A stretch of DNA of 64,000 nt. Origin: a bacterium (GTDB lineage Bacteria; Vulcanimicrobiota; Vulcanimicrobiia; Vulcanimicrobiales; Vulcanimicrobiaceae). A program made the translations under genes and the position numbers. Positions 1 to 64,000 of the stretch are shown here, one piece after another (position 1 is the stretch's first letter; the number at the start of each line of letters is the position of its first letter). The stretch spans positions 186,001-250,000 of the forward strand of contig JAJYFL010000001.1 in NCBI GenBank assembly GCA_021790935.1. Reading direction: 5' to 3'. The notes beneath the pieces are model-generated. The model saw only the letters and a program-made list of their open reading frames with translations. It ran no database searches and had not been told where the DNA came from.

Positions 1-1
1 C

Positions 2-1048
2 GCGTTTGCCGGGGTCGTGCTGCTCGCGCTGCTGAGCCTGCCGAACGCCGGCAAGGGGTCCGTCTTTTCGAGCTACGATACCGGCCGCAACGGGTACCGC
101 GCGCTCTATGCATTGCTGCGCCGCGAGCGCGTCGCCATCACCCGTATGGAGTATCCGCTGGGGCTCCTCACTCCGGGCGTTCGAACGCTCGTAATCTCCC
201 AGTCGCGTTCGGGAATCGATCGCAACGAGGTCTTGGCGCTTCGGCAGTGGGTTCGCGGCGGAGGGAGGATGATCGCGCTCGACACGTCGTTCAATGCAGC
301 GGACAAGAAGTATTTTGGTATTCCGCAACAGAGGCGCGCCGTCCCGAAAGAGCGCATCGCATCGCCGCCGGCGCCGCGGGCCGATCTGCCCGGTGTCCGC
401 CGCGTCGCTGGAAATTTCGCGTCCGTCTTCGCACGCGGACGGCATCCTCACGGCGAACCGCTGCTCGTTACCCGAAGTGGTACGGTCGCGCTCGCTATCG
501 CTCTCGGCAAGGGTGAGGTCGTTGCGATCTTGGATCCAAGCGTGTTCAGCAACGTGCGGCTGCGCGATGCCGGCAACGCGCGCTTTGCCTACGATCTGCT
601 GGCAGGCGGGCCGGTCGCTTTCGACGAGCGCATCCACGGGTACGCGCGCGAGCGCGGCTTTTGGCAGGCGTTGCCCCCGCCCGTGCGCGCGGCGGTCTTC
701 ATCGTCGCCGCGGTGATCGTGCTCGGGCTCGTGGGGGAGAACGTTCGTTTCGCCCCGGCGCTGACGCCGCCGGCAGAAGACGACCGCGACTCCTCTGCCT
801 ACATCGATTCGATGGCGCGCCTGTTCGAACGCGGGCGCGCGGTGAAGTACGCGATCGCCGCCTGCGCGGATGCGGCGACGCGTTCCGCGCGCGTTCGTTA
901 CGGCGGCGCCGGCGAACGCATCGACGATCCGGTGCTGCGCGATGGCATGACGGAGCTTCTGCGCTTGCGTGGCCTGGAACGGCCGGCGCCAGCGGATCTC
1001 TTGCGCGCGGGCGTCTTGGCCGCGCGCCTACGAAAGGAACGAGGATGA
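2..1048 (+). CDS. DUF4350 domain-containing membrane protein, 5' partial
   Basis: The reading frame is open at the window edge. Codons 2-16 (A F A G V) continue into a hydrophobic N-terminal segment, so the GTG at 17 is probably internal and the true start lies upstream. After the membrane segment come the DUF4350-type motif FSSYDTGRNGYRALYALL and a Rossmann-like middle (LVISQSR, GGRMIALD). A second membrane helix follows near window position 690-730, then a cytoplasmic tail. It ends in an ATGA overlap with the MoxR gene. DUF4350, MoxR, DUF58, SpoIIM and RDD proteins commonly cluster. The exact role is unknown; membrane or envelope quality control is the usual inference. Confidence 0.85.
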   Translation, partial: AFAGVVLLALLSLPNAGKGSVFSSYDTGRNGYRALYALLRRERVAITRMEYPLGLLTPGVRTLVISQSRSGIDRNEVLALRQWVRGGGRMIALDTSFNAADKKYFGIPQQRRAVPKERIASPPAPRADLPGVRRVAGNFASVFARGRHPHGEPLLVTRSGTVALAIALGKGEVVAILDPSVFSNVRLRDAGNARFAYDLLAGGPVAFDERIHGYARERGFWQALPPPVRAAVFIVAAVIVLGLVGENVRFAPALTPPAEDDRDSSAYIDSMARLFERGRAVKYAIAACADAATRSARVRYGGAGERIDDPVLRDGMTELLRLRGLERPAPADLLRAGVLAARLRKERG

Positions 1049-2010
1049 CGGATTCGACGCACGCGCTCGCCGAGCGGTTGACCGAGGCAATGGAGACGAT
1101 CGTGGTCGGCGGGGAGCGCACGACTTTCGCGTTGCTCACGGGCCTCTTCGGGCGCGGCCACGTGTTGATCGAAGGGGTGCCCGGAACCGGGAAGACGCTG
1201 GCCGTTCGCGCTCTGGCGCTCTTCGTCGGCCTCGATTTCCGGCGCATCCAGTTCACGCCCGACCTGATGCCGGCCGATGTCGTCGGAACGACCGTCTTCA
1301 ACCCGCAGACCGCGCAGTTCAGCACGCGCCCGGGACCCATTCTCTGCAACGTCGTCCTGGCCGACGAGATCAACCGTACGCCTCCGAAGACGCAGTCGGC
1401 GCTGCTCGAAGCGATGGAGGAGGGGCGGGTTACCATCGACGGCGTCTCGATCGATCTACCGCGCCCGTTCCTCGTTTGCGCGACGCAAAACCCGATCGAG
1501 TACGAAGGAACCTATCCATTGCCGGAGGCGCAGGTCGATCGCTTCATGGTGAAGATCGATTCCACGTATCCCGGCCGGGAGCAAGAGCTCGAGTTGCTCG
1601 CTCGCGCGGCGGGCGGCTTCGACGCGCGCGACTTGGAGACGTCCGGCCTGCGTGCGGTCGCAACTGCGGAGGAGATCGTCGCAGCACAGGGCGAGGTTCG
1701 GCGCGTCCATCTGGCAGCCGGCGTGCGGGAGTACGTCTATGAGATCGTTGCCGCTACGCGCGAGCACGCGCAGCTCACGCTCGGCGCTAGTCCGCGCGCG
1801 GCGATCGCGCTGCTCGTCGCCTCGCAATGCGCCGCCGCGATAGCGGGCCGCGCATTCGTGACGCCGGACGACGTGAAGGACGTGGCCGGGCTCGTCCTCG
1901 CGCATCGGCTCATCGTGCAGCCTCATGCGGAGATCGAAGGCGTGCGGGCCGCGGCGGTAGTGGAAGGAATCTTGCGCTCCGTACCGGTTCCGCGTGACGC
2001 CGGCAGATAG
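1045..2010 (+). CDS. MoxR-family AAA+ ATPase
   Basis: This 321-aa MoxR ATPase couples ATP hydrolysis to remodelling or maturation of partner proteins, typically with the DUF58 protein encoded next to it. Walker A is GVPGTGKT (residues 44-51) and Walker B is VVLADE (103-108). Sensor 1 is ATQN (146-149) and the MoxR signature EAQVDRF is near 161-167. The ATG at 1045 overlaps the DUF4350 stop (ATGA) and is preceded by AAAGGAACGAGG, which looks like a ribosome binding site. The longer frame opening at 661 lies inside the DUF4350 gene and is not used. The length is normal for the family. Confidence 0.95.
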   Translation: MTDSTHALAERLTEAMETIVVGGERTTFALLTGLFGRGHVLIEGVPGTGKTLAVRALALFVGLDFRRIQFTPDLMPADVVGTTVFNPQTAQFSTRPGPILCNVVLADEINRTPPKTQSALLEAMEEGRVTIDGVSIDLPRPFLVCATQNPIEYEGTYPLPEAQVDRFMVKIDSTYPGREQELELLARAAGGFDARDLETSGLRAVATAEEIVAAQGEVRRVHLAAGVREYVYEIVAATREHAQLTLGASPRAAIALLVASQCAAAIAGRAFVTPDDVKDVAGLVLAHRLIVQPHAEIEGVRAAAVVEGILRSVPVPRDAGR

Positions 2011-3337
2011 ACGGCTCGCGCTGCCGATTTGGCTGACCGGGCGCGCTCTCTGGGCCATGGGCGGCATCGCGGCGCTCGTCGCGCTCGGCGGCGTCTGGAA
2101 GCCGTTTGTTATCCTCGGCGTCTTGGCGGCGGCGGCGTTTGCCGTGGCGTTGGCGGCCGATCTCGCAGCGGGGCCGCGGCATCGAGATATGATCCTCGAG
2201 CGCGGCCCGGTCGAACACTTCGCGTTGCGCGTGAAGACGCGGCTGGGCTACGTGCTGACGAACCGTTCGAAGGTCGCCGTTCGTTTCGGCATCGTCGATA
2301 CGCCGGTCGAGCGCCTGCGCTACGATATCGACGATCTTGGCGGCCGCGCGCTGCCTCGTTCGCAGACGAGCGTCGATCGCCCGGTCACCCCGGTTGCGCG
2401 CGGCGGCGTCGAGCTCGGTACGCTCTATCTCTGGTTCGAGAACGCCATCGGCCTCCTGCGCCGGCGCGCGCGCGTCGCCGCCAACGCACACCTTCGGGTC
2501 TATCCGGACCTTTCGGCCGTCGAACGCTACGGCAAGCTGCACGCGCGAAACCGGCTGATCGACGCCGGTCTGCGCAGGATTCGGATGCGCGGGATCGGGT
2601 CGGAGTTCGAAAGCCTGCGGGATTGGTCTGCCGGCGATGCATTCCGCGCGATCGATTGGAAAGCGACGGCGAGGCGCGGCCGGTTGATGGTCGCTCAATA
2701 CGAAGTCGAACGCAGCCAAAACGTCATGCTGGTTCTCGACGCGGGCCGTTTGATGACCGCGCGCGCCGGCGAGCAGCGCAAGTTCGACTACGCCGTAACG
2801 GCCGCGCTCTCGGTCGCGTCGATCGCGCGGCTGGCCAGCGACAAGATCGGCTTCGTTGCGTTTGCCGGCACCATCCTCGAAGCGCTGGCGCCGCGCGCCA
2901 CCGCCGCGTCGCTCGCGCACTTGGGCGAGCGGCTCTACGATCTCGAGCCGCGCTTCGAAGAGTCCGATTATGCCGAGGCGTTCGCGTATCTTCGCACGCA
3001 CCTCCGCAAACGCAGCCTCGTAGCGTTCTTTACCGATATGATCGATCCGGTAGCGCAGAGCACCGTGCTGGCTGAGGTCGGTTCGCTCGCGCGCCGGCAC
3101 GTAGTCGTCTGCATCTTCATGAACGACGCCGCCATAGAGCGCGCGCTCGCGCGAGAACCGGAAACCGCGCTCGACGCATACGCGGAGAGCGTCGCTTTTT
3201 CGCTGGAGCGCGAACGCCGCAGTGCCGTCGCAACGCTCGAACGCCTCGGCGTCCTCACGATCGACGTGCCCGCCGCGCAACTCTCCACCGCGCTCGTCGA
3301 TCGCTACTTACGCATCAAGCAGCGCGGGCTGCTCTAG
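1994..3337 (+). CDS. DUF58 domain-containing protein
   Basis: This 447-aa protein has two N-terminal membrane helices (about residues 18-55). The DUF58 core carries the hallmark EFESLRDWSAGDAFRAIDWK at about 204-223. A VWA-like C-terminal half starts at LVLDAGRLM. DUF58 proteins are the standard partners of MoxR ATPases and are thought to act as MIDAS-type adaptors. The GTG start at 1994 lies 17 bp inside the end of the MoxR gene, which supports translational coupling. The 3' end overlaps the convergent SpoIIM gene by about 30 bp. Confidence 0.93.
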   Translation: MTPADRRLALPIWLTGRALWAMGGIAALVALGGVWKPFVILGVLAAAAFAVALAADLAAGPRHRDMILERGPVEHFALRVKTRLGYVLTNRSKVAVRFGIVDTPVERLRYDIDDLGGRALPRSQTSVDRPVTPVARGGVELGTLYLWFENAIGLLRRRARVAANAHLRVYPDLSAVERYGKLHARNRLIDAGLRRIRMRGIGSEFESLRDWSAGDAFRAIDWKATARRGRLMVAQYEVERSQNVMLVLDAGRLMTARAGEQRKFDYAVTAALSVASIARLASDKIGFVAFAGTILEALAPRATAASLAHLGERLYDLEPRFEESDYAEAFAYLRTHLRKRSLVAFFTDMIDPVAQSTVLAEVGSLARRHVVVCIFMNDAAIERALAREPETALDAYAESVAFSLERERRSAVATLERLGVLTIDVPAAQLSTALVDRYLRIKQRGLL

Positions 3338-4330
3338 CATCTCCTCGTTTGCGTCGCGCTCCGTAGGGCGGGCGCGGCCGGCGAAGCCGAAGTACGCGAG
3401 CAGCAGCACGGCCGTCAGCGCGCCGACCGACGCGCGTACGCCGGCTGGAAAGCGCAGCGGCGAAAAGAAGCCTTCGATCGTGCCGGCCACGCAGAGCATG
3501 GCGGCGACTCCGGCAATCAGAACGCCCGCGCGCCGCGCGTTCGCGGCGAGCGCGTCTTTGCGCCGAAGGCGGCCCGGGTAGAGGACGCCCGCGGCGATCA
3601 GCAGTCCGGCGCCGCCTGCGATTTGGATCGCGGTGAGTTCGATCACGCCGTGCGGTGCGACGGTCGCCCAGAAGTCGTAGCCGAAACCGGCGCGAGTGTA
3701 GAGGGCTCCGAGCGCGCCGAGCATCAGTGCGTTGAAGGCGATGAGATAGACCGTCGCAACGCCGAGCGTAACGATGCCGGCCGCAAAGGCCAGGATTGCG
3801 ACGCGGATGTTGTTCGTGATGATGAGGGTCGACATGGCCGCCGATTCTGCCGGGCCAAAGGCGAAGTTCGAATCGTGCAGGCTCTTGGCGATGTGCGCCG
3901 GGACGACCGAAGGTGGAAGGAGTGCGTACGCCTGCCCGGGATGGCGCGTAACGATCGCGTAGGCCACGATCGCACAGACGATCGTCAGCGCCGCGCAGAT
4001 CGCGATGTAGCCGAACGACCGGCGAAATTCGCGGGGAAAGGTCATGCGGAAGAATTGCCAGACCCGTTCCCGGCCGGTCTGCACGGTGCCGCCGTAGACG
4101 ATTGCATGGGCGCGGGCGGTCAAGCGATTCAGGTATGCGACCAGCCGCGCATCGTAGCCGCGGCCGCGAGCGTAGGCGAGATCCGACGTCACCCAGCGGT
4201 ACAGCCGGCCGAGCTCGGCGATCTCCTCGGCCGGCAGGCGCCGGACGCCCCGCCGCGCGGTTGCTGCGAGCAGCGCTTCCAATCGCCGCCACGCGCCGCC
4301 GCGCCGCTCCACGAAAACGGGCTGTTCCAT
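3308..4330 (-). CDS. Stage II sporulation protein M (SpoIIM)-family membrane protein
   Basis: This 340-aa multi-spanning membrane protein carries SpoIIM/DUF95 features. A cytoplasmic N-terminal helical region includes the family-typical RRLPAEEIAELGRLYR. It is followed by several hydrophobic helices and a TNNIRVAILAFAAGI segment. The family is widespread in non-sporulating bacteria beside RDD, MoxR and DUF58 genes, so the name does not imply sporulation. The ATG at 4330 was preferred over a start five codons upstream because the conserved sequence begins just after it. It is divergent from the RDD gene, with 63 bp between them. Confidence 0.9.
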   Translation of the reverse strand: MEQPVFVERRGGAWRRLEALLAATARRGVRRLPAEEIAELGRLYRWVTSDLAYARGRGYDARLVAYLNRLTARAHAIVYGGTVQTGRERVWQFFRMTFPREFRRSFGYIAICAALTIVCAIVAYAIVTRHPGQAYALLPPSVVPAHIAKSLHDSNFAFGPAESAAMSTLIITNNIRVAILAFAAGIVTLGVATVYLIAFNALMLGALGALYTRAGFGYDFWATVAPHGVIELTAIQIAGGAGLLIAAGVLYPGRLRRKDALAANARRAGVLIAGVAAMLCVAGTIEGFFSPLRFPAGVRASVGALTAVLLLAYFGFAGRARPTERDANEEMLEQPALLDA

Positions 4331-4393
4331 GCCGGAACCGTTCACAGCGGCACCGCGCGGGGCCTGTTGGCGCGATGCGTCGAAGGACGCGCC

Positions 4394-5116
4394 GTGGACC
4401 GTATCGTCAGCGTTAGAACGCCCGAAAGTATTAGCTTTGCCTTCGAGCTGGCGGGCTTGGGCAGCCGCTTTCTCGCCGTCATGCTCGATCTGCTCGTCCA
4501 GGTTGCGACGCTGGCGGCGCTCGTTTTCGGACTATCGTATGCTTCGACGCGCCTTCCGCATATCAAGTTGCACGAGGGGACGCTCGCGCAGTCGATCGGC
4601 ATCGCCTTCGTCGTCGCGATCGTCTTCCTGATCTTCTTCGGCTACTTCATTCTCTTCGAGGCGTACTGGGACGGCCGGACGCCGGGCAAGAAGCTGCTCG
4701 GCATCCGGGTCGTGCGCGACGGCGGCTACCCGCTGGACGCCGGGAGCGCGGCGATCCGGAATATCGTCCGCGTCGCGGAGGCGGCGGCCGGCTTCTATGC
4801 CCTAAGCGCGATCAGCACGCTGCTCTCGCCCGAGAACAAGCGGCTGGGCGATTACGCCGCCGGAACGATCGTCGTTCGCGAGTCACCATCGGTGCGGCCG
4901 GCCGATCTCGCGGTGCCGCCAGCGGCAGCCGGCTTTTCGATGCTGACCGATGCCGAGCGCTCGCTCATCGCGCGGTTCGTCGCCCGGCGAAAGGCGATGA
5001 CGCCGGTTCACCGCGCGCGCATGGCCCGGGAGATCGCCGCGATGGTGCGCCCGCGCCTCTCGCGAGACCTGCAGATGCTCGACGACGACGAACTGCTGAC
5101 GCGTCTAATGGGTTAG
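4394..5116 (+). CDS. RDD family membrane protein
   Basis: This protein of about 240 aa has an RDD domain: AGLGSRFLAVMLDLLVQ opens TM1, TM2 is hydrophobic, and YWDGRTPGKKLLGIRVV and NKRLGDYAAGTIVV are family hallmarks. The RDD Arg/Asp residues in helix 1 read as SRFLAVMLD. The C-terminal 70 residues are cytoplasmic and rich in Arg and Ala. The GTG at 4394 is chosen because the domain begins about 10 residues downstream. The much longer open frame that begins near 3623 is antisense to SpoIIM. The function of RDD proteins is generally unknown (transport or ion exchange has been shown for a few). Confidence 0.9.
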   Translation: MDRIVSVRTPESISFAFELAGLGSRFLAVMLDLLVQVATLAALVFGLSYASTRLPHIKLHEGTLAQSIGIAFVVAIVFLIFFGYFILFEAYWDGRTPGKKLLGIRVVRDGGYPLDAGSAAIRNIVRVAEAAAGFYALSAISTLLSPENKRLGDYAAGTIVVRESPSVRPADLAVPPAAAGFSMLTDAERSLIARFVARRKAMTPVHRARMAREIAAMVRPRLSRDLQMLDDDELLTRLMG

Positions 5117-6099
5117 CGCCGCACGATATTGGTCGCCACGTTGCGTGCGAAGGCCAGCGCATCGTTCTTGGTCTGCTCGTAGATCGTCGAGGTTTGCATC
5201 GCGCTCATGTGGCGGCCGTGTTCGTGGAAAAACGTTATACCTTCGCCGACGACGATCGTGCCGGCGTAGGCGATCGCGCCCTTGATAGCGATCCCGGCTA
5301 CCGGAATGAAGCCCGAAAGTTCGCGCGCGAGCGTCCGCCAGCCGAATCCGCCGCCGACGATTGGAAGCAGCTGCCACATGCGGTGCACGTCCGGATCGCG
5401 GCCGTACGCCGCCTCGATGTGGAGCAGCAGCATCATCTGTATGCCCGTGATCGCCACCATGTCGCCGGCCGATGCGAAGGCGCCCAAGACCAGGCCGAGC
5501 AGAGGGATATGATCGACGGCGGCGCTTGCGAGCGCGACCTTAAGCGCGTTCCCGGCAGCATCTCGCGTCAGCTTTGCCGATACGGTCTCGCGCAGCGGCG
5601 GCAGGCGCCGCGCAACGGCGATTTCGACGCCCCTGCACTGCGTGACGAGGTGCGGAAAAACCCGGCCGCGCAAGGCCTCTCGCGCGAGCGCGGGCACGGT
5701 GTATTCGGCCCACGTTCCCGGGGCCGGCGGCGCGGCAGGCCCGCCCGGCTGCGCTTCCGGATCGATCGTGAGCGCGAAGATCGGGAGGCGCAGCGGCCGC
5801 AAGCCGGCCAGATCCGCACCGGCGAGATCGCCGCGCCGGCCGAGGAAGATCACCAGGCGTGCCTCGCGGTTCGCAGCGGCCGGCAGCCTGCCCGGAACGA
5901 TCGTCTCCAAGCATGCGGCCGCATCGAGCGGAACGGTATCGTCTGCATGCCCCGAGAGCAACAGCGTGCGCAGGCTCGCCACCAGGGCCGGGTCGCCGCA
6001 AAGATAGAAACGGAATGGCTTGCGCGTCGTGGCCTGCACCGCACGAACGTTGATGCCCTTGCGCACCAGATGGAGAACCTCGCTCGCTGCGGATGCCAT
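5113..6099 (-). CDS. DUF697-like membrane-associated protein
   Basis: This is a 328-aa protein. The N-terminal about 160 residues resemble a degenerate nucleotide-binding fold (FRFYLCGDPALVASL, LVIFLGRRGDL) with no intact P-loop. The C-terminal half matches DUF697 in style: a hydrophobic helix followed by GDMVAITGIQMMLLLHIEAAYG, then LLPIVGGGFGWRTLAREL and a Gly/Ala-rich helix ending EGITFFHEHG. DUF697 is often fused to Era-like GTPases. Here the GTPase part seems to have decayed or diverged. It overlaps the RDD gene by 4 bp, tail to tail. The specific function is unknown. Confidence 0.75.
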   Translation of the reverse strand: MASAASEVLHLVRKGINVRAVQATTRKPFRFYLCGDPALVASLRTLLLSGHADDTVPLDAAACLETIVPGRLPAAANREARLVIFLGRRGDLAGADLAGLRPLRLPIFALTIDPEAQPGGPAAPPAPGTWAEYTVPALAREALRGRVFPHLVTQCRGVEIAVARRLPPLRETVSAKLTRDAAGNALKVALASAAVDHIPLLGLVLGAFASAGDMVAITGIQMMLLLHIEAAYGRDPDVHRMWQLLPIVGGGFGWRTLARELSGFIPVAGIAIKGAIAYAGTIVVGEGITFFHEHGRHMSAMQTSTIYEQTKNDALAFARNVATNIVRR

Positions 6100-6113
6100 C
6101 GTTCGCTCTCCCG

Positions 6114-8156
6114 CTAGCCCGCGGGGGAGTCCTCCTTGACGGGATTGTCGGTATAATCCAAATAGACGAGACCGAGAAAGATCTCGAGCGCCTCCGCGTT
6201 CATCTTGCGGTCGTTGGCGATCTCGACGATCGACCGGTTCGAAGCGAGGGCGTCCTTGACGATCTCGTCGGGCGTCGTCTTGGTATCGGCCGCAACGATG
6301 GTCGCTGCGGCGGCCTGCCCCGGCGTCAGATCGTCGCGCAGCATCTCGTTATAACTGACGCCGCTTCCGATGCCGTCGCTCGCGAAGCGCACGGCCAGCG
6401 CCTTTTGCAGGGTGGCGTACCGTTCGCGCGACGTCCCTACGCCGAGCAGCGTGATTCGCGCCTCGAGTTGCCGCGCGCGGGCCATGTTGTAGAGCTGGTC
6501 GGCTTGCGAGGCGGATACTGCAGCGCGGGCCAGCGAGTCGTCGGCCTTCTGCATGAGCGGTACGAGTGCGTTGTAATCGAACTGGCCGATGTCGCCGAAG
6601 TAATCCAGGCGCACGTTCTGCAGCTGCATCAAGAAATCGTTGACCGTTCCAAGCGATTGGTCGAGTTGCATGGCCGCCGCGCGCGCGGCGTCCGCGGCCT
6701 GCACCATCTCACCGTCGGCCGAGGATATCTCTGCGAACATGCGCGAGTACGAGGGAAAGATCGCGACCGAATCCGATGGAATCGGCGTCAGCTGGAACGG
6801 AGCCGACATCTCGTCGAGGATCTCGCCGTTATCGGCCAGCAACCCGGTCGGTTTGCCGGTCTTCGGGTCGACGGAACCGACGCCGCCGATCGTCGCCTTC
6901 GCATCGTCGAGCGCGCTGTTGATCGAGCGCGACATGCTCGTCAGATTCTTTTCGATCGATTCCAAGCGCGAGCCGGGCTTGATTTGAATGTTGCTGAAAT
7001 CGGGAATCTCGTACGAGATATCTTCGAGGCGCGCCTTGATCTCTTTGATCTGGTCGCGGCCCTCGTCGTGGCGCGCTCCGATCTCGGCGACGGCCTCTTT
7101 CTGCAGTTGCCGCGCCTGATCCAACTTGGCGCGCAGGCCGGCGAGATTCGGCTGCGTGAGGTTCACGCTTTGAACCTCCATCCGGCGCAGCTCGGCGAGC
7201 TCCACCTGTGCGGCAGCCTGGGCTTGCGGCGTTCCGGTCTGCGCGACCTCGCCGAGCGTCTGCGCGCTCTTTCCGGTTTGCCCCAGAGCGAGTTGCGCTT
7301 GCCCGAGCGCGAGCAGAGCCTGTTCGTTGTTGGGCTGCGTCTTCACGAACTGCGTGAGCTCGAGCATCGCGGTATTGTAACGCGCGTTGCGCAGGTCGTG
7401 TAGGGCCCAGACCAGCCGTTCTTGCGGGGTAACCTTGGTCGGATCGAGCTCGGGATATCCGAGCAGATGTCCGACGCGCGCCTGCGGATCCGGATGGTTC
7501 TCGAGATACTTCGTGATGAGGTCGGAGTGCTCGCCTTGCAGCACGCCCAGGTGCTTCATCATCGTGACCATGGCGTTCGGATCGTATCCGGCTCGCGACA
7601 TCAGCAAGAGACCGTACTGGTCGGCCTGCAGTTCGTCAACCCGCGACATCTTCGCGAGGATCCCGGCCTCCGCGAGGTTGCCGAAATCGTAGATCAACGG
7701 CGAGAAGAGCGACGCGATGCCGAAAAGGAGGTTGAGCACCTCGGATTTGGCTTGCATGGTCACGACGTGGCGGCGTTCGATGTGGCCGGTCTCGTGGCCG
7801 AGCACGCCCGCCAGTTCGTCGTCGGAGTGCACGAAATCGAGCAGACCGTCGTTCACGTAGACGTATCCGCCGAGCGTCGAAAACGCGTTGATGTCGGTCG
7901 CCCGGATGATCTTGACGTTGTACGGCACGTCTTTGCGCGCGACTTGGTGCCAGAGGCGGTCGGCGACCGTTTGGACCCACTGGTTGAGGAGCGGGTCGTT
8001 TTCGATGACGCTGGAGGCGGTGATCTGCTGATCGATTGCTTCGCCTTCTTGAACCTCCTGGGCAGTCGTAACGGCGCGCGCGGGAGCCGGAATGAAGACC
8101 GGCAGCAAAGCGAGGATCAGCGCTAGACCTACGATGCGGCGAAACATACGATTCAT
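6114..8156 (-). CDS. M48 family metalloprotease with long helical C-terminus
   Basis: This is a 680-aa secreted or periplasmic zinc protease. A signal peptide (LALILALLPVFIPAPARA) ends near residue 28. The M48 catalytic motif HETGH is at 121-125 and the third zinc ligand Glu175 lies in DELQADQYG. TPR-like helices around 240-300 resemble BepA/YfgC. The C-terminal 350 residues are mostly alpha-helical and unfamiliar, making the protein longer than the usual 450-490 aa BepA. The ATG at 8156 has a clear AAAGGAC ribosome binding site upstream. An earlier in-frame ATG at 8198 is not supported. A likely role is outer-membrane protein quality control, by family analogy. Confidence 0.9.
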   Translation of the reverse strand: MNRMFRRIVGLALILALLPVFIPAPARAVTTAQEVQEGEAIDQQITASSVIENDPLLNQWVQTVADRLWHQVARKDVPYNVKIIRATDINAFSTLGGYVYVNDGLLDFVHSDDELAGVLGHETGHIERRHVVTMQAKSEVLNLLFGIASLFSPLIYDFGNLAEAGILAKMSRVDELQADQYGLLLMSRAGYDPNAMVTMMKHLGVLQGEHSDLITKYLENHPDPQARVGHLLGYPELDPTKVTPQERLVWALHDLRNARYNTAMLELTQFVKTQPNNEQALLALGQAQLALGQTGKSAQTLGEVAQTGTPQAQAAAQVELAELRRMEVQSVNLTQPNLAGLRAKLDQARQLQKEAVAEIGARHDEGRDQIKEIKARLEDISYEIPDFSNIQIKPGSRLESIEKNLTSMSRSINSALDDAKATIGGVGSVDPKTGKPTGLLADNGEILDEMSAPFQLTPIPSDSVAIFPSYSRMFAEISSADGEMVQAADAARAAAMQLDQSLGTVNDFLMQLQNVRLDYFGDIGQFDYNALVPLMQKADDSLARAAVSASQADQLYNMARARQLEARITLLGVGTSRERYATLQKALAVRFASDGIGSGVSYNEMLRDDLTPGQAAAATIVAADTKTTPDEIVKDALASNRSIVEIANDRKMNAEALEIFLGLVYLDYTDNPVKEDSPAG

Positions 8157-8327
8157 GTCCTTTACCTGCCGGAACGGGCCGATGTTACAGGTACGCACTC
8201 CCCGGCCGTGGGCCCGAGCTCCTGCGCCGGCGCGGCCGGCGAGCGAACGGTGGATAAACCGGATAACCTGTGGAGCGCTTGTGGATGTTGCAGGGTGGCG
8301 GAGACGCTGTTCGAACCGGTGGCCAGC

Positions 8328-9194
8328 ATGACGTTGTTGCGCGGCAAAGGCCTGGGCCTAGAGGTCGTGCTGGCGGAGCGCGACTTCGAGGAGGCGCTCG
8401 CCGAGCTCGAAGAGCGGCTGGCCGAACGGCCGGACTTTTACCGCGGAACGGCCGCGACTGCGGCTTTCGGCGCCGGCGTCCCGGATCCCGAGCAGATCGA
8501 GCGGCTGCGGGCGGCGCTTGGCGGCGGCGGAATCGATCTGACCGCGCTCTCCGGCGTGCCGGCGCTTGCACAGCTGGCGCTCGAACTCGGGCTGACATAC
8601 GTTCCGGCGGTGCCCGACGGCGGCGCGGAGCTCGCCCGCCGGCGGGCCCTGCGCCCTAAGCGCGACCTGCATCTCTCCGAGGGCGCTCGCTCGCTGGCGG
8701 CGGACTTCGCCGGCGCGCGAGCCGACATCGCCGAGCGGCGCAAGCAGGGCGAGAGCAGCGTGAGGCGCGCGATCCTCTCTCAGGCGCAGCACCGCCCGCC
8801 GGAGTCCGTCGCGCTGGCGCTGGTCGAGGCGCCTCCCACCACGCTTTATCACGTGGGCACGCTGCGCGGCGGGCAGTCCTTGCACAACGTCGGAAACATC
8901 GTCGTCGTCGGCGACGTCAACCCAGGAGCGGAGCTGGTCGCGAGCGGCGACATCGTGGTTTTCGGCTCGTTGCGAGGCGTCGCGCACGCCGGCGCGCAGG
9001 GTGACTCCGATGCGAGGGTGTACGCACTGGATCTGGCCGCGACGCAACTGCGCATAGCCACGTTCATAGCCGCCGACGGCGGCGAACGTGCCCGCGGCTC
9101 GGTTCAAGCGGAGGTTGCCTGCGTGCAAAACGACCGCATCGCGATCGTAGCCTACGATCGCGCTGAAAATCTCTTGGGGGGTACCGTCCACTGA
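8328..9194 (+). CDS. minC: Septum site-determining protein MinC
   Basis: MinC inhibits FtsZ polymerisation and is recruited to the membrane by MinD. The N-terminal domain begins LLRGKGLGLEVVL and reaches FYRG at about residue 40, as in MinC-N. The C-terminal beta-helix domain is recognisable from TLRGGQSLHNVGNIVVVGDVNPGAE through GDIVVFGSLRGVAHAG, which is the MinD-binding face. At 288 aa it is longer than the usual 220-230 because of a charged linker (about residues 95-155). The start is uncertain: GTG at 8295 would add 11 residues. It is directly followed by two minD genes, minE and rodA. Confidence 0.92.
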   Translation: MTLLRGKGLGLEVVLAERDFEEALAELEERLAERPDFYRGTAATAAFGAGVPDPEQIERLRAALGGGGIDLTALSGVPALAQLALELGLTYVPAVPDGGAELARRRALRPKRDLHLSEGARSLAADFAGARADIAERRKQGESSVRRAILSQAQHRPPESVALALVEAPPTTLYHVGTLRGGQSLHNVGNIVVVGDVNPGAELVASGDIVVFGSLRGVAHAGAQGDSDARVYALDLAATQLRIATFIAADGGERARGSVQAEVACVQNDRIAIVAYDRAENLLGGTVH

Positions 9195-9982
9195 CGCCGC
9201 GCAAAATCGTTCTCACCTCCGGTAAAGGCGGGGTCGGCAAAACGACGACCACCGCGAATCTCGGCGCCGCGCTCGCCAAGCGCGGCAAGCGCGTGATCCT
9301 CGTTGACGCAGATATCGGTCTGCGCAATTTGGATTTGGTGCTGGGGCTCGAGAAGCGTATCGTCTTCGATCTGGTGGAGGTCGTCGAAGGCCGCTGTCAG
9401 GTGCGCCAGGCGCTGATCAAAGACAAGCGGTTCGAGTCGCTCTCGATCCTTCCGGCCGCTCAAACGCGCGATAAGGATGCGGTGACCGAGGAGCAGATGG
9501 CCGGCGTCATCGACCGGCTCGCCGATCTGGCCGATTACGTTCTGATAGACTGCCCGGCGGGTATCGAGCGCGGATTCCGCAACGCGATTGCCGGCGCGAC
9601 CGAAGCGATCGTCGTCACGACGCCCGAGGTTAGCGCGATTCGCGATGCGGACCGCGTGATCGGCAAGCTTGCGCAGCAAGGCATGCCGATGCGCCTCATC
9701 GTCAACCGCATACGCCCGGAGATGGTGCGAAGCGGTGATATGCTCTCGGTCGACGACGTCTGTGAGATTCTCTCGGCCGAACTCCTCGGCATAATTCCCG
9801 ACGATGAAGAGGTAATCGATACGACGAACAGGGGCGAGCCGGTCGTACTCGACGATGCCAATCGGCTCAAACCCATCTACGAAAAAATCGTGCGGCGTTT
9901 GGAAGGCGAGATCGTGCCGTTTACTAATTTGGACAATCAAGGATTCTTTGGGCGCCTGCTGGGCGCGCTGAAGGCGGGGTAG
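9191..9982 (+). CDS. minD: Septum site-determining protein MinD (first copy), CTG start
   Basis: This 263-aa MinD ATPase has the deviant Walker A KGGVGKTT (residues 12-19), the ILVDADIGLRNLD switch I region, LIDCPAG and a C-terminal amphipathic segment (GFFGRLLGALKAG) that fits the membrane-targeting helix. The P-loop lies upstream of the first ATG (9293), so the gene must start earlier. An in-frame stop at 9164 leaves only a CTG at 9191 as a plausible initiator. It overlaps the minC stop (CTGA, the analogue of an ATGA junction), with a G6 run about 10 bp upstream. The CTG start is inference from the sequence. Confidence 0.9.
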   Translation: MTPRKIVLTSGKGGVGKTTTTANLGAALAKRGKRVILVDADIGLRNLDLVLGLEKRIVFDLVEVVEGRCQVRQALIKDKRFESLSILPAAQTRDKDAVTEEQMAGVIDRLADLADYVLIDCPAGIERGFRNAIAGATEAIVVTTPEVSAIRDADRVIGKLAQQGMPMRLIVNRIRPEMVRSGDMLSVDDVCEILSAELLGIIPDDEEVIDTTNRGEPVVLDDANRLKPIYEKIVRRLEGEIVPFTNLDNQGFFGRLLGALKAG

Positions 9983-9983
9983 C

Positions 9984-10844
9984 ATGCACGTTCTGCAACA
10001 GCCTCAAGACGACGGCGAGCCGGCCCGCGACGCGACGGCGGCGCCCTCCAGGATGGGCCGGGCGATCGTCATCACCTCCGGCAAAGGGGGTGTCGGCAAG
10101 ACGACGACGGCGGCGAACCTCGGGACGGCGCTCGCGCGCCGCGGAGCCGGCGTCGTGCTGGTCGATGCGGACGTCGGCCTGCGTAACCTCGACATCGTTC
10201 TCGGCTTGGAGAGCCGCGTGAAATATCACGTGCTCGACGTGCTGGAGGAGCGGGTGAGCCTCGACGAGGCGCTCGTGCCGGACAAGAACTCGCCGACCCT
10301 GCGGCTGCTCGCGGCCGCCCAATCGCGCGAGAAGGACGAAGTCGATACCGAGAAGATGCGCGCGCTCGTACAGAGCCTGCGCGAACGGTTCGACTACGTG
10401 ATCGTCGACTGCCCGGCGGGAATCGAGATGGGCTTTAGAAATGCCGTCGCCGGTGCGGACGAGGCGATCGTTATCTGTACGCCGGAGGTGTCGGCGGTTC
10501 GCGACGTGGACCGCGTCGTCGGCTTGCTTGGGAACCGCTTCCGGCCGCAGCTCGTCATCAATCGGATGCGCCCGCAACTGGTGAAGAAGGGGAAGATGCT
10601 CTCCGTCGACGACGTGAACGCCATCCTGCGCCTGCCGCTGCTTGGAGTCATCGCGGACGAGCCCGCCGTCATCGTTGCGACGAACAGGGGCGAGCCGTTG
10701 GCTCTGCGCGACGATTCGCCGACCGCCGCGGCGTACCGGGCGATCGCCGCGCGCATCGCCGGCGAAGACGTGCCCGCACCGACCGTCGGAAACAAAGCAT
10801 CGTTCTTCGAAAAACTTGGTGCGATGCTTGGAGGTCGCCGTTGA
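9984..10844 (+). CDS. minD: Septum site-determining protein MinD (second copy)
   Basis: This 286-aa MinD paralogue starts one base after the stop of the first copy. It has a 23-residue N-terminal extension not seen in the first copy. It then carries KGGVGKTT (34-41), VLVDADVGLRNLD, VIVDCPAG and a C-terminal membrane-targeting-like helix KASFFEKLGAMLGGRR. All residues needed for ATP-dependent dimerisation appear intact in both copies, so neither is an obvious pseudogene. Both the first copy and minE are immediate neighbours, so the copies may form heterodimers or split the MinC and MinE partnerships. That division of labour is inference. Confidence 0.93.
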   Translation: MHVLQQPQDDGEPARDATAAPSRMGRAIVITSGKGGVGKTTTAANLGTALARRGAGVVLVDADVGLRNLDIVLGLESRVKYHVLDVLEERVSLDEALVPDKNSPTLRLLAAAQSREKDEVDTEKMRALVQSLRERFDYVIVDCPAGIEMGFRNAVAGADEAIVICTPEVSAVRDVDRVVGLLGNRFRPQLVINRMRPQLVKKGKMLSVDDVNAILRLPLLGVIADEPAVIVATNRGEPLALRDDSPTAAAYRAIAARIAGEDVPAPTVGNKASFFEKLGAMLGGRR

Positions 10845-11224
10845 TGATCGAACTTTTCAATCGCTTGTTCGGCCGTCGCCCCTCGAGCGCGACCGCGAAA
10901 GAGCGGCTGCGGCTCGTGCTCATGTCGGATCATCTCTCGCTCGCCCCGGAGATGATCGAGGCGATGAAACGCGATCTCGTCGACGTCATCTCCAAGTATG
11001 TCGAAGTCGACCGCAGCAAGATCGAGGTCAGCTTCGAGCAGCAGGATGCGGCGCTCGCGATGCTCGCGAACATCCCGATTCTCTCGGTCAACCGCGATGC
11101 CGGCGATAGGGTGGCATCGCGGCCCTCCGAGCGGCCGCCGGCGCTCGGCAAGCAGCCTTCGAAGCGCCGTCGCAAGAAAGGCTCCGCCGGGCCGGCTGCG
11201 GGGAAACCGGCCGCCGCGACTTAA
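10844..11224 (+). CDS. minE: Cell division topological specificity factor MinE
   Basis: MinE stimulates MinD ATPase and drives pole-to-pole patterning. The N-terminus (MIELFNRLFGRR) fits the membrane-targeting helix. It is followed by SSATAKERLRLVLMSD, the MinD-contact helix region. MKRDLVDVISKYVEVD and IEVSFEQQDAALAMLANIPI form the dimerisation domain. At 126 aa it is longer than the usual 85-95 because of a Lys/Arg/Pro/Ala-rich tail of about 40 residues (KRRRKKG). The ATG overlaps the stop of the second minD (TGATG). A TTG three bases upstream is possible but less likely. Confidence 0.92.
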   Translation: MIELFNRLFGRRPSSATAKERLRLVLMSDHLSLAPEMIEAMKRDLVDVISKYVEVDRSKIEVSFEQQDAALAMLANIPILSVNRDAGDRVASRPSERPPALGKQPSKRRRKKGSAGPAAGKPAAAT

Positions 11225-11237
11225 AGGTCGCTCCGAG

Positions 11238-12371
11238 ATGGCTATGCTGACGGCCGGTATGCAGGTGCGCCGCACGCTGCGCGGCTTGAATTGGGTGCTG
11301 CTCGTAGCCTGCGTGCTCGTAACCGCGCTCGGGGTCGTCGCCATCGAATCGGCCGACCTCCACGCGCGCGGTGCCTCGACGGAGTACCGCAAGCAGATAC
11401 TCTACGGCTTCATCGGCATCGCGGCCATGCTCGCCTGCTGGCGCATCGATTACCGGTTGTGGCGGCGCTTCGCGCCGGCGCTCTACGGTGCGAACGTCCT
11501 GCTGCTCGCCTTCATCTTGGTACGCGGACACAGCGCGCTCGGCGCGCAGCGCTGGATATCGATCGGCCCGCTCGGGACGTTTCAGCCCTCCGAACCCGCG
11601 AAGTTGGTGTTGGCGATCGCGCTCGCCTACGTCTTGTGTCTAGGCGATTACGAACGCTTGCGGGATATCTGGAAACCGCTGGTTACCGTCGGCGTGCCGG
11701 CGCTGCTCATCTTGAAGCAACCGGATCTCGGCACGACGCTCGTACTGCTCGCGATCCTCTCGGCCCAGCTCTTCTTCGGCCTACCAAAACTGCGGCATTT
11801 CGGGGTTTTCGTACTCGGGGTGATCGCCACGGCGGCCTTCACCGTGGGCACGAAATTCGTGCTGAAGCCGTTTCAGAAAGCGCGGCTGCTGGTCTTCCTC
11901 AACCCGAAGGCCGATCCCGAAGGCGCGGGGTACAACCTCAATCAATCCAAAATAGCCGTTGGAAACGGCGAGTGGCTCGGCCGCGGTCTGCACCACGGCA
12001 CGCAGACGCAACTCAACTTCGTGCCCGAACATTCGCGCGACTTCATCTTCACGGTTATCGGCGAGGAACTCGGCTTCGTCGGGGCTATGGCGCTCGTCGC
12101 GCTCTACGGCGCGATCCTCTACGGCGGTCTGCAGGCGATGCTTGCCGCCCACGACCGCTTCGGCTTCCTGCTGGCAACCGGCATCGTTGCCATGTTCACG
12201 TTCCACATCGTCGTCAACATCGGGATGACCATCGGCATCATGCCGATCACGGGCATTCCACTGCCGTTCATGTCCTATGGCGGCTCGGCGATCCTCACGG
12301 ATTACGCCGCCGTCGGCGTCCTGCTCAATATCTATTCGCAGAAGGACCGTGAGTTTTTGGGCAACGCCTAG
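11238..12371 (+). CDS. rodA: Rod shape-determining protein RodA (SEDS peptidoglycan glycosyltransferase)
   Basis: This 377-aa SEDS-family polytopic membrane protein polymerises glycan strands from lipid II during elongation. Family hallmarks visible are GAQRWISIGPLGTFQPSEPAKL, LKQPDLGTTLVLL, FVPEHSRDFIFTVIGEELGF and the closing GIPLPFMSYGGSAILT. The length and the TFQPSEP motif fit RodA better than FtsW. The chosen ATG is at 11238; an alternative is two codons later. It follows minE by 13 bp, so it is probably in the min operon. An inverted repeat CCTAGGAG/CTCCTAGG (12367-12383) spans its stop codon. Confidence 0.95.
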   Translation: MAMLTAGMQVRRTLRGLNWVLLVACVLVTALGVVAIESADLHARGASTEYRKQILYGFIGIAAMLACWRIDYRLWRRFAPALYGANVLLLAFILVRGHSALGAQRWISIGPLGTFQPSEPAKLVLAIALAYVLCLGDYERLRDIWKPLVTVGVPALLILKQPDLGTTLVLLAILSAQLFFGLPKLRHFGVFVLGVIATAAFTVGTKFVLKPFQKARLLVFLNPKADPEGAGYNLNQSKIAVGNGEWLGRGLHHGTQTQLNFVPEHSRDFIFTVIGEELGFVGAMALVALYGAILYGGLQAMLAAHDRFGFLLATGIVAMFTFHIVVNIGMTIGIMPITGIPLPFMSYGGSAILTDYAAVGVLLNIYSQKDREFLGNA

Positions 12372-12703
12372 GAGCCTCCTAGGGCCCGCGGCCGATGCCC
12401 GGGTTCACGCCCGAGCGAGGTGGGGAAGGTCCGGCCTCGTGCGGGCGTGAACCTCCAGCTCTACCGGAGGCCGTATCCACACGCAAACGGATCGCCCCGG
12501 CCAGAAGTTTTTTTTTACGAGAGCGCTGGAGCTCGATCGAGTACCCGCTCGATGGCGATCGCAGGCGGTCGGAGACGCAAATCTCAGCCTGCTGACCCCA
12601 CAGGGGTCCCCATCCCGGCCCGAACGCCGAATGGGGTGATGCCGTCGCGGAGGCGTTCGACAGTCGATTCCAGGCCTCGACCGGCAAAGGGCTAGGTACG
12701 GAT
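12372..12703 (+). promoter_or_regulatory. Highly structured leader upstream of rne (possible ncRNA or attenuator)
   Basis: This 332-bp stretch has no convincing ORF but several stem-loops. A perfect 12-bp stem GGTTCACGCCCG/CGGGCGTGAACC pairs 12402-12413 with 12442-12453, enclosing a second stem CGAGG/CCTCG. A CCTCC/GGAGG pairing (12452-12456 with 12466-12470) competes slightly with it. Then comes a terminator-like hairpin plus nine Ts, followed by GACCCC-ACA-GGGGTC (12594-12608) and a CGAACGCC/GGCGTTCG stem near 12620-12660. Long structured leaders autoregulate rne in Escherichia coli. Whether this is an rne leader, an independent small RNA or both cannot be decided from sequence alone. Confidence 0.6.
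12469..12516 (+). terminator. Candidate intrinsic terminator or attenuator
   Basis: A hairpin pairs GGCCG (12469-12473) with CGGCC (12498-12502) and ATCC (12475-12478) with GGAT (12489-12492). Five bases later there is a run of nine Ts (12508-12516), the longest T run noticed in this GC-rich window. It lies about 190 bp before the rne start. It could end the rodA transcript, terminate a short RNA made from the leader, or act as an attenuator. The asymmetric internal loop makes the stem imperfect. Confidence 0.5.
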
Positions 12704-15523
12704 TTGTCAACGGAGATCCTCATCTCGAGCGATCCCTGGGAGAACCGGGTCGCCATCCTCGAGGACGGTGTCCTCTCAGAACTCTACATCGAGCGCGAAG
12801 AGAAGGTCATCGGCTCGATCTACAAGGGAAAAGTCCAGAACGTTTTGCCCGGCATGGGGGCCAGTTTTGTCGACATCGGCCTCGGCCGCAATGCATTTCT
12901 GTACGTCGACGATATCAACAAGACCCCGCTGAATATCGGCGACGTCGAGATCACCCAGGGGCGCAGCGGCTGGACCATCAGCGAAAAGGTCAACCGCGGC
13001 GACGACGTTCTCGTCCAGATCGTCAAGGAACCACGCGGGCTCAAAGGCGCACGCGTCAGCACGAATATCTCGCTGCCGGGCCGCTACTTGATTCTCATGC
13101 CGACCGGCAAGTACTCCGGCGTTTCGCGCAAGATCGATTCCTCGGAAGAGCGCAACCGCCTCAAGAGCGTGATGAAACGCATCCGTCCCGAAGGCATGGC
13201 GACGGTGGTTCGCACGGCGGCGGCCGGCGTCAGCGAGGCCGAGCTGATCGCCGACCTCGGCGTACTCATCCGCATGTGGCACGGCATCCTGGAGACGTAC
13301 AAGCGCGCCAAGTCTCCGTCGCTGCTGCACAAGGACATGAACCTCATCTACAAAGCGGCGCGCGACTTCGTTACGGCAGACGTCGACCGCGTCTTGATCG
13401 ATAACGAGGAAGAGTATCGCAAGGTCCGCGATTTCTTGCAGTTGCTCGGGCCGCAGTACCTCGATCGCCTCGAGCACTACGGCGCCGGCCGCGAGCTCTT
13501 CAAGGACTACAAGGTCGACGACGAGCTGCAGAAATTGATGAAGCCGAAGATCAACCTGCCGTCCGGCGGTTCGATCGTCATCGAGACGACCGAGGCCCTC
13601 ACCGTCATCGACGTGAACTCGGGCAAGTTCACCGGCGGCAAGAATCTAGACGATACGATCGTTAAAACGAACGTCGAGGCGGCGGCGGAGATCGCCCGGC
13701 AAGTGCGCTTACGCGACATCGGCGGCATCATCGTTTGCGATTTCATCGACATGTCTTCGGAACCGGCACGCAACAAGGTGATCAAGACGCTCGAAGACGG
13801 CCTGCGCAAGGATCGAACGCGAGCGACGATTCAGTCATTCAGCAATCTGGGGTTGCTGGAGTTTACCCGCAAGCGCGTCGGCAAGGACCTCGGGGCGCAG
13901 CTGCGCGGAGCCTGCCCGACCTGTGCGGGGCTAGGGTCGGTGATGTCGGCACAGTCGGTTGCGATCGAAACGTTGCGAAAGGTTCGCATCGAAGGCGCGC
14001 GCGCGCACGACCATCAACCGATCGTCGTCGAGTCGCCGCCGACGGTCGCCCCGCAACTCGAGTTCTGGTACGAAGACGAGTTCGCGCAGCTTGCGAAGGA
14101 GTTGGACGCGCCGATTCGCGTGCGCGTGGACGCGACGCTGCATCCGGAGGTTACCCGCGTGCGCGCAGGCTCCGATGTGAAGGACGGCGCGGCGTTGCGC
14201 GTGGGCGACGAACGGGAAGTCGATCTGCTGCCCGGCCGTTTGCCCAACGTAACCTCGGCCGCGGCGGTGCTCGAGGGGCGCGTCGTGGAGGTCGAGAACG
14301 CGGCGAACCTGGCCGGTCAGAGCGTGCGCATCAAGATCATCGACCTCGATGAGGACTACGTCCTCGCCGAACTCGGCGCCGGAGGCGCGGCAAAGCGCAA
14401 GGGCCGGCACCGCGGGCGCAAGGCCAAACTGACGGCGGCCGAGCAAGCCGCACAGCTTCGCGAGCTGGCTGCCGAGGCGGCGCAGACCTCCGTTTCCCGC
14501 CCGCCGATCGGCATCACGACCGTTACCGAGGAAGAGGAGACCGCGGACAAGGTTCTCCGGGTAGAGGCGAAAGCGCTACGCGAACCCGGTGCCATCGTCA
14601 TAGGCGACGGCGGTGATGGCGAACGCAAGCACCGCCGCCGGCGCCGTGGGCGCGGGCGCGGGCGCGGCGGCTCGGCCGCCGGTGAGGCGCTCCAGGTCGG
14701 CATTCCGCCGCAGAGCGCTCAAGCGCAACTGGCCGCGCACGAAGATAGCGACGAGGCCGAAGATACGCAGCCTCCGGCTGCGGCATCGGCCGAAGGCGAA
14801 GGGGAGGTTCGGCGGCATCGCCGCCGTCGCCGTCGCCGTCGCGGCCGGGGTGGCCTCGGCGCAGGTGTCGCAGCCGAAGGCATGGCCGCGTCCGCGCCCA
14901 CGCCCACGCCTGCCCCCGCCGCCGTCCCGGACCGGCATATCTTCCGAGTGGACCCCGAAGGGAAAGCTGAGCCGACCGGTCGGACGGCACCGCGGGAGCC
15001 GTCGCGCGCAATCGCACCGTGGAATCGCAAGGTGCAACCGCCCGCAGTGGAGTCGCCGCCGCCTCACCTGCGCGTGCCGGAGGAGTCGGCCATCCCGACC
15101 AAACCGGCGCGCCGCCGTCGCACGCCGCGGACCCCTGTGCGGGGCGGCGAACTGCAGGCAACTCCCGTCGTGGCGCTGCCAGTGCCGGAGGCGGCAGTCT
15201 CGGCGGCCGAATCCAAACGTAAGCGCGCTGCCGGGGGAGAGCCTAAGCCGGCGCCGGTCAAAGCAAAGGCCGCTCCTAAGGCCGTCAAAGCCGTGGCGAA
15301 GCCAGCGGCCAAGACGGCTGTGAAAGCCACCGCGAAAGCCGCTCCCAAGCGCGCGCCGAAGGCCGCGGCGAAAGCCTCGGAGCCGCCGGCCGGGGCTAAA
15401 GCTCCGGCAAAGCGTGCTAGCGCGAAGAAGAGCGAGCCGGCCTCGGCAGGCAAGGTCGCGAAATCCACCAAGAAGGCGAGCCCGGCTGCCGCTGCGGCGC
15501 GAAAAAAGACGTCGCGCAGCTAG
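12704..15523 (+). CDS. rne: Ribonuclease E/G family protein with TRAM-like segment and histone-like basic tail
   Basis: This 939-aa endoribonuclease carries an S1-like domain near 35-120, a 5'-sensor/RNase H-like region, and the DNase I-like catalytic domain. The metal ligands are Asp303 (DVNSGKF) and Asp346 (DFIDM). The zinc-link cysteines are Cys404 and Cys407 (CPTC). These numbers are identical to Escherichia coli RNase E as I remember it. After the catalytic core a beta-rich TRAM-like stretch spans about 512-560. A low-complexity tail follows with Arg clusters (RRHRRRRRRRRGRGG) and Lys/Ala/Pro-rich histone H1-like repeats (about 850-939). The start is TTG. The tail probably binds RNA or partner proteins. 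Confidence 0.93.
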   Translation: MSTEILISSDPWENRVAILEDGVLSELYIEREEKVIGSIYKGKVQNVLPGMGASFVDIGLGRNAFLYVDDINKTPLNIGDVEITQGRSGWTISEKVNRGDDVLVQIVKEPRGLKGARVSTNISLPGRYLILMPTGKYSGVSRKIDSSEERNRLKSVMKRIRPEGMATVVRTAAAGVSEAELIADLGVLIRMWHGILETYKRAKSPSLLHKDMNLIYKAARDFVTADVDRVLIDNEEEYRKVRDFLQLLGPQYLDRLEHYGAGRELFKDYKVDDELQKLMKPKINLPSGGSIVIETTEALTVIDVNSGKFTGGKNLDDTIVKTNVEAAAEIARQVRLRDIGGIIVCDFIDMSSEPARNKVIKTLEDGLRKDRTRATIQSFSNLGLLEFTRKRVGKDLGAQLRGACPTCAGLGSVMSAQSVAIETLRKVRIEGARAHDHQPIVVESPPTVAPQLEFWYEDEFAQLAKELDAPIRVRVDATLHPEVTRVRAGSDVKDGAALRVGDEREVDLLPGRLPNVTSAAAVLEGRVVEVENAANLAGQSVRIKIIDLDEDYVLAELGAGGAAKRKGRHRGRKAKLTAAEQAAQLRELAAEAAQTSVSRPPIGITTVTEEEETADKVLRVEAKALREPGAIVIGDGGDGERKHRRRRRGRGRGRGGSAAGEALQVGIPPQSAQAQLAAHEDSDEAEDTQPPAAASAEGEGEVRRHRRRRRRRRGRGGLGAGVAAEGMAASAPTPTPAPAAVPDRHIFRVDPEGKAEPTGRTAPREPSRAIAPWNRKVQPPAVESPPPHLRVPEESAIPTKPARRRRTPRTPVRGGELQATPVVALPVPEAAVSAAESKRKRAAGGEPKPAPVKAKAAPKAVKAVAKPAAKTAVKATAKAAPKRAPKAAAKASEPPAGAKAPAKRASAKKSEPASAGKVAKSTKKASPAAAAARKKTSRS

Positions 15524-15567
15524 CCGGGGCGCGGTCCGGCGATAGCGCAGGCGCACGCTCGGGGAGC

Positions 15568-16197
15568 GTGCGCCTGGCCGTGTTCGTCGACTACGACGGT
15601 ACGATCACCGACGGCGATACCCTCGATATCCTCATGCGCTCGTGCGCCGGCGAAGACGCGTGGCAACGGTTGGAGCGCGAACTCGCCGCAGGAACGATGT
15701 CCCTGCGCGAAGTGCTCTCCGCTCAGGCACGTAACGTACGCTGCGCCTTCGACGAGGCCGACGCTTTGCTTGCGGCGCAGACGCACTTCGATCCGGCATT
15801 CGGCGAGTTCGTCCGCGCCTGCGAGGCGGCCGCGGTGCCCCTTCGGATCTTGAGCTCGGGAATCGCTTCGCTGATCGAGCACGCGCTTGCGCGCCAGGGC
15901 ATGGCGGGGGTACCCGTACTGGCGAACGACGCGGACCCAAGCCCCGACGGCTGGGTCATGCGATACCGCGACGATTCGGATAACGGTCACGACAAGGCGC
16001 TCGAGGTTCGCGCCGCGAGCGGCTCGGGCTACCGAACGGTCTACGTCGGCGACGGTTACTCCGATTACGAAGCCTCGCTGGCGGCGGATATCCGTTTTGC
16101 CAAGCGCGGCCGTTCGTTGGAACGCTTTCTACGCGAGCGCGGCGCGACGTTCGTGTCGTTCGACAGCTTTGCCGAGGTTCGCCGAGCGCTGTTTTAG
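15568..16197 (+). CDS. HAD-superfamily phosphatase (phosphoserine phosphatase/MtnX-like)
   Basis: This 209-aa HAD-IB-type hydrolase has the nucleophile motif DYDGT (Asp8 and Asp10) at the N-terminus. Motif II is ILSSGI near residue 94, a Lys lies in HDKALEV, and motif III/IV is GDGYSDYEAS near 170. It resembles MtnX and SerB-like phosphatases, but the substrate cannot be assigned. It starts with GTG at 15568, 44 bp after rne, and may be co-transcribed with it. Its stop overlaps the stop of the convergent S41 protease gene. Confidence 0.85.
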   Translation: MRLAVFVDYDGTITDGDTLDILMRSCAGEDAWQRLERELAAGTMSLREVLSAQARNVRCAFDEADALLAAQTHFDPAFGEFVRACEAAAVPLRILSSGIASLIEHALARQGMAGVPVLANDADPSPDGWVMRYRDDSDNGHDKALEVRAASGSGYRTVYVGDGYSDYEASLAADIRFAKRGRSLERFLRERGATFVSFDSFAEVRRALF

Positions 16198-17540
16198 CGC
16201 ATGTGTGCGAGCTCGTCGTTTAGGAATGCTATGGCGCGCGCTAGCTGCACGTCGTGGTTGGGATCGCCGTAGCGCGGGTGCTTGTTCTCCTTGATGACGA
16301 TCGCGGGGCGAATGCCGATATGGTTGATGTTCCTGTTGTCCGGCGTCAGATAGCGTGCGGTCGTAATTTTGACGGCCGATCCGTCCGGCATTGGGAAGAT
16401 CGTCTGCACGACGCCCTTTCCAAACGTTTTGGTTCCGACGATCGTACCGACCCCGCTGTCTGCAATCGCGCCCGACGTAATCTCGGCGGCCGATGCCGTA
16501 TGCCCGTTTACCAGGACCGCGAGCGGAATTGGAGCGATGGCGGTATCGTCGGCTTCGATCGTCGTTATGTTTGCTGCGCGCGTCTCTACCGAAACGATCG
16601 GCCCGGTGGCGATGAACTTGGAACTTACGGCAACCGCAGCGTTCAGGTAACCGCCGCCGTTGTCGCGCAGATCGAGCACCAGCGCGCGCGCTCCCTCCCG
16701 CGCAAGGCGATCCAGCGCCGTGGTCAGCTCGCTGCCCGTATCTTGCCCGAAAACCGTGAGCGCGACGTAACCGATCTTGCCCGGCAGCATCTTCTGAAAG
16801 ACGCTGAGCGCGGCGATTTCCGCGCGCGTAACGACGATAGGAGAGGGAAGCCGTTTGCCATCGCGCACGATGGTGAGCCGGACTTTCGTTCCGGCTTTGC
16901 CGCGCAGGTGCAGGCTGGCCTGCGCGAGGGTCATGCTCTTGGTAGGGTGCCCGTCGATAGCGGCGATCGTATCGCCTTGCCGGACTCCGGCCAGATCGGC
17001 GGGGCCGTGCGGAACGATGTTGCTCACCTCGATGTACTTCGTGCGCAGGCTCTTTTGGATGACGATGCCGGTTCCCGAAAAGGAACCACCGTTCAGGCCC
17101 TGGTTGAGTGCGGCGTACTCCTTTGGCGTCAGAAAGACAGTCCAGCGATCGTGGACGGAGGAGAGCATGCCGGCTATCGCCGCGTAGGCGAGAAGATGCG
17201 GGCTGATCCTGCGCCCCGCAGAGCGCGACGCGAGTTGGACTTCGCGCTCGACCGCGTGGATATCGTAGGCGGCGTTCGCGCTCGCACGAAGCGGCGGTAA
17301 AGCCGCGGCCTTCACGCCGCTCTTTGCGAGCACGTGGAGCAGCTCGCTGCGCGCGCCGTCAAGAATGCTCTGCGGATGCGTGGGTTTGTAAAACTCTGCC
17401 GTCAACTTCGTGTAGCTCAGCCGTATCTCGGAGGCGTCGGCCTGCGAGAGGCCGGTGCCGGCTGCGAGCGTAGCCGACGGAAGTTGCGCGAGCCCGGCGA
17501 GCAGCGCGCCCGTCAGCAGCAACGACGAAAAACGATGCAT
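16194..17540 (-). CDS. S41 family C-terminal processing protease (second CTP)
   Basis: This 448-aa secreted serine protease has a signal peptide (residues 1-27, LATLAA-type cleavage). An N-terminal helical region is followed by a PDZ domain around 150-235 and the S41 catalytic core. The Ser/Lys dyad is Ser350 (NGHTASAAEI) and Lys375 (GTKTFGKG). LRDNGGG at 291-297 is the oxyanion or structural motif. The ATG at 17540 has an excellent GGAGAGGT ribosome binding site. It starts 7 bp after the stop of a paralogous protease gene. CTPs process envelope proteins, including murein hydrolases, so it likely works with the adjacent LytM and FtsEX proteins. Confidence 0.93.
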   Translation of the reverse strand: MHRFSSLLLTGALLAGLAQLPSATLAAGTGLSQADASEIRLSYTKLTAEFYKPTHPQSILDGARSELLHVLAKSGVKAAALPPLRASANAAYDIHAVEREVQLASRSAGRRISPHLLAYAAIAGMLSSVHDRWTVFLTPKEYAALNQGLNGGSFSGTGIVIQKSLRTKYIEVSNIVPHGPADLAGVRQGDTIAAIDGHPTKSMTLAQASLHLRGKAGTKVRLTIVRDGKRLPSPIVVTRAEIAALSVFQKMLPGKIGYVALTVFGQDTGSELTTALDRLAREGARALVLDLRDNGGGYLNAAVAVSSKFIATGPIVSVETRAANITTIEADDTAIAPIPLAVLVNGHTASAAEITSGAIADSGVGTIVGTKTFGKGVVQTIFPMPDGSAVKITTARYLTPDNRNINHIGIRPAIVIKENKHPRYGDPNHDVQLARAIAFLNDELAHMR

Positions 17541-17547
17541 ACCTCTC

Positions 17548-18951
17548 CTAACGAGCGATCCGGCGCAAACGTGCCACGGCTGCCGCGAGTTGTTTGTCGT
17601 GTCGCGTGCCGATAAGCGCCGGATCGGGGTTCTGTTTGACGACGATGTCCGGTTCGATGCCGACGTGCTCGATGTCACGGCCCAACGGCGTCACGTAGCG
17701 AGCGGTCGTGATCTTGAGGGCGGACGAGTTGGGCATCGGATAGATGCTTTGAACTACGCCTTTCCCAAAGGTTCGCGTCCCGATCAGCGTGCCGATCTTG
17801 TAATCCTGAATGGCTCCCGAGGTGATCTCGGAGGAACTGGCGGTGTAACCGTTGACCAAAACGACGAGCGGGCTCAAGCCGGGTATCGCGTCGCCGAGGG
17901 CTTCCTGCTCGTCTTTTTCTCCGAGCCGGTTGATGGTTGAAACGATCGTCCCGTGCGGGATGAAAAGACTCGATATTTGGACGGCAGCGTCCAATAGTCC
18001 GCCACCGTTGTCGCGCAGGTCGAGAATGTAGCCCTTGGCGCCGCGTGCCTTCCCCTCGAGCAGCGCCCTGCGGACTTCGGCGGCCGAGGTCGTGCCGAAA
18101 TCGGAGAGCCGCACGTACTCGAAACCGTCATCCATCTTCGCGTGCACCGTCGGTACGTGAATGATGTCGCGGACGATACGATACGCGCGCAACTTCGTAG
18201 CGCGGTAGGGGTGCGTGGTAATCGTCACGACCGACCCTTTCGGCCCGCGGATCAGACGCTCGACGCGATTTAAGGAGAGGCCGCTCACCGGGGTGGCATC
18301 GACGCGCACGATCACCGCGCCCGGTTTTATGCCCGCTTTCGACGCAGGCGACCCGGCGATGGGTTGCAGCACGATCTCGCCGCCCTTCAACTGGTAGATG
18401 TAGACCCCGATGCCGCCGAAATCACCGCCTCGAAGCGATTCGTTGAGGCTGCGAATCTCGCGCGGCGAAAGATATACCGTATACGGATCGCCGAGCGAGT
18501 CCATCAAGCCGCGCAACGCCGCATGCGTGATACGGGCATCGCCCCGGGTGCCGAGCCTCGTGCCGTAATGCGCCTGCGCGTAGCTGAGCTCGCGGCCGAT
18601 CGCGTGCAGGTCGGAGACCGTATCCGGTCCTGCGGCGATGGCGGGAAGCACGGCCCCGGAGACGCGCTCGTGCTTCAGCAACGCAAGGATGCCGGCGCGC
18701 TCGCCACCCATTAGCGTCTGTGCCTTCACCGGCTTGTAATACGCCCGCTCGACCTCGCGGAAAGCGAGCTCCACCAAGCGCTGATCGGTTATGCCCGGAT
18801 CGAATAGCTGCGGCAGGGCGAAGCGCGGCAGGGCGCTCTCGCCCGCGGTTGCGTGCGCCACGCCGAAGCCGCTTCGGTAGCCGCCGTACAGGGCGCCGCC
18901 GACGGCGACGACGATCAGTGCGATGAGGAGCGCACGAAGTTTCGTGGACAC
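17548..18951 (-). CDS. S41 family C-terminal processing protease (first CTP)
   Basis: This is a 467-aa CtpA-like protease with an N-terminal membrane anchor (ALLIALIVVAVGGALYGG). A PDZ domain spans about 170-250. The catalytic Ser372 lies in NGYTASSSEI and Lys397 in GTRTFGKG; LRDNGGG is also present. Compared with the downstream paralogue it keeps a membrane anchor rather than a cleavable signal. The two genes may have arisen by duplication. It lies 71 bp downstream of the LytM peptidase gene, in the same direction, in a cluster that includes ftsEX. Confidence 0.93.
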   Translation of the reverse strand: MSTKLRALLIALIVVAVGGALYGGYRSGFGVAHATAGESALPRFALPQLFDPGITDQRLVELAFREVERAYYKPVKAQTLMGGERAGILALLKHERVSGAVLPAIAAGPDTVSDLHAIGRELSYAQAHYGTRLGTRGDARITHAALRGLMDSLGDPYTVYLSPREIRSLNESLRGGDFGGIGVYIYQLKGGEIVLQPIAGSPASKAGIKPGAVIVRVDATPVSGLSLNRVERLIRGPKGSVVTITTHPYRATKLRAYRIVRDIIHVPTVHAKMDDGFEYVRLSDFGTTSAAEVRRALLEGKARGAKGYILDLRDNGGGLLDAAVQISSLFIPHGTIVSTINRLGEKDEQEALGDAIPGLSPLVVLVNGYTASSSEITSGAIQDYKIGTLIGTRTFGKGVVQSIYPMPNSSALKITTARYVTPLGRDIEHVGIEPDIVVKQNPDPALIGTRHDKQLAAAVARLRRIAR

Positions 18952-19022
18952 GAGTGCGAGTAATCCTTCCTCGTGATAATGCTGCTACCCGGTTCTACCC
19001 GAGATCGCTTGCGGGGGTTCCA

Positions 19023-20222
19023 TCAGTGCAGGTAGGGGGTCGGGTCTACGGGCTTTCCGTGGATGCGTACCTCGAAGTGGAGATGCGGCCCGGTCGAGTA
19101 CCCGGTCGAGCCGACCGCGCCGATCGCTTGCCCCTGCTGCACGCGTTGACCGTCGGCGACGAAAATCTGCGAGAGGTGCGCGTAACCTGTCGCGAGCGCA
19201 CCGCCGTTATCGATCAGAATGTAATTCCCGTAGCCGCCGAACCACCCGGCCGAGATGACGGTCCCCGCGGCCGCCGCCACGACGGTGGTGCCCATCGGCG
19301 CCCCGATGTCGAGGCCCTGGTGGAACTCGGGTGCCCCGCCGAACGGATTTTTGCGCCAGCCGAACGGCGACGTGATGATCCCGGAGACCGGCCAGATGAG
19401 CTTTCCCGGCGCACCGGTGGGCGGCGGCGGGCTTCCGGCGATGCCTGCGGCACGTCTAGCGGCTTGCTGCTGGGCCGCGACCTCTCGCTCGCGCTCCACG
19501 ATCAGCCGTTCCAACTCTGCCTCTTCGCTCGCCGAGAGGGCTTCCATCTGCGCGACTTGCCCAGCGACGTGCCGGCGCTGGGCATCGGCGAGAGCGACCA
19601 GGTTGCTCCTCTCGTCGGCGAGCATCGCGAGTTGGTTCTTGGCCTGCCGCCGCGCTTGCGCTTGCTGCTGCAGCGAAAGCCGCGTTGCTTCAAGCCGCGC
19701 TTGCGCTTGGGCCACCCTCGCTTCAGTGGCCTTCCGCGTGCGAATGGCGTTCTCGTTGGCGGCGATCAGAAGGCGCAAATCTTCCCACCGCTCGACGAAG
19801 TCGCTGAACGAGCGCGCGGCGAGCAAGACGTCGATGTAGCCGAGGTTGCCGCGTTCGTAGATGTCTACCAGGCGCTTTTTCAGCAGGTTGTCGTGCAGCG
19901 CCAGCGAGCGTTTTGCCGCATCGAGTTGCAACGTATTCCACGCCAGCCGCCGCAACGTGCCGTTGCGCCGCGCCGCCAAATCGCCCAGCTCGCGGTTCAC
20001 CTGCGCGATCGCAGCATCGGTCGCGTCGAGCTGCGTGCGGAGATTGCCGACCTTTACGGTGGCGGCCCTCAACTGCGATCGCTTTTCGCTCAGGCGGCGA
20101 TGGATCCGGTCGGCTCTCTTGCGCTGCGCACCGATACGATCGTTGATCGACTGGCTGGGAAAAGCGGCGGCCGTCGGCAGGATGCAGAAGACGAGAAACG
20201 CTGCAATGAAGGTGCGGATCAT
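19023..20222 (-). CDS. M23/LytM murein endopeptidase with coiled-coil (EnvC/PcsB-like)
   Basis: This 399-aa protein has a signal peptide (1-20) and a long coiled-coil region (about 25-255) typical of FtsX-interacting EnvC and PcsB. A Pro-rich linker leads to a LytM domain from about 273. The zinc ligands are intact: His301 and Asp305 in HQGLD, and His380/His382 in HLHFE. Escherichia coli EnvC lacks these, so this one may be a real endopeptidase. Its ATG overlaps the upstream response regulator gene by 4 bp. FtsEX conformational changes likely control its activity, by analogy. Confidence 0.93.
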   Translation of the reverse strand: MIRTFIAAFLVFCILPTAAAFPSQSINDRIGAQRKRADRIHRRLSEKRSQLRAATVKVGNLRTQLDATDAAIAQVNRELGDLAARRNGTLRRLAWNTLQLDAAKRSLALHDNLLKKRLVDIYERGNLGYIDVLLAARSFSDFVERWEDLRLLIAANENAIRTRKATEARVAQAQARLEATRLSLQQQAQARRQAKNQLAMLADERSNLVALADAQRRHVAGQVAQMEALSASEEAELERLIVEREREVAAQQQAARRAAGIAGSPPPPTGAPGKLIWPVSGIITSPFGWRKNPFGGAPEFHQGLDIGAPMGTTVVAAAAGTVISAGWFGGYGNYILIDNGGALATGYAHLSQIFVADGQRVQQGQAIGAVGSTGYSTGPHLHFEVRIHGKPVDPTPYLH

Positions 20223-21169
20223 CGGCGGCGCTTGTCCTTCACATACGACGAGCCGGATATCGACTTCGCATACCGTTTCAGTTCGGCGGCGGCCTCGCCG
20301 ATCTCTGCGTAGCTCTCGAAATCCCGCTGCTCGTTCGTCACGATCGCTATCGAGAGCGACATGATTGGGAAGCGGTTGAGCGTGCCGCGGCGGTCGCGGG
20401 TTTCGATGAAGCCCTGCTGCAAATCGAGCGGCGTATAGAGCCGGCGAACGTCCCTGTCGAAATCGGCGATGATCTCCCGAGCGATCTCCTCGGCCCGGTC
20501 GCAGCCGGTGACGACCACAAAGTCGTCGCCTCCGATGTGCCCGACGAAATCGTTCGCCGTTCCGCGCCGGCGGACGACATCGACGGTGACCGACGCCAGC
20601 AATTGTATGGCTTCGTCGCCGTGCGTGAATCCGTACACGTCGTTGAACGCCTTGAAATTGTCCAAATCTTCGTAGAGAACGGCGAATCGCTCGGCGCTCG
20701 CGACGCGGCGGCGGAGAACCGCCTCGATCGAAAGATTACCCGGAAGTTTCGTAAGCGGGGAGAGCGACGAATCGGCCTCGACGCGGCGGATCTTGGTGCG
20801 CACGCGCGCCAGCAGCTCCTGCGGACCGAACGGTTTCGTCATGTAGTCGTCGGCGCCGGCGTCGAATCCCGCGATCTTGTCCTCGACCTCGGATCTCGCG
20901 GTCAGCATGATGATCGGGACTCGAGCGTTGCCCGCGTGCGCGCGGATTCTGCGAGCGGTCTCGTAGCCGTCCAACTCAGGCATCATGACGTCCAAAACGA
21001 TGAGATCCGGCTGCAGGTCGTCGAGCTTTTCGAGCGCCTCTTGACCGTTAGCGGCCGAGACGACCTGATACCCAGCGAGCTCGAGATTGGTTGCGATGAT
21101 CTTGCGGAGGTTGCGGTCGTCGTCGACCACCAGGATGAGGCGGCCTTGCGTATCGTCGGCGTAGTTCAT
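20219..21169 (-). CDS. Response regulator with receiver and degenerate GGDEF domain (PleD-like)
   Basis: This 316-aa protein has an N-terminal receiver with acidic pocket Asp16-18, phospho-acceptor Asp60 (VLDVMMPELDG), Thr90 and Lys112. It has a C-terminal GGDEF domain with the N-terminal metal site YEDLDNFKAFND intact. The signature reads GGDDF (213-217) inside FVGHIGGDDF, and no RxxD inhibitory site is visible. GHIGGDDF-type sequences are common in degenerate GGDEF domains, so diguanylate cyclase activity is doubtful. It may instead bind GTP or c-di-GMP. The ATG overlaps the histidine kinase stop (ATGA). An earlier ATG at 21352 lies inside the kinase gene and is rejected. Confidence 0.9.
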   Translation of the reverse strand: MNYADDTQGRLILVVDDDRNLRKIIATNLELAGYQVVSAANGQEALEKLDDLQPDLIVLDVMMPELDGYETARRIRAHAGNARVPIIMLTARSEVEDKIAGFDAGADDYMTKPFGPQELLARVRTKIRRVEADSSLSPLTKLPGNLSIEAVLRRRVASAERFAVLYEDLDNFKAFNDVYGFTHGDEAIQLLASVTVDVVRRRGTANDFVGHIGGDDFVVVTGCDRAEEIAREIIADFDRDVRRLYTPLDLQQGFIETRDRRGTLNRFPIMSLSIAIVTNEQRDFESYAEIGEAAAELKRYAKSISGSSYVKDKRRR

Positions 21170-22248
21170 GGGCGCATCGGAAAGGAAAGCGTTACCGTCG
21201 TGCCGCGGCCGAGCTCGCTGCGTACGTCGATCGATCCCCCGTGCGCGCGCACCAGCGCGTTGACGATGAACAGGCCGAGACCGTTCCCTCCGACGGTCTG
21301 CGTCAACTCGGACTCGACGCGATAAAACCGGTCGAAAACGTAGGGCAGGCAATCTTCGGGAATGCCGACTCCTTCGTCGCGAACGCGCAGCACGGTGCGG
21401 TCGCCGGTTCGTTCGGCCGCGATCGCGATCGTACCGCCGCGCGGCGAGTATTTGATGGCGTTCTCAAGCAGGTTGCGAAAGATGTCCTCCAAACGTTCGG
21501 GATCGCCGGAAATATCGACGCCCGAGGTGTCGCGTACGATCCGGTGCAGCGATGGATCGAAACGAAGCGTGCGGTCGACGCGATCGAGGACGTCGTCGAT
21601 CGGTACGGTGCTGCGCGAACGCAGCAAGTATTCTGCATCCACGCGCGTCACGAGCAGCATGTCGTCGATCAAACGGCCGAGACGGTCGGCCTGCTCTTCC
21701 ACGACCTCGAGAAACTCCGCGCCGCGTTCTTGGTAGAGCGCCGGGTTGCCCCGCAGCGTTGCCGTATAGGCCTTGATCGAGGCCAGAGGCGTTTTCAGTT
21801 CGTGCGACACGGCGCCGACCAATTCGTTCTTGAGCTGTTCGATCTCGGCGATCTTGCGCTGCGGCGTGAACGAGAGCAGCCAGCCTTCGATCTCGCCGGC
21901 GCGCGTGAGCGCCGCTACGCGCCCCAAGACGTCGATGGCCGAACCGCCGCTGTCGAGCAGATTGAAGCGCACGTCGTGGGCATCGCGCCCGGTAGCGGCT
22001 CCCAGCACGCCGGCCGCGTTCGTGCCCTCGACGATCTCTCCGAAATCGCGGCCGACGAGGCTCGTAGCCGAATGGCCGGTCGCCTGCTCCGCCGCCGCGT
22101 TGAAGCGGACGATGCGCCCCGCGCCGTCGAGCTCGATGACCGCGTCGCGTACGACTCCGTTGAGCACTTCGTAGAGCGACTTGAGGACGAGCAGCTCGTC
22201 GAGCAGATCTCGCGTTACGTCCGCAGGAAGCGGCCGACCGATATCCAT
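21166..22248 (-). CDS. Soluble PAS-domain sensor histidine kinase
   Basis: This 360-aa kinase has no obvious membrane helices. A PAS domain (about 25-130, with RDAVIELDGAGRIVRFN) is followed by a HisKA domain with phospho-His149 (AVSHELKTPLASIKAY). The HATPase domain carries an N box (NLLENAIKYSPRGG), G1 DEGVGIPED and G2 GGNGLGLFI. It sits between ftsX (34-bp overlap) and its likely cognate response regulator (4-bp overlap). It is therefore probably translated with the division genes. Its PAS domain suggests it senses an intracellular or redox signal. Confidence 0.93.
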   Translation of the reverse strand: MDIGRPLPADVTRDLLDELLVLKSLYEVLNGVVRDAVIELDGAGRIVRFNAAAEQATGHSATSLVGRDFGEIVEGTNAAGVLGAATGRDAHDVRFNLLDSGGSAIDVLGRVAALTRAGEIEGWLLSFTPQRKIAEIEQLKNELVGAVSHELKTPLASIKAYTATLRGNPALYQERGAEFLEVVEEQADRLGRLIDDMLLVTRVDAEYLLRSRSTVPIDDVLDRVDRTLRFDPSLHRIVRDTSGVDISGDPERLEDIFRNLLENAIKYSPRGGTIAIAAERTGDRTVLRVRDEGVGIPEDCLPYVFDRFYRVESELTQTVGGNGLGLFIVNALVRAHGGSIDVRSELGRGTTVTLSFPMRP

Positions 22249-23096
22249 GATGCAATGAGTCCTACGGCCGCTCCAACGAGCAGCAGTTGCGGGACGAGCG
22301 TGCCAAGGTTAACGCTGACGACGTTCGACGCGACGAACGGCAACGCGGCGACCAGCCGCGGCACGAGAGAGGCGCGGCCGACCTCGAGGAGCGCGACCGC
22401 GAGTGAGGCGCCCAGCAGACCGTCGAGCAGCCCTTCGCAGATAAACGGCATGCGGATATATGCGTTCGTCGCGCCGACCAACTGCATGATCGCAATTTCG
22501 CGTCGCCGTGCGAAAACGGTTAAACGGATCGTATTCGAAATGATGATGCCGGCGACGAGGATGAAGAGTGCGATCACCGCGATGCCGGCGCGCCGCGCGA
22601 CGGCGACGAGCTGCAGCAACTTGCCGACGACGTCCTGCCCGTAATTCACGTATTGTACGCCGGGCATCTTCCGAATCTCCGCGGCCACTGCCGGAACCAG
22701 TTCGGGCGTGCGCACCCGAACGCGGAACATGTTGGGCAACGGGTTCTCGGTGAGGATCGAGGTGTCGATCTCCCCTTTCAATCGCCGCCGCAGTTGCTGC
22801 AGACCCTCCTTTTTGGGGACGTATTGCACCGATAGCACGCGCGGGTCGTGCGCGAGCACGGCGCGGATCGCTTCGGTCCGCGCGGGCGACGTGCCGTCTT
22901 GCAGGTAGGCCGAAATTTCGATCTGGTTGAGAACGTCTGCACCGAAATGCACGAGCACGGCGCGGGCATACAAAAAAGCGCCCAAGAGGACGATGGTGAC
23001 CGTCACCGTGCCGATCGCCGTCGCCTGCATGCCGGCGTTCCGGGTGAAGTTTCGAAGAACTTCACCCAGAAAGAATCTGGCTTTGCCCCAGTCCAA
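22215..23096 (-). CDS. ftsX: Cell division protein FtsX
   Basis: This 293-aa permease-like subunit of the FtsEX complex transmits ATP hydrolysis by FtsE to periplasmic murein hydrolases. The layout is typical: TM1 near 25-45, a periplasmic loop (about 50-165, IEISAYLQDGTSP), then three C-terminal helices including RRREIAIMQLVGATNAYIRMPF. Its start lies 35 bp inside ftsE and its end overlaps the kinase gene by 34 bp. The loop is the expected contact for the LytM coiled-coil protein encoded downstream. Confidence 0.95.
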   Translation of the reverse strand: MDWGKARFFLGEVLRNFTRNAGMQATAIGTVTVTIVLLGAFLYARAVLVHFGADVLNQIEISAYLQDGTSPARTEAIRAVLAHDPRVLSVQYVPKKEGLQQLRRRLKGEIDTSILTENPLPNMFRVRVRTPELVPAVAAEIRKMPGVQYVNYGQDVVGKLLQLVAVARRAGIAVIALFILVAGIIISNTIRLTVFARRREIAIMQLVGATNAYIRMPFICEGLLDGLLGASLAVALLEVGRASLVPRLVAALPFVASNVVSVNLGTLVPQLLLVGAAVGLIASWISVGRFLRT

Positions 23097-23772
23097 GGAA
23101 ATAATACCCTCGCTCTTCGTCGGTTACGATGCGCCCGTTATCGAGCCGCACGACGCGGCGGCGCATACGGTCGACGACCGCTTGGTTGTGCGTCGCAACC
23201 ACTATCGTCGTGCCTTTGAGGTTGATGCGCAACAGGAGTTCCATGATCTCGGTGGTGTTCGAAGGGTCGAGATTCCCACTCGGCTCGTCGCAGAGCAAGA
23301 TCTTCGGATTGTTGACGAGCGCGCGCGCGATGGCGGCGCGCTGCTGTTCGCCCCCGGCGAGCTCGCCCGGATACATGCGGCTCTTGTGCGAGAGCCCTAC
23401 CAGATCGAGTACGCGCGGAACCTGTCGTATGACGTCGCGGGTGTGCGCGCCCGTCACTTGAAGCGCGAAGGCGACGTTCTCCCATACGGTCTTGTCCGTC
23501 AGGAGCTTGAAGTCTTGAAAGACGACGCCGATATGGCGCCGCAAGATGGGTACGCGCGACCGGCGCAAGCACTCGACCCGGATACCGTCGACCGTGATCT
23601 CGCCCGTGGTCGGTGCCATCTCGCGATAGAGGAGGCGCAGCAGCGTGGATTTGCCGGTTCCGGAGTGTCCGACGAGGAAGACGAAGTCGCCCTTGCCGAT
23701 TTCGAGATCGATGCCGTCGAGGGCGCGCACTCCATTTGGATAGACCAGAGAGACGCCGCGTAAGGAGATCAT
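23062..23772 (-). CDS. ftsE: Cell division ATP-binding protein FtsE
   Basis: This 236-aa ABC ATPase has Walker A GHSGTGKST and an ABC signature reading AGGEQQR in place of the more usual SGGEQQR. Walker B is ILLCDEPSGNLDP and the switch His lies in VATHNQ. FVFLVGHSGTGKSTLLRLL and VFQDFKLL are typical of FtsE. The ATG at 23772 is preferred over a long upstream extension because the ABC domain starts at residue 2 and TAAGGAGAT-like spacing is normal. It is the first gene of the division operon and lies divergent from the acyl-CoA dehydrogenase gene, 49 bp away. Confidence 0.95.
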   Translation of the reverse strand: MISLRGVSLVYPNGVRALDGIDLEIGKGDFVFLVGHSGTGKSTLLRLLYREMAPTTGEITVDGIRVECLRRSRVPILRRHIGVVFQDFKLLTDKTVWENVAFALQVTGAHTRDVIRQVPRVLDLVGLSHKSRMYPGELAGGEQQRAAIARALVNNPKILLCDEPSGNLDPSNTTEIMELLLRINLKGTTIVVATHNQAVVDRMRRRVVRLDNGRIVTDEERGYYFLGLGQSQILSG

Positions 23773-23821
23773 CGCTGCGGAAGGGTTTTTACGTTCGCGC
23801 GGACCTATACCTCTGGTTACC

Positions 23822-24970
23822 GTGAATTTTGACCTAACCGACGAACAGCGGGCGATACAAGCAACCGTCGCGGAGTTCGCGCGAGAACGCGTGGCGCCAC
23901 GCGCGGAGGAGATGGACCGCAACGAGGCGTTCCCCTACGACCTGGTAGCCGAGATGGCCGACCTCGGCTTGATGGGCCTGCCGTTTCCGGAGGAGTACGG
24001 GGGCGCCGGTGCCGACACGGTGAGCTACGCTTTGGCGATCATGGAGCTGGCCCGCGTCGATGCATCGACCGCCATCACGATGGCCGCGCACGTCTCGCTG
24101 GGTGCAAGCCCTTTCTATCTTTTCGGTTCGGAGGAGCAGAAACGGCGGTACCTGGTCCCGCTGGCACAGGGCCGCATGCTTTGGGGTTTCGGCTTAACCG
24201 AGCCCGGCGCCGGGAGCGATGCCGGGAATACGCAGACGAAGGCCGAGCTGCGCGACGGCAAGTGGATCGTCAACGGCACCAAGGCCTTCATCACGAATAG
24301 CGGCACCGAACTCACCGGGGGCACGACGATCACCGCGGCGACCGGCACGCGGAGCGACGGCAAACCGGAGATCACGAACCTCATCGTGCCTCAGGATACC
24401 GTCGGATTCACGCGCAGCAAGAAGTACCGTAAGATGGGCTGGCGCGCTTCCGATACGCGCGAACTGGCGTTCGCCGACGCGGAGATCCCCGCCGAGAACG
24501 TCCTGGGCCGCCGCGGCGACGGGCTAAGAAATTTCTTGACGATCTTGGACGGTGGCCGCATCTCGGTCGCCGCGCTCTCGGTGGGCCTGGCCATGGGGGC
24601 GTACGACGAAGCGTTAAAATATGCCCGCGAGCGCCGCGCGTTCGGTAAGCCGATCGGGAAGTTCCAAGCGATCCAGTTCAAACTCGTCGACATGCTCGTC
24701 GAGATCGAACACGCCAAGCTGATGACGCTCAAAGCCGCATGGGAGAAGGACGGCGGGCGCGATTACGCGCAGACCGCCAGTCTTGCGAAGTTGTACGCCG
24801 CCGAAGTCTCCCGCCGCGTCGTCAACGAGGCGGTGCAGATCCACGGCGGCTACGGGTTCATGGACGAATACCCGGTCTCGCGGATGTATCGCGATCAGAA
24901 GGTCAACGAGATCGGAGAAGGCACGAACGAGATGCAGCGGCTGCTGATCGCCCGCATGATCGGCTTGTAA
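23822..24970 (+). CDS. Acyl-CoA dehydrogenase
   Basis: This 382-aa FAD enzyme introduces an alpha-beta double bond in acyl-CoA and passes electrons to ETF. Motifs seen are LTEPGAGSDAGNTQTKA (FAD/substrate loop), KMGWRASDTRELAF, and a C-terminal VQIHGGYGFMDEYPVSRMYRD. The last is followed by IGEGTNEMQR, whose Glu is at the catalytic base position of short- and medium-chain enzymes. It starts with GTG. No partner ETF or thiolase genes are near, so the acyl chain specificity is unknown. Confidence 0.93.
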   Translation: MNFDLTDEQRAIQATVAEFARERVAPRAEEMDRNEAFPYDLVAEMADLGLMGLPFPEEYGGAGADTVSYALAIMELARVDASTAITMAAHVSLGASPFYLFGSEEQKRRYLVPLAQGRMLWGFGLTEPGAGSDAGNTQTKAELRDGKWIVNGTKAFITNSGTELTGGTTITAATGTRSDGKPEITNLIVPQDTVGFTRSKKYRKMGWRASDTRELAFADAEIPAENVLGRRGDGLRNFLTILDGGRISVAALSVGLAMGAYDEALKYARERRAFGKPIGKFQAIQFKLVDMLVEIEHAKLMTLKAAWEKDGGRDYAQTASLAKLYAAEVSRRVVNEAVQIHGGYGFMDEYPVSRMYRDQKVNEIGEGTNEMQRLLIARMIGL

Positions 24971-24988
24971 GCAAGCAAGCCGCAAACT

Positions 24989-27781
24989 CTAAAGGTTCCC
25001 CGCCCTCGGATTGCGGGTGGCCGCGACGAACGCCGCGATCTGCGCCCGCGAGTGGAAACCGCGCTTGACGAAGATCGATGTTACATATTTCTCGACGGTC
25101 TTCTGGCTGATGCTCAGCTCCAGCGCGATCGCTGCGTTCGATGCGCCCGACGCGATCAGATCCGCTACCGCGCGTTCGCGCGACGACAATAACGAGGGCG
25201 CCTCCGGCGCTCTGGTGGTTGTTAGCGAAAGCGCGCGCATCCAGCGTTCGTATTCGCCGGTCGCGTGCATCGCACGGAAGCGCGTGTGCGCGTCGTCGAT
25301 CTCCCCTCCGACCAGCATCGCAATGGCTTCGTAGAGGTTCCATCCGATGCGCGCATACGCTTCGCGGGCTAACGAACCGGCATCGCGGGCACTCGTGGCA
25401 TCGCCGCGCTTGCGTGCGGACACTGCGCGCGAGAGCGCGATCGTGCCGCGTGCGGCATCGTGCTGCGCGCCACCGAAGACGCGGTCGGCCGCTTCGGTCA
25501 ATCTCTGCTCGTCGGAAGCGTCGATCAGGCTCGCGGCGATGGGAAGCGCGATAACAGCGGCGTGGGAATCGATCAACCGTGACACCCCGCTCAGCGCGAT
25601 CTCGCGTGCGCGAACGTGATTCCCTCGAGCGGCGGTCAAGACGGCGGCCGTCGCGCTCAAACGCTGCCACTCGTAGGAAGACGCGTCATTCCCTTCCCGC
25701 TCGATTAGCTTCCAGTCGGCGGTCCGCTCCGCGTCCTGGAAGCCGCCGCCGGCGAACGCGACGAGCGGAGCGATAAAGGTTGCGAACACGTGCATGGAAT
25801 CGGCGTGCGACGCGAGACCTTCCTCCAAGTCCTTTCCGGCGTCCCGTATGCGGCCGCACACGTATGCGAGCGTCGAACGAAGAAAGAGCGCGTGAGCCAG
25901 CGCCGTACCGAGTCTCCACCGCCGAGCGATATCTACGGCGTCGTTGACCTCCTCGATGGCGCGCCCAGTCTCACCCAGTCCCAGAGCCATCGTCGAAATG
26001 TTGATGCGCGCCGACGCATCCGTCGATACGCGCACGTTGGCCACAGAGTCGGCGGCGCGCAACCAGCCGTCGACGTCGTTATGCCGGCAGCTCACGACGG
26101 AGCGAACCGTCCAGAGAATGCTGCGAACGTGCGCCGTCAGCGGGAGACGAAGATCGACGGTGTCGATCTTGCGAAGCGCGTCGTCGATCTTGCCGTCGAA
26201 AACGAGGAACTGCGCGTGCACGGTTCGTAGGCGGGCAAGCGCGACCGGACTGAGCCGGTCGCCAAACTCGGCCTCGGCCTCTTCGAGCATACGCGCGATT
26301 CTCGTCCAGCTCGCACCGGCGTTGCTACGCTCGACGGCCAAGAAGGAAACGATGTCCGCTGCGGCTTCTGCGTCTCCCAAGGCGCGATATCGTTCGAGCG
26401 CGGCGGAGTATAGGTCGACCGCACGCGGCGAGTATCCGCGGGCGCGTGCGGCGTGCCCGAGCTTGCCGAATATGCGGGCCCGCGACGCTTCGTCCGCTAC
26501 GGCATCGAGCGCGCGTTCCAGGTGGCGTCTCGCGTCGTCATAGGCCTTCAGTTCGAACGCCGCGTCGCCGGCACGCTCGCTGTATTCACGCACCTTCGCA
26601 TGATCGTTTGCTTCCCACCAATGATAAGCCAATGCTTCAAGATCACGATCCGCTTCTGGAGCGCGTTCGAGCATGATCGCCGCGCGCTCGTGTGTGAGGG
26701 CCGCTTGCGCGGCGAGCATTCCTGCCACGATGGCGTCACGGGTTAGGGCGTGCCGAAAACGCAGCGGCGTCTGCCGGCCGTACTCGTCGACGAGCAAGCC
26801 GGCGTCGCGCGCGGCGTGCAGCGCCGCGACGACGAGATCGAGCGGCTCGTCGATGACCTTGGCGATCAACGAGGGGTTGACGCGCGAGCCGAGGACGGCT
26901 GACTGTTGCACGATGCGTTGCGTTCCGCTCGGGAGCCGGCGCAAGACGTCCTTGACCAGCGCGCGCACCGACGTGGGAACGGCCGGCGCGGCCTGGACGC
27001 CGTGCGCCCGTACGTCGCGTAGCAGCTCTTCGGCGAAGAGCGGATTCCCATCGGCGCGCTTGACGAGCGTCTCGATGGCAGTGGCGCCAAGCCGTTGCGC
27101 GTCGAAGCCGTTCGATAAGAGCAACGCTTGAATCTGTTCGTCGGGAAGGCCGCGGAGACTTAACGCTATCGTCGAAGGTTCGCGCAGCACCCGGCCGAGC
27201 GCGGACGCAGCGTCCTCGCTCAGCGTTTCACCGTCGCGCAGCGTCGCAACGATCAGCACGCGCATCTTCCGCACGCGGGCCGAGAGAAACGCGAGCATTT
27301 CTATGGTAGCGACGTCCGCCCAGTGGATATCTTCGATCGCGATGATCGTCGCTCGCTTCGCCGCGGTTTCCCAGAGCAGGCGCGCGACGGCGGCGAGCAG
27401 CCCCGCTTTTCCAAGACTCTCGTCACGCGCGACCTTGGCGTGTGCCGGCGCGAGGTAGGCGATGGCCTGTGCGGTTACCTCGTCGATGTCTCCAGCTGCG
27501 ACGACGGCTGCCGACGCCAGCCGCGCGACGATATCGCGCCACGGTCCGAGCGTGCGCGGCGCGTACTGCAGACATTCCGTCCGCGCAACGAGGCGAGGTC
27601 GCCCTTGCGGGATGCTGTCGAGAAAGCGCTGTAGCAGACAAGATTTACCGACGCCTGCCTCACCCCGAATGAGAACCACGGAACCCGAGGCGCGCGCGAG
27701 CAAACGCCGGCGCTCTGCGAGTGCCTCGAGCTCGGCTTGCCGCCCGACGAATACACGACTCGTCCGCGCACGCTCGATCAT
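24989..27781 (-). CDS. LuxR-family transcriptional regulator with large AAA ATPase (LAL type)
   Basis: This 930-aa protein has an N-terminal AAA ATPase with Walker A GEAGVGKS (40-47) and Walker B IIAIEDIHWAD. TPR-like helices fill the middle, and a C-terminal LuxR/GerE HTH spans about 865-915 (LSSRERAVADLIASGASNAAIALELSISQKTVEKYV). LAL regulators respond to unidentified ligands and activate promoters. It is divergent from the first propeller lipoprotein, with 146 bp between them. That gap contains a conserved element repeated upstream of the second propeller gene. Regulation of those lipoproteins is a plausible inference. Confidence 0.92.
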   Translation of the reverse strand: MIERARTSRVFVGRQAELEALAERRRLLARASGSVVLIRGEAGVGKSCLLQRFLDSIPQGRPRLVARTECLQYAPRTLGPWRDIVARLASAAVVAAGDIDEVTAQAIAYLAPAHAKVARDESLGKAGLLAAVARLLWETAAKRATIIAIEDIHWADVATIEMLAFLSARVRKMRVLIVATLRDGETLSEDAASALGRVLREPSTIALSLRGLPDEQIQALLLSNGFDAQRLGATAIETLVKRADGNPLFAEELLRDVRAHGVQAAPAVPTSVRALVKDVLRRLPSGTQRIVQQSAVLGSRVNPSLIAKVIDEPLDLVVAALHAARDAGLLVDEYGRQTPLRFRHALTRDAIVAGMLAAQAALTHERAAIMLERAPEADRDLEALAYHWWEANDHAKVREYSERAGDAAFELKAYDDARRHLERALDAVADEASRARIFGKLGHAARARGYSPRAVDLYSAALERYRALGDAEAAADIVSFLAVERSNAGASWTRIARMLEEAEAEFGDRLSPVALARLRTVHAQFLVFDGKIDDALRKIDTVDLRLPLTAHVRSILWTVRSVVSCRHNDVDGWLRAADSVANVRVSTDASARINISTMALGLGETGRAIEEVNDAVDIARRWRLGTALAHALFLRSTLAYVCGRIRDAGKDLEEGLASHADSMHVFATFIAPLVAFAGGGFQDAERTADWKLIEREGNDASSYEWQRLSATAAVLTAARGNHVRAREIALSGVSRLIDSHAAVIALPIAASLIDASDEQRLTEAADRVFGGAQHDAARGTIALSRAVSARKRGDATSARDAGSLAREAYARIGWNLYEAIAMLVGGEIDDAHTRFRAMHATGEYERWMRALSLTTTRAPEAPSLLSSRERAVADLIASGASNAAIALELSISQKTVEKYVTSIFVKRGFHSRAQIAAFVAATRNPRAGNL

Positions 27782-27826
27782 GGAGCCAACTTACGGGGGC
27801 TGTGGCCAGGGGCCTGTTGGGATTGG

Positions 27827-27875
27827 TAGGGTTTGCCCCCATACGCAAGCCCGCCTAGGCCGCGTAGACTTCGCA
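27827..27875 (+). promoter_or_regulatory. Conserved upstream element of the propeller genes, copy 1
   Basis: A block from TAGGGTTTGCCCCC (27827-27840) through CCTAGGCCGCGTAGACTTCGCA lies between the LuxR ATPase gene and the first propeller lipoprotein. A close copy lies upstream of the second lipoprotein gene at 29234-29283. GGG-TTTG-CCC is a short inverted repeat, and TAGACT resembles a -10-like sequence. It may be the promoter and operator, but it could also be a leftover of the duplication that made the gene pair. Confidence 0.45.
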
Positions 27876-27927
27876 CAAGACGAACGCATGCGCGCGCGTC
27901 TTGCAAAAGAGGGGATTCCTTTAAGCG

Positions 27928-29106
27928 ATGATCGGTACGCACTTTCGAAAGATTTGCCTAGTTATGGCCGTGTTCGCCGTTGCGACCGCCAGTTGCAGCG
28001 GCCCGGGCGGAAACGCCGGTGTCGTTCCGCAGCGCTCGCCATCGCCATCGCCATCGCCAACGCCAACACCAACGCCTCCGCCGACCGGCCCGTTCGCGTA
28101 CGTTTCCAATCATGGCTCCGCCAACGTCTCCGCCTATACCATCAGCGCGACGACCGGCGCGCTCACGGCGGTGGCGGGTTCGCCCTTCGCGGCGGGCACC
28201 AATCCCTGGGGCTTGGCGGTCGATCCCAGCGGCAAGTTCGCGTACGTTGCCAATAATGGCGACAACAACATCTCCGCCTACACCATCAGCGCGGCGACCG
28301 GCGCGCTCACGGCGGTGGCGGGTTCGCCGTTCGCGGCGGGCACCGGTCCGCGTGGAGTGGAGGTCGATCCCACCGGCAAGTTCGCGTACGTTGCCAATAA
28401 TGGCTCCGCCGGCGTCTCTGCCTACACCATCAGCGCGGCGACCGGTGCGCTCACGGCGGTGGCGGGTTCGCCCTTCGCGGCGGGCGTCAATCCCGTTGCA
28501 GTGGCGTTCGATCCCGCCGGCGCGTTCGCGTACGTTACCAATCTAAGCGATGGCACCGTTTCCGCCTACACCATCAACGCGGCGACCGGTGCGCTCACGC
28601 CGGTAGCGGGGTCGCCCTTTGCGGCGGGCACCCTTCCCTCTGGAGTGGCGGTCGATCCCACCGGCAAGTTCGCGTACGTTACCAATGAGGGCGACAACAA
28701 CGTCTCCGCCTACACCATCAACGCGACGACCGGCGCGCTCACGCCGGCGGCGGGTTCGCCCTTCGCGGCTGGCACCAGTCCCATACGAGTGGTGGTCGAT
28801 CCCACCGGCAAGTTCGCGTACGTTACCAATAATGGCTCCGCCAGCGTCTCCGCCTACACCATCAACGCGACGACCGGCGCGCTCACGGCGGTGGCGGGTT
28901 CGCCCTTCGCGGCGGGCACCAATCCCTGGGGCGTGGCGGTCGATCCCACCGGCACGTTCGCGTACGTTGCCAATAATGGCTCCGCCAACGTTTCCGCCTA
29001 CACCATCAACGCGACGACCGGTGCGCTCACGCCGGTGGCGGGTTCGCCCTTTGCGGCGGGCACCAATCCCATCGGAGTAGTGGTCGCGAAAAAGTTTGGC
29101 GGTTAG
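27928..29106 (+). CDS. Seven-bladed beta-propeller lipoprotein (YVTN/lactonase-like repeats), copy 1
   Basis: This 392-aa exported protein has a lipobox-like cysteine (VATASCSG) near residue 23, then a Pro-rich linker (PSPSPSPTPTPTPPP). Seven tandem 48-residue blades follow, starting FAYV at 28093. Each blade carries FAYVxNxGxxxVSAYT, ATTGALTxVAGSPFAAGT and a closing xVAVDPxGK. It resembles YVTN or lactonase-type propellers, which bind ligands or act as scaffolds on the cell surface. No enzymatic residues are obvious. The near-identity of blades at DNA level suggests recent expansion or gene conversion. The blades are 144 bp exactly. Confidence 0.9.
   Translation: MIGTHFRKICLVMAVFAVATASCSGPGGNAGVVPQRSPSPSPSPTPTPTPPPTGPFAYVSNHGSANVSAYTISATTGALTAVAGSPFAAGTNPWGLAVDPSGKFAYVANNGDNNISAYTISAATGALTAVAGSPFAAGTGPRGVEVDPTGKFAYVANNGSAGVSAYTISAATGALTAVAGSPFAAGVNPVAVAFDPAGAFAYVTNLSDGTVSAYTINAATGALTPVAGSPFAAGTLPSGVAVDPTGKFAYVTNEGDNNVSAYTINATTGALTPAAGSPFAAGTSPIRVVVDPTGKFAYVTNNGSASVSAYTINATTGALTAVAGSPFAAGTNPWGVAVDPTGTFAYVANNGSANVSAYTINATTGALTPVAGSPFAAGTNPIGVVVAKKFGG
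28093..29100 (+). repeat. Tandem 144-bp coding repeats (7 units), copy 1
   Basis: Seven in-frame units of 144 bp begin at 28093, 28237, 28381, 28525, 28669, 28813 and 28957. Each encodes a 48-residue propeller blade. Most third positions are conserved too, which points to recent duplication or gene conversion rather than only protein-level selection. The repeats also create long spurious ORFs in other frames. Confidence 0.9.
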
Positions 29107-29233
29107 GCCACTTCGAATTGACGGCGTGGGGCTGGGTGTCCACTCCGCGCCGCGCGCCGATTGCGGAGCGCTGCGAAGCATGGTGGTGGCTTAACGCTCG
29201 ATGCTGGGAGACTTCTGGAAACGGCGGGACAAG

Positions 29234-29283
29234 TAGGGTTTCCCCCCATGCATGAGCCTGCTTAGGCCGTGTAGACTTCGCAT
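29234..29283 (+). promoter_or_regulatory. Conserved upstream element of the propeller genes, copy 2
   Basis: TAGGGTTTCCCCCC (29234-29247), then CTTAGGCCGTGTAGACTTCGCA, repeats the element found upstream of the first propeller gene. Spacing to the start codon is longer here (about 85 versus 52 bp) because of an insertion of unrelated sequence. The downstream border of both genes also shares GGCCACTTCGAAT. The duplicated unit therefore includes flanking DNA. Confidence 0.45.
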
Positions 29284-29368
29284 GTAATGAGGGCGTGTGC
29301 GTTGTCTGGGCAGGGTCCTACCTTCCCGACAGTCTGCGCGTCTTGAAGAAGAGGAGCCCCTTTTAGTG

Positions 29369-30538
29369 ATGCTCGGTACGCACTGTCGCAAGATTCTCCT
29401 AGTCATGGCCGTGTTCGCCGTTGCGACCGCGAGTTGCAGCGGCCCGGGCGGGAATGCCGGTGTCGTTCCGCAGCGCTCGCCATCGCCAACGCCAACGCCA
29501 ACACCAACACCAACGCCGACGGGCACGTTCGCGTACGTTACCAATCAGGTCTCGAACAACGTCTCCGCCTATACCATCAACGCGGCAACCGGCGCGCTCA
29601 CGCCGGTGGCGGGTTCGCCCTTCGCGACGGGTAGCAGTCCCCGTGGAGTGCAGGTCGATCCCACCGGCAAGTTCGCGTACGTTGCCAATAATGGCGACGG
29701 CACCGTTTCCGCCTACGCCATCAACGCGGCGACTGGCGCGCTCACGCCGGTGGCGGGCTCGCCCTTCGCGGCGGGGAGCAATCCCGAGGGCGTGGCGGTC
29801 GATCCCACCGGCAAGTTCGCGTACGTCGGCAATGGTATGTCCAACAACGTCTCCGCCTACGCCATCAACGCGACGACCGGCGCGCTGGCGCCGGTGGCGG
29901 GCTCCCCCTTCGCGGCGGGCACCGAGCCCTATGAAGTGGCGGTCGATCCCACCGGCAAATTCGCGTACGTTGCCAATTTAAGCGATGACACCGTTTCCGC
30001 CTACACCATCAATGCGGCGACCGGCGGGCTCACGCCGGTGGCGGGATCGCCCTTCGCGGCGGGCGCCGGTCCCTATGGAGTGGCGGTCGATCCCACCGGC
30101 AAGTTCGCGTACGTCAGTGGTATTGTCAACGTTTCCGCCTACACCATCAACGCGACGACCGGCGTGCTCACGCCGGTGGCGGGCTCCCCCTTCGCGGCGG
30201 GCACCGAGCCCGAGGGCGTGGCGGTCGATCCCACCGGCAAGTTCGCGTACGTTGCCAATAATGGCTCCGCCAACGTTTCCGCCTACACCATCAATGCGAC
30301 GACCGGCGCGCTCACGCCGGTGGCGGGTTCGCCCTTCGCGGCGGGTAGCAGTCCCACACGAGTGGTGGTCGATCTCACCGGCAAGTTCGCGTATGTTGCC
30401 AACTCTGGCTCCGACAACGTCTCCGCCTACACCATTAACGCGGCAACCGGCGCGCTCACCCCGGTGGCGGGTTCGCCCTTCGCGGCGGGCACCGGACCCT
30501 TTGGAGTGACGGTTTGGTCCCCGCCGCGAGCGTTATAA
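29369..30538 (+). CDS. Seven-bladed beta-propeller lipoprotein, copy 2
   Basis: This tandem paralogue of the preceding lipoprotein starts at ATG 29369. The leader MLGTHCRKILLVMAVFAVA is nearly the same, with ATASCSG lipobox and a PTPTPTPT linker. Seven blades begin at 29528, each 48 residues except blade 5 (FAYVSGIVNVSAYT), which is two residues shorter. The C-terminus (VTVWSPPRAL) differs from copy 1. The pair arose by duplication of gene plus flanks. An upstream in-frame ATG at 29297 would add 24 residues ahead of the signal peptide and is rejected. Confidence 0.9.
   Translation: MLGTHCRKILLVMAVFAVATASCSGPGGNAGVVPQRSPSPTPTPTPTPTPTGTFAYVTNQVSNNVSAYTINAATGALTPVAGSPFATGSSPRGVQVDPTGKFAYVANNGDGTVSAYAINAATGALTPVAGSPFAAGSNPEGVAVDPTGKFAYVGNGMSNNVSAYAINATTGALAPVAGSPFAAGTEPYEVAVDPTGKFAYVANLSDDTVSAYTINAATGGLTPVAGSPFAAGAGPYGVAVDPTGKFAYVSGIVNVSAYTINATTGVLTPVAGSPFAAGTEPEGVAVDPTGKFAYVANNGSANVSAYTINATTGALTPVAGSPFAAGSSPTRVVVDLTGKFAYVANSGSDNVSAYTINAATGALTPVAGSPFAAGTGPFGVTVWSPPRAL
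29528..30529 (+). repeat. Tandem 144-bp coding repeats (7 units), copy 2
   Basis: Seven units start at 29528, 29672, 29816, 29960, 30104, 30242 and 30386. The fifth is 138 bp, the others 144 bp. They encode the blades of the second propeller lipoprotein. A trinucleotide-biased Pro/Ser/Thr linker rich in CCAACG and CCAACA precedes the array at about 29479-29520. Confidence 0.88.
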
Positions 30539-30638
30539 TAGCTCCGAAACCGTTTAGGCCACTTCGAATCGACACAGATCCCTGAGCAGGCGGCAGCCGT
30601 TGCGATCAAAAGCGCCCGCGGCTACTGGTACGAGGCTC

Positions 30639-31457
30639 CTAGGTCACGCTCCGGCAGGCCCAGCCGCCGTAGTTTCCGCCGAACTCTTCAGCTAACGCCG
30701 TCAACGCCGTGCGCATCTCGGTAATGCGCAACGGGTTGACGCTGTCGTGCTTGATGCATCGCACCGAGCTTGCGGCGCCGTCGATCAGAACTTCGAAACC
30801 GCGGTTCTCAACCGCTCGGGCGAAGCCGTCTCGCGCTTCCGCGTGGTCGAAAGCGACGATATGCTCGATCGCGCGCGGCCGGTCGACGTCGTCGCCCGCC
30901 TCGCGCAAGAGCGAGATGCGCTTGAGATCGTTCGCGAAGGCGAGCTGGCGTTCGTCGGGGTAGAGAAACTGCAAGTAGAGGGTCCACCCGCGGTCCTCGG
31001 CGGCGAGTGCGACGTATGCATACTCCGCGAAGCCCCGCATGACGGTGTCGACGGCGTCGGCGATGCCGGCGTCGCGCGGTCCGTAGTAGTGGAAGCTGCG
31101 GCGGTTACGCCCGGTAACGCGGCCGACGGCGAGCGCTCCGCGCGCGAGCAGCGCCGCATCCAGCGCCGCCTCGATAACGTCCAGCCGCCTGAACTCCGCC
31201 AAGGCGGGCATACCGATCGAGTCGGGCCGGCGCAGATCGACGGCCACGGTGTAGGCCGTTGGGAAACCGGCGACCGGCGCGATGGACTTGAGGTTCAGGT
31301 CCAACGCTATCGAAACCGGCGCACCCTGGACGCGCGCGAGATACGACGACCAATTCGCCACGACGGCGAGAACTTCTCCGGGCTTCCCCGCAGGCCCGCT
31401 TGGGCGGCCCGCGCAGCCTCGAAACCACCGCGCGCTAGGATGGGTAGAATAGCTCAT
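30639..31457 (-). CDS. DUF695 and RraB-like domain protein
   Basis: This 272-aa protein has an N-terminal DUF695-like region (from about residue 33, VANWSSYLARVQGAPVSIALDL) and a C-terminal domain resembling regulator of ribonuclease activity B (PRAIEHIVAFDHAEARDGFARAV, then GFEVLIDG). RraB binds and inhibits RNase E in enterobacteria. DUF695-RraB fusions exist but their role is not established. The ATG at 31457 has a GGGAGAG site 8 bp upstream, though a GTG at 31361 would start right at the conserved domain. It is divergent from the peroxiredoxin gene, only 15 bp apart. Confidence 0.75.
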   Translation of the reverse strand: MSYSTHPSARWFRGCAGRPSGPAGKPGEVLAVVANWSSYLARVQGAPVSIALDLNLKSIAPVAGFPTAYTVAVDLRRPDSIGMPALAEFRRLDVIEAALDAALLARGALAVGRVTGRNRRSFHYYGPRDAGIADAVDTVMRGFAEYAYVALAAEDRGWTLYLQFLYPDERQLAFANDLKRISLLREAGDDVDRPRAIEHIVAFDHAEARDGFARAVENRGFEVLIDGAASSVRCIKHDSVNPLRITEMRTALTALAEEFGGNYGGWACRSVT

Positions 31458-31472
31458 ACAGGAGGCTCTCCC

Positions 31473-32024
31473 ATGCAGGTACGTCGTTTCCTCGCGCTAC
31501 TCGGTATGCTGGCCGTCGTGCAGGCGGCTCCGGCGCTCGCCGCCCTGAAGGTCGGCGCGACCGCCCCGCTCTTTAAGGCGCAGGCGTCGCTCGGCGGAAA
31601 GGTCTACGAGTTCGACTTGGCTTCAGCGCTGAAGAAGGGCCCGGTCGTGCTTTACTTCTATCCGGCGGCGTTCACGCCGGGTTGCACGATCGAAGCGCAC
31701 GATTTCGCCGCGGCTATCGGCGAGTACCGGGCGCTTCACGCGACCGTCATCGGCGTTTCACACGATACGATCGGCGTGCTCAACAAGTTCTCCGTGAGCG
31801 CGTGCCGCAGTAAGTTCCCCGTAGCGGCCGATCCGCACTTGACCGTAGCGAAGGCCTACGACGCCGTGCTGCCGATCGACCCGAGATACGCGAACCGCAC
31901 GTCGTACGTGATCGCGCCCGACGGCAAGATCGCCTACACCTATACGTCGCTCAACCCGAGCAAGCACGTCGCCAACACCCTCGCTGCAGTCAAAGCGTTA
32001 GAGCGCAAGCCTGCCGGCAATTAG
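31473..32024 (+). CDS. Secreted peroxiredoxin (AhpC/TSA, Bcp-like)
   Basis: This 183-aa thiol peroxidase reduces H2O2 or organic peroxides. It has a signal peptide (1-23, ending ALA) so it acts outside the cytoplasm. The peroxidatic Cys71 lies in PAAFTPGCTIEAHDF, the PxxxTxxC-type loop. Cys111 (SACRSKFPV) is a candidate resolving cysteine. The rest resembles Bcp/PrxQ (KFPVAADPHLTVAKAYDAV). The ATG at 31473 has a strong AGGAGG site 7 bp upstream. An apparent ORF opening at 30747 runs antisense through the RraB-like gene and is not its start. Confidence 0.93.
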   Translation: MQVRRFLALLGMLAVVQAAPALAALKVGATAPLFKAQASLGGKVYEFDLASALKKGPVVLYFYPAAFTPGCTIEAHDFAAAIGEYRALHATVIGVSHDTIGVLNKFSVSACRSKFPVAADPHLTVAKAYDAVLPIDPRYANRTSYVIAPDGKIAYTYTSLNPSKHVANTLAAVKALERKPAGN

Positions 32025-33313
32025 CCGGCCGGGGTATCGGGCATCGGCAGAACGTCCGGCGCCGCGAGCTCGCGCGGGGCGATGTCGAGCGTGGCCGCCT
32101 CGGGAAGCTCCGGCTCGGTGAGCGAGGCGGCGTCTTTCAGGCGGCGCCCCTGCGGCAAAACGCGGCTCTCCATCGATCCGACGGCGCTGTTGTAGGCACC
32201 GACGGCCTTCTGCAGGCTCGACCCGATCGCGTTGAAATGGCCCGCGAAGGTGCGCACGCGTTCGTACAACTCGCGACCGAGCTCGGCGATGCGTTTCGCG
32301 TTCTCTTCTTGACGGCGCTGCTGCCAGCCGAGCGCGTACGAGCGGAGCAGCGCCATCAGCGTCAGCGGACTCGCGATGTAGACGTTCTTGCCGGCGCCGT
32401 ATTCGATGAGGTCGGGGTTCTCGGTGCAGGCGGCGCTTAGGAACGCTTCGCCGGGGACGAACATCACCACGAAATCGGCGGAGTCTTCCGCTTGCTGGTA
32501 GTTCCTGCGCGCCAGCGCGTCCACGTGCGCCTTCATGGCAGCGGCGTGGCCGCGAAGCCTTTCGCGGCGCGCCACATCGTCGGTCGCCTCGACTGCGTCG
32601 AGGTAAGCCGCCAGCGGGACCTTTGCATCGACGTAGATGTTGGAGTTGCCCGGAAGGTGCACCGTCATGTCGGGGCGGCCGGCTTCGCCGCCGTCGATCG
32701 AGCGTTGCTCGTCGAAATCACAGTATCCGAGCATGCCGGCAAGTTCGACGACGCGCCGCAGCTGAACCTCACCCCATTTGCCGGCGGCTGCCGGATTGCG
32801 CAGCGCGGTCACGAGCACGGAGGTCTGCGTGGCAAGGTGCGCCGTCGCCGATTCGAGCTTGCCGCCACGTTCCATCAGCCCCGAGATCTGCTCCTTGAGG
32901 CCCTCGTAGGCGCCGATGCGATCCTTCTCCATCGTCTTTACGAACGCGTCGAATTCGGTGAGTTTCTGCGCCACCGGCTTGACGAGATCGGAGAGACGCG
33001 CGTTGGCGCGCTCTTCGGCCGCGTCGAAACGCTGCCCCGCGAGCGCGAGAAATTGATCGCGCTGCATCTCGGCGACGCGTGCGTTGGCCTCGTGCAGGTC
33101 GGCTTTCAGGGTTTCGGCGATCTTCTCCACCTCTTGCCGGTGGCGCTCGTCGAGATCGAGCAGGCGCGAAGCGGCGACGGCGCTCTCCTGCTCGGCGATT
33201 CGCACGCGCTCCCGTTGGCGCCGTACCTCCCCACGCGCGAACAGCCATGCGGCGGCGACCCCGGCCGCGAGCCCGGCGAGCCCGGCGATGAGAAGCGAAA
33301 ACGTTTGCGTCAC
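32021..33313 (-). CDS. rmuC: DNA recombination protein RmuC
   Basis: This 430-aa protein has an N-terminal membrane helix (LLIAGLAGLAAGVAAAWLF) and a long coiled-coil (about 35-160). The RmuC nuclease-like domain follows: KWGEVQLRRVVELAGML, DMTVHLPGNSNIYVDAKVPL, and PLTLMALLRSYALGWQQ. RmuC limits sequence inversions and restricts DNA exchange. The start is GTG at 33313. It runs convergent with the peroxiredoxin gene, with a 4-bp overlap. Confidence 0.94.
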   Translation of the reverse strand: MTQTFSLLIAGLAGLAAGVAAAWLFARGEVRRQRERVRIAEQESAVAASRLLDLDERHRQEVEKIAETLKADLHEANARVAEMQRDQFLALAGQRFDAAEERANARLSDLVKPVAQKLTEFDAFVKTMEKDRIGAYEGLKEQISGLMERGGKLESATAHLATQTSVLVTALRNPAAAGKWGEVQLRRVVELAGMLGYCDFDEQRSIDGGEAGRPDMTVHLPGNSNIYVDAKVPLAAYLDAVEATDDVARRERLRGHAAAMKAHVDALARRNYQQAEDSADFVVMFVPGEAFLSAACTENPDLIEYGAGKNVYIASPLTLMALLRSYALGWQQRRQEENAKRIAELGRELYERVRTFAGHFNAIGSSLQKAVGAYNSAVGSMESRVLPQGRRLKDAASLTEPELPEAATLDIAPRELAAPDVLPMPDTPAG

Positions 33314-33370
33314 GCCGTTCTCTTTCTGCTTCGAGCCTCAGATACATGTACTTGGCGATGCGCCTTTCGT

Positions 33371-34255
33371 CTACGAACGCAGCACCAGTCCCTCGAATGC
33401 GGCTTGTGCCGGCGAGAGCGTGCGATCCGCCGCACGTACCAGGCGAAACGAGCGGTGGAGCGGCAAATCGTCGATCGGCAGCATGCGCACCATACCGTTG
33501 CGGGCGTCTCGTTCGACGACCAGCCGAGAGAGAATCGCGATGCCGAGCCCGGCCTCTACGGCGCGAAGAATCGCCTCGCCGCTGGGCAATTCCAGCGCGA
33601 CCGGAGGCCGGATGCCGCGCGTTTGCAGCGTGTCGTAGCCGAGATCGCGGGTCCCCGAACCGATCTCCCGGCTGATGAACGGTTCGTTCGCGAGATCGCT
33701 CGCGCGAACGCGGCGGCGGCGGCTCAAGCGGTGCGCGCGAGCCGGAACGACGAGCACGAGTTCGTCGTCGCGAAACGGCGTCGTTACCAAATCGTCGGGC
33801 GGGGCGCCTTCTATCAGCCCGAGGCCCAGCGTGTGCCGGCGAACCAGCTCGTTGATGACGGCGGTATTGGCGATCTGCACGCGAACGCTGGCGGCCGGGC
33901 GCACCGTGCGAAATTCGGCGATGAGACCTGGCAGCACGTAGGTGCCTACGGTAACGGTTGCGCCGATCTCGAGCGTCCCGCTGCGCACGTGCGCGAAGTC
34001 GGCCATCTCGCTCTCGAGCAAGGCCACGCCGTCGACGACGGAGCGCGCGCGTTCGGCCAGGAAGCGCCCCGCTTCGGTGAGCAGCGGCCGGTGGCGCACC
34101 ACGTCGACCAGTTTCAGATTGAAGTGGCGGCCCAACTTTGCAACGTGCTGCGTGACGGCCGGCTGCGTGACGCCCAAGCGTTCGGCCGTCTTTCCGAACG
34201 AGCCGCACTCCGCGAGCGCGGCGAAGGCCTCGAGCTGCGCGAGCGAGATCGGCAT
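33371..34255 (-). CDS. LysR-family transcriptional regulator
   Basis: This 294-aa regulator has a winged HTH at the N-terminus (ISLAQLEAFAALAECGSFGKTAERLGVTQPAVTQHVAKL) and a periplasmic-binding-like effector domain (EIGATVTVGTYVLPGLIAEF, and SGEAILRAVEAGLGIAILSRLVVE). It is divergent from the sulfur operon, 81 bp away. YeiE-type LysR regulators often neighbour yeiH genes and respond to sulfite, so control of the downstream operon is a fair inference. The start is taken as ATG 34255; a GTG two codons earlier is possible. Confidence 0.9.
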   Translation of the reverse strand: MPISLAQLEAFAALAECGSFGKTAERLGVTQPAVTQHVAKLGRHFNLKLVDVVRHRPLLTEAGRFLAERARSVVDGVALLESEMADFAHVRSGTLEIGATVTVGTYVLPGLIAEFRTVRPAASVRVQIANTAVINELVRRHTLGLGLIEGAPPDDLVTTPFRDDELVLVVPARAHRLSRRRRVRASDLANEPFISREIGSGTRDLGYDTLQTRGIRPPVALELPSGEAILRAVEAGLGIAILSRLVVERDARNGMVRMLPIDDLPLHRSFRLVRAADRTLSPAQAAFEGLVLRS

Positions 34256-34262
34256 ACGCACA

Positions 34263-34280
34263 CTATAAGGTAAACTATAG
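34263..34280. promoter_or_regulatory. Inverted repeat, candidate LysR operator
   Basis: CTATA-AGGTAAAC-TATAG forms an inverted repeat in the 81-bp divergent gap between the LysR gene and the solute-binding protein gene. A spacer of this size is compatible with a T-N11-A type LysR site. It lies close to the LysR start, suggesting autoregulation and divergent activation of the sulfur operon. Confidence 0.45.
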
Positions 34281-34336
34281 GATTGTGCAAGTAGCGCTAA
34301 TTTGACTTATCTATGACCCGGGCGTAGCATCGGGGC

Positions 34337-35263
34337 ATGCGCCGAATGTCGCTTCTCAATATTTTTGCGCTGCTTGCCGTGCTGCTCGCGAGCCGCGCGA
34401 TTCCGGCGGCGGCCGCCCCCCGGCCCATAGCCCCGTTCGATTTCACCGTGCCGCCGGTCGACCAGATACTCGATCTCCACGGCGACCCGTCCGATCCCAA
34501 CCTCGTCGTCTTCATGGCGGGCAACCAGTTCATGGTCATGAACGCTTTGATGGCCGCATTTCACAAAGCGCATCCCGAGATCTCCCGGATCTTCTACGAA
34601 ACCTTACCGCCCGGCATCGTCGCGCGCCAGATGCGCGCCGGCGGCATCCGTATGGGCAATCTGGTCGTGACCGCGCAGCCCGACGTCTTTCTCTCCGGAA
34701 AACGGCGCATGCGCGTGATGCAGAGAGAGGGGTTGGTCGCAGCGCCGTTCGCCTATGCCACCAACGTCCTGGCCATCGAGGTGAAGGCGGGGAATCCGCT
34801 CCACATCGAGTCGCTGCGCGATTTGGGGCGGCCCGGCGTTCGCGTCTCGATGCCGAACCCTGCATGGGAGGGCGTCGCGATGCAGATCGAGCGCGCCTAT
34901 CGCAAGGCGGGCGGCGAGGCCCTCGTGCATACGATCATGGTGACCAAGCGCGCGGCCGGAACGACGCTGCTGACGAAGATTCATCACCGGCAAACGCCGC
35001 TCTATATCATGGACGGAAAGGCCGACGCGGGCCCGGTGTGGATCTCCGAGGCGCTCTACCAGGAGCGCATCCACCATCCGATCGCGATGGTCGCAATTCC
35101 GGCAGCTGATAACGTCGGCGCCGTCTACGAAGCTGCCATGGTGACGAAGGTCCGGCACCGGACGGCGGCGCAGGATTTCCTCAACTTTATGAAGACCCCC
35201 ACGGCACGCGCCATCTATCGCTCGTACGGCTTCGGCCAACCGCCGGCCGCGCGCAAGGAGTAA
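34337..35263 (+). CDS. Orphan extracellular solute-binding protein (ModA/sulfate-type fold)
   Basis: This 308-aa periplasmic binding protein has a signal peptide (1-29, ending AAA). The body has type II binding-protein features (NLVVFMAGNQFMVMNALMAAF, FAYATNVLAIEVKAGNPL, GRPGVRVSMPNPAWEGVAM). No ABC permease or ATPase gene is next to it. It is the first gene of a block that continues, 4 bp later, with a DsrE-like protein. It might bind an oxyanion such as sulfate, thiosulfate or molybdate. The ligand is not recognisable from motifs here. Confidence 0.8.
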   Translation: MRRMSLLNIFALLAVLLASRAIPAAAAPRPIAPFDFTVPPVDQILDLHGDPSDPNLVVFMAGNQFMVMNALMAAFHKAHPEISRIFYETLPPGIVARQMRAGGIRMGNLVVTAQPDVFLSGKRRMRVMQREGLVAAPFAYATNVLAIEVKAGNPLHIESLRDLGRPGVRVSMPNPAWEGVAMQIERAYRKAGGEALVHTIMVTKRAAGTTLLTKIHHRQTPLYIMDGKADAGPVWISEALYQERIHHPIAMVAIPAADNVGAVYEAAMVTKVRHRTAAQDFLNFMKTPTARAIYRSYGFGQPPAARKE

Positions 35264-35267
35264 CGCA

Positions 35268-35990
35268 ATGAAACGCAGCTCGTTCCTGGCAGCCACGTCC
35301 GCTTCGCTCGTGACGATCGGCGCTGCGGCGCAGGCCGCGAAAGCCGCGCAAGCGGTGCCGGGCGGCACCCACCTGGTCGAACGCCACGCCGATTTCAACG
35401 CCGAGACTTTCGGCCGCATCGTCGGCCGGCCCGCGGAGATTCGCGAACTCTTCGAGGCGATCGCCTTCCATCCGCTCTATCTTGCCAACGTGAAGAACGC
35501 GCTCAACGGCCTGCACTTCGGCTTCGGTTACCCGGCCGATCGCATCGCCGTCGTGGCGGCAGCGCACGGGCCTTCCAGCGCGTACACGTACTCCGACTAC
35601 CTCTGGTCGAAGTACCACATCGGGAAGGCGTTCAAGCTCAAGGATATGCAGGGCGATCTCGTGACGTCGAACGTATTCGTGAAACCCAACCATGCGATCG
35701 ACGCATCCGCGGATCCGGACGACGAGAAAAGCATCTATCAGGACACCTCGATCCAGACGCTGCAAAAGCGCGGCGTCATCTTCCTCACCTGCCATACGGC
35801 GGTCGAAGAGCAGTCGCGGGCGCTCCTCAAAGGCGGTTTCGCGCCGAGCGGCATGACGCCCAAAGACGTCGCCGACGATATCCTCACGCATCTCATACCG
35901 GGAGCCGTGGTGGTGCCGTCGATGGTCGCGACCGTCGCCGTGCTGCAGGCGCGCTACCACTACGCCTACGCAGCGCTGACCTTCGCGTGA
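35268..35990 (+). CDS. Secreted DsrE-like protein
   Basis: This 240-aa protein has a leader beginning KRSSFLAA that may be a Tat or Sec signal (residues 1-26). The rest has DsrE-like features: FGFGYPADRIAVVAAAHGPSS, GVIFLTCHTAVEEQSRALL with one conserved Cys, and GAVVVPSMVATVAVLQARYHYAYA. DsrE/TusA-type proteins carry sulfur on a cysteine. An exported version would be unusual and suggests periplasmic sulfur handling. It sits between the solute-binding protein and a dihaem cytochrome in a tight operon. The identification is by fold style and context, not certain. Confidence 0.7.
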   Translation: MKRSSFLAATSASLVTIGAAAQAAKAAQAVPGGTHLVERHADFNAETFGRIVGRPAEIRELFEAIAFHPLYLANVKNALNGLHFGFGYPADRIAVVAAAHGPSSAYTYSDYLWSKYHIGKAFKLKDMQGDLVTSNVFVKPNHAIDASADPDDEKSIYQDTSIQTLQKRGVIFLTCHTAVEEQSRALLKGGFAPSGMTPKDVADDILTHLIPGAVVVPSMVATVAVLQARYHYAYAALTFA

Positions 35991-36784
35991 TCGCCGTGCG
36001 CCCGTTACGCTTGGCTCTTCCGGCGCTGCTGCTGGCGATCGCCGTAAGCGGCTGTGCCGGCACGCACGCCGGCCGATCGCCGGTGAGAGCGATTCCGGCC
36101 GGCCGCGTCGGCAGCCTGGTCAACTACGGGCGCGAGATTCTCGACGATACGCCGAAATACGCGAAGGGCTACGTCACCGCCGACATGTCGTGTCAAGCGT
36201 GCCACTTGGATTCCGGAACGAAATCGCGTGGAGGAACCCTGGTGGGCCTATACGCACAGTTTCCGCAATGGAATGGCCGGGCGCATCGCGTGATCGCGCT
36301 GCAAGACCGCATCGCGGAGTGCTTCCTCTACAGCATGAACGGCCGCCCACCGGCGTACCAAAGTAAGGAGATGGAAGCGTTGGTCGCCTACATCGCGTGG
36401 CTTTCGCGCGGAACGCCGGTCGGGGCGAAACCGAATCCGGCCGTTCGCATCGCACGCTTCGCGCCGCCGGGCGCGCCGAGCGCGCGGCGAGGCACGCAGA
36501 TCTACGCGCAGAAGTGCGAGATGTGCCATGGCGCGAACGGCGCGGGCGTTTCGGGGCGCTACCCGCCGCTCTGGGGGCCGAAGTCGTTCAACAACGGCGC
36601 CGGCATGCACAAGCTCGGGATGATGGCCGGCTTCGTCAAGTACAACATGCCGGCGAACGCTCCCGGGACGCTCACCAAGCAACAGTCCTACGACGTATCG
36701 GCCTACGTGCTGAGCCACTCCCGGCCGAAGTTCGACAAGAACGAACTCGTCACGTTCCCGGCGCAAAGAGCGGGCTATTTCTAA
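35987..36784 (+). CDS. TsdA-like dihaem c-type cytochrome (thiosulfate dehydrogenase family) lipoprotein
   Basis: This is a 265-aa cytochrome with two CxxCH sites: Cys69/Cys72/His73 and Cys177/Cys180/His181. The N-terminus has a lipobox (AVSGC, Cys23). The first half fits TsdA: DMSCQACHLDSGTKSRGG, LYAQFPQWNGR, RIAECFLYSMNG with Cys112 just before SMNG, and EALVAYIAWLS. TsdA oxidises thiosulfate to tetrathionate and uses a cysteine haem ligand. Whether Cys112 is that residue needs an alignment. The GTG start overlaps the upstream stop (GTGA). Confidence 0.85.
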   Translation: MIAVRPLRLALPALLLAIAVSGCAGTHAGRSPVRAIPAGRVGSLVNYGREILDDTPKYAKGYVTADMSCQACHLDSGTKSRGGTLVGLYAQFPQWNGRAHRVIALQDRIAECFLYSMNGRPPAYQSKEMEALVAYIAWLSRGTPVGAKPNPAVRIARFAPPGAPSARRGTQIYAQKCEMCHGANGAGVSGRYPPLWGPKSFNNGAGMHKLGMMAGFVKYNMPANAPGTLTKQQSYDVSAYVLSHSRPKFDKNELVTFPAQRAGYF

Positions 36785-36893
36785 CACGAACCCATGGTTC
36801 TCAAGGGTCACCAAGGACGCAGCCGGCTCTAAACTCCCGGGTCTTTTTTTATGCCTCGTCATCGCGCTGGTTGCGTACGCGTTCGGGCGCATC

Positions 36894-37805
36894 GTGCCGC
36901 TCGTGGGCGGCCCGGTCTTCGGCATCGTCATCGGGATGCTCGTCGCGCTCCTTTGGAGACCGGCAGCGGTCTTCTCTCCGGGGGTGAAGTATGCGAGCAA
37001 ACAGCTCCTACAGCTCTCCATCGTCGTTCTCGGAGCGAATCTCAGCCTGCAGCAGATCGCCGGCAGCGGCATGCGTTCGCTCCCGGTCATGCTCGGAACG
37101 CTCGCGATCACGCTCACGGTCGCGTATGTGGCCGGCCGCATGCTCGGCCTGGATACCAACTTGCGCCGGTTGCTCGGCGTGGGCACCGCGATCTGCGGCG
37201 GCTCGGCAATTGCGGCGCTTTCGACGGTCGTGGAGGCGAGCGAGGCCGAGATTGCCTATGGCATCTCGACGATCTTCTTCTTCAATATCGTCGCCGTTCT
37301 GACGTTCCCGCCGATTGGACACCTGTTGGCGCTTTCGCAGCAAGCCTTCGGATTATGGGCGGGAACGGCGATCAACGACGCGTCGTCGGTCGTCGCCGCC
37401 GGATGGGTCTACGGACACGCCGCCGCGAACGAAGCCGTCATCGTGAAGTTGACGCGCACGACGCTGATCGTGCCGATCGTGATCTTCTACGCCGCTAAGA
37501 CGATTGCGGCTTTACGCACGACGCGCGGCGTCATCGACTGGAAGGCGATTACGCCGTGGTTCATCCTCTGGTTCTTGTTTGCGGCGTTGCTCAATACGTT
37601 CGGTGTGATTCCGGCGGCGGCGCACCCGGGGCTCACGCAACTCGCGCTCTTCCTCATCGTCTTGGCGCTGAGCGGCGTCGGGCTTTCGGCCGATTTCGCG
37701 AAGATGCGTGCGGCCGGACTACGGCCGCTGGCACTCGGATTCGTGCTTTGGGTCACGATCGCAGCAAGCAGCTTGCTCATCGCGCACGTCGCGCAGGCCG
37801 GGTAG
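36894..37805 (+). CDS. YeiH-family putative sulfate/sulfite exporter, start uncertain
   Basis: This polytopic membrane protein of the YeiH/UPF0324 family carries QLLQLSIVVLGANLSLQQI, GTAICGGSAIAALSTVV, WAGTAINDASSVVAAG and TLIVPIVIFYAAK. The canonical GTG at 36894 falls inside what looks like TM1. The upstream in-frame sequence (LPGLFLCLVIALVAYAFGRIVP) continues the family N-terminus, yet no ATG, GTG or TTG is found before a stop at 36711. An ATT at 36777, overlapping the cytochrome gene end, is the only near-cognate start. YeiH is linked to sulfite or sulfate efflux, which fits the operon. Confidence 0.85.
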   Translation: MPLVGGPVFGIVIGMLVALLWRPAAVFSPGVKYASKQLLQLSIVVLGANLSLQQIAGSGMRSLPVMLGTLAITLTVAYVAGRMLGLDTNLRRLLGVGTAICGGSAIAALSTVVEASEAEIAYGISTIFFFNIVAVLTFPPIGHLLALSQQAFGLWAGTAINDASSVVAAGWVYGHAAANEAVIVKLTRTTLIVPIVIFYAAKTIAALRTTRGVIDWKAITPWFILWFLFAALLNTFGVIPAAAHPGLTQLALFLIVLALSGVGLSADFAKMRAAGLRPLALGFVLWVTIAASSLLIAHVAQAG

Positions 37806-37818
37806 CGGTGCCGCGCGT

Positions 37819-38073
37819 TCAGGCGAACGTATCGACGTGGCTGCCGATGCCGAGCGAACGCAACTGCGCTTTGGAGTCGCTTGCTTCGGGGTTTGGGCGT
37901 ACGGCCGCGGGCTGCCGCGCGGGCCTGGCCATAGGGAGAATCATCGGCCCGGAGCGGGTTTGCGTGGGATTTGGATTTGCCGGCACCGTTGGCGAGGCCG
38001 GCGCGAGGAGTTGCATGCGCATCGTCTTCCAAGAGTGTTCCCGTAGCCCCGCCGCTTTACGCAGCAGCCGCAT
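37819..38073 (-). CDS. Small hypothetical protein
   Basis: An 84-aa ORF lies in the 484-bp stretch between yeiH and the 2-oxoglutarate dehydrogenase gene, convergent with yeiH (13-bp gap). Its ATG is preceded by AAGG at a suitable spacing. The sequence is Pro/Ala/Arg-rich with a more ordered C-terminus (SKAQLRSLGIGSHVDTFA). I recognise no family, and it could be spurious. The rest of the stretch holds a candidate promoter and operator but no other gene. Confidence 0.3.
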   Translation of the reverse strand: MRLLRKAAGLREHSWKTMRMQLLAPASPTVPANPNPTQTRSGPMILPMARPARQPAAVRPNPEASDSKAQLRSLGIGSHVDTFA

Positions 38074-38123
38074 AATCTTAACCTTATGCGGGCGAAAGGT
38101 TCGCGGGCCGGAATCGCGGTTGT

Positions 38124-38140
38124 CATAGGTAGTATCTATG
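38124..38140. promoter_or_regulatory. Palindromic candidate operator upstream of 2-oxoglutarate dehydrogenase
   Basis: CATAGGTAGTATCTATG is a near-perfect palindrome with five perfect outer pairs on each side. It lies in the AT-rich part of the otherwise GC-rich 38.1 kb gap. TTGTCA overlaps its left side, and AATATA/TTGAATTAT sequences follow at about 38155-38170, giving a promoter-like setting. The cognate regulator is unknown. Confidence 0.4.
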
Positions 38141-38289
38141 GGATAGGGCTCTCTAATATACTTGAATTATTATGGGCCGGCGGCCGCGGGCCGCGGGCGG
38201 GGCTCCCCGCCGGAACTCCGAAGTAACGGGATTCCAGTTCCTCGCGACATCATTCAACGACCTCATTCAAGACGGAGAAGCGATACCAA

Positions 38290-41200
38290 GTGCCCGAGAC
38301 GATGGTCCACGTCACCCTCCCCGAGATGGGCGAGTCTGTAACCGAGGGTTCCATCGTGGAGTGGCGCAAACGCGTCGGCGACTACGTCGCCGAAGGCGAG
38401 CCCTTGGTGGAGGTGACGACCGACAAGGTCGACGTCGAGGTGCCCGCTACCGCATCGGGCACCATCGCGCAGATCCTCGCCGCCGAAGGCGCTACCGTGG
38501 CGGTGGGTGCCCTCCTCGCAGAGATCGACACCTCGGGTTCGAAGGCGGTGCCTACCGCCGCCGCAGCGCCGCTTGCCGCACCACCGCCGGTTACGGCGGC
38601 ACCGCCTCCGGCGCCGCGCTCCGGCGCCTTCGCCGCCACGCCGCAGGCGCGACGAGCCGCCCGCCAACTGCACGTCGATCTCGCGCGCGTACGCGGCTCC
38701 GGCCCCGATGGTTTGATTCTTCGCGACGACGTGGAGAGCCAAGCGCCTGCCGCGCAACTCAGCCCTGCGCCGTCGCCCGCTGCCTCGCTGCCGTCGCTCG
38801 CAGCGGACGCGAAGCTCGTGCCGCTGAAAGGCCCGGCCGCCGCGCTGATCGGGTACATGGAGCAGAGCCTCGCCATTCCAACGGCGACGAGCTTCCGCAC
38901 GCTCGCGGTCGACGTTTTGGACGCGCGCCGCCGCGAGCTGAACGGCGCGCTGAACTCCGCCGGCCGCTCGCAGAAGGTGTCGTTTACGCATCTGGTCGCA
39001 TACGCGCTCGTGCGAGCGGCGGCCGAGCTCCCGTTCATCACCTCGAGCTTTCGCCGCGAGAACGGCCAAGCCGCGCGCGTCGAGCCGGGGATCCATCTGG
39101 GGCTCGCCGTGGATTCGCAGCGCAAAGACGGTTCGCGTTTCTTGGTCGTTCCCGTCATCAAGCATGCCGGCGCGCTGGATTTTGCCGGATTCCACGCAAG
39201 ATACGAAGAGCTCGTTGCCAAGGCGCGCGAAAACAAGCTCGTCGCGGACGATCTGCAAGGCGCGTCGTTCACGCTCACGAACCCCGGCGGCATCGGTACC
39301 GTCGCTTCGATTCCGCGGCTGATGGCAGGTCAAGGAGCGATCTTGGCGGCTGGCGCCATCGGTTATCCGCCGGGCTTTTCCGCCGTCAACCCGCAGACGC
39401 TCGCGACGCTCGGCGTGAGCAAGATCATGCAGATGACGTCGACCTACGACCATCGCGTGATCCAAGGAGCGCAGTCGGGCGAGTACCTCAAGCGCGTCGA
39501 CGAACTGCTGCAGGGGAAGGACGGCTTCTACGAGGCGATCTTCCAGTCGCTCGGCGTGCAAGCTGCGGCGCTGCCCGCGAAGCAACCGGGTGCGCTGCCG
39601 GCGATCGTAGCGCAGAGCGAGGAATCCGCTGCACCGTCGGACGAGATGTTGCGCGCGGTAGCGGCCGGCATGGCCATCGTGGCCGCATACCGCACGCACG
39701 GACTGCTGGCGGCGACGCTCGATCCGCTCGGCCGGGAGCCGTCCGGCGATCCGTCGCTCGAGCCGGCCAACTACGGGCTGGTTCCCGCCCTGCAGTCGGC
39801 GGTGCCCGCGTCGGTGCTGCGCGTGAAGGTTCCAGGCAGTACGCTCGCCGAGGTGCTGCCCCGCTTGCGCGAGACGTACAGCTCGACGATCGCTTACGAA
39901 ATCGAACACATATCCCATACCGCACAGCGCGAGTGGCTGCAAGACGTCATCGAATCGGGCAAGCACAAAATCGCGCTGTCGAGCGAGAGCAAGATCGCAG
40001 TATTGCGGCGGCTGACGCGCGTCGAAGCGTTCGAGCGTTTCTTGCGCAAGACGTTCATCGGGCAGAAGACGTTCTCGCTCGAGGGTTTGGACGTGATGGT
40101 TCCGATGCTCGAAGAGATGTTGCAGATGCTGGCCGAGGACGGCGTGCCCAACGCCGTCCTCGGGATGGCGCATCGCGGGCGCCTCAATACGATCGCGCAC
40201 GTCGTCAACGTTCCGTACGAGGAGATCCTCGCCGAGTTCGAAGCCGCGCACGAACGTGGCGAGGTTGGCGACGGGGACGTTACGGGTGACGTCAAGTACC
40301 ATCATGGAGCGACCGGGGTTTACAGTACCGCGGCGGATCGGCATATCGCCGTTACCCTCGCGCATAACCCAAGCCATCTGGAGGCGGTCGATCCGGTCGT
40401 GGAAGGCTCGGCGCGCGCGCTGCAGACGGATACGGCGAGCGCCGTCCCGGTGCTCGATTTCGGCAAGGCGGTTCCGATTCTCATTCACGGCGACGCGGCC
40501 TTCCCCGGGCAAGGGATCGTCTCGGAGGTTCTAAACCTGCAGTCGCTGCCGGGTTACACGACCGGCGGAACGCTGCACGTCATCGCCAACAACCAGATCG
40601 GCTTCACAACCGATGCGGAAGATTCGCGCTCGACGCGCTACTCCTCCGACCTCGCCAAAGGCTTCGACGTGCCGATCGTGCACGTGAACGCCGACGACGT
40701 AGAGGCTTGCATTTGGGCCGTTCACCTCGCCGTCGAGTTCCGCAGAAAATTCGGCCGCGACGCGATCATCGACGTTATCGGCTATCGCCGCTACGGCCAC
40801 AACGAGCAGGACGAACCCGCCTACACGCAGCCCGAGATGTACGAGCGCATCAAGTCGCACCCAACCGCGCGGGAGCTCTTCGCCAACAAGCTCGTGGCGC
40901 AAGGCGTCGTTCCCGCCGAAACGGTCAACGAGATGGTCTCCGAAGCGAACGCGCGCCTGCAGGAGGCGTACCGGCAGGTCAAGGGCGCCGGTCACGACGT
41001 CGCGGGTGCGCTCGCGAAGCTCGTGACCAACGCCGCAACGATCGCCGCCGCGCCGTTGCAACCGGTTGCGAAGCCGGCGCTGCTGCGCTGGAACGACGAG
41101 TTGACTGCGGTGCCGGCCGGCTTCACGCCGAACAAGAAACTGCAGACGCAGTTCGACCGCCGCAAGATCTTGCTCGAGCAGAAGGGCCTCGTCGACTGGG

Positions 41201-42219
41201 GCGCCGCGGAGGCGCTCGCGTTTGCGTCGCTGCTTGCGGCCGGAACGCCGATCCGCCTCTCGGGCCAAGATACCGAGCGCGGAACCTTCAGCCACCGCCA
41301 CGCCGTGCTGCACGATCCGAAGACCGGCGCGACGTACGTGCCGTTGCAGCACATCGCCGATGCGAAGGCCTCTTTCGAGATCCATAACAGCCCCCTCTCC
41401 GAATACGCGTGCTTGGGATTCGAGTACGGCTACAGCACCACCACACCGCAGGCGCTCGTTCTTTGGGAGGCGCAGTTCGGCGACTTCGTCAACGGCGCGC
41501 AGATCGTCATCGATCAGTTCGTCGTCGCCGGCCAAGCGAAGTGGGGGCAAACGGCTCGCCTGACCCTGCTCCTGCCGCACGGGTACGAAGGTCAGGGACC
41601 CGAGCATTCGAGCGCGCGCCTCGAGCGCTTCCTGCAGCTCGCCGCCGAGGAGAATCTAGGCGTCGTCTACCCGTCGACCGCCGCAAACTACTATCACATG
41701 CTGCGCGAGCAGGCGAGTTCGCCCGCTCCGGTGCCGCTGGTCGTCATCACGCCGAAGTCGCTGCTGCGCTTGGAATCTTCGTTCGGGCAGATTGGCGATA
41801 TGGCGAACGGTGCGTTCAAACCCGCGATCGACGATCCGAACGTGAAGGATAAGGCGCAGGTCGAGCGGCTGATCCTCTGTACCGGCAAGATCTATTACGA
41901 CCTCGTGCACCACGAAGCGCACCAGGCGCTTCGCAAGACCGCGATAGCGCGCATCGAGCAGCTCTCGCCGCTGCCGAACGTGGATATCGTCGAGATCGTC
42001 GCTTCGTATCCGAACCTCAAGAAGCTCGTGTGGGTGCAGGAAGAGCCGAAGAACATGGGCGCGCGGGCGTACGTCCGGCGCCGGCTGCTCGAACGGGTAA
42101 CCGATCGCTACGAGATCGAATATGTCGGCCGCCCGTACCGCGCGAGTCCGTCGGAAGGTTACGCCGGCGCTCACGCGGTCGAACAAGATCGCCTCCTCCG
42201 CGCGGCGCTGGCCGAGTAA
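38290..42219 (+). CDS. kgd: Multifunctional 2-oxoglutarate dehydrogenase: lipoyl, E3-binding, E2 and E1 domains fused
   Basis: This 1309-aa fusion decarboxylates 2-oxoglutarate and transfers succinyl to CoA in the TCA cycle. A lipoyl domain (about 5-82) carries Lys46 in TTDKVDV. A peripheral-subunit-binding segment follows (about 118-152, TPQARRAARQLHVDLARVRGSG). The E2 acyltransferase domain (about 185-405) has His388 in TYDHRVIQG. The thiamine-dependent E1 (SucA) region runs to the end (GMAHRGRLN, GDVKYHHG, RRYGHNEQDEP). Mycobacterial Kgd has the E2-E1 fusion but, from memory, no lipoyl domain. No E3 gene is nearby. The GTG start is at 38290, with a GGAGAAG site upstream. Confidence 0.93.
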   Translation: MPETMVHVTLPEMGESVTEGSIVEWRKRVGDYVAEGEPLVEVTTDKVDVEVPATASGTIAQILAAEGATVAVGALLAEIDTSGSKAVPTAAAAPLAAPPPVTAAPPPAPRSGAFAATPQARRAARQLHVDLARVRGSGPDGLILRDDVESQAPAAQLSPAPSPAASLPSLAADAKLVPLKGPAAALIGYMEQSLAIPTATSFRTLAVDVLDARRRELNGALNSAGRSQKVSFTHLVAYALVRAAAELPFITSSFRRENGQAARVEPGIHLGLAVDSQRKDGSRFLVVPVIKHAGALDFAGFHARYEELVAKARENKLVADDLQGASFTLTNPGGIGTVASIPRLMAGQGAILAAGAIGYPPGFSAVNPQTLATLGVSKIMQMTSTYDHRVIQGAQSGEYLKRVDELLQGKDGFYEAIFQSLGVQAAALPAKQPGALPAIVAQSEESAAPSDEMLRAVAAGMAIVAAYRTHGLLAATLDPLGREPSGDPSLEPANYGLVPALQSAVPASVLRVKVPGSTLAEVLPRLRETYSSTIAYEIEHISHTAQREWLQDVIESGKHKIALSSESKIAVLRRLTRVEAFERFLRKTFIGQKTFSLEGLDVMVPMLEEMLQMLAEDGVPNAVLGMAHRGRLNTIAHVVNVPYEEILAEFEAAHERGEVGDGDVTGDVKYHHGATGVYSTAADRHIAVTLAHNPSHLEAVDPVVEGSARALQTDTASAVPVLDFGKAVPILIHGDAAFPGQGIVSEVLNLQSLPGYTTGGTLHVIANNQIGFTTDAEDSRSTRYSSDLAKGFDVPIVHVNADDVEACIWAVHLAVEFRRKFGRDAIIDVIGYRRYGHNEQDEPAYTQPEMYERIKSHPTARELFANKLVAQGVVPAETVNEMVSEANARLQEAYRQVKGAGHDVAGALAKLVTNAATIAAAPLQPVAKPALLRWNDELTAVPAGFTPNKKLQTQFDRRKILLEQKGLVDWGAAEALAFASLLAAGTPIRLSGQDTERGTFSHRHAVLHDPKTGATYVPLQHIADAKASFEIHNSPLSEYACLGFEYGYSTTTPQALVLWEAQFGDFVNGAQIVIDQFVVAGQAKWGQTARLTLLLPHGYEGQGPEHSSARLERFLQLAAEENLGVVYPSTAANYYHMLREQASSPAPVPLVVITPKSLLRLESSFGQIGDMANGAFKPAIDDPNVKDKAQVERLILCTGKIYYDLVHHEAHQALRKTAIARIEQLSPLPNVDIVEIVASYPNLKKLVWVQEEPKNMGARAYVRRRLLERVTDRYEIEYVGRPYRASPSEGYAGAHAVEQDRLLRAALAE

Positions 42220-42222
42220 GGG

Positions 42223-42597
42223 GTGGACCGCGAGCGCCGAGCGCGCGGCGAGGAGTTGCTGCGCGCCGTCGACGGAGACCGGGTAGCGGATAATCTCTTG
42301 CGCGCCTACGAGGATGTCGCGCCGGATTTCACGCGTTATCTGGTTGAGTTCGCCTTCGGCGAGATCTACGCGCGCGAAGGCGACCTGCGCCAGCGCGAAC
42401 TCGTTGCGATCGCTTCTCTGGCTACCATGGGCGGCTGCGACGCTCAGCTGGAGACGCACGTGCACGGCGCGCTCAACGTCGGCCTTACCAAGGCCGAGAT
42501 CGTCGAAGCGGTCATGACGCTCGTTCCCTTCGCCGGCTTTCCCAAGGCGCTGAACGCGATCGCAATCGTCAAACGCGTCTTCGAGAAGCGTTTTTAG
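42223..42597 (+). CDS. Carboxymuconolactone decarboxylase family protein
   Basis: This 124-aa all-alpha protein of the CMD/AhpD-like superfamily has GGCDAQLETHVHGALNVGLTKAEIVEAV, typical of PcaC-like members. Only one cysteine sits before the conserved His, so it is unlikely to be a CxxC AhpD-type alkylhydroperoxidase. No protocatechuate genes are near. It starts with GTG 3 bp after the 2-oxoglutarate dehydrogenase stop and overlaps the convergent pbpC gene by 4 bp. Its substrate is unknown. Confidence 0.85.
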   Translation: MDRERRARGEELLRAVDGDRVADNLLRAYEDVAPDFTRYLVEFAFGEIYAREGDLRQRELVAIASLATMGGCDAQLETHVHGALNVGLTKAEIVEAVMTLVPFAGFPKALNAIAIVKRVFEKRF

Positions 42598-44846
42598 CGC
42601 GAGCTAAGCGCGAAGCCGCGTTTCGCATGCGGCCGGCCGCGAATGACCTCGAAGCGCACGCGCCGCACCGCGCGGCCGGACGCCACGGTCAGCACCCACG
42701 CTCCCGGCCGCACCGTCCAAAAATAGCGGCCGCCGCCGCCGCGCGCGATCCGGCGGCCGTCGAGCGACCACGTGACGAGCGCTCCGCGCGGACGGCTGAT
42801 GCGAAACTCGACCGTTTGCTGCGCGCGACGAGGGTCGTTCGGCGCGAGCGCGTCTTCGAAGACGGCGCCGTCCTGGGGAAAGAGAATGTGGAGCGGCCCC
42901 GTGGTCTCCCCCTGCTGCGCGCGCCATCGATCGTAGGCGGCCTGCCGCGCCGCGCTTCGCGGGCGCCGCTCTGCCAAGAGCATGGCGCGCAAGTCGCCGG
43001 CGTCCAGGTACTCGCTATAGACGTGCCGGCAGTCGCGCGCCGGCGGGAGCCCGGTCGTCGCGCAGAGCGCCACGCGCGCGTACCCTTGCGGTGCGGGAAA
43101 CGGCGGCGGATCGCGGCGTTCGTAGAGGTGGAGCATGATGCGGTTCCATAGCGGCCCCGCGCCGCTGACGCCCGCGACGTCGCGCATCGGCGCGCCGGTG
43201 AAGTTCCCCACCCACACGGCGACGGTATACTGCGGCGTGTAGCCGACGGTCCAGGTATCGCGAAAACCGGAGGAAGTGCCGGTTTTCACGGCGGCGGGGA
43301 AGGGCATGTCGACGACCGACCCGATCCCGAAGGACTGCGCGCGCGCGTACGGATCGGAGAGCATGCTCGTGATCAGCTCCCACGTCCCGCGGTCGCCGAT
43401 CTGCGTGCCGCGCACCGGTCCGCCGCCGCGCACGGTGCGCAGTGGGATTGCGTCTCCACCCCGCGCGAGCGTGACGTACGCGTGCGCGAGATCCCAGAGC
43501 GTGACGTCGCCCGCGCCGAGCGTGAGGCCGAGCCCGTAATACGCCGGCGGATGCGTGAGATGAGCGAAGCCGAGTTGGTGGAGGCGAGCCAGAAAGGCGG
43601 TGACGCCGACGCGTGCGAGCACGCGCACCGCCGGCACGTTGAGCGAGTTCGCGAGCGCGAAACGCACCGGAACCGGTCCGGAAAACTGCCGGCTGTAATC
43701 TTGCGGGCTGTAGATCTCGCCGTTCGGAATCGCGTATGAGGTCGGTACGTCGGCGAGGATCGTATTCGGTCGAATCGCCCGGCGCTCGAGTGCGAATTCG
43801 TAGAGGAACGGTTTGAGCGTCGATCCCGGCTGGCGCAGCGCGCGTACCCCGTCGTTGCGGCCGAGGTACGCATCGTTGAAATAATCGGTCGAGCCCAGAT
43901 ACGCCAGTACTTCGCCGTTGCGGTTGTCGATCACGAGCGCGGCGGCTTGCGTGACGTTGCGCCCCGAGAGCGCGCCGACGACTTGCCGGGCTTGGCTCTG
44001 GACGAAGCGCTGCAGGCGCAAGTCGATCGTCGTGCGCACCGGGGAGGGAAGGTCGGGGCGTTCGCGCGCGATGCGAAACAGGAGTTGCTGCGCTGCGATC
44101 GGACCGTCGCCGAGCGGGCGAAGATGGATCTCCTCGCGCATCGCGATGGCGGCTTGCGCCGCGGTGGCGGATCCCGTCGCGACCATGCGCGCGAGGACGT
44201 ACCGGGCCCGAGCGCGCGCGGCGGCCCAGTGAGATCGCGGGTCGAGACCCGTGGGATCGTTAGGTATGCCGGCCAGCAGGGCCGCTTGCGCCAGATCGAG
44301 ATCGCTTGCCGGGATTCCGAAGTACGAGCGAGCGGCGGCATCGACTCCGTAGATGTTCTCGCCCATCGTCACGCGGTTGACGTAATCCTGGAGGATCGTT
44401 ACCTTGTCGACGCCGGCTTCGATGCGCGTTGCGTCCCACATCTGAAGCAGCTTTCCCGCAAAGGTGTGCGGGATGCCGAACTGCATGCGGGCCAGTTGCA
44501 TCGCGATCGTCGAAGCACCGCTTTCGATGCAGAGGCAGCGCAGCGTTTGAACTCCGGCTCGCGTGAGGGCGAGCCAATCGACGGCACCGTGCTCGAAATA
44601 GCGAGCGTCCTCAACGGCGAGAATCGCGCGGACGAACTGCGGCGAGACCTTGGCGAGCGGTACCGCCGAGGTATGGGTCTGGTCGGGGCTGAGCACGGTG
44701 CCGAGCGGAATCCCCGTCCGGTCCAGAAATGCGATGGAGGTATCGCGCGGCGCGAGGAGCGAGGCCGGAACGCAGAGCGCTCGCCCGAGAAGAACGAGGC
44801 CGAGCCCAACCGTGCCGAGCACCAGCCAGAAAGCGTAGGGGCGCAC
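42594..44846 (-). CDS. pbpC: Penicillin-binding protein 1C
   Basis: This bifunctional murein synthase of about 750 aa has an N-terminal membrane helix and a GT51 transglycosylase domain (AILAVEDARYFEHGAVDW, GASTIAMQLARM). The transpeptidase domain has Ser in STLK (ALRQPGSTLKPF), SLN (ANSLNVPAV) and KTG (AAVKTGTSSGFRDTW). A C-terminal beta-rich PBP1C domain follows. The GTG at 44846 is preferred because the family N-terminus begins there. A TTG at 44873 is possible. The extra 198 codons upstream are antisense to the macroglobulin gene. PBP1C and bacterial alpha-2-macroglobulins typically pair, as here. Confidence 0.93.
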   Translation of the reverse strand: MRPYAFWLVLGTVGLGLVLLGRALCVPASLLAPRDTSIAFLDRTGIPLGTVLSPDQTHTSAVPLAKVSPQFVRAILAVEDARYFEHGAVDWLALTRAGVQTLRCLCIESGASTIAMQLARMQFGIPHTFAGKLLQMWDATRIEAGVDKVTILQDYVNRVTMGENIYGVDAAARSYFGIPASDLDLAQAALLAGIPNDPTGLDPRSHWAAARARARYVLARMVATGSATAAQAAIAMREEIHLRPLGDGPIAAQQLLFRIARERPDLPSPVRTTIDLRLQRFVQSQARQVVGALSGRNVTQAAALVIDNRNGEVLAYLGSTDYFNDAYLGRNDGVRALRQPGSTLKPFLYEFALERRAIRPNTILADVPTSYAIPNGEIYSPQDYSRQFSGPVPVRFALANSLNVPAVRVLARVGVTAFLARLHQLGFAHLTHPPAYYGLGLTLGAGDVTLWDLAHAYVTLARGGDAIPLRTVRGGGPVRGTQIGDRGTWELITSMLSDPYARAQSFGIGSVVDMPFPAAVKTGTSSGFRDTWTVGYTPQYTVAVWVGNFTGAPMRDVAGVSGAGPLWNRIMLHLYERRDPPPFPAPQGYARVALCATTGLPPARDCRHVYSEYLDAGDLRAMLLAERRPRSAARQAAYDRWRAQQGETTGPLHILFPQDGAVFEDALAPNDPRRAQQTVEFRISRPRGALVTWSLDGRRIARGGGGRYFWTVRPGAWVLTVASGRAVRRVRFEVIRGRPHAKRGFALSSR

Positions 44847-44931
44847 GATTCGCTCAAGGTTCGAGCCGCGCAAGTACTCTTCCGGCAGGCCGTTGAATGC
44901 CTGGGAGGCTGTCGTTTGCTGGAGGCGCTCG

Positions 44932-47900
44932 ATGCACGTTTGCTGCCGCCGGATCGTTCGCGTGGGTTTCTTGGCCGCTTGCGCGCTTGCCGCTCTGGGC
45001 GGCTGCGCCAGACCCATCGTTCGCGCGCCTCTCGCCACCGTGGCGCCGCTGCCGCTTCCTTCGTTGCCTCCGTGGATCGAGCAGATATCTCCCACCGGGA
45101 CGGCCGGATCGCTCGCGCAGATCCGCGTGATCTTCGCGCACCCGTTACTTCCGGTTGGGGAGATCGGCACGCCGGGAGAACGGGCGCTCCTCGCGGATTT
45201 CGAGATAGCGCCGGCGCTGCCCGGCCGCTTCGTGGTGCTGACGCCGCGGATGATCGGCTTCGAGGCCGCTGCCGCGCTGCCGGAGGCCACGCGCGTGCGC
45301 GTGACCTTGAAATCCGGGCTGCGCGATCTCCGGGGCGATACGCTCGCGCGAGATCTCGCATGGACGTTCGTGACACGGCCGTTGAAGATCGTCGATGCCG
45401 ATGCCGAGGCGGCGCTCGAGGAGACGTACGGGCCGGCCACGCCGCCGCCAGCGCCGGTCGTCTCGCTGCGGCCGATGGTGCGACTCGAGTCGAACGTGCG
45501 GCTCGACCCCGCCTCGCTCGCGCGGTTCGCTACGTTTCAAGCGCCCGGCAACGCGCCGCCGATCGGCGCGGCGGTCGCCGTCGAGACGCAAGCCACGGCT
45601 CCGCCCGGCTTCGGAGCGGCCGCGCGCTTTAACCCGGCGCTGCGAACGTACATCTACGACGTCACGCCGCAGCAGGCGCTCGCCAAAGCGACGAATTACG
45701 CGTTTGTCGTCGATCCGGGCGTGCGCCCCGCCTACGGCAATCTTCCGAGCACGACGCCGTTCCGGAAGTCGCTGACGACCTACGGTCCCCTCGCGCTCGT
45801 CCAAGCCTTGGCGACCACCGATCCGATGATCCCGGAAGGAGCCGCGCGTTTTGCGAACGGCGATCCGGCGCTCGTCTTCGACAATCAGCTCGATCCGAAG
45901 AGCTTCGCGCAGAACGTGACGCTCTCGCCACCCGGCCGGCCGGTCCCCAAACGCTACTCGCTCTCGTACGACGGAGATACGATCTACGTCAACCCCTTCG
46001 CGCTGGCACCCGATACGCGCTATACCGTCACGATCGCGGGGGCGATGCAAGACGTCTACGGGCAGCAACTCGGGCTTGCAACCGCGACAACGTTTCGGAC
46101 CGGCGACCTCGCTCCGTATTTTTGGGCGCCTGCCGGGCTCAATCGGTTCGTCGCGGGCGAGCGGCTGCAGCTGCAGTACAAGGCCGCGAACCTGCCGGGC
46201 AACCGCTACCAGGCTGCCTACGAAACGGTCGATCCGCGGCAGCTGGTCTACTCCTCCGAACCGCAACCCGCCGATTGGAAGTGGTATCGCGTCGCCGGTG
46301 CGGTGCGCAACGTCGAGAGTCGCGTCGACGTGCCGCTGAGCTCGCTGCTTGGCGGTGCCTTCGGCACGCTCGCGTACGGCGTCGGCGCGCAGATTCCGGG
46401 GACGTCGCCGACCTACGGCCTGGTTCAGCTGACCGACCTCGGCGTCTTCGCGCAGTGGTTTCCGCGGAGCGGCGAGGTCTCGGTGCAGCGCTTGAGCGAC
46501 GGAGCTCCCGTTGTGGGCGCTCGCATCGACGTATACGTCTCGCATGCGTACGAGCAGAGGCAGCCGGGTTCGCCGAGCCCGTGTGCGAGCGGTACGACCG
46601 ATGCGGCGGGAAGATGGAGCGTGCGCGGCGCCGCACTCGAAGCGTGCTACGCCGGCAACCGGCCGGCGGACGAGGCGCCGGAACTGCTCGCCGTCGTGCG
46701 CGACGGGCGCGACTGGTCGTACGTCCGCACCTACGATTGGAGCGGCATCTACGACTACGACGGCATTACGGGCGGCTGGTCCGACGGGCAGCCGATCTCG
46801 CGCGGCACGCTTTACTCGGACCGCGAGATGTACCAGCCCGGCGAGCGCGCGTGGCTTACCGCCGTCTGCTACGTTTTGCAAGACGGAAAGTTGAGCGCCG
46901 ATCGAGACGCTCGTTACGCTCTAAAGCTGACCGATCCGAACGGCAAGGACGTTTCGCTCCCTTCGCAAACGACGAACCGGTACGCGACGTTCTCGTTTCC
47001 AATCGATCTCGCGAAGACGCAAGAGCTCGGCTACTACACCGTTACCGCTACCGGCCCGCAGGGCGCGCGCATCACCGGAAGCTTCCGCGTTGCCGAGTTT
47101 CACCCACCGAATTTCAGCGTCGACCTGACCCTCGACCGAAGCGTTGCGGCAAGTGGGGAGACGGTGCAGGCAAAAGGCCGCGCGCGTTACCTCTTCGGCG
47201 CGCCGATGAACGGTGCCAAGGCGATGCTGCACGTCACGCGCCAGCCGATAAGCTTCACGCCGCCGGGCTGGGCGGAGTACGCGTTCGGCCGGCAGTGGCT
47301 CTGGCCGCAAGAAGAGCCGAGCGTGACCTCGGACGTGACGCAGCAGAGCGTCGTACTCGACGCGCAGGGCAAGGCGCGAACCGCGATAGCGGTGGATAGC
47401 AAACTTCCGTACCCGATGGCGTACCGCGTGGATCTCCAGGTGAGCGACGCATCGAACCTGGAGAGCTCCGCGACGGCGTCGTTCAGCGCGCTGCCGAGCT
47501 CGTCGCTGGTGGGCCTGCGCAACGATTTCGTCGGATCGGTAGGCGTGCCTGTAAACGTCGATGTCATCGTCACCGATCCGCAGGGTCACGCCGAGAGCGG
47601 CAAGGCCGTGCACCTCGAGCTTCAGCAGATGCGCTACGGCAGCGTCACGCAGATCGTGGAGGGAAGTCAAGCCGCACTCAATTCCGTTCGATTCGTTACC
47701 GTTTCTCAGGCGGATACGACCAGCGCCGGCACGCCGCAGCGCGTACAGCTTACCGCGAGCGCTCCGGGCAGCTATCGGATCCGCGCCGAGATATCCGGCA
47801 CGGGCGCTGCCGCGGCAACCGATTCTCCGATCTGGATCTCGGGACCGGGCCAAGCGGTATGGGGGCAGAGTAACCCTTCGCAACTTGAGATGAAACTCGA

Positions 47901-50613
47901 CAAAGCGGCATACCACGTCGGCGACACGGCGAAGCTGGCCGTCGCCTCGCCGTATCGCCGGGCCGATCTCTATCTCTCCGTCGTCCGCGACCGCGTTCTT
48001 TACAAGCGGACGATCGCGATCGACGGCAGCGCACCGGACGTGCGCATTCCGATCACGCAAGCGATGTTTCCCAACGCCGCCGTTGAGGCCGAACTCGTGC
48101 GGCGCGGCCCGCCGCTCACCCAGAGCAACGTTCGGGGCGTCGATAGTCTGGTCCGCATCGGTATGGTGCCCCTGGCGCTCGATCTGAGCGCGCGCTATCT
48201 TCGGGCCTCCGTCGTTCCGGATAAGGCGACGCTCGCTCCCGGAGACGTGCAGCGGGTGCGCCTGACGCTTCGCGACGGGCGAGGCCACCCCGTGCGAGGG
48301 CAGTTTACCGTAATCGTTGCGAACGATGCCATCTTGCGGTTGAGCGGCTACCGGCCGCCGGATCTCGTGAAGACGGTCTTCGCGGCGCAACCGATCTCAA
48401 CGCGTTTTGCGGACAACCGCCCGAACGTTACGCTGGCACAGCCGACGGACGCCACCGAGAAAGGCTGGGGTTACGGCGGCGGCTTCCTCGCAGGCGCGGC
48501 GGGAACGCACGTGCGCACGAAATTCGTGCCGCTGGCCTACTTCAACGGATCCGTGCGAACCGGTGCCGACGGCTCGGCCGAGGTTTCGTTCAAGGTTCCC
48601 GACGATCTGACGACCTGGCGCGTGATGGCCGTCGCCGCAACCGATGCGGCGGAACCGCGCTTTGCGAACGCCGACGCCACCTTCGTCACGAGCAAACCGC
48701 TGGTGACCGATGCGTTGCTGCCGCAGTTCGCGCGTACGGGCGATCGCATCGATGCGGGCCTAGCGTTGATGAACCTGCTCGGTACCCCCGTCGACGCGAC
48801 GACGCACGGGACGCTGACCGGCGGTTTGACCTTTGCCTCGTCGTCGTCGCAGTCGCTCGATGCGCGAGCGTCGTTCGGCGCGGGCATGAATGCGTGGCGC
48901 TTTCCGATACTCGTGGGAGCGCCGTCGCCGTCGTCGGTCGAGTTCCAGACGAGCATCGGCAAGGGCGTCGAAGATGCGTTCCGCGTGCCGTTCGAGATAC
49001 GCAACGCCGGCGTGAGGGAATCGACGATCGATGCAGGCGCGACCTCCGGGCGCGCGCAGATTCCGCTCGCGTTCGGGCAGGCGCCCGGGACGCTGACGAT
49101 CTCCGTCGCGGGTTCGCTCCTCCCCGAGATCGCCGTGCCGGCGGAACGCGCGCTCGGCGCGGAGCGGCTAGCGCTGCTGCTGCCGACCGCAGGCCGCTTG
49201 AGCATCGCCACATCGCTGGTCGTGCTCGAACGGCGGATCGGGCATCCGCTGACCGCGCATGACGCGCGCTCGGAGGCGATCGCGGCGGTCGCCGGCTTGG
49301 CGGCGCTGCAGCGGCTTGACGGAGGGTTTGCCTTCTGGCCGAACGGTCATTCCGACGCCTTCGGCAGCGCGGATGCGGTCCGGAGCCTGGCCTACGCGCG
49401 CGACCATGGCATTCCCGTGCCGGTGGCCGTGCTCGCAAATGCCAAGCCCTATCTCGTGCGCGCGCTGGCCGATCCGCACGCCGCCGAACGCTGGTGCGAT
49501 ACCGCCGCGTGTAAGGCGAGCTTGCGTTTGGCTATGCTCCAAGCGCTGGCGGCTCTCGGCGACCGGCGTACGGACTTCCTGCAGGCGATCTACGCGCAGC
49601 GCGGCGCGCTCGGCTTGGGAGCTCGCGCGCAACTCGCGCGTTACCTGCAGGAGACGCCCGGCTGGCGCATGCAGGCCGATACGCTCGCGCGCGAACTCGC
49701 GCAGAAGATCTACGTAACGGGGCGATACGCAAACATCCAGTCGCAGAGCGCATGGTACTATTCGGAGGTTGGCGCGCAGGCCGCGTACGTGCGTCTGCTC
49801 GTGGCTCGCCGAGCGCCGGCCGAGCGCACCGATCGGGCGATCCGCGCCCTCGTCGCGCAGTCGTGCCGCTGCGGCTGGCCGTCGGCAGCGGATACGGCGG
49901 CGGCGCTGCGCGCGATGGTCGACTACGCCGCAACCGAACGCACGGCACCGGATTTCACGGCGAACCTGACGCTCGACGGCAAGAACATCGGCACCGCGCG
50001 GTTCGCCGGTTACGGCGCGGCCGAAAGAACCTTCACCGTCGACACGCGCAATTTTGCCGTAGGCAGCCACGCGCTCGTTCTGAGCAAGGTCGGAGCCGGC
50101 ACGCTGCACTACGTGGTTTCCTACGCCTATCGCCTGGACGCCGGCGCTCCCGGAGCGCTGCACGGCTTGCGCGTCGTACGGGTGCTTCGAGCGGTCGATA
50201 CGACGCCCGTGCTCGCGACCTTCGATCTCGCGCCGCAGACGCAAACGCTCTCGTTCGCGGCGAACGAGGTTTTCGATGTGGGCGTGCGCGTCATCGTCGA
50301 TCACCCCGTCGATCGCGTCGTCGTCAGCGATCCGTTGCCGGCCGGATTCGAGGCGCTGCACACTTCGTTTCAAACGACGGCCGCGTACTATCAACCGCTG
50401 GCCGATAGCTGGCAGATCGATTACCAGCAGATCTACCGGGATCGAGTCGTTGCATTCGCACGCCACCTGGATCCGGGAGTCTACAGCCTGCACTATCTCG
50501 TTCGCTCGGTGACGCCGGGTACGTACCTCTGGCCTGGGGCGCAGGTCTATCTGCTCGACGCTCCCGAAGAGTTCGGAAGAACGGCCTTCGCCACCGTGCG
50601 CGTTCGCGAGTAG
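44932..50613 (+). CDS. Alpha-2-macroglobulin family lipoprotein
   Basis: This 1893-aa exported lipoprotein has a lipobox ending LAALGGC (Cys25). It carries MG-domain repeats (YTVTIAGAMQDVYG, MYQPGERAWLTAVCYV, GDTAKLAVASPYR) and the TEVKVPDDLTTWRVMAVA-like segment typical of the family. The thioester motif CxEQ expected in the thioester domain is not found; the corresponding region reads LLLPTAGRLSIATSLVVLERR. A C-terminal bait-like MG10 domain completes it. It is divergent from pbpC. The family is thought to trap proteases that reach the periplasm. The thioester loss suggests non-covalent trapping. Confidence 0.93.
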   Translation: MHVCCRRIVRVGFLAACALAALGGCARPIVRAPLATVAPLPLPSLPPWIEQISPTGTAGSLAQIRVIFAHPLLPVGEIGTPGERALLADFEIAPALPGRFVVLTPRMIGFEAAAALPEATRVRVTLKSGLRDLRGDTLARDLAWTFVTRPLKIVDADAEAALEETYGPATPPPAPVVSLRPMVRLESNVRLDPASLARFATFQAPGNAPPIGAAVAVETQATAPPGFGAAARFNPALRTYIYDVTPQQALAKATNYAFVVDPGVRPAYGNLPSTTPFRKSLTTYGPLALVQALATTDPMIPEGAARFANGDPALVFDNQLDPKSFAQNVTLSPPGRPVPKRYSLSYDGDTIYVNPFALAPDTRYTVTIAGAMQDVYGQQLGLATATTFRTGDLAPYFWAPAGLNRFVAGERLQLQYKAANLPGNRYQAAYETVDPRQLVYSSEPQPADWKWYRVAGAVRNVESRVDVPLSSLLGGAFGTLAYGVGAQIPGTSPTYGLVQLTDLGVFAQWFPRSGEVSVQRLSDGAPVVGARIDVYVSHAYEQRQPGSPSPCASGTTDAAGRWSVRGAALEACYAGNRPADEAPELLAVVRDGRDWSYVRTYDWSGIYDYDGITGGWSDGQPISRGTLYSDREMYQPGERAWLTAVCYVLQDGKLSADRDARYALKLTDPNGKDVSLPSQTTNRYATFSFPIDLAKTQELGYYTVTATGPQGARITGSFRVAEFHPPNFSVDLTLDRSVAASGETVQAKGRARYLFGAPMNGAKAMLHVTRQPISFTPPGWAEYAFGRQWLWPQEEPSVTSDVTQQSVVLDAQGKARTAIAVDSKLPYPMAYRVDLQVSDASNLESSATASFSALPSSSLVGLRNDFVGSVGVPVNVDVIVTDPQGHAESGKAVHLELQQMRYGSVTQIVEGSQAALNSVRFVTVSQADTTSAGTPQRVQLTASAPGSYRIRAEISGTGAAAATDSPIWISGPGQAVWGQSNPSQLEMKLDKAAYHVGDTAKLAVASPYRRADLYLSVVRDRVLYKRTIAIDGSAPDVRIPITQAMFPNAAVEAELVRRGPPLTQSNVRGVDSLVRIGMVPLALDLSARYLRASVVPDKATLAPGDVQRVRLTLRDGRGHPVRGQFTVIVANDAILRLSGYRPPDLVKTVFAAQPISTRFADNRPNVTLAQPTDATEKGWGYGGGFLAGAAGTHVRTKFVPLAYFNGSVRTGADGSAEVSFKVPDDLTTWRVMAVAATDAAEPRFANADATFVTSKPLVTDALLPQFARTGDRIDAGLALMNLLGTPVDATTHGTLTGGLTFASSSSQSLDARASFGAGMNAWRFPILVGAPSPSSVEFQTSIGKGVEDAFRVPFEIRNAGVRESTIDAGATSGRAQIPLAFGQAPGTLTISVAGSLLPEIAVPAERALGAERLALLLPTAGRLSIATSLVVLERRIGHPLTAHDARSEAIAAVAGLAALQRLDGGFAFWPNGHSDAFGSADAVRSLAYARDHGIPVPVAVLANAKPYLVRALADPHAAERWCDTAACKASLRLAMLQALAALGDRRTDFLQAIYAQRGALGLGARAQLARYLQETPGWRMQADTLARELAQKIYVTGRYANIQSQSAWYYSEVGAQAAYVRLLVARRAPAERTDRAIRALVAQSCRCGWPSAADTAAALRAMVDYAATERTAPDFTANLTLDGKNIGTARFAGYGAAERTFTVDTRNFAVGSHALVLSKVGAGTLHYVVSYAYRLDAGAPGALHGLRVVRVLRAVDTTPVLATFDLAPQTQTLSFAANEVFDVGVRVIVDHPVDRVVVSDPLPAGFEALHTSFQTTAAYYQPLADSWQIDYQQIYRDRVVAFARHLDPGVYSLHYLVRSVTPGTYLWPGAQVYLLDAPEEFGRTAFATVRVRE

Positions 50614-51185
50614 TCGCGCGTTTCACGTGGCGGCGCGCCCTGCAGGCCCATGACCTGCAGGAGTTCTTCGATAACGTTTGCGACGCGCAGCAGCCCACGA
50701 TTGTGCGCCGAGACGAACCCTTCGCGCACCGATCTATCGAAGAAGGCGAGCAGCTCGTCGTAGTAACCACCGGCGTTGAGCAGACCTACGGGTTTGTCGT
50801 GTATCTGCAATTGGGCCCACGTAAGGATCTCGCAGAGCTCGTCCATCGTTCCGAAGCCGCCGGGTAGGGCGATGAAGGCGTCGCTCGCGTCGGCCATCAA
50901 CGCCTTGCGTTCGTGCATGCTGCCGACGACGTGCAGCCGGGTCAGGCCTCCGTGCGCGATCTCGCTGCCCGCGAGCGCCTCCGGAATGACGCCGATGACT
51001 TCGGTACCCGCGGAGAGCGCGGCGTCGGCGAGCACGCCCATCAGCCCGACCCGGCCGCCGCCGTACACGATGCCGAAGCCGGCTGCGGCGATCCGGCCGG
51101 CGACGTCGCGCACGATCCGAACGTAGTTGCCGGCGTTTCCGGTATGCGCGCCGCAGAACACGCAGATGTACTTGCGAGCCGTCAT
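50547..51185 (-). CDS. LOG family protein (TIGR00730, nucleotide 5'-monophosphate phosphoribohydrolase-like)
   Basis: This 212-aa Rossmann-fold protein has the lysine decarboxylase-like motif GGRVGLMGVLADAAL and PGGFGTMDELCEILTW, the PGGxGTxxE signature of LOG enzymes. Plant LOG releases cytokinin bases; bacterial members hydrolyse AMP or related nucleotides. It overlaps the convergent macroglobulin gene by 67 bp, which is large but both frames look real. The ATG at 51185 follows an unremarkable leader. The physiological role is not established. Confidence 0.9.
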   Translation of the reverse strand: MTARKYICVFCGAHTGNAGNYVRIVRDVAGRIAAAGFGIVYGGGRVGLMGVLADAALSAGTEVIGVIPEALAGSEIAHGGLTRLHVVGSMHERKALMADASDAFIALPGGFGTMDELCEILTWAQLQIHDKPVGLLNAGGYYDELLAFFDRSVREGFVSAHNRGLLRVANVIEELLQVMGLQGAPPRETRDYSRTRTVAKAVLPNSSGASSR

Positions 51186-51235
51186 GCTGGGGCGCTTTGG
51201 CGGGCGTGCGCCGCGGGCCTGCAGAAGCTCTCCGC

Positions 51236-51523
51236 ATGCTCGAGGAGACGAAACGCCCCGGTCGTTCGCCGCAACGGCCGCGGCCGGCCCCCGACGACGG
51301 CATCCTGCGCGTGGGGCGCGAGCGCCGGCGCGGGAGCGTCGTCTCGATCGTCACGGGGCTGGACCCGCTCGAGCTCGCCGCCGTCGCGAAAACCTTGAAA
51401 CGGCTCTGCGGTTCGGGCGGCACCGCCAAGAACGGCGTCGTGGAGATTCAAGGCGACCACCGCGACAAGATCGTGACGTTTTTCGCCGAGCAGGGACGGC
51501 GGGTCAAGAAGGCCGGCGGCTAG
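51236..51523 (+). CDS. SUI1/eIF1-like translation initiation factor (YciH family)
   Basis: This 95-aa protein has the SUI1 fold core VSIVTGLDPLELAAVAKTLKRLCGSGGTAKNGVVEIQGDH. A basic N-terminal segment precedes it. YciH-type bacterial homologues bind the small ribosomal subunit and influence start-codon selection. The ATG at 51236 is preferred. An upstream TTG at 51197 would add 13 residues. The two neighbours, LOG and kamA, are both on the other strand, so it is a single gene. Confidence 0.85.
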   Translation: MLEETKRPGRSPQRPRPAPDDGILRVGRERRRGSVVSIVTGLDPLELAAVAKTLKRLCGSGGTAKNGVVEIQGDHRDKIVTFFAEQGRRVKKAGG

Positions 51524-51544
51524 GACGCTGTCTCGTCGCCGCCG

Positions 51545-52918
51545 CTACGCGAGCACGAGTTGTTCGTCTCCGATGCCCGCTTTGCGCACGGCTTCGTGGA
51601 TCATCTGCTCCTGCAGCTCGGGAACGACCCAGCGCGCCTGGGCATCTGCGGAGAGCCGGTCGATAGGATCGAAGTACAGGAACGCCTTACCGGGCTTCAC
51701 GCTCGGCGCGGCGTAGACGGCGATGCCGTTTTCGCGGTCGTAGTACTCGTAGGAGTGTACGTCGCGTTTGCCGCCGCCGCCGGGGGCGTCGCAGACGAAC
51801 GTCGGCGAGTTGAAGCCGGCGGTGCTGCCGCGAACGAACTTCTCGATCTCGGTCGCCGTGCCTATCGTCGTGCGCAGCTCCTCGACGCCCTTCACCATAT
51901 CGTGCATGTAGACGTAATAGGGATGGACGTTGATATGCCCGAGGCGTTTTACGAGCATCCGCATGCGTTCGGGCGTGTCGTTCACGCCGCGAATGAGTAC
52001 CGATTGGTTGCGAACGAAGATGCCGCGTTCGAAGAGCATCCGCATGGCTCGCTCGGTAATCCACGTGATCTCTTGGGCGCTATTGAAATGCGTGTGCAGG
52101 ACGACGTCTTTGCCGAGCTTGCGCCCGCGGTCCACGATCGAGGCCAGCGCGTCGAGCCATTCTACGTGCGTCACGATCTTCATCGGCATGATCGCCGGGC
52201 CTTTGGTGGCAAAGCGCATCCGCCGCACGTGCGGGATGTCGAGCAGGGCGTTTCCGATGAACTCGATGTTCTTCGGCGCCAGCTGATAGGTGTCGCCACC
52301 CGAGATGACGATGTCTTCGAGTTCCGGGCGCTGTGCGATGTAGGCGAAGGCATCTTCCCACTGCTTGGGGGTCTTGGCGAGCGCGACTTTGTCGACGTTC
52401 TCGGTGTCGGGACCGATCGCGTAGGAGCGCGTGCAGAAGCGACAGTAGACCGGGCACGTGTTGAGCGGCAGGAAGAGCGCTTTGTCCACGTAGCGGTGTA
52501 CCAGACCCGGTACCGGGGAGTCGTCCTGTTCGTGCAGCGAATCGAGCGTCAGCCGCGGGTGGTCCGGCAACAGGGTGCTCGCTACCGGGATGAACTGCCG
52601 GCGAATCGGGTCGTCGTAGGGTGCGTTCCAATCGATCAGCGAGATCGCGTACGGAGAGACGCGAACGGCCATCGGGGCGAGGCGAAACCCGGCCTTTGCG
52701 TCCGCGATAAACTCCGGCGGGGCGAGGCTTTCGATCGTTCCGAGCAGCTCCTCCGGCGTCTTGACGGCGTGCTTCTGCTGCCAGAGATGATCGAGGAACG
52801 TCGCCTCTCCGACCTCGCGATATGCGGGCACGTGGCGCCAGAACTCGCCTTGCCGAAGGTCCTTGTACTCGAATGACTCGGCCTCGGCCGGGGGCTTTAT
52901 GTGAACGATCTCGCTCAT
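51545..52918 (-). CDS. kamA: Lysine 2,3-aminomutase (radical SAM, PLP)
   Basis: KamA interconverts L-lysine and L-beta-lysine. This 457-aa protein has the radical-SAM cluster ligands Cys155, Cys159 and Cys162 (CPVYCRFC) and the PLP lysine Lys384 in APGGGGK. It also has Asp340 (MHDMVKG) and Asp377 (FVCDAP), which correspond in position to the lysine-specificity aspartates of the clostridial enzyme, to my recollection. The ATG at 52918 overlaps the upstream kdd stop (ATGA). Kdd next door and an Lrp regulator support a lysine catabolism role over the osmolyte N-acetyl-beta-lysine route. Confidence 0.93.
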   Translation of the reverse strand: MSEIVHIKPPAEAESFEYKDLRQGEFWRHVPAYREVGEATFLDHLWQQKHAVKTPEELLGTIESLAPPEFIADAKAGFRLAPMAVRVSPYAISLIDWNAPYDDPIRRQFIPVASTLLPDHPRLTLDSLHEQDDSPVPGLVHRYVDKALFLPLNTCPVYCRFCTRSYAIGPDTENVDKVALAKTPKQWEDAFAYIAQRPELEDIVISGGDTYQLAPKNIEFIGNALLDIPHVRRMRFATKGPAIMPMKIVTHVEWLDALASIVDRGRKLGKDVVLHTHFNSAQEITWITERAMRMLFERGIFVRNQSVLIRGVNDTPERMRMLVKRLGHINVHPYYVYMHDMVKGVEELRTTIGTATEIEKFVRGSTAGFNSPTFVCDAPGGGGKRDVHSYEYYDRENGIAVYAAPSVKPGKAFLYFDPIDRLSADAQARWVVPELQEQMIHEAVRKAGIGDEQLVLA

Positions 52919-53991
52919 GAGCGTGTTGTTCCTATCGTCGATAGTGGTTGGGCGCCGGGCGCGTATTTTGTTTCAAAATACTCGCGGATCGGCGGATTGT
53001 CGCGAAGAGTCTGCAGCGCTATCTCGGCGTGGCCCTTTGCGTAGCCGTTGCCGACGATCATCGTTACGTCTTTCCCAACGCCTTCGGCGCCGAGCGCCGC
53101 GGCGGTAAAAGACGTCGACATCGAAAAGAAGTAGACGACCCCATATTCTTTCGTGCAGAGAATCGAGGTGAGCTCGGTTCCCGGGACGTTCACGCAGTTG
53201 ATCACCAGATCGGCAAGCTCGGGTGCGATCTCCGCGACGCGCGCGCTCACGCCTAGCGCGTCTCGCGCGTCGGCCTCGACGAACGCGTCGACGAAACCGG
53301 CGTCGCGCAGCATCCGCGCCGAAGGCGTCGACGCGTGCGGGGCAACGCCGATCACCTTGCCCGCCGGCCCGACCCGCGCCTTCGCCTGAGCGCACGAGAG
53401 CATGCCGGACTTTCCGCAAGCGCCGATGACCGCGACCGTCATGCCGGGCTTGGCCAGGCGCATGACCTGCGCGGGCGCACCAGCGACGTCGAGCACCGCG
53501 AGCGCGACGTCCTCGTGGATATCTTCGGGCAACTTCGCCCACAGGCCGCTCTCGAACAAGATGGCCTTGGCGCGAACCCAAACGCGACCGGTCTCCACGT
53601 CGACGCGGCCGACCTCTTCGATGCGTAGCGGGGTGAGCGTTAGCGAGACGAGCGAAGCGATGCGATCGCCTACTTGCAGGTCGATGCGTTCGCGCAGCCG
53701 TTCGCCGATCTCCAGTACGCGGCCGATGAACATACCGCCGCTGCCGGTAACCGGATTGTGCTGCTTGCCGCGCTCGCGTACCGTTGAGGCTATGTGGTCT
53801 GCGATCCGAGCCGCGTCGCCGGCGCATGCATCGGCGATCTGCTTGAACGACGCGGAGTCGATATTGAGCGTCTCGACGTCGCACAGGATCTCGTTGTCGA
53901 GCGCGACCGGCGTGTTGTCGAGCCTCCAGGCAGTCTGCGGCATCGCGCCCGGAGGATCGGCGACGCGATGCGTTCCTAAGCGATGCGTCAT
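52915..53991 (-). CDS. kdd: L-erythro-3,5-diaminohexanoate dehydrogenase (Kdd)
   Basis: This 358-aa NAD-dependent dehydrogenase oxidises 3,5-diaminohexanoate in the lysine fermentation pathway. It has the family N-terminus THRVADPPGAMPQTAWRLDN, a Rossmann segment VAVIGACGKSGMLSCAQAKARVGPAGKVIGV, and EYGVVYFFSMSTSFTAAALGAEGVGKD. The ATG at 53991 overlaps the Lrp stop (ATGA), and the kdd stop overlaps kamA. Genes for the intermediate step (beta-lysine 5,6-aminomutase, KamDE) are absent from this window. Confidence 0.88.
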   Translation of the reverse strand: MTHRLGTHRVADPPGAMPQTAWRLDNTPVALDNEILCDVETLNIDSASFKQIADACAGDAARIADHIASTVRERGKQHNPVTGSGGMFIGRVLEIGERLRERIDLQVGDRIASLVSLTLTPLRIEEVGRVDVETGRVWVRAKAILFESGLWAKLPEDIHEDVALAVLDVAGAPAQVMRLAKPGMTVAVIGACGKSGMLSCAQAKARVGPAGKVIGVAPHASTPSARMLRDAGFVDAFVEADARDALGVSARVAEIAPELADLVINCVNVPGTELTSILCTKEYGVVYFFSMSTSFTAAALGAEGVGKDVTMIVGNGYAKGHAEIALQTLRDNPPIREYFETKYAPGAQPLSTIGTTRS

Positions 53992-54464
53992 CGAACGGAG
54001 ATTCCGCCGCGCTCGAAGGGTGTCGAGAGCACGATCGTGGTCTTCGTGCGTGCCATTCCCGTCACGGATTTCAAGCGCGAAAGCAGTTCGTCGAGATGGC
54101 CGGTGGACCGCGTCATCACCTTGAGCACGAACGATTCTTCTCCGGCAACGCTGTGCACTTCGCAGACCTCGGGCATCGCCGAGAGAGCGGCCGTAAACGC
54201 TTCGTACCCGCAATCGGGCGTGGTGTAGCAACTCACGAGCGCGGTGAGTTCCAAGCCGAGCAGCCGGTTATCGAGCTGGGCCGCATACCCGCGCACGTAG
54301 CCGCGGCCCTCGAGCCGTTTCACGCGGTCGTGGACGGCCGGAGGCTTCAAGCCCACGACCGCGCCGAGCTCCGCAAAGGTCGATCGGGCGTTGCGCTGCA
54401 ACGCGTCCAAGAGCCGTAGGTCGAGCTCGTCGAGTTCCCCCGTCTCCACCGTGATATTCGCCAT
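53988..54464 (-). CDS. Lrp/AsnC-family transcriptional regulator
   Basis: This 158-aa regulator has an HTH (ELDLRLLDALQRNARSTFAELGAVVGLKPPAVHDRVKRLEGRGYVRGYAA) and a C-terminal RAM ligand-binding domain (EVHSVAGEESFVLKVMTRS). Lrp proteins sense amino acids such as leucine or lysine. It is the first gene of the operon with kdd and kamA, so lysine-dependent regulation is likely. The start at ATG 54464 has a GAGGATT site. An upstream ATG at 54500 would add 12 residues. The divergent oligopeptide-binding lipoprotein lies 111 bp away. Confidence 0.92.
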   Translation of the reverse strand: MANITVETGELDELDLRLLDALQRNARSTFAELGAVVGLKPPAVHDRVKRLEGRGYVRGYAAQLDNRLLGLELTALVSCYTTPDCGYEAFTAALSAMPEVCEVHSVAGEESFVLKVMTRSTGHLDELLSRLKSVTGMARTKTTIVLSTPFERGGISVR

Positions 54465-54575
54465 AATCCTCAAATTGCCGAATAACCATCGGCTATACAA
54501 CTATAGCACAGCCTGTTTATTCGGAGCAAGGCCGGAGAGGCAAGGCGCCGGCCTATCCCACGCGAAGGGGCAGGG

Positions 54576-56165
54576 ATGAGATGCGCGGGGATCCTGCTTG
54601 CCCTGCTCCTGCTTACGGCTTGCGGCGCCCCGCCGGCGAACTCCGTGCGGTTCAATCTGGCCGCCGATCCGGCCAACCTCAACCCGCTCTTCGGCCGCCA
54701 GGATTCGGCCTCGGTCGAGCAGCAGCTCGCGCGGCTCTCCTTCGAGCCGTTCATCGATCTCGACGCCCACGGCAAGCCGGTTCCGGAGCTGCTCGCGCAG
54801 ATCCCCACGCGCCGCAACGGCGGCATCTCGCGGAGCGGGCGCACGATCGTCTACCACCTGCGCAAGGGCGTTCGCTGGAGCGACGGCGTTCCCGTAACCT
54901 CCGCAGACGTGCTCTTCACGCTGCACGCGATCCTCGACCCGCGTAATCCCGTGCGCTCGCACGAGGGTTACGACCTGATCGACCGAGCCTACGCGCGCGG
55001 TCCGTACACCGTCGTCTTTCACTTGAAGCGCGCCTGGGCTCCGGCCGTACAGACCTATTTTTCGTACGGCTTCACCCCGCAGTTCGTCTTGCCCGCGCAC
55101 GTATTGCGCAAGGAAGAGCCGCTGGCGCGCGCGCCGTTCGATGCCGCGCCGCTGGTCGGCGACGGCCCCTACGAGTTCGTGCGCTGGCGCCGCGGCGACT
55201 CGCTCACCTATCGAGCCAACCCGTCGTACTGGCGCGGTAAGCCGAAGGTCGAGTACCTGCACGTTGCGGTGGTTCCGGACCCGAACACGAATCTCGTGAT
55301 GCTGGAATCCGGCCGGGTCGACTGGAACTTGATCGCACCCGTGCAGGAGGCCGCGTTGCGCGGCAAGCGCGGGATACGCTATCGCGTCGTCCCGACGGCC
55401 GTGGTCGCGGGGATAGCGCTGAATACCGCACGCGCGCCGCTTCGCGACGTGCGCGTTCGCCGGGCGCTCGCGATGTCGATCGATCGCGGCGGCATCAGCC
55501 GGAAGATCACGCTGGGCGCCTATCCCGTTACCAACATGCTGCAGCCGCAGTTCTCTTGGGCATACGATCCATCGGTAAAGGAGCCGGGTTACGACCCGAA
55601 GGCTGCCGATGCGCTGTTCGATGCGGCCGGCTGGCGGCGCGGCCGCAACGGCATGCGCTATAAGGGCGGAAGAGAACTCTCTCTCGAGTACGTGCAGTTC
55701 CCCGAATCCGCAACGGGCGTTCGCGTCGCGACCGTCGTGCAGGCCGAGCTGCGGCTGCGTGGCGTGAACGTAACGCTGAAATCCGTGAGCAACGCGCAGA
55801 TGTACGCGCCCGCGTCCCTAGGCGGCATCCTGCGCAGCGGCAAGTTCGACATGGCCTACGTCGTATGGACGATGGGCGCCGATCCGGACGACTCCTCGAT
55901 CGTCGGCTGCCACGGCGCTTCGAATTACATGCGCTTCTGCAGCGCGCGGGTGGACGCGCTCGAGCGGCGCGCCCTCGCATCGACGTCGCAGAACGAGCGC
56001 AAACGGCTCTACGCGCGCATCGCGACGATCGTGGCGCGCCGGGTTCCGGCGATCTTCCTCTTCAACGCCGATTACATCTACGCGTACCGCACGCGGCTGC
56101 ACGGATTCGATCCCAACGCCTTTCTTCCAACCTGGAACGCATACGACTGGACCGTCAAAGAGTGA
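54576..56165 (+). CDS. Peptide/nickel ABC transporter substrate-binding lipoprotein (SBP_bac_5)
   Basis: This 529-aa oligopeptide-binding lipoprotein has lipobox LLLTAC (Cys16) and SBP5 features: NLAADPANLNPLFGRQDS, ARLSFEPFIDLDAHGKPVPEL, VRWSDGVPVTSADVLFTLHAILDP, VGDGPYEFVRWRRGDSLTYRANPSYWRGKPK, and NTARAPLRDVRVRRALAMSIDR. No permease genes are adjacent. It may import peptides or amino acids for the lysine pathway encoded divergently, which is speculative. Confidence 0.9.
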   Translation: MRCAGILLALLLLTACGAPPANSVRFNLAADPANLNPLFGRQDSASVEQQLARLSFEPFIDLDAHGKPVPELLAQIPTRRNGGISRSGRTIVYHLRKGVRWSDGVPVTSADVLFTLHAILDPRNPVRSHEGYDLIDRAYARGPYTVVFHLKRAWAPAVQTYFSYGFTPQFVLPAHVLRKEEPLARAPFDAAPLVGDGPYEFVRWRRGDSLTYRANPSYWRGKPKVEYLHVAVVPDPNTNLVMLESGRVDWNLIAPVQEAALRGKRGIRYRVVPTAVVAGIALNTARAPLRDVRVRRALAMSIDRGGISRKITLGAYPVTNMLQPQFSWAYDPSVKEPGYDPKAADALFDAAGWRRGRNGMRYKGGRELSLEYVQFPESATGVRVATVVQAELRLRGVNVTLKSVSNAQMYAPASLGGILRSGKFDMAYVVWTMGADPDDSSIVGCHGASNYMRFCSARVDALERRALASTSQNERKRLYARIATIVARRVPAIFLFNADYIYAYRTRLHGFDPNAFLPTWNAYDWTVKE

Positions 56166-56172
56166 GGATGCC

Positions 56173-56667
56173 ATGCCGATCGCGCACGTCGTTTCTACGA
56201 TTCTGAACAACTTCGGTATCCTGACGTTCGCGGTGGCGGTCGTCGTTGCAATCGCCAAGAGCCGCCGAGCCAGCCGGCAACACGTCGTCGTCACGACCGC
56301 TTACGTGCTCTGGGGTGAGATCTTGTTCTACAGCGTCGGCTTGACGCTCGCGTGGGCGGGCATCTCGCACGCGTTCTTTCAACCGATTGCGGCGGCCTCG
56401 ACCGGCTGGAAACCCAGCCCCTTCGAATCGGAGCTCGCGTGGGCCGAGTTCGGAACGGCTCTGGTTGCGATGGCCTCGCTCTGGCGTGGCTACGAGATGC
56501 GTTTGGCCGCGACGCTGGTCTTCGCCGTCTTCAGCGCCGGCGCGGCCGTGGCGCACCTCGATCGGATCGCGCGGCTCGGCATCTGGTTCGACTACGTGCT
56601 GCTGCCGGTCGCCGTCCTCGTCCTCGCATTCCTCTCGCGCGACGCATACGAACGCACGCGCCGCTGA
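56173..56667 (+). CDS. DUF6790 family membrane protein
   Basis: This 164-aa protein has four predicted membrane helices. The loop GWKPSPFESELAWAEFGTALVAMASLWRG matches the DUF6790 style, where GWxxSPF precedes an Ala-rich helix. It starts 7 bp after the peptide-binding lipoprotein stop and probably shares its transcript. The biochemical role is unknown. Confidence 0.75.
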   Translation: MPIAHVVSTILNNFGILTFAVAVVVAIAKSRRASRQHVVVTTAYVLWGEILFYSVGLTLAWAGISHAFFQPIAAASTGWKPSPFESELAWAEFGTALVAMASLWRGYEMRLAATLVFAVFSAGAAVAHLDRIARLGIWFDYVLLPVAVLVLAFLSRDAYERTRR

Positions 56668-56677
56668 CAGGCGGTCG

Positions 56678-58078
56678 TCATACCGCCTTGACCGCAGCCG
56701 TCAAGGCGCTCACGCTTGCCTTTGCGTCGCCGAAGAGCATCGAGCAGTTCGGTAACTCGTAGAGCGGATTTTCGATGCCGGCGAAGCCCGAACGCATCGA
56801 GCGCTTCAGTACGACGACGTTCTGCGCTTTGTCGACGTCGAGGATCGGCATGCCGTAGATCGGCGAGCTGGCAACGTTGCGCGCGGCTGGGTTCGTGACG
56901 TCGTTGGCTCCGATTACGAGCGCGACGTCGGTGCGCGGAAACTCGGGATTGATGTCGTCCATGTCGTAGAGCTGATTGTACGGTACGTTGGCCTCGGCTA
57001 GCAGAACGTTCATGTGCCCGGGCATGCGCCCGGCCACCGGGTGGATTGCGTACTTCACCGCGACGCCGCGTTTCTCCAACTGATCTGCGAGCTCTCGCAC
57101 GCTGTGCTGCGCCTGCGCGACGGCCATGCCGTAACCGGGGACCACGACCACTTGCTGCGCGTAGGCAAGCATTACCGCAACGTCCTCGACGCTGGTCGCG
57201 CGGACGTTCTGCTGGCCGCCGGAACTCGTGCTCGTCTCCATGCCGCCGCCCGAGCCGAAGGCGCCGAAAAGCACGTTGGTGAGCGGGCGGTTCATGGCCT
57301 TCCCCATGAGAATCGTAAGCAGCGTACCGCTCGCGCCGACGAGCGATCCGCTGATGATCAGCAGGTTGCTGTTCAGTTCGAAACCGGTGATGGCAACGGC
57401 GACGCCCGTGAACGAGTTGAGCAGCGAGATGACGACCGGCATATCGGCGCCGCCGATCGGCAGCACGAAGAAGACGCCGAGCAGCAGAGCCGCTGCGAGC
57501 ATCGCGAGGAAGACCCACGCAGGATCGACGCCCTGCGTTGCGATCAGCATCACGCCCAGAACGACGATACCGAGCGCGACGATCCCGTTGACGACCTGCT
57601 GGCCCTTGTAGGTGATGGGGCGCCCGGTCATCAGCTCTTGAAGCTTGAGAAACGCGATGATCGACCCGGCGGCGCTCAAACAGCCGATGATCGCGCTCAA
57701 GACGAGCGAGACGGAGATGGTCCAGCCATAGGGATGCACCGAGACGAAGAACTCTACCGACGAGATGAGGCCGGCCGCGCCGCCGCCGGCGCCGTTGAAC
57801 AGCGCGACCATCTGCGGCATCGCCGTCATCTTGACTTTGAGCGCGGAGAAGAAGCCGATAGCTGCGCCGATCGCGATGCCGGCGAGGATCGCCCACCAGC
57901 CGAGCGCGTGCGTCGAGTAGAGTACCGCGACCAGAGCGATCAGCATACCGACCGCCGCGAGCCGGTTGCCCAGTCGCGCGGTAGCGGGCGAGCTCAGGAA
58001 GCGCAGCCCAAGGATGAAGAGCACGATCGCGGCGAGCTCCGCCGCGTCGAGCAAAAGGGATTGTAGGTCGAACGTCAT
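56678..58078 (-). CDS. pntB: NAD(P) transhydrogenase subunit beta (PntB)
   Basis: This 466-aa membrane subunit has about eight N-terminal helices forming the proton channel with PntAb. A C-terminal NADPH-binding domain carries VVPGYGMAVAQAQHSVRELADQL, HPVAGRMPGHMNVLLAEANVPY and GANDVTNPAARN. It drives NADPH formation by the proton gradient. Its ATG at 58078 overlaps the pntAb stop (ATGA). The long N-terminal extension in the same frame upstream of 58078 is antisense or unrelated. Confidence 0.96.
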   Translation of the reverse strand: MTFDLQSLLLDAAELAAIVLFILGLRFLSSPATARLGNRLAAVGMLIALVAVLYSTHALGWWAILAGIAIGAAIGFFSALKVKMTAMPQMVALFNGAGGGAAGLISSVEFFVSVHPYGWTISVSLVLSAIIGCLSAAGSIIAFLKLQELMTGRPITYKGQQVVNGIVALGIVVLGVMLIATQGVDPAWVFLAMLAAALLLGVFFVLPIGGADMPVVISLLNSFTGVAVAITGFELNSNLLIISGSLVGASGTLLTILMGKAMNRPLTNVLFGAFGSGGGMETSTSSGGQQNVRATSVEDVAVMLAYAQQVVVVPGYGMAVAQAQHSVRELADQLEKRGVAVKYAIHPVAGRMPGHMNVLLAEANVPYNQLYDMDDINPEFPRTDVALVIGANDVTNPAARNVASSPIYGMPILDVDKAQNVVVLKRSMRSGFAGIENPLYELPNCSMLFGDAKASVSALTAAVKAV

Positions 58079-58392
58079 TTCTTGGCCGGCTCCCGCTTCT
58101 TGAACATCTGCAGCATTCGTTCGGTGACGGCGAAGCCGCCGACCACGTTGATCGTTCCGAGGGCCACCGCGCAGATGCCGAGGACCGTCAGTGCCGTCGA
58201 CGGCGTTCCGCCACCGAAGAGCTGGGCCACGATGACGATCGCGCCGACCAGCACGACGCCGTGGATGGCGTTGGTAGCCGACATCAACGGCGTGTGGAGC
58301 GTCGTCGGCACCTTCGAAATGACTTCGAAACCGACGAAGATCGCTAAAATGAAAACCGTCAGGAGTTGAAAGAGGTCGGGCCCGTGATTCAC
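58075..58392 (-). CDS. pntAb: NAD(P) transhydrogenase subunit alpha, membrane part (PntAb)
   Basis: This 105-aa membrane subunit has three helices (FQLLTVFILAIFVGFEVI, HGVVLVGAIVIVAQLFGGG, LTVLGICAVALGTINVVGGF). In this organism the alpha subunit is split into PntAa and PntAb, as in Rhodospirillum-type enzymes. It overlaps pntAa and pntB by 4 bp each. Confidence 0.95.
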   Translation of the reverse strand: MNHGPDLFQLLTVFILAIFVGFEVISKVPTTLHTPLMSATNAIHGVVLVGAIVIVAQLFGGGTPSTALTVLGICAVALGTINVVGGFAVTERMLQMFKKREPAKK

Positions 58393-59537
58393 GATGCTGC
58401 TCCGGTTTCTCCGAGTGCGTCGAGCGTTGGTTTGTGGACGATCTTGCCGCCGTGCGCGATGGTCGTACCGCGGGCGATCTCGTCGTCGAAATCCAGGTGA
58501 AGCGCGTTATCTTTGACGATGACACCCAAGAGCGCGAACACGTTGCGCGAGTAGAGTTGGCTTGCGTGGTGGGGCATGGTCGAGGGTAAGTTCGTCTCCC
58601 CGAGAATCTGCACTCCGCCGGCGGTGACGAAGGTCTCGCCGGGCTTGGTGAGCGCGCAGTTGCCGCCGGCTTCGGCAGCGAGGTCGACGATGACCGATCC
58701 GGGTTTCATCGCCGCGACCGCCTCTTCGGTAATGAGCCGCGGTGCCGGCCGGCCGGGCACGAGCGCGGTGGTGACGACGACGTCGGATTTTCCGATGGCA
58801 TCCACCATGAAGCGGCGCTGCTTGTCGATCTGCTCGGGCGTCAGCTCTTTGGCATAGCCGCCCGCGCCCTCGGCGTCGACGCCGAGATCGACCTCCAGGA
58901 ATGTAGCGCCCAAACTCTGCACTTGCTCTTTGACCGCCGCTCGTACGTCGTACGCGCTAACGACCGCGCCCAAGCGTCGGGCGGTGGCGATCGCCTGCAA
59001 GCCGGCAACGCCGGCCCCGAGCACCAGCACCTTCGCCGGAGGAATCGTTCCGGCTGCGGTCGTGAGCATGGGGAAGAACTTGGGAAGCGCGACGGCGGCC
59101 AGCAAGACCGCTTTATATCCGGCAATGTTGCTCTGCGAACTGAGCGCGTCCATACTTTGAGCGCGGGTGATGCGGGGGATCGCATCCATGGAGAGCGCGG
59201 TCACGCCGGCCTCTGCGAGGTGTTTGACGTACTGTGGGTCCCCAAGCGGAGCCAGCAGACCGAGTACTGCGGCGCCGCGCCGCATCGCGCCCAGCGTGGC
59301 ATCGGCGGGGCGCCCTACGCACGCGACCAAATCGGCGTTACCAAAGAGTGCGGCCGGATCGTCCTGGATCGACGCTCCGGCCTGCACGTACGAGTCGTCT
59401 GGGAAGGCGGCGCGCGTACCGGCGCCACGCTCGATAGTTACCGTGGCGCCGGCTTTGACGAGCCGAGCGACGGTCTCGGGCACGAGTGCAACTCGCGCCT
59501 CGTTAAAGGCGGTTTCACGGGGGACGGCGACGTTCAT
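58389..59537 (-). CDS. pntAa: NAD(P) transhydrogenase subunit alpha, NAD-binding part (PntAa)
   Basis: This 382-aa soluble NAD(H)-binding subunit resembles alanine dehydrogenase. It has the N-terminus NVAVPRETAFNEARVALVPE, the Rossmann site VLVLGAGVAGLQAIATARRLGAVVSAYDVR and the loop RPAPRLITEEAVAAMKPGSVIVDLAAE. Ser in DALSSQSNIAGYKAVL and RKQ-like KEQVQSLGA are typical. The ATG at 59537 starts at the conserved N-terminus. It lies 55 bp downstream of the FAH-family hydrolase, in the same direction. Confidence 0.95.
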   Translation of the reverse strand: MNVAVPRETAFNEARVALVPETVARLVKAGATVTIERGAGTRAAFPDDSYVQAGASIQDDPAALFGNADLVACVGRPADATLGAMRRGAAVLGLLAPLGDPQYVKHLAEAGVTALSMDAIPRITRAQSMDALSSQSNIAGYKAVLLAAVALPKFFPMLTTAAGTIPPAKVLVLGAGVAGLQAIATARRLGAVVSAYDVRAAVKEQVQSLGATFLEVDLGVDAEGAGGYAKELTPEQIDKQRRFMVDAIGKSDVVVTTALVPGRPAPRLITEEAVAAMKPGSVIVDLAAEAGGNCALTKPGETFVTAGGVQILGETNLPSTMPHHASQLYSRNVFALLGVIVKDNALHLDFDDEIARGTTIAHGGKIVHKPTLDALGETGAAS

Positions 59538-59592
59538 GAGCGTGCGAATTCCGCACGACGCCAACGAAACCTCCGGCCTCACCGGTAACCGG

Positions 59593-60435
59593 TTAAACGA
59601 GCCGGATCGTGTTGCGCAGCGTCCCGACCTTCTCGATCGTGACTTCGACCACGTCGCCATCCTTGAAGAACTCGGGCGGCGTGCGGGCGGAACCGACGCC
59701 GTCGGGCGTTCCCGTTGCGATGACGTCCCCCGGCTCGAGGGTCATGCCGCGGCTCAGCTCCGCGATGATGCGCCGCACGTCGAAGATCATGTCGGCCGTA
59801 TTGCCGCGCTGTTTGACCGTACCGTTGAGCGTCAGCGCGATCTCGAGCGTTTGCACGTGGCCGATCTCGTCGGGCGATACGATCCACGGCCCGATCGGGC
59901 AGCTGCCGTCGAGGCTCTTTCCCTTGAACCACTGGCCGTGCGCTCGTTGCAGGTCGCGTGCCGTAACGTCGTTCAAACACGTGTAGCCGAAAACGGCATC
60001 GAGCGCTTGCGCCGGAGTGGCGTCTTTGACGCGCGCGCCGATGACGATCGCGAGTTCGGCCTCCCAATCGTATTCCTGCGAGATCCTAGCCTGCAGCGCG
60101 AGCGTGGCGCCGGGATCGGCGATCGCCGTCGGTGCTTTGGAGAAGAACGTCGGCACGTCGGGAAGCTTCAACTCGTGGCCGGCCGCGCGTGCGCGCTCTC
60201 TGGCGTGCTCCAAATAGTTGCGTCCGACGCAGAAGACGTTCTTTCGCGGGCGCACCGGCGCTACGAGCCGCACGCCGGCGAGCGGAAAGCGTTCCTGCGT
60301 GTGGGCGAGGATGCGCCGGGCGGCGGGCAGCGCGATGTAGTCGAGCAACGTTTCGGATGCGATCGCGACGACGTCGTCACCATCGATCGCTCCGGGGCGC
60401 ACGCGGCCGTCGCGCTCGAAACTCACGTATCGCAT
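59593..60435 (-). CDS. Fumarylacetoacetate hydrolase family protein
   Basis: This 280-aa hydrolase has the FAH-family sequences KNVFCVGRNYLEHARE, SQEYDWEAELAIVIG (metal ligands Glu-x-Glu), FGYTCLNDVTARDLQ, GKSLDGSCPIGPWIV and TGTPDGVG. Members include acylpyruvases and oxaloacetate tautomerases or decarboxylases, so the exact substrate is open. The ATG at 60435 lies inside the 3' end of the small gene upstream (13-bp overlap). Confidence 0.92.
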   Translation of the reverse strand: MRYVSFERDGRVRPGAIDGDDVVAIASETLLDYIALPAARRILAHTQERFPLAGVRLVAPVRPRKNVFCVGRNYLEHARERARAAGHELKLPDVPTFFSKAPTAIADPGATLALQARISQEYDWEAELAIVIGARVKDATPAQALDAVFGYTCLNDVTARDLQRAHGQWFKGKSLDGSCPIGPWIVSPDEIGHVQTLEIALTLNGTVKQRGNTADMIFDVRRIIAELSRGMTLEPGDVIATGTPDGVGSARTPPEFFKDGDVVEVTIEKVGTLRNTIRLV

Positions 60436-60650
60436 CGTTGCTCCCGGCGCCGCGTCAAGTGCCATTGCTCGCAGTACCTGCAGCGATAGGTGAAGAGGGC
60501 GCCGGAGAGGCCGTTCATCGCAGCGACGGCGCGAGCGTGGGCTTCGCTCGGGTAGGCGTCCTTGCCATCGCAGCTGCGAGTTCGATCGTCGCGAAGCAGG
60601 CTCTCGAACGGGATCGGAGCGAGATCTTTGCGGGTACGGCGCCTGCGCAT
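60423..60650 (-). CDS. Small Cys-rich hypothetical protein
   Basis: A 75-aa basic protein with CDGKDAYPSEAHARAVAAM followed by YRCRYCEQWHLTRRR. The CxxC plus WH pattern is shared by many small uncharacterised bacterial proteins and may bind zinc. It is embedded between a secreted protein gene (8-bp gap) and the FAH-family gene (overlap), so it is probably a real operon member. The function is unknown. Confidence 0.7.
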   Translation of the reverse strand: MRRRRTRKDLAPIPFESLLRDDRTRSCDGKDAYPSEAHARAVAAMNGLSGALFTYRCRYCEQWHLTRRREQRCDT

Positions 60651-60658
60651 CGGCGCGC

Positions 60659-61180
60659 CTACGGCTGCGGCGTAGCGGAAGGAGCCGGCGCGGCCAGCGC
60701 TTTGCGGATCGCGGCGTTGATATCGGGAAGGTTCCGCTCTTCCTTACGCCGCGCGGCTTCCTGCCGGCGCTTCATGACGTCGAGCATCTGGTTGGCGGCG
60801 CCCTCTTGGTTGCCCCAGTCTCCTCCGGCCCACAGCAGCTTCACGCTACGGGTGATACCGTGGGTCTTCGGGTTGTAGTCGTAGGTGACGCGGTACATGC
60901 CGACCACCGCCGTGCCGTCCTGGCGGCGGATCCACATCTGCAGCACGTTGCCGTAGGTTTGGGCGTTGAAGGTCAAATTCTTCGACGACGTCCCGGATTT
61001 CACGAGCACGACCTGGCCGAGATGGTTGACCTCGACGTTGAAGGCCGTGTGGAGCGGGACCGTCGGCTGCGGCGGTGTCGGAAGGGCGGCCGGGGCCGGG
61101 ACTCTCGCCGTAGCGGTCGCGGCCGAGGCCAAGGCAAGGGCCGCGGAGAGCACGATCGCACGTATCCAGTAGCGGTTCAT
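60659..61180 (-). CDS. Secreted hypothetical protein
   Basis: This 173-aa protein has a signal peptide (IVLSAALALASAATATA), a short Pro-rich stretch, and a domain of about 100 residues (FNVEVNHLGQVVLVKSGTSSKNLTFNAQTYGN, MYRVTYDYNPKTHGITRSVKLL). The C-terminal part is charged and helical, with RRQEAARRKEERN. I do not recognise a family. The ATG at 61180 follows 5 bp after the zinc-ribbon gene stop. Confidence 0.75.
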   Translation of the reverse strand: MNRYWIRAIVLSAALALASAATATARVPAPAALPTPPQPTVPLHTAFNVEVNHLGQVVLVKSGTSSKNLTFNAQTYGNVLQMWIRRQDGTAVVGMYRVTYDYNPKTHGITRSVKLLWAGGDWGNQEGAANQMLDVMKRRQEAARRKEERNLPDINAAIRKALAAPAPSATPQP

Positions 61181-61185
61181 CGATC

Positions 61186-61371
61186 CTAATTTTTTGAAAG
61201 GACGGCAAAGGCGTGTCCGCACGATGCGCACGCGACGATGACTTGATAGTGCGCGGTCGTCTCGCTACGCGATCCTGGCTCCGGTAGCGCATTGCCGCAG
61301 TAACGGCAACGATCGGTCGTTGAGTTCCCGCTGGGCGCTTGCTCATCCACGCGAAGTTCCTTCGACGGCAT
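61186..61371 (-). CDS. Small zinc-ribbon protein
   Basis: A 61-aa protein with paired Cys motifs RCRYCGNALPEPG and ACASCGHAF, a zinc ribbon of the type found in short DNA- or RNA-associated proteins. It occupies the gap between a macroglobulin-like gene and the secreted protein gene. It is only visible as the C-terminal portion of a much longer antisense frame; its ATG at 61371 is the plausible start. The next three genes are in the same orientation with short gaps. Confidence 0.65.
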   Translation of the reverse strand: MPSKELRVDEQAPSGNSTTDRCRYCGNALPEPGSRSETTAHYQVIVACASCGHAFAVLSKN

Positions 61372-61407
61372 GACATTGGCGTCCCGGCTGTCGAAGGGCG
61401 ACTGCCC

Positions 61408-63786
61408 ATGCTGCGTTGGTTTAGACCCTTGCTCTCCGGCCTGCTCGCCGCCGCGCTGCTCGCGCCGATTCCGGCCGCGGCGGCCAGGCAGATCGTCGAT
61501 TTTCACAAGCTCGACGCGTACTTTGCCTTGTTCGCGCGGGATTCGAACGTCCCATGGAAGCCGACGACCGTCCGCCTGGACACCTACTCGAACGCACCGG
61601 TGGCGTTCGCGGTCTACCACGTCGATCCGGCCGACGTGCTGACGGCCGGAGCCAACACGCGCCCCCGCGCGATCGATACGCGCCGCTACAAACCGCTTGC
61701 CACATGGAGTTTCACGCCTCCCGGAGGGTATCAGTTCCAGTCTAACGAGGTTCCGGTGCCGCTCGGGCGCCGTCAGGGCTTCTTCGTGGTTGAGGCGCGG
61801 CGCGGCGACGTGGGCGAGCAGGTCTGGATCAACCGCACGCGCGTCGGCCTCTTGGCGAAGGAGACTCCAGGCGGCATCCTCCTCTACGGAGCCGACCTCG
61901 GGACGGGACGCCCGTTCGACCACATGCGCGTCCTGTTCGTCGTGAACAGCCGCTTCGTCACGCGCTACACCGACGCGCACGGCGTCATCCGCTGGTCGGG
62001 TCGCCCCGCGCCGGTCTTCGCGCTTGCGCAGTGGGGCGACGGCAGCGCGTTCGTCTCGTTTTTGCCGCAAGCGCCGTTGCCGGCGACGATCGTCGGCCTC
62101 AAGCTCGATTCCGCCGTGGTACACGCGGGCGACGAGGTGCACGTGGTTGGCTTCGCGCGCTCGCGCGACGGCGCTCTTTTGAGACCGTCGCGCGGAACCG
62201 CGCGCGTCGTCATCCTGCAGCGCGGCCAGCCGATCGCGCAATCGAACGCGCATCTCGATCCCGCCGGCGCCTTTGTAACGACGATGCGCATTCCACCGCG
62301 CAGCCGCGCCGGCGACTACGCGGTGCTTGCGACCGTGGACGGCGCGACGGCCGGCACGACGCTGCACGTGGACGCCGATGCGGGCGGGTTGTTGCTCGAA
62401 GTCGCCTCACGGTGCCGGTTCGCCTGCAATCCGAACGAGGACGTCCCATTGGTGGTGCGCGCGCTGCGCGAAGGCAGAGCCGCGCCCGACGTGACCGTGC
62501 GCGTCGGGGTCATTCGCTCGCCGCACGTCTTTATCGGAACGCAGCCCGGCGCGACACCCTGGGGAACGACCAAGTGGTACGAAACCAGCGTGCGAACCGG
62601 CGCGGACGGTACGGCGTTCGTTGCGATTCCGCACCCGACCGACGGGCTTGCCTCCACCTACGGCGTGCGGGTCGAATCCGGCGGCGCGACCGCGGTCACG
62701 CGCGTCGTCGTGCCCACGGCGCCCGTCGCCCTGCGGCTGGTGCTGGACAGGGATCGCATGAGTTTGGGAACGCCGCTGGGCTTCGACGTGTCGGCGGACT
62801 CGGTAGCGACGGGCAAGCCCGTCGGGCATCTGGCGGTGCGCGTGCAGTTGCTCCACGGCGCTTCGATCGCCGAGCAGACCGTCACGTTGGATGGAGGCGG
62901 CTACGCGCGCGGGAGCTTTAGCTCGCCGCAGCTCGGCTCGAACCTCGCGATCGCCAGCACCGTCGTGGACGGCGCTACGGCGATGGACGCACAGCAAGTA
63001 CAGATCGTTCCGCAAGCGATGCAGGACCCGCAGCAGACCGATAGCGGAGACGTGCGCATCGAGCTCAACGAGAAGCGTTACGTTGCGAACGAGGAGATCC
63101 GGGTCACGGCCGTTGCGCGCGGCGCACAGGGCGACGCGCTCCTCACCTACGAGAGCGCCGAAGGCTCGCAGGCCCACGTCGTTCCGGTGCGCGACGGGCG
63201 GGCGTACGCAACGTTTCGAGCGGTGGATGCTCCGGGCACGCTGCAGATCGGCGCGGCATTCGTGCGCGGCGGCGGGCTCGTATGGAGCAGTACGCCGCTG
63301 CACGTCGACGCGGCGGGGCGCCCGATCTCCGCGCCGCTTCTTTTGAACGAGGGCTCGTACGCGCCGGGCGCACTCGCAACCTTGCGGCTCGCGGACCTCA
63401 AACCCGGCGCGGGCACGCTGGTCGTGCGCCTCACGCGCGGAGAGCCGAGCGGCTCCGCTTTGTTCGAGACCGCGCCCGATCTCCTTGCGATCGGAAGCAC
63501 GACGTCGCAGGATACGGCGCCGCCGGTTCCGTCGTGGCATCCGTGGGTCGATTCCACCGGCCATCACGCACAGGTCATGACCTTCGCAAGGCGCACGGCG
63601 CCGCCCCAAGATCTCACGCTGGCCGAAGCGGCCACGCAAAGCGTCTACTGGCGCGTCGAACGGCACGACGGCGATCGCATCGAGTTGCGCGTTCCGCGCG
63701 TCGCGGGCACCTATCTGGTATCGATCCTCGAGATCGACGACGACGGGCGCGTCGTGGCCGGCTCTTCGAAGTTGGTGGTGCGGTGA
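61408..63786 (+). CDS. Second macroglobulin-like (MG-domain) secreted protein
   Basis: This 792-aa exported protein has a signal peptide (PLLSGLLAAALLAPIPAAAA) and MG2-type beta sandwiches (LDSAVVHAGDEVHVVGFARSRDG; DVRIELNEKRYVANEEIRVTAVARG). It lacks the large C-terminal thioester and complement-like domains of the 1893-aa homologue. It is probably a distinct paralogue of the same macroglobulin family. The ATG at 61408 is preferred over one at 61339. The stop overlaps the polA start (TGATG). Confidence 0.8.
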   Translation: MLRWFRPLLSGLLAAALLAPIPAAAARQIVDFHKLDAYFALFARDSNVPWKPTTVRLDTYSNAPVAFAVYHVDPADVLTAGANTRPRAIDTRRYKPLATWSFTPPGGYQFQSNEVPVPLGRRQGFFVVEARRGDVGEQVWINRTRVGLLAKETPGGILLYGADLGTGRPFDHMRVLFVVNSRFVTRYTDAHGVIRWSGRPAPVFALAQWGDGSAFVSFLPQAPLPATIVGLKLDSAVVHAGDEVHVVGFARSRDGALLRPSRGTARVVILQRGQPIAQSNAHLDPAGAFVTTMRIPPRSRAGDYAVLATVDGATAGTTLHVDADAGGLLLEVASRCRFACNPNEDVPLVVRALREGRAAPDVTVRVGVIRSPHVFIGTQPGATPWGTTKWYETSVRTGADGTAFVAIPHPTDGLASTYGVRVESGGATAVTRVVVPTAPVALRLVLDRDRMSLGTPLGFDVSADSVATGKPVGHLAVRVQLLHGASIAEQTVTLDGGGYARGSFSSPQLGSNLAIASTVVDGATAMDAQQVQIVPQAMQDPQQTDSGDVRIELNEKRYVANEEIRVTAVARGAQGDALLTYESAEGSQAHVVPVRDGRAYATFRAVDAPGTLQIGAAFVRGGGLVWSSTPLHVDAAGRPISAPLLLNEGSYAPGALATLRLADLKPGAGTLVVRLTRGEPSGSALFETAPDLLAIGSTTSQDTAPPVPSWHPWVDSTGHHAQVMTFARRTAPPQDLTLAEAATQSVYWRVERHDGDRIELRVPRVAGTYLVSILEIDDDGRVVAGSSKLVVR

Positions 63787-64000
63787 TGGCGGCGCAGCGA
63801 GCGCCACGTGCCGATAGCCTGATGCTGCTCGACACCTACGGCTTGGTCTACCGGGCGTTCTTTGCGCTTCCGTCTCTCTCGACGGCCGGCGGCGTGCCGA
63901 TCAACGCCGCCTACGGTTTCACGATGATGCTGAACAAGCTCGTCGGCGACGAACGCCCGAGCCACGTCGTCGCGGCCTTCGACAAAGGGTTGCCGGCCCA
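63786..64000 (+). CDS. polA: DNA polymerase I, 5' partial at window end
   Basis: The frame starting at ATG 63786 reads DSLMLLDTYGLVYRAFFAL and INAAYGFTMMLNKLVGDERPSHVVAAFDKG, which is the N-terminal 5'-3' exonuclease (FEN) domain of Pol I. About 71 residues are in the window and the gene continues past the edge. It overlaps the macroglobulin-like gene stop by one base. The polymerase role is DNA repair and Okazaki fragment maturation. Confidence 0.9.
   Translation, partial: MAAQRAPRADSLMLLDTYGLVYRAFFALPSLSTAGGVPINAAYGFTMMLNKLVGDERPSHVVAAFDKGLPA

Follow-up and report, generated by a model that had tools for sequence, protein, structure and literature searches.

A two-component pair with a non-canonical GGDEF output in the ftsX–hydrolase junction of an FtsEX–LytM operon: a possible accessory switch specific to one order

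During division, FtsEX couples the cytoplasm to the hydrolases that cut peptidoglycan; the cue that times its action is, to our knowledge, an open question. The locus described here resembles FtsEX systems with a hydrolase partner (PcsB, CwlO, RipC, EnvC) in its FtsE, in the extracellular domain of its FtsX and in a coiled-coil hydrolase gene (LytM) in the same row. It is unlike them in the two genes for C-terminal processing proteases (CTPs) that follow LytM and, in this order, in a kinase–regulator pair (HK and RRG) inside the row. In the two-component system WalRK, the kinase WalK sits in the membrane and the regulator WalR is a DNA-binding protein. WalRK reacts to the condition of the hydrolase pathway that depends on FtsEX, according to one paper (PMC7299342), and the likeness to our locus is that of a two-component system tied to FtsEX-dependent hydrolases; the differences are that HK is predicted to be soluble, that the output of RRG is GGDEF-type and that both genes lie inside the ftsEX row. 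LytM factors such as EnvC connect FtsX to amidases (PMC10336132), and LytM here differs from EnvC by keeping its zinc ligands. In Pseudomonas aeruginosa, CtpA–LbcA is a CTP protease degrading LytM-family hydrolases, as another study reports (PMC6050968), whereas here two tandem CTPs, known from their genes, share the row of the hydrolase gene. In the open-licence PubMed Central literature, covered mostly at the level of listings, we found no ftsEX operon described as containing a kinase gene or a GGDEF gene, and no treatment of cell division in this poorly studied phylum, Candidatus Eremiobacterota.

The original prediction placed seven genes on the minus strand, in the order ftsE–ftsX–HK–RRG–LytM–CTP1–CTP2, and their place, strand and identity were all confirmed by coordinates and by Pfam and NCBIfam matches (Table 1). 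FtsE, scanned from 23766, scores 278.5 bits against a cut-off of 264.85, its gene adjoins ftsX, and its Walker A, signature and Walker B motifs are all conserved in the alignment rows. FtsX exceeds the cut-offs of NF038347 and, for the extracellular domain, PF18075. A longer start is possible for CTP2 (GTG at 17678), and its TIGR00225 scan was run from that codon. The flanking acyl-CoA dehydrogenase gene (ACD) lies upstream on the opposite strand at every locus of families f1, f2 and f3 whose contig reaches that far, except G010; its presence beside the locus is a mark of the organism's class and was seen in none of the other families of the phylum. No Rfam family matches the window at the gathering threshold.

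Table 1. Positions of the operon genes and the flanking gene in the window, the whole stretch of 64,000 nucleotides that was analysed.
Feature	Coordinates	Strand	Remarks
ftsE, FtsEX ATPase (236 aa)	23062..23772	(-)	ATG 23772, stop 23062; NCBIfam TIGR02673 above cut-off
ftsX, permease-like division protein (293 aa)	22215..23096	(-)	TTG start; FtsX_ECD + FtsX Pfam
HK, PAS histidine kinase (360 aa)	21166..22248	(-)	PAS-HisKA-HATPase
RRG, receiver-GGDDF response regulator (316 aa)	20219..21169	(-)	Response_reg + GGDEF Pfam; motif GGDDF
LytM/PcsB-like peptidase, coiled coil (399 aa)	19023..20222	(-)	CC_PcsB + Peptidase_M23
CTP1, S41 C-terminal processing protease with PDZ	17548..18951	(-)	TIGR00225 above cut-off
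CTP2, second S41 C-terminal processing protease with PDZ	16194..17540	(-)	ATG 17540; TIGR00225 above cut-off
Acyl-CoA dehydrogenase (ACD), flanking	23822..24970	(+)	Pfam; divergent from ftsE, 49 nt between

The predicted overlaps likewise follow from the coordinates: 35 nt for ftsE/ftsX, 34 for ftsX/HK and 4 each for HK/RRG and RRG/LytM, followed by gaps of 71 nt between LytM and CTP1 and 7 nt between CTP1 and CTP2. In relatives, HK and RRG overlap at 23/23 loci, sharing 4 nt at 21 of them and 1 nt at the other 2; RRG and LytM overlap at 28/30 and ftsX and HK at 18/23. Of the 11 loci where RRG is present and HK is gone, 9 have ftsX and RRG sharing 4 nt. The junction script chose the start codon closest to the preceding stop and is therefore biased to short distances, but LytM/CTP1, treated identically, overlaps at just 2 of 64 loci. 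The conserved overlaps are more than chance would give. A start codon placed to give the 35-nt ftsE/ftsX overlap is found at 34/34 RRG-bearing loci, at 16/21 f1 loci that lack the pair and at 0/13 f3 loci. Pattern scans for promoters (1 found versus 1.3 in shuffles) and terminators (3 versus 7.4) gave no excess over the shuffled background. The adjacency of HK and RRG to ftsEX may reflect co-expression alone.

The proteins at the far end of the row have intact catalytic residues. The zinc ligands of LytM are kept in all readable rows (77/78, the remaining row being a gap), so that LytM is probably an active peptidase rather than an activator of the EnvC type; an EnvC-like inactive LytM was rejected on the strength of the intact ligands. 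CTP1 has its Ser and Lys in 66/68 rows, and CTP2 has its Ser in 65/67 and its Lys in 66/67, the other rows being gaps.

How far does the pair extend beyond this genome? The core ftsE–ftsX–LytM is present across the phylum. The survey covered 86 readable ftsX loci of other genomes, after G024, where FtsX matched weakly on a contig of 4.8 kb and no gene could be recognised, had been dropped. Among the f1 loci, 19 have HK and RRG, 11 RRG only and 21 neither, and 5 are unclear; the pair is present at 4/4 f2 loci and absent from 13/13 f3 loci, and the other families of the phylum contribute 12 loci with neither gene and 1 unclear. Unclear loci are those with contig ends, an unrecognised FtsX or LytM missing from its place. 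Among the loci surveyed, HK and RRG between ftsX and LytM are thus confined to the organism's order. In one genome (G036), the LytM homologue lies on a separate contig, and HK–RRG stands between ftsX and CTP1. An FtsEX–hydrolase–CTP row with a two-component pair at the ftsX/hydrolase junction therefore stands as predicted, in many genera and with tight overlaps, but not as a universal arrangement. Absence of the insertion in relatives, which the prediction had held to count against it, was observed in about half of the order and in 25/25 loci outside it at which both ftsX and LytM could be read, and the insertion is present elsewhere in the order; the pair is therefore an accessory rather than a core component of the machine.

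Of the order's 103 genomes, 52 contain RRG (E 1e-60), in a single copy each. HK was readable in 51 of these 52 and is missing from 20; HK without RRG was seen at none of the loci read. In the other 51 of the 103, some of them incomplete, and in 30 of the 58 better ones, there is no full RRG match, a dispensability that counts against the explanation we prefer below. Relocation of HK in the RRG-only genomes was considered and rejected, as no orthologue was found elsewhere in 11/11 of them, nor in four pair-free genomes tested: the best matches in these 15 genomes (3e-33 to 6e-40, 30–38% identity) compare with 5e-92 to 6e-135 for three positive controls.

The RRGs linked to this locus form one clade (37 rows, SH-aLRT 100) in a quick tree that has long branches outside this clade, some of them joined directly. 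On the operon tree RRG needs nine changes, i.e. one gain and eight losses, and HK seven losses if it was gained once. A single gain of RRG followed by losses would account for this pattern; several separate origins at this locus are not favoured, because the linked RRGs form one clade. So many losses, together with the position of HK as the least conserved of the operon proteins compared, are what one would expect if the pair were a neutral passenger that entered a single time and is now disappearing. We regard this as highly improbable, because HK and RRG have dN/dS values within the genus of 0.09–0.11 (0.114 and 0.086), similar to those of LytM and FtsX, which shows that both are under purifying selection, because RRG is second to FtsE alone in conservation among the operon proteins compared and because the overlaps are kept. 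Identities to two other genera are 76–77% for RRG, 68% for FtsX, 64–65% for LytM and 53–56% for HK, and 90% for FtsE (one genus).

RRG is less conserved where HK is gone, and FtsE and FtsX are not. Mean identity to f2 in RRG-only versus HK+RRG genomes, the former standing for about four HK losses, is 0.558 versus 0.651 for the receiver and 0.526 versus 0.617 for the GGDDF half, compared with 0.512 versus 0.502 for FtsX, 0.781 versus 0.791 for FtsE and 0.728 versus 0.719 for the flanking ACD. LytM (0.489 versus 0.530), CTP1 (0.473 versus 0.491) and CTP2 (0.514 versus 0.538) are also slightly lower, so that the shift in RRG may be partly general. Upon loss of the pair, no co-changing residues of FtsE, FtsX or LytM stand out clearly beyond the flanking ACD: in a comparison that left out the largest pair-free clade and G023, three or more of the six loss lineages depart from otherwise conserved columns at T18 and S113 of FtsX, and at two positions in ACD. 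Columns that changed in any of these lineages make up a larger share of FtsX (16/76) than of the other proteins (9–17%), a raw proportion that we do not count as a co-evolution signal. Residues at the FtsE C terminus that look strictly conserved in RRG-bearing genomes only were rejected as such a signal as well, because this stretch is the start of ftsX (the 35-nt overlap) and the difference stems from lineages without the overlap.

HK keeps its phospho-acceptor His in 24/24 rows, along with the N and G boxes, and its highest 19-residue Kyte–Doolittle mean (1.10–1.66 in 24 rows, versus 2.65 for FtsX) indicates a soluble protein with no transmembrane segment. In RRG, D60 and K112 of the receiver are invariant in 32 rows. 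The best Foldseek matches of its AlphaFold2 model are WspR, DgcR and PleD, which it resembles in combining a receiver, phospho-acceptor Asp included, with a GGDEF-fold domain. It is unlike them in reading GGDDF in place of the canonical GG[DE]EF (31/33 readable rows, GGDDL in 2), in having extra residues before the motif and in its different C-terminal third; it also has no RxxD site and no usual GRN-type end, which makes cyclase activity doubtful. Among the genome's other GGDEF proteins, 6 of 12 were compared with RRG. At the position that we take to correspond to the diagnostic Ser of GSU1937 of Geobacter sulfurreducens, RRG carries Asp. The GGDDF subfamily is little described in the open-licence literature searched, where GGDDF occurs in just five papers, two of them unrelated. 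According to one report (PMC8835794), GSU1937 is an active GGDDF enzyme, a Hypr-type cGAMP synthase, in which GGDDF replaces GGDEF as in RRG, and which has, unlike RRG, a transmembrane N-terminus and the diagnostic Ser.

These features raise the possibility that the GGDDF domain has lost its enzymatic activity and that RRG is a phosphorylation-dependent partner of FtsE or FtsX, acting without a cyclic dinucleotide. The lack of RxxD and of a GRN-type end, and a C-terminal third that extends beyond the PDB GGDEF matches and yet is part of a strongly conserved protein, would fit such a role. Nevertheless, alignments of 22 and of 32 rows show no variation in the DxD, FKA, ND, GD and GGDD residues, and the Geobacter enzyme is active with GGDDF, so that we consider a dead domain rather unlikely; it is a version of the explanation we prefer, and the two overlap in probability.

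Alternatively, HK and RRG could serve second-messenger signalling or nucleotide sensing in general and merely happen to sit in a growth-linked operon, with targets elsewhere, e.g. PilZ proteins, rather than FtsEX or LytM. Genome-wide matches to 13 GGDEF, 7 EAL and 6 PilZ domains make a cyclic di-GMP network likely, RRG homologues in other phyla are free-standing (with pfkB, rsmA, rpe, ribD and similar genes among the neighbours scanned), none of the homologues outside the order whose neighbourhoods were scanned lies beside ftsX, and clear co-changing residues with FtsEX are lacking. Against this, RRG adjoins ftsX/HK and/or LytM in 52/52 RRG-bearing genomes of the order and was found at no other location, the overlaps are kept, and in 2 of 5 genomes from elsewhere in the phylum the neighbour of the homologue is a gene for a SPOR-domain protein, also a wall/septum type of protein. 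We consider a general pathway less likely than not.

The explanation that we prefer, at about even confidence, is that HK and RRG form an accessory switch on the FtsEX–LytM operon, a two-component system specific to this order whose output is a non-canonical GGDEF domain, and that RRG tunes the FtsEX drive of LytM. FtsE would hydrolyse ATP, and FtsX would relay movement across the membrane to the coiled-coil LytM, which would cut peptidoglycan and would probably be limited by the two CTP proteases. In the order's ancestor, the soluble PAS kinase and its cognate regulator may have entered the ftsX/LytM junction. HK would read a cytoplasmic signal and phosphorylate RRG, whose GGDDF domain may make or bind a guanine nucleotide or cyclic dinucleotide, and RRG would thereby tune the strength of the FtsEX drive on LytM. 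We infer the phosphotransfer, any nucleotide chemistry, a contact to FtsEX and an influence on cell separation, as we do the signal control of separation, FtsX–LytM binding and protease action on LytM that the original prediction had proposed. The signs of FtsX–LytM binding are the adjacency of the two genes' products in the core row and the CC_PcsB coil, and the indirect sign of phosphotransfer is the lower conservation of RRG in genomes that have lost HK. A stronger form, in which the pair is a dedicated cytoplasmic switch directly gating FtsE/FtsX and, through them, active LytM, so that a signal or second messenger times daughter-cell separation, seems to us unlikely.

In sum, a kinase and a GGDEF-type regulator of its own occupy the ftsX–hydrolase junction of this row, and natural lineages keep both, one or neither. 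Such lineages make it possible to address directly whether FtsEX is gated by two-component or cyclic-dinucleotide signals.

The original prediction described an ftsEX operon in which a PAS histidine kinase (HK) and a receiver–GGDDF response regulator (RRG) lie between ftsX and the gene for a coiled-coil LytM/PcsB-like peptidase (LytM), followed by two S41 C-terminal processing proteases (CTP1 and CTP2), and read it as a signal-controlled cell-separation module. All seven genes, and their overlaps (35, 34, 4 and 4 nt), agree exactly with that description, with gaps of 71 nt between LytM and CTP1 and 7 nt between CTP1 and CTP2, in a genome of 2.65 Mb that is 98.8% complete. Among the matches listed, the closest named relatives of its RRG come from MAGs of Candidatus Eremiobacterota (77% and 68% identity), which the taxonomy look-up places under Vulcanimicrobiota.

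FtsX_ECD is present in 88 of 98 genomes, our own included, and of the 87 loci fetched from other genomes, all except that of G024 had readable genes. Comparing the ftsX neighbors bore out the insertion within the order and set its limits. It is kept in 4/4 loci from elsewhere in the order and in 19 of our own family; a further 11 family loci have RRG only and 21 have neither gene, and the pair is absent from 13/13 loci of another order of the class and from 12 of 13 in other families of the phylum (the last is unclear). From these states, ftsE–ftsX–LytM is the common core, and the pair is an addition inside one order. Five family loci are unclear: in G015 and G027, RRG is present and LytM is found on a different contig; G035 has CTP1 directly after ftsX; and G039 and G060 are unread. 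CTPs follow LytM in 47/47 family loci with contig room and 11/11 of the other order; in other families, just 6 of the 12 loci that carry LytM have them there. As side observations, L118 (G007) has CTP1 and then two CTP2-like frames, and in L120 (G009) and L130 (G019) LytM and CTP1 are 1.3 and 1.7 kb apart, with additional open frames in between.

Features with coordinates, in the window and in other genomes
Sequence	Position	Strand	Feature
Window	24989-27781	-	930-aa protein; ATPase-like start, LuxR-type end by eye
Window	27928-29106	+	Protein with many near-identical repeats, beta-propeller type by eye
L233 (G092)	5599-8196		Region with receiver–GGDDF homologue between SPOR-domain gene and ribF; one of two other families of the phylum
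L234 (G079)	5690-8203		Region with receiver–GGDDF homologue between SPOR-domain gene and ribF; the second of these families
G036, contig C9	14356-15513		LytM homologue

A search of the order's 103 genomes with a full-length profile (1e-60) found RRG in 52 (28 of the 58 better ones), spread over 23 of 39 genera, at one locus per genome, that of G001 being two contig-end pieces. These loci (the window, 34 from the first survey, five on split contigs and 12 fetched later) all adjoin ftsX/HK and/or LytM. In a 98-genome search, RRG-less genomes of the order gave best GGDDF-domain matches of only 1e-12 to 1e-17, versus 1e-64 or better in RRG-bearing ones. HK accompanies RRG in 31 of the 52 genomes, is lacking in 20 and is unread in one (G027); at the loci read, HK never occurs without RRG. 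The absence of HK is genuine, because RRG directly follows ftsX in 11 of the 20, the ftsX stop to RRG stop distance in the other nine (878–953 nt) leaves no space for it, and no orthologue was found elsewhere in 11/11 RRG-only and 4/4 pair-free genomes tested, by a search that did recover HK in three positive controls.

Outside the order, receiver–GGDDF homologues are free-standing. One is preceded by a dCache hybrid kinase (G086), one adjoins a DnaB/primase-like gene (G093) and one adjoins genes without a Pfam match (G089). In other phyla, ftsX was not found beside the homologue at any of nine loci inspected (L034–L042), and the neighbors scanned at four of these are pfkB, a TPR protein, rsmA, rpe, a lumazine-binding protein and ribD. 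In two Acidimicrobiia MAGs (L036 and L040), such a gene is part of a row of riboflavin genes (rpe and the lumazine-binding protein; ribD). The ftsX-linked RRGs form one clade (37 rows, support 100) in a tree that left out one of the nine loci, from Elusimicrobia. In a tree built by a quick method from six proteins of the locus in 74 genomes, some of whose forks are weak, the order is a single clade; RRG needs nine changes, which we read as probably one gain and eight losses, and HK at least seven, with seven losses under a single gain.

In genomes that lack HK, both RRG domains are less similar to the outgroup from elsewhere in the order (receiver, 0.558 versus 0.651 with HK; GGDDF half, 0.526 versus 0.617). 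Identity of FtsE, FtsX and the flanking acyl-CoA dehydrogenase hardly changes, and that of LytM, CTP1 and CTP2 is lower by 0.02–0.04. We take this pattern as a sign, of moderate strength because about four HK losses underlie the comparison, that HK and RRG are cognate partners and that RRG degenerates once HK has been lost. HK and RRG genes overlap in 23/23 loci and RRG and LytM in 28/30; after HK loss, ftsX and RRG overlap by 4 nt in 9/11. A single case, G036 (L146), where HK–RRG lies between ftsX and CTP1 with the LytM homologue on another contig, hints that the pair is tied to ftsX rather than LytM.

The kinase boxes are present in HK, whose hydropathy gives no sign of a membrane segment. 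In RRG, receiver Asp-60 and Lys-112 are invariant (32 rows), as are DxD, FKA, ND, GD, GGDD, KxxxK and GS of the GGDDF half (22 rows); RxxD and the canonical GGDEF-domain end are both absent. We take RRG residues to correspond to those of PleD. The predicted structure (mean pLDDT 87.3, pTM 0.63) best matches WspR, DgcR and PleD in Foldseek, where the TM of ∼0.4 over the whole length probably reflects a different domain orientation, and matches of the GGDDF profile to PDB GGDEF chains reach no further than position 121 of 185. LytM is itself probably a peptidase, because HxxxD and HxH are kept in 77 of 78 rows (the remaining row is a gap); the CTPs keep Ser and Lys. Within-genus dN/dS, from one genome pair and used alone because dS exceeds 1 between genera, is 0.045 for FtsE, 0.133 for FtsX, 0.114 for HK, 0.086 for RRG, 0.115 for LytM, 0.165 for CTP1 and 0.113 for CTP2.

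The GGDDF motif need not signify inactivity, because GSU1937, a GGDDF protein, is enzymatically active according to PMC8835794, in which PA3258 did not raise cyclic di-GMP; in PMC12805831 the activity of Bordetella DdpB is not established. Precedents are a Pseudomonas CTP that degrades LytM-family hydrolases (PMC6050968) and an Erwinia MepM-type endopeptidase influenced by cyclic di-GMP (PMC7705223). The HK–RRG insertion in the ftsEX–LytM row is real, conserved and phylogenetically well bounded. What is observed is linkage, from which we infer that the pair may control FtsEX.

Follow-up and report, generated by a model that had tools for sequence, protein, structure and literature searches.

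What might a solute-binding protein (SBP) do when it is encoded without an importer among genes for periplasmic sulfur chemistry? This question is raised by a compact gene cluster in a stretch of 64,000 nucleotides from an uncultured bacterium with an Eremiobacterota-type genome, referred to below as the window. The original prediction was that a LysR regulator is divergent from genes for an SBP, an exported DsrE-like protein, a TsdA-like dihaem cytochrome and a YeiH-type exporter, and all five genes were recovered by gene calls, four of them with Pfam domains, with lysR on the opposite strand. The features are, in order:

33371..34261, minus strand: LysR-type regulator of the YeiE/NdhR-CbbR branch (Pfam HTH_1 and LysR_substrate; NCBIfam YeiE 178 bits, short of the equivalog cut-off of 480 bits, so that the YeiE branch is assigned by PDB matches)
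34298..34310, plus strand: TAATTTGACTTAT, proposed LysR operator/promoter (conservation; -35/-10 match)
34337..35263, plus strand: periplasmic oxyanion-type SBP of the sulfate/molybdate class (Pfam SBP_bac_11, 2.7e-44)
35268..35990, plus strand: exported protein with a predicted DsrE fold, distantly related to the haem-free thiosulfate dehydrogenase (TSD) (NF052225, 5.2e-31; AF2; Foldseek)
35987..36784, plus strand: TsdA-type dihaem cytochrome c, predicted lipoprotein (SoxA-TsdA_cyt-c, 1.1e-19; best PDB match A. vinosum TsdA)
about 36783..37805, plus strand: YeiH-family membrane exporter (Cons_hypoth698, E 1.3e-69)

No permease or ATPase gene is present within the operon, as had been claimed. 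The junctions, said to be mostly of 4 bp or less, are indeed 4 bp between the SBP and DsrE-like genes and a 4-bp overlap between the latter and the cytochrome gene. The claim does not hold for the step from the cytochrome gene to yeiH if the latter begins at its first standard codon, GTG 36894, which leaves a gap of 109 bp; homology to YeiH starts about 57 bp upstream of this codon, in a segment with no in-frame ATG, GTG or TTG. The operon brings together a haem-type TSD, a relative of the haem-free TSD, an SBP and a probable sulfite exporter. The reading that we hold to be, on balance, probable is that of a LysR-controlled, transporter-less periplasmic unit for the conversion of thiosulfate to tetrathionate, in which a TsdA-type lipoprotein takes the electrons and YeiH exports sulfite. 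The overall reaction would be 2 S2O3 -> S4O6 + 2 e-.

The cytochrome bears on the type of chemistry. Its best match in a PDB search was A. vinosum TsdA (E 1.6e-48), whereas the best SoxA-type chain, 1h31, reached only 2.1e-7; together with an NCBIfam SoxA score of 56 bits against a cut-off of 110 and the nature of the haem ligands, this led to the rejection of a SoxA identity. In a 31-row alignment that includes A. vinosum TsdA, both haem-binding motifs (C69xxC72H73 and C177xxC180H181) are invariant, as is C112 in RIAECF, which corresponds to the cysteine of RIGDCF in A. vinosum TsdA. In C. jejuni TsdA the sixth ligand of haem 1, Cys138, is essential (PMC5146829). At haem 2, M221 is invariant and preceded by N220, as in the C. 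jejuni protein; this methionine (Met209/Met255) is strictly conserved and found in all TsdAs (PMC5146829). Each of the sequence determinants tested places the cytochrome in TsdA, and a better alignment to another family, which would have spoken against the original prediction, was not seen. It shares with TsdA/TsdBA of A. vinosum and C. jejuni the SoxA-TsdA domain, the His/Cys ligation of haem 1 and the methionine at haem 2, and both domains align; it differs in being a predicted lipoprotein, in lacking an adjacent TsdB gene and in having, nearly always in Eremiobacterota, a DsrE-fold partner. Its lipobox reads VSGC, and all but one of the 27 Eremiobacterota rows show a similar motif. Judged by its sequence, the cytochrome may itself be a competent thiosulfate dehydrogenase, and it would accept electrons at the membrane and pass them to the respiratory chain.

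The same residues bear on the direction of the reaction. C. jejuni TsdA, which is respiratory and has Asn-Met at haem 2, works as a tetrathionate reductase (PMC5146829), and DsrE3A of Metallosphaera, which forms a Cys-S-thiosulfonate, reacts with tetrathionate and not with thiosulfate (PMC4175335). The window cytochrome could accordingly run in reverse, with the SBP and the DsrE-fold protein binding tetrathionate. We consider this improbable, since the methionine is common to all TsdAs and the exchange of Asn for Lys left the direction of C. jejuni TsdA unchanged (PMC5146829). Furthermore, the window genome encodes haem-copper oxidases able to accept electrons, which suggest aerobic life, and AFE_0042, the characterized relative of the DsrE-fold protein, is described as oxidative (PMC6335251).

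For the DsrE-fold protein, no Pfam family was found even at E 10, including DsrE (PF02635), and a PDB search with the sequence and with its profile gave no credible match. The DsrE assignment rests on the predicted fold and on profile comparison, so a fold is claimed here and not membership of the Pfam family. The AF2 model (pLDDT 86.9) had as top Foldseek matches the DsrE-fold structures 1l1s and 2pd2, with probabilities of 1.00 and 0.99 and target-normalised TM scores of 0.74 and 0.70, but E-values of only 0.02-0.03. Profile comparison of the single sequence with neighbouring DsrE proteins was weak and improved with a five-member profile, which matched the DsrE set with a probability of 56% and an E-value of 1.1e-4 (controls 0.4-0.5). 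Like members of the DsrE superfamily such as MTH1491/ST0148 and DsrE3A of Metallosphaera cuprina, the protein has a cysteine at a strand end of the predicted fold; unlike them, it is exported, has about 240 amino acids with an extra region, and shows no linkage to TusA/Hdr genes. The DsrE label of the original prediction is borne out by the modelled fold, but the nearest named relative is the haem-free TSD family NF052225, of which AFE_0042 is an example. Residues 34-233 matched this family with E 5.2e-31 and 107.9 bits, which is below the curated equivalog cut-off of 300 bits, so the protein was filed as a relative and not as a member. It has HG, W, Y, RG and C residues in common with two members above the cut-off (L053 and L054), and His100-Gly101 and Cys175 are invariant in the alignment, with His176 nearly so. 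Identity to TSDs above the cut-off is only 25-30%, and with a score this far below 300 bits, its activity could differ from that of a TSD.

These data also touch on the division of labour that was originally proposed, in which the SBP and the DsrE-fold protein only carry sulfur and pass it to the cytochrome as the sole catalyst. This proposal overlaps with the explanation that we favour; the two part over where catalysis takes place. It draws on the role of DsrE3A as a thiosulfonate carrier and on the DsrE-fold protein and the cytochrome being the most constant pair, but the relationship to the haem-free TSD family makes a redox partner or enzyme likelier than a passive carrier: AFE_0042 is reported as an enzyme (PMC6335251), and in one related genome, G019, a protein above the NF052225 cut-off occupies the same slot. 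We therefore regard a purely carrying role as possible, though doubtful. In the thiosulfate-oxidizing unit that we favour, the DsrE-fold protein would use Cys175 to bind thiosulfate in the form of a Cys-S-thiosulfonate, would couple two thiosulfates, or would do both.

The SBP occurs as a single copy in the genome. Its profile matched sulfate/molybdate-binding proteins in the PDB (E 2e-12), and its structure model has a pLDDT of 65, with the second lobe below 50. This homology to SBPs of ABC importers for sulfate and molybdate could mean that it is a remnant or a part of an unlinked importer of this kind, with no relation to its neighbours. Such an origin is very unlikely: no permease or ATPase gene lies beside the SBP in any of the relatives' neighbourhoods read, its neighbour is a TSD in two of the phyla and, in another, a DsrE protein, and it is likewise encoded in 14 of the 20 TSD plasmid records that were listed. 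Over the alignment it is 43-47% identical to the TSD-adjacent SBPs of Pseudomonadota. Taken together with A. ferrooxidans (PMC2754497, PMC6335251), these homologous neighbourhoods indicate that the transporter-less SBP is not peculiar to the window genome and is a recurring neighbour of TSD. In the favoured reading, it would bind thiosulfate or a related oxyanion and concentrate it for its partner proteins.

Conservation of the locus was assessed in 33 related Eremiobacterota loci, 31 of which are informative for the DsrE-like and cytochrome genes, as the contig permits a view of them. The two genes are adjacent, in this order and on the same strand, in 29 of the 31; the SBP is found in 19 of the 33 loci and is absent from 14, so the TSD-cytochrome pair does not depend on it. 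The complete LysR/SBP/DsrE-like/cytochrome/YeiH order is present in 13 loci. The gene order, whose loss would have spoken against the original prediction, is kept to an extent that far exceeds chance. In G019, the corresponding slot between rmuC and kgd contains a TSD that, at 401 bits, exceeds the NF052225 cut-off, and the same cytochrome comes next; proteins above this cut-off occur in 2 of 148 genomes of the phylum. Two metagenome-assembled genomes (MAGs) from acid mine drainage carry the operon, and their source paper assigns thiosulfate oxidation to another MAG only (PMC8357290). Outside the phylum, TSD and SBP genes are adjacent on plasmids of Bradyrhizobium, Methylobacterium, Kozakia, Paraburkholderia, Bosea and Gluconobacter; four of the genera have genes for TsdA-like cytochromes nearby, and the remaining two have DoxD. 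All five parts are present on a Bradyrhizobium betae plasmid and on a Hymenobacter plasmid, the latter with a shorter DsrE protein. Genes for a Blh-type dioxygenase, TauE/SafE or an MBL-fold hydrolase are found near some plasmid copies, and the hosts include heterotrophs.

The regulator and the exporter point to sulfite. The best PDB matches of the LysR protein were NdhR (5y2v, 8sbf) and YeiE (8sbh/7erp), and its effector is probably sulfite or another sulfur oxyanion. It has a Glu in a LIEG motif, to which we attach no weight, as this motif may be widespread among LysR proteins. All 19 loci that contain lysR have the 11-mer ATTTGACTTAT upstream, and there is no copy of it in the 14 loci in which this region is visible and lysR is missing. 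The 13-mer TAATTTGACTTAT has, with at most one mismatch, a single occurrence in the whole genome, where it overlaps the -35 element TTGACT in the lysR-SBP intergenic region, and we propose that it is the LysR operator/promoter. The YeiH-family protein has the family domain but, at 135.7 bits, missed the NCBIfam TIGR00698 subfamily cut-off of 232.6; it is a probable sulfite exporter. YeiE senses sulfite and controls yeiH, and YeiH acts in sulfite resistance (PMC12880088). The window resembles the YeiE-YeiH sulfite response of Salmonella and Hyphomicrobium denitrificans in that a single locus encodes both a YeiE-branch LysR and a YeiH exporter; it differs in that yeiH is the last gene of a sulfur oxidation operon, and it is from this operon, not from yeiH itself, that lysR diverges.

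TSD and TsdA produce no sulfite, so YeiH is unexplained by the thiosulfate-to-tetrathionate reaction alone. A rival reading is a defence against reactive sulfur or sulfite, in which the YeiE-like LysR senses sulfite, YeiH expels it, and the remaining three proteins of the operon turn periplasmic sulfite or thiosulfate into less reactive polythionates, for detoxification and not for energy gain. The YeiE-like regulator, the role of YeiH as a sulfite resistance determinant, the heterotrophic hosts and the genes neighbouring the plasmid copies are in line with this explanation, as is the window genome itself, in which neither SoxY nor RuBisCO was found; the same query detected SoxY in 5 of 61 genomes of the family. 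LysR and YeiH are missing, however, from many Eremiobacterota loci that retain the DsrE-fold/cytochrome pair, and TsdA is respiratory in C. jejuni, so that we give detoxification about one chance in four. Under thiosulfate oxidation, YeiH would clear, under control of the YeiE-like LysR, the sulfite built up in sulfur turnover. A point against this reading is that no tetrathionate-using step was identified in the window genome. A DoxD-like gene (C25) elsewhere in it has a weak DoxD/DoxX match of 28.8 bits.

A close known counterpart is found in A. ferrooxidans, where AFE_0041-0044 encode a transporter, TSD, SBP and doxDA and are higher on sulfur (PMC2754497). Like the window, the AFE_0041-0046 cluster (transporter, tsd, sbp, doxDA, rhodanese) has a Tat/exported TSD-family protein beside an SBP without ABC genes, together with an anion transporter (PMC2754497, PMC6335251). 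There the electrons are assigned to DoxDA and quinone, whereas in the window a TsdA-type cytochrome replaces DoxDA, YeiH stands in place of a C4-dicarboxylate/malate-type transporter, lysR is added and the TSD protein belongs to a divergent subfamily. AFE_0042 is a TSD of about 25 kDa from which neither ubiquinone nor horse cytochrome c accepted electrons, and whose mechanism is listed as open in a review (PMC6335251). In its overall form, the original prediction is partly supported: homology and context provide good support for a unit of thiosulfate oxidation and efflux whose SBP lacks an ABC partner.

The operon could reveal the electron acceptor of the haem-free TSD, as it provides a hypothesis for both the mechanism of this enzyme, based on a DsrE-type cysteine, and its acceptor, a TsdA-type cytochrome partner. 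We tentatively extend this to the suggestion, speculative at present, that haem-free TSDs are a DsrE-fold, cysteine-based family that in many bacteria naturally passes its electrons to a TsdA-type dihaem cytochrome, and that the two, joined by a dedicated transporter-free SBP, make up a multi-protein periplasmic thiosulfate oxidase that is plasmid-borne and spread over at least three phyla (Eremiobacterota, Pseudomonadota and Bacteroidota). The operon also represents a recurring setting for an SBP that works without an importer, and Eremiobacterota that have neither Sox nor RuBisCO would gain a plausible thiosulfate-oxidizing trait.

The five genes of the original prediction were all found in their places, and inspection of the operon genes bore out that no ABC permease or ATPase belongs to the set.

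Genes of the operon, with positions in the window
33371-34261, minus strand, LysR regulator, divergent from the other four genes
34337-35263, plus strand, solute-binding protein (SBP)
35268-35990, plus strand, exported protein of 240 amino acids (third gene)
35987-36784, plus strand, dihaem cytochrome c
open frame to 37805, plus strand, YeiH-family exporter

The SBP and third genes are separated by 4 bp, and the third and cytochrome genes overlap by 4 bp. For yeiH, no in-frame ATG, GTG or TTG was found upstream of GTG 36894 (region 36783-36894), and homology to YeiH starts about 57 bp before this first standard start codon. Most yeiH genes of relatives have a standard start codon where the homologous region begins or slightly before it, usually 40 bp or less from the cytochrome stop; locus L004 also has no standard start, and locus L003 has only a TTG. 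The genome (2.65 Mb) is 98.8% complete, and its named relatives in the genome collection are all Candidatus Eremiobacterota, the remaining ones being MAGs. At 42594-50613, a pbpC-type penicillin-binding protein gene (minus strand) adjoins a gene for a bacterial alpha-2-macroglobulin of 1906 amino acids (plus strand); long minus-strand ORFs across the latter had no Pfam match and look spurious.

The third protein matched no Pfam family. Its closest named match is the NCBIfam thiosulfate dehydrogenase (TSD) family NF052225 (E 5.2e-31), with a score of 107.9 bits that is far below the equivalog cut-off of 300 bits. From the model name and the matching gene neighbourhood, we infer that NF052225 represents AFE_0042 of Acidithiobacillus. 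AFE_0042 is haem-free, which fits the absence of CXXCH from the sequences of members above the cut-off. This TSD of about 25 kDa works best at pH 2.5, and neither ubiquinone nor horse cytochrome c served it as electron acceptor (PMC6335251). The first two PDB matches of the AlphaFold2 model of the third protein (pLDDT 86.9) are DsrE-fold proteins (probability 1.00 and 0.99, target-normalised TM 0.74 and 0.70, E 0.02-0.03), followed by a designed cage as long as ST0148. The third protein was also matched, with its cysteines aligned, by a profile built from neighbouring DsrE proteins (E 1.1e-4; unrelated controls, 0.4-0.5). The earlier label "DsrE-like" is therefore right at the level of the predicted fold, although the closest named family is a TSD. 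His100, Gly101, Trp113, Tyr116, Arg168-Gly169 and Cys175, the last at a strand end before a helix in the model, are invariant among 36 homologues, including two TSDs above the cut-off; 35 of the 36 also have His176. The genome also encodes a second, divergent DsrE-fold paralogue (L055:6582-7304; G000:C4:18587-19234; 29% identical), in which Cys-Arg replaces Cys-His and which sits among acyl-CoA carboxylase and enoyl-reductase-like genes.

By sequence, the cytochrome is assigned to TsdA, as had been proposed: the closest solved structures are Allochromatium vinosum TsdA chains (E 1.6e-48), and SoxA-type chains lie far behind. An alignment of 31 rows that includes A. vinosum TsdA shows no variation in the two haem motifs, in C112 (ligand of haem 1) or in M221 (haem 2). 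Asn precedes M221, a feature shared with the C. jejuni TsdA that acts as a tetrathionate reductase (PMC5146829), so that the direction of the reaction cannot be read from the sequence. A lipobox-like motif in 26 of 27 Eremiobacterota rows suggests that these cytochromes are membrane-anchored. A mono-haem SoxA/TsdA-type cytochrome with one CXXCH and a downstream Cys is encoded elsewhere in the genome (L060:3474-4253; G000:C19), adjoining an apparent IS607-type resolvase/TnpB pair.

The gene order proved to be conserved. Among 33 related loci in the phylum, 31 permitted a test of adjacency, and in 29 of these the cytochrome gene comes directly after the DsrE-fold gene, in the same orientation; the two are divergent in L032, and L035 has the DsrE-fold gene without the cytochrome. 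The SBP is present in 19/33 loci and the full LysR/SBP/DsrE-fold/cytochrome/YeiH order in 13/33, and the flanking rmuC and 2-oxoglutarate dehydrogenase fusion genes are usually kept too. In the related genome G019, the slot between these flanks holds an NF052225 protein above the cut-off (401 bits), followed by a cytochrome of the same family as that of the window, which we read as one TSD type having taken the place of the other while the cytochrome stayed. Several Eremiobacterota have a minimal form, in which only the DsrE-fold and cytochrome genes of the operon are kept, with rmuC on one side and the 2-oxoglutarate dehydrogenase gene on the other (L027, L026 and L013); L013 has a dienelactone-hydrolase-like gene at the expected position of the SBP. 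In genome G057, which has SoxY, a TSD above the cut-off and, after it, a small DsrE (PF02635) gene lie at L054:6744-8255, and SBP and cytochrome are absent. The complete operon is present in acid-mine-drainage MAGs 15 (L018) and 14 (L023) of a study in which MAG 22 alone was named as oxidizing thiosulfate to sulfate (PMC8357290).

Beyond the phylum, plasmid homologues of the DsrE-fold protein share 28-32% identity with it, frequently bear the annotation "transcriptional initiation protein Tat" and adjoin an SBP of the same family as that of the window (43-51% identical); the SBP occurs in 14 of the 20 plasmid records listed, several of which are near-duplicates. Near this pair are TsdA-like cytochromes in Bradyrhizobium, Methylobacterium, Paraburkholderia and Bosea, the last fused to further c-haem domains, and DoxD in Kozakia and Gluconobacter. 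Bradyrhizobium betae has all five parts within one region, and Hymenobacter (Bacteroidota) has LysR, YeiH, a TsdA-like cytochrome, a DsrE protein of 160 amino acids and an SBP. The published A. ferrooxidans cluster runs transporter, TSD, SBP, doxDA and is more highly expressed on sulfur (PMC2754497).

All 19 loci in which lysR was seen have the 11-mer ATTTGACTTAT ahead of the first operon gene, and none of the 14 loci that show the region without lysR has it. Its 13-mer form, with one mismatch allowed, occurs once in the whole genome, at this site, and the element overlaps the -35 of a promoter-like site; together, these features fit a candidate local operator of this LysR. The regulator belongs to the YeiE/NdhR branch, and in Salmonella, YeiE controls the yeiH gene next to it, on which sulfite resistance mainly depends (PMC12880088). 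The YeiH of Hyphomicrobium is regarded as the protein that exports sulfite while thiosulfate is oxidized (PMC12423496).

What was observed is the set of genes, its conservation, the residues, a predicted fold and a promoter element; the chemistry and the protein contacts are inferred from these. The best-supported reading is that thiosulfate would be oxidized to tetrathionate in the periplasm and that the TsdA-type cytochrome would carry the electrons away. In this scheme, the SBP would raise the local concentration of the anion, YeiH would guard against sulfite, and the DsrE-fold protein would provide cysteine-thiosulfonate chemistry of the kind known from DsrE3A (PMC4175335). One main rival is that these same parts form a sulfite or reactive-sulfur defence unit; the other, the form in the original prediction, would make the DsrE-fold protein a mere carrier. 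These readings overlap, and the confidences given to them are thus not mutually exclusive. The components and the pairing of TSD with SBP are already known. In the openly accessible papers that we read, which do not include the original AFE_0042 paper, we found no description of their combination with a TsdA-type cytochrome, of its spread over three phyla or of the predicted DsrE fold of the TSD family.

SoxY was not found in the genome with a query that works in relatives, nor was RuBisCO, and three full-length haem-copper oxidase genes are present. This gene content suggests that the host is an aerobic heterotroph, to which thiosulfate would be either an additional source of electrons or toxic.
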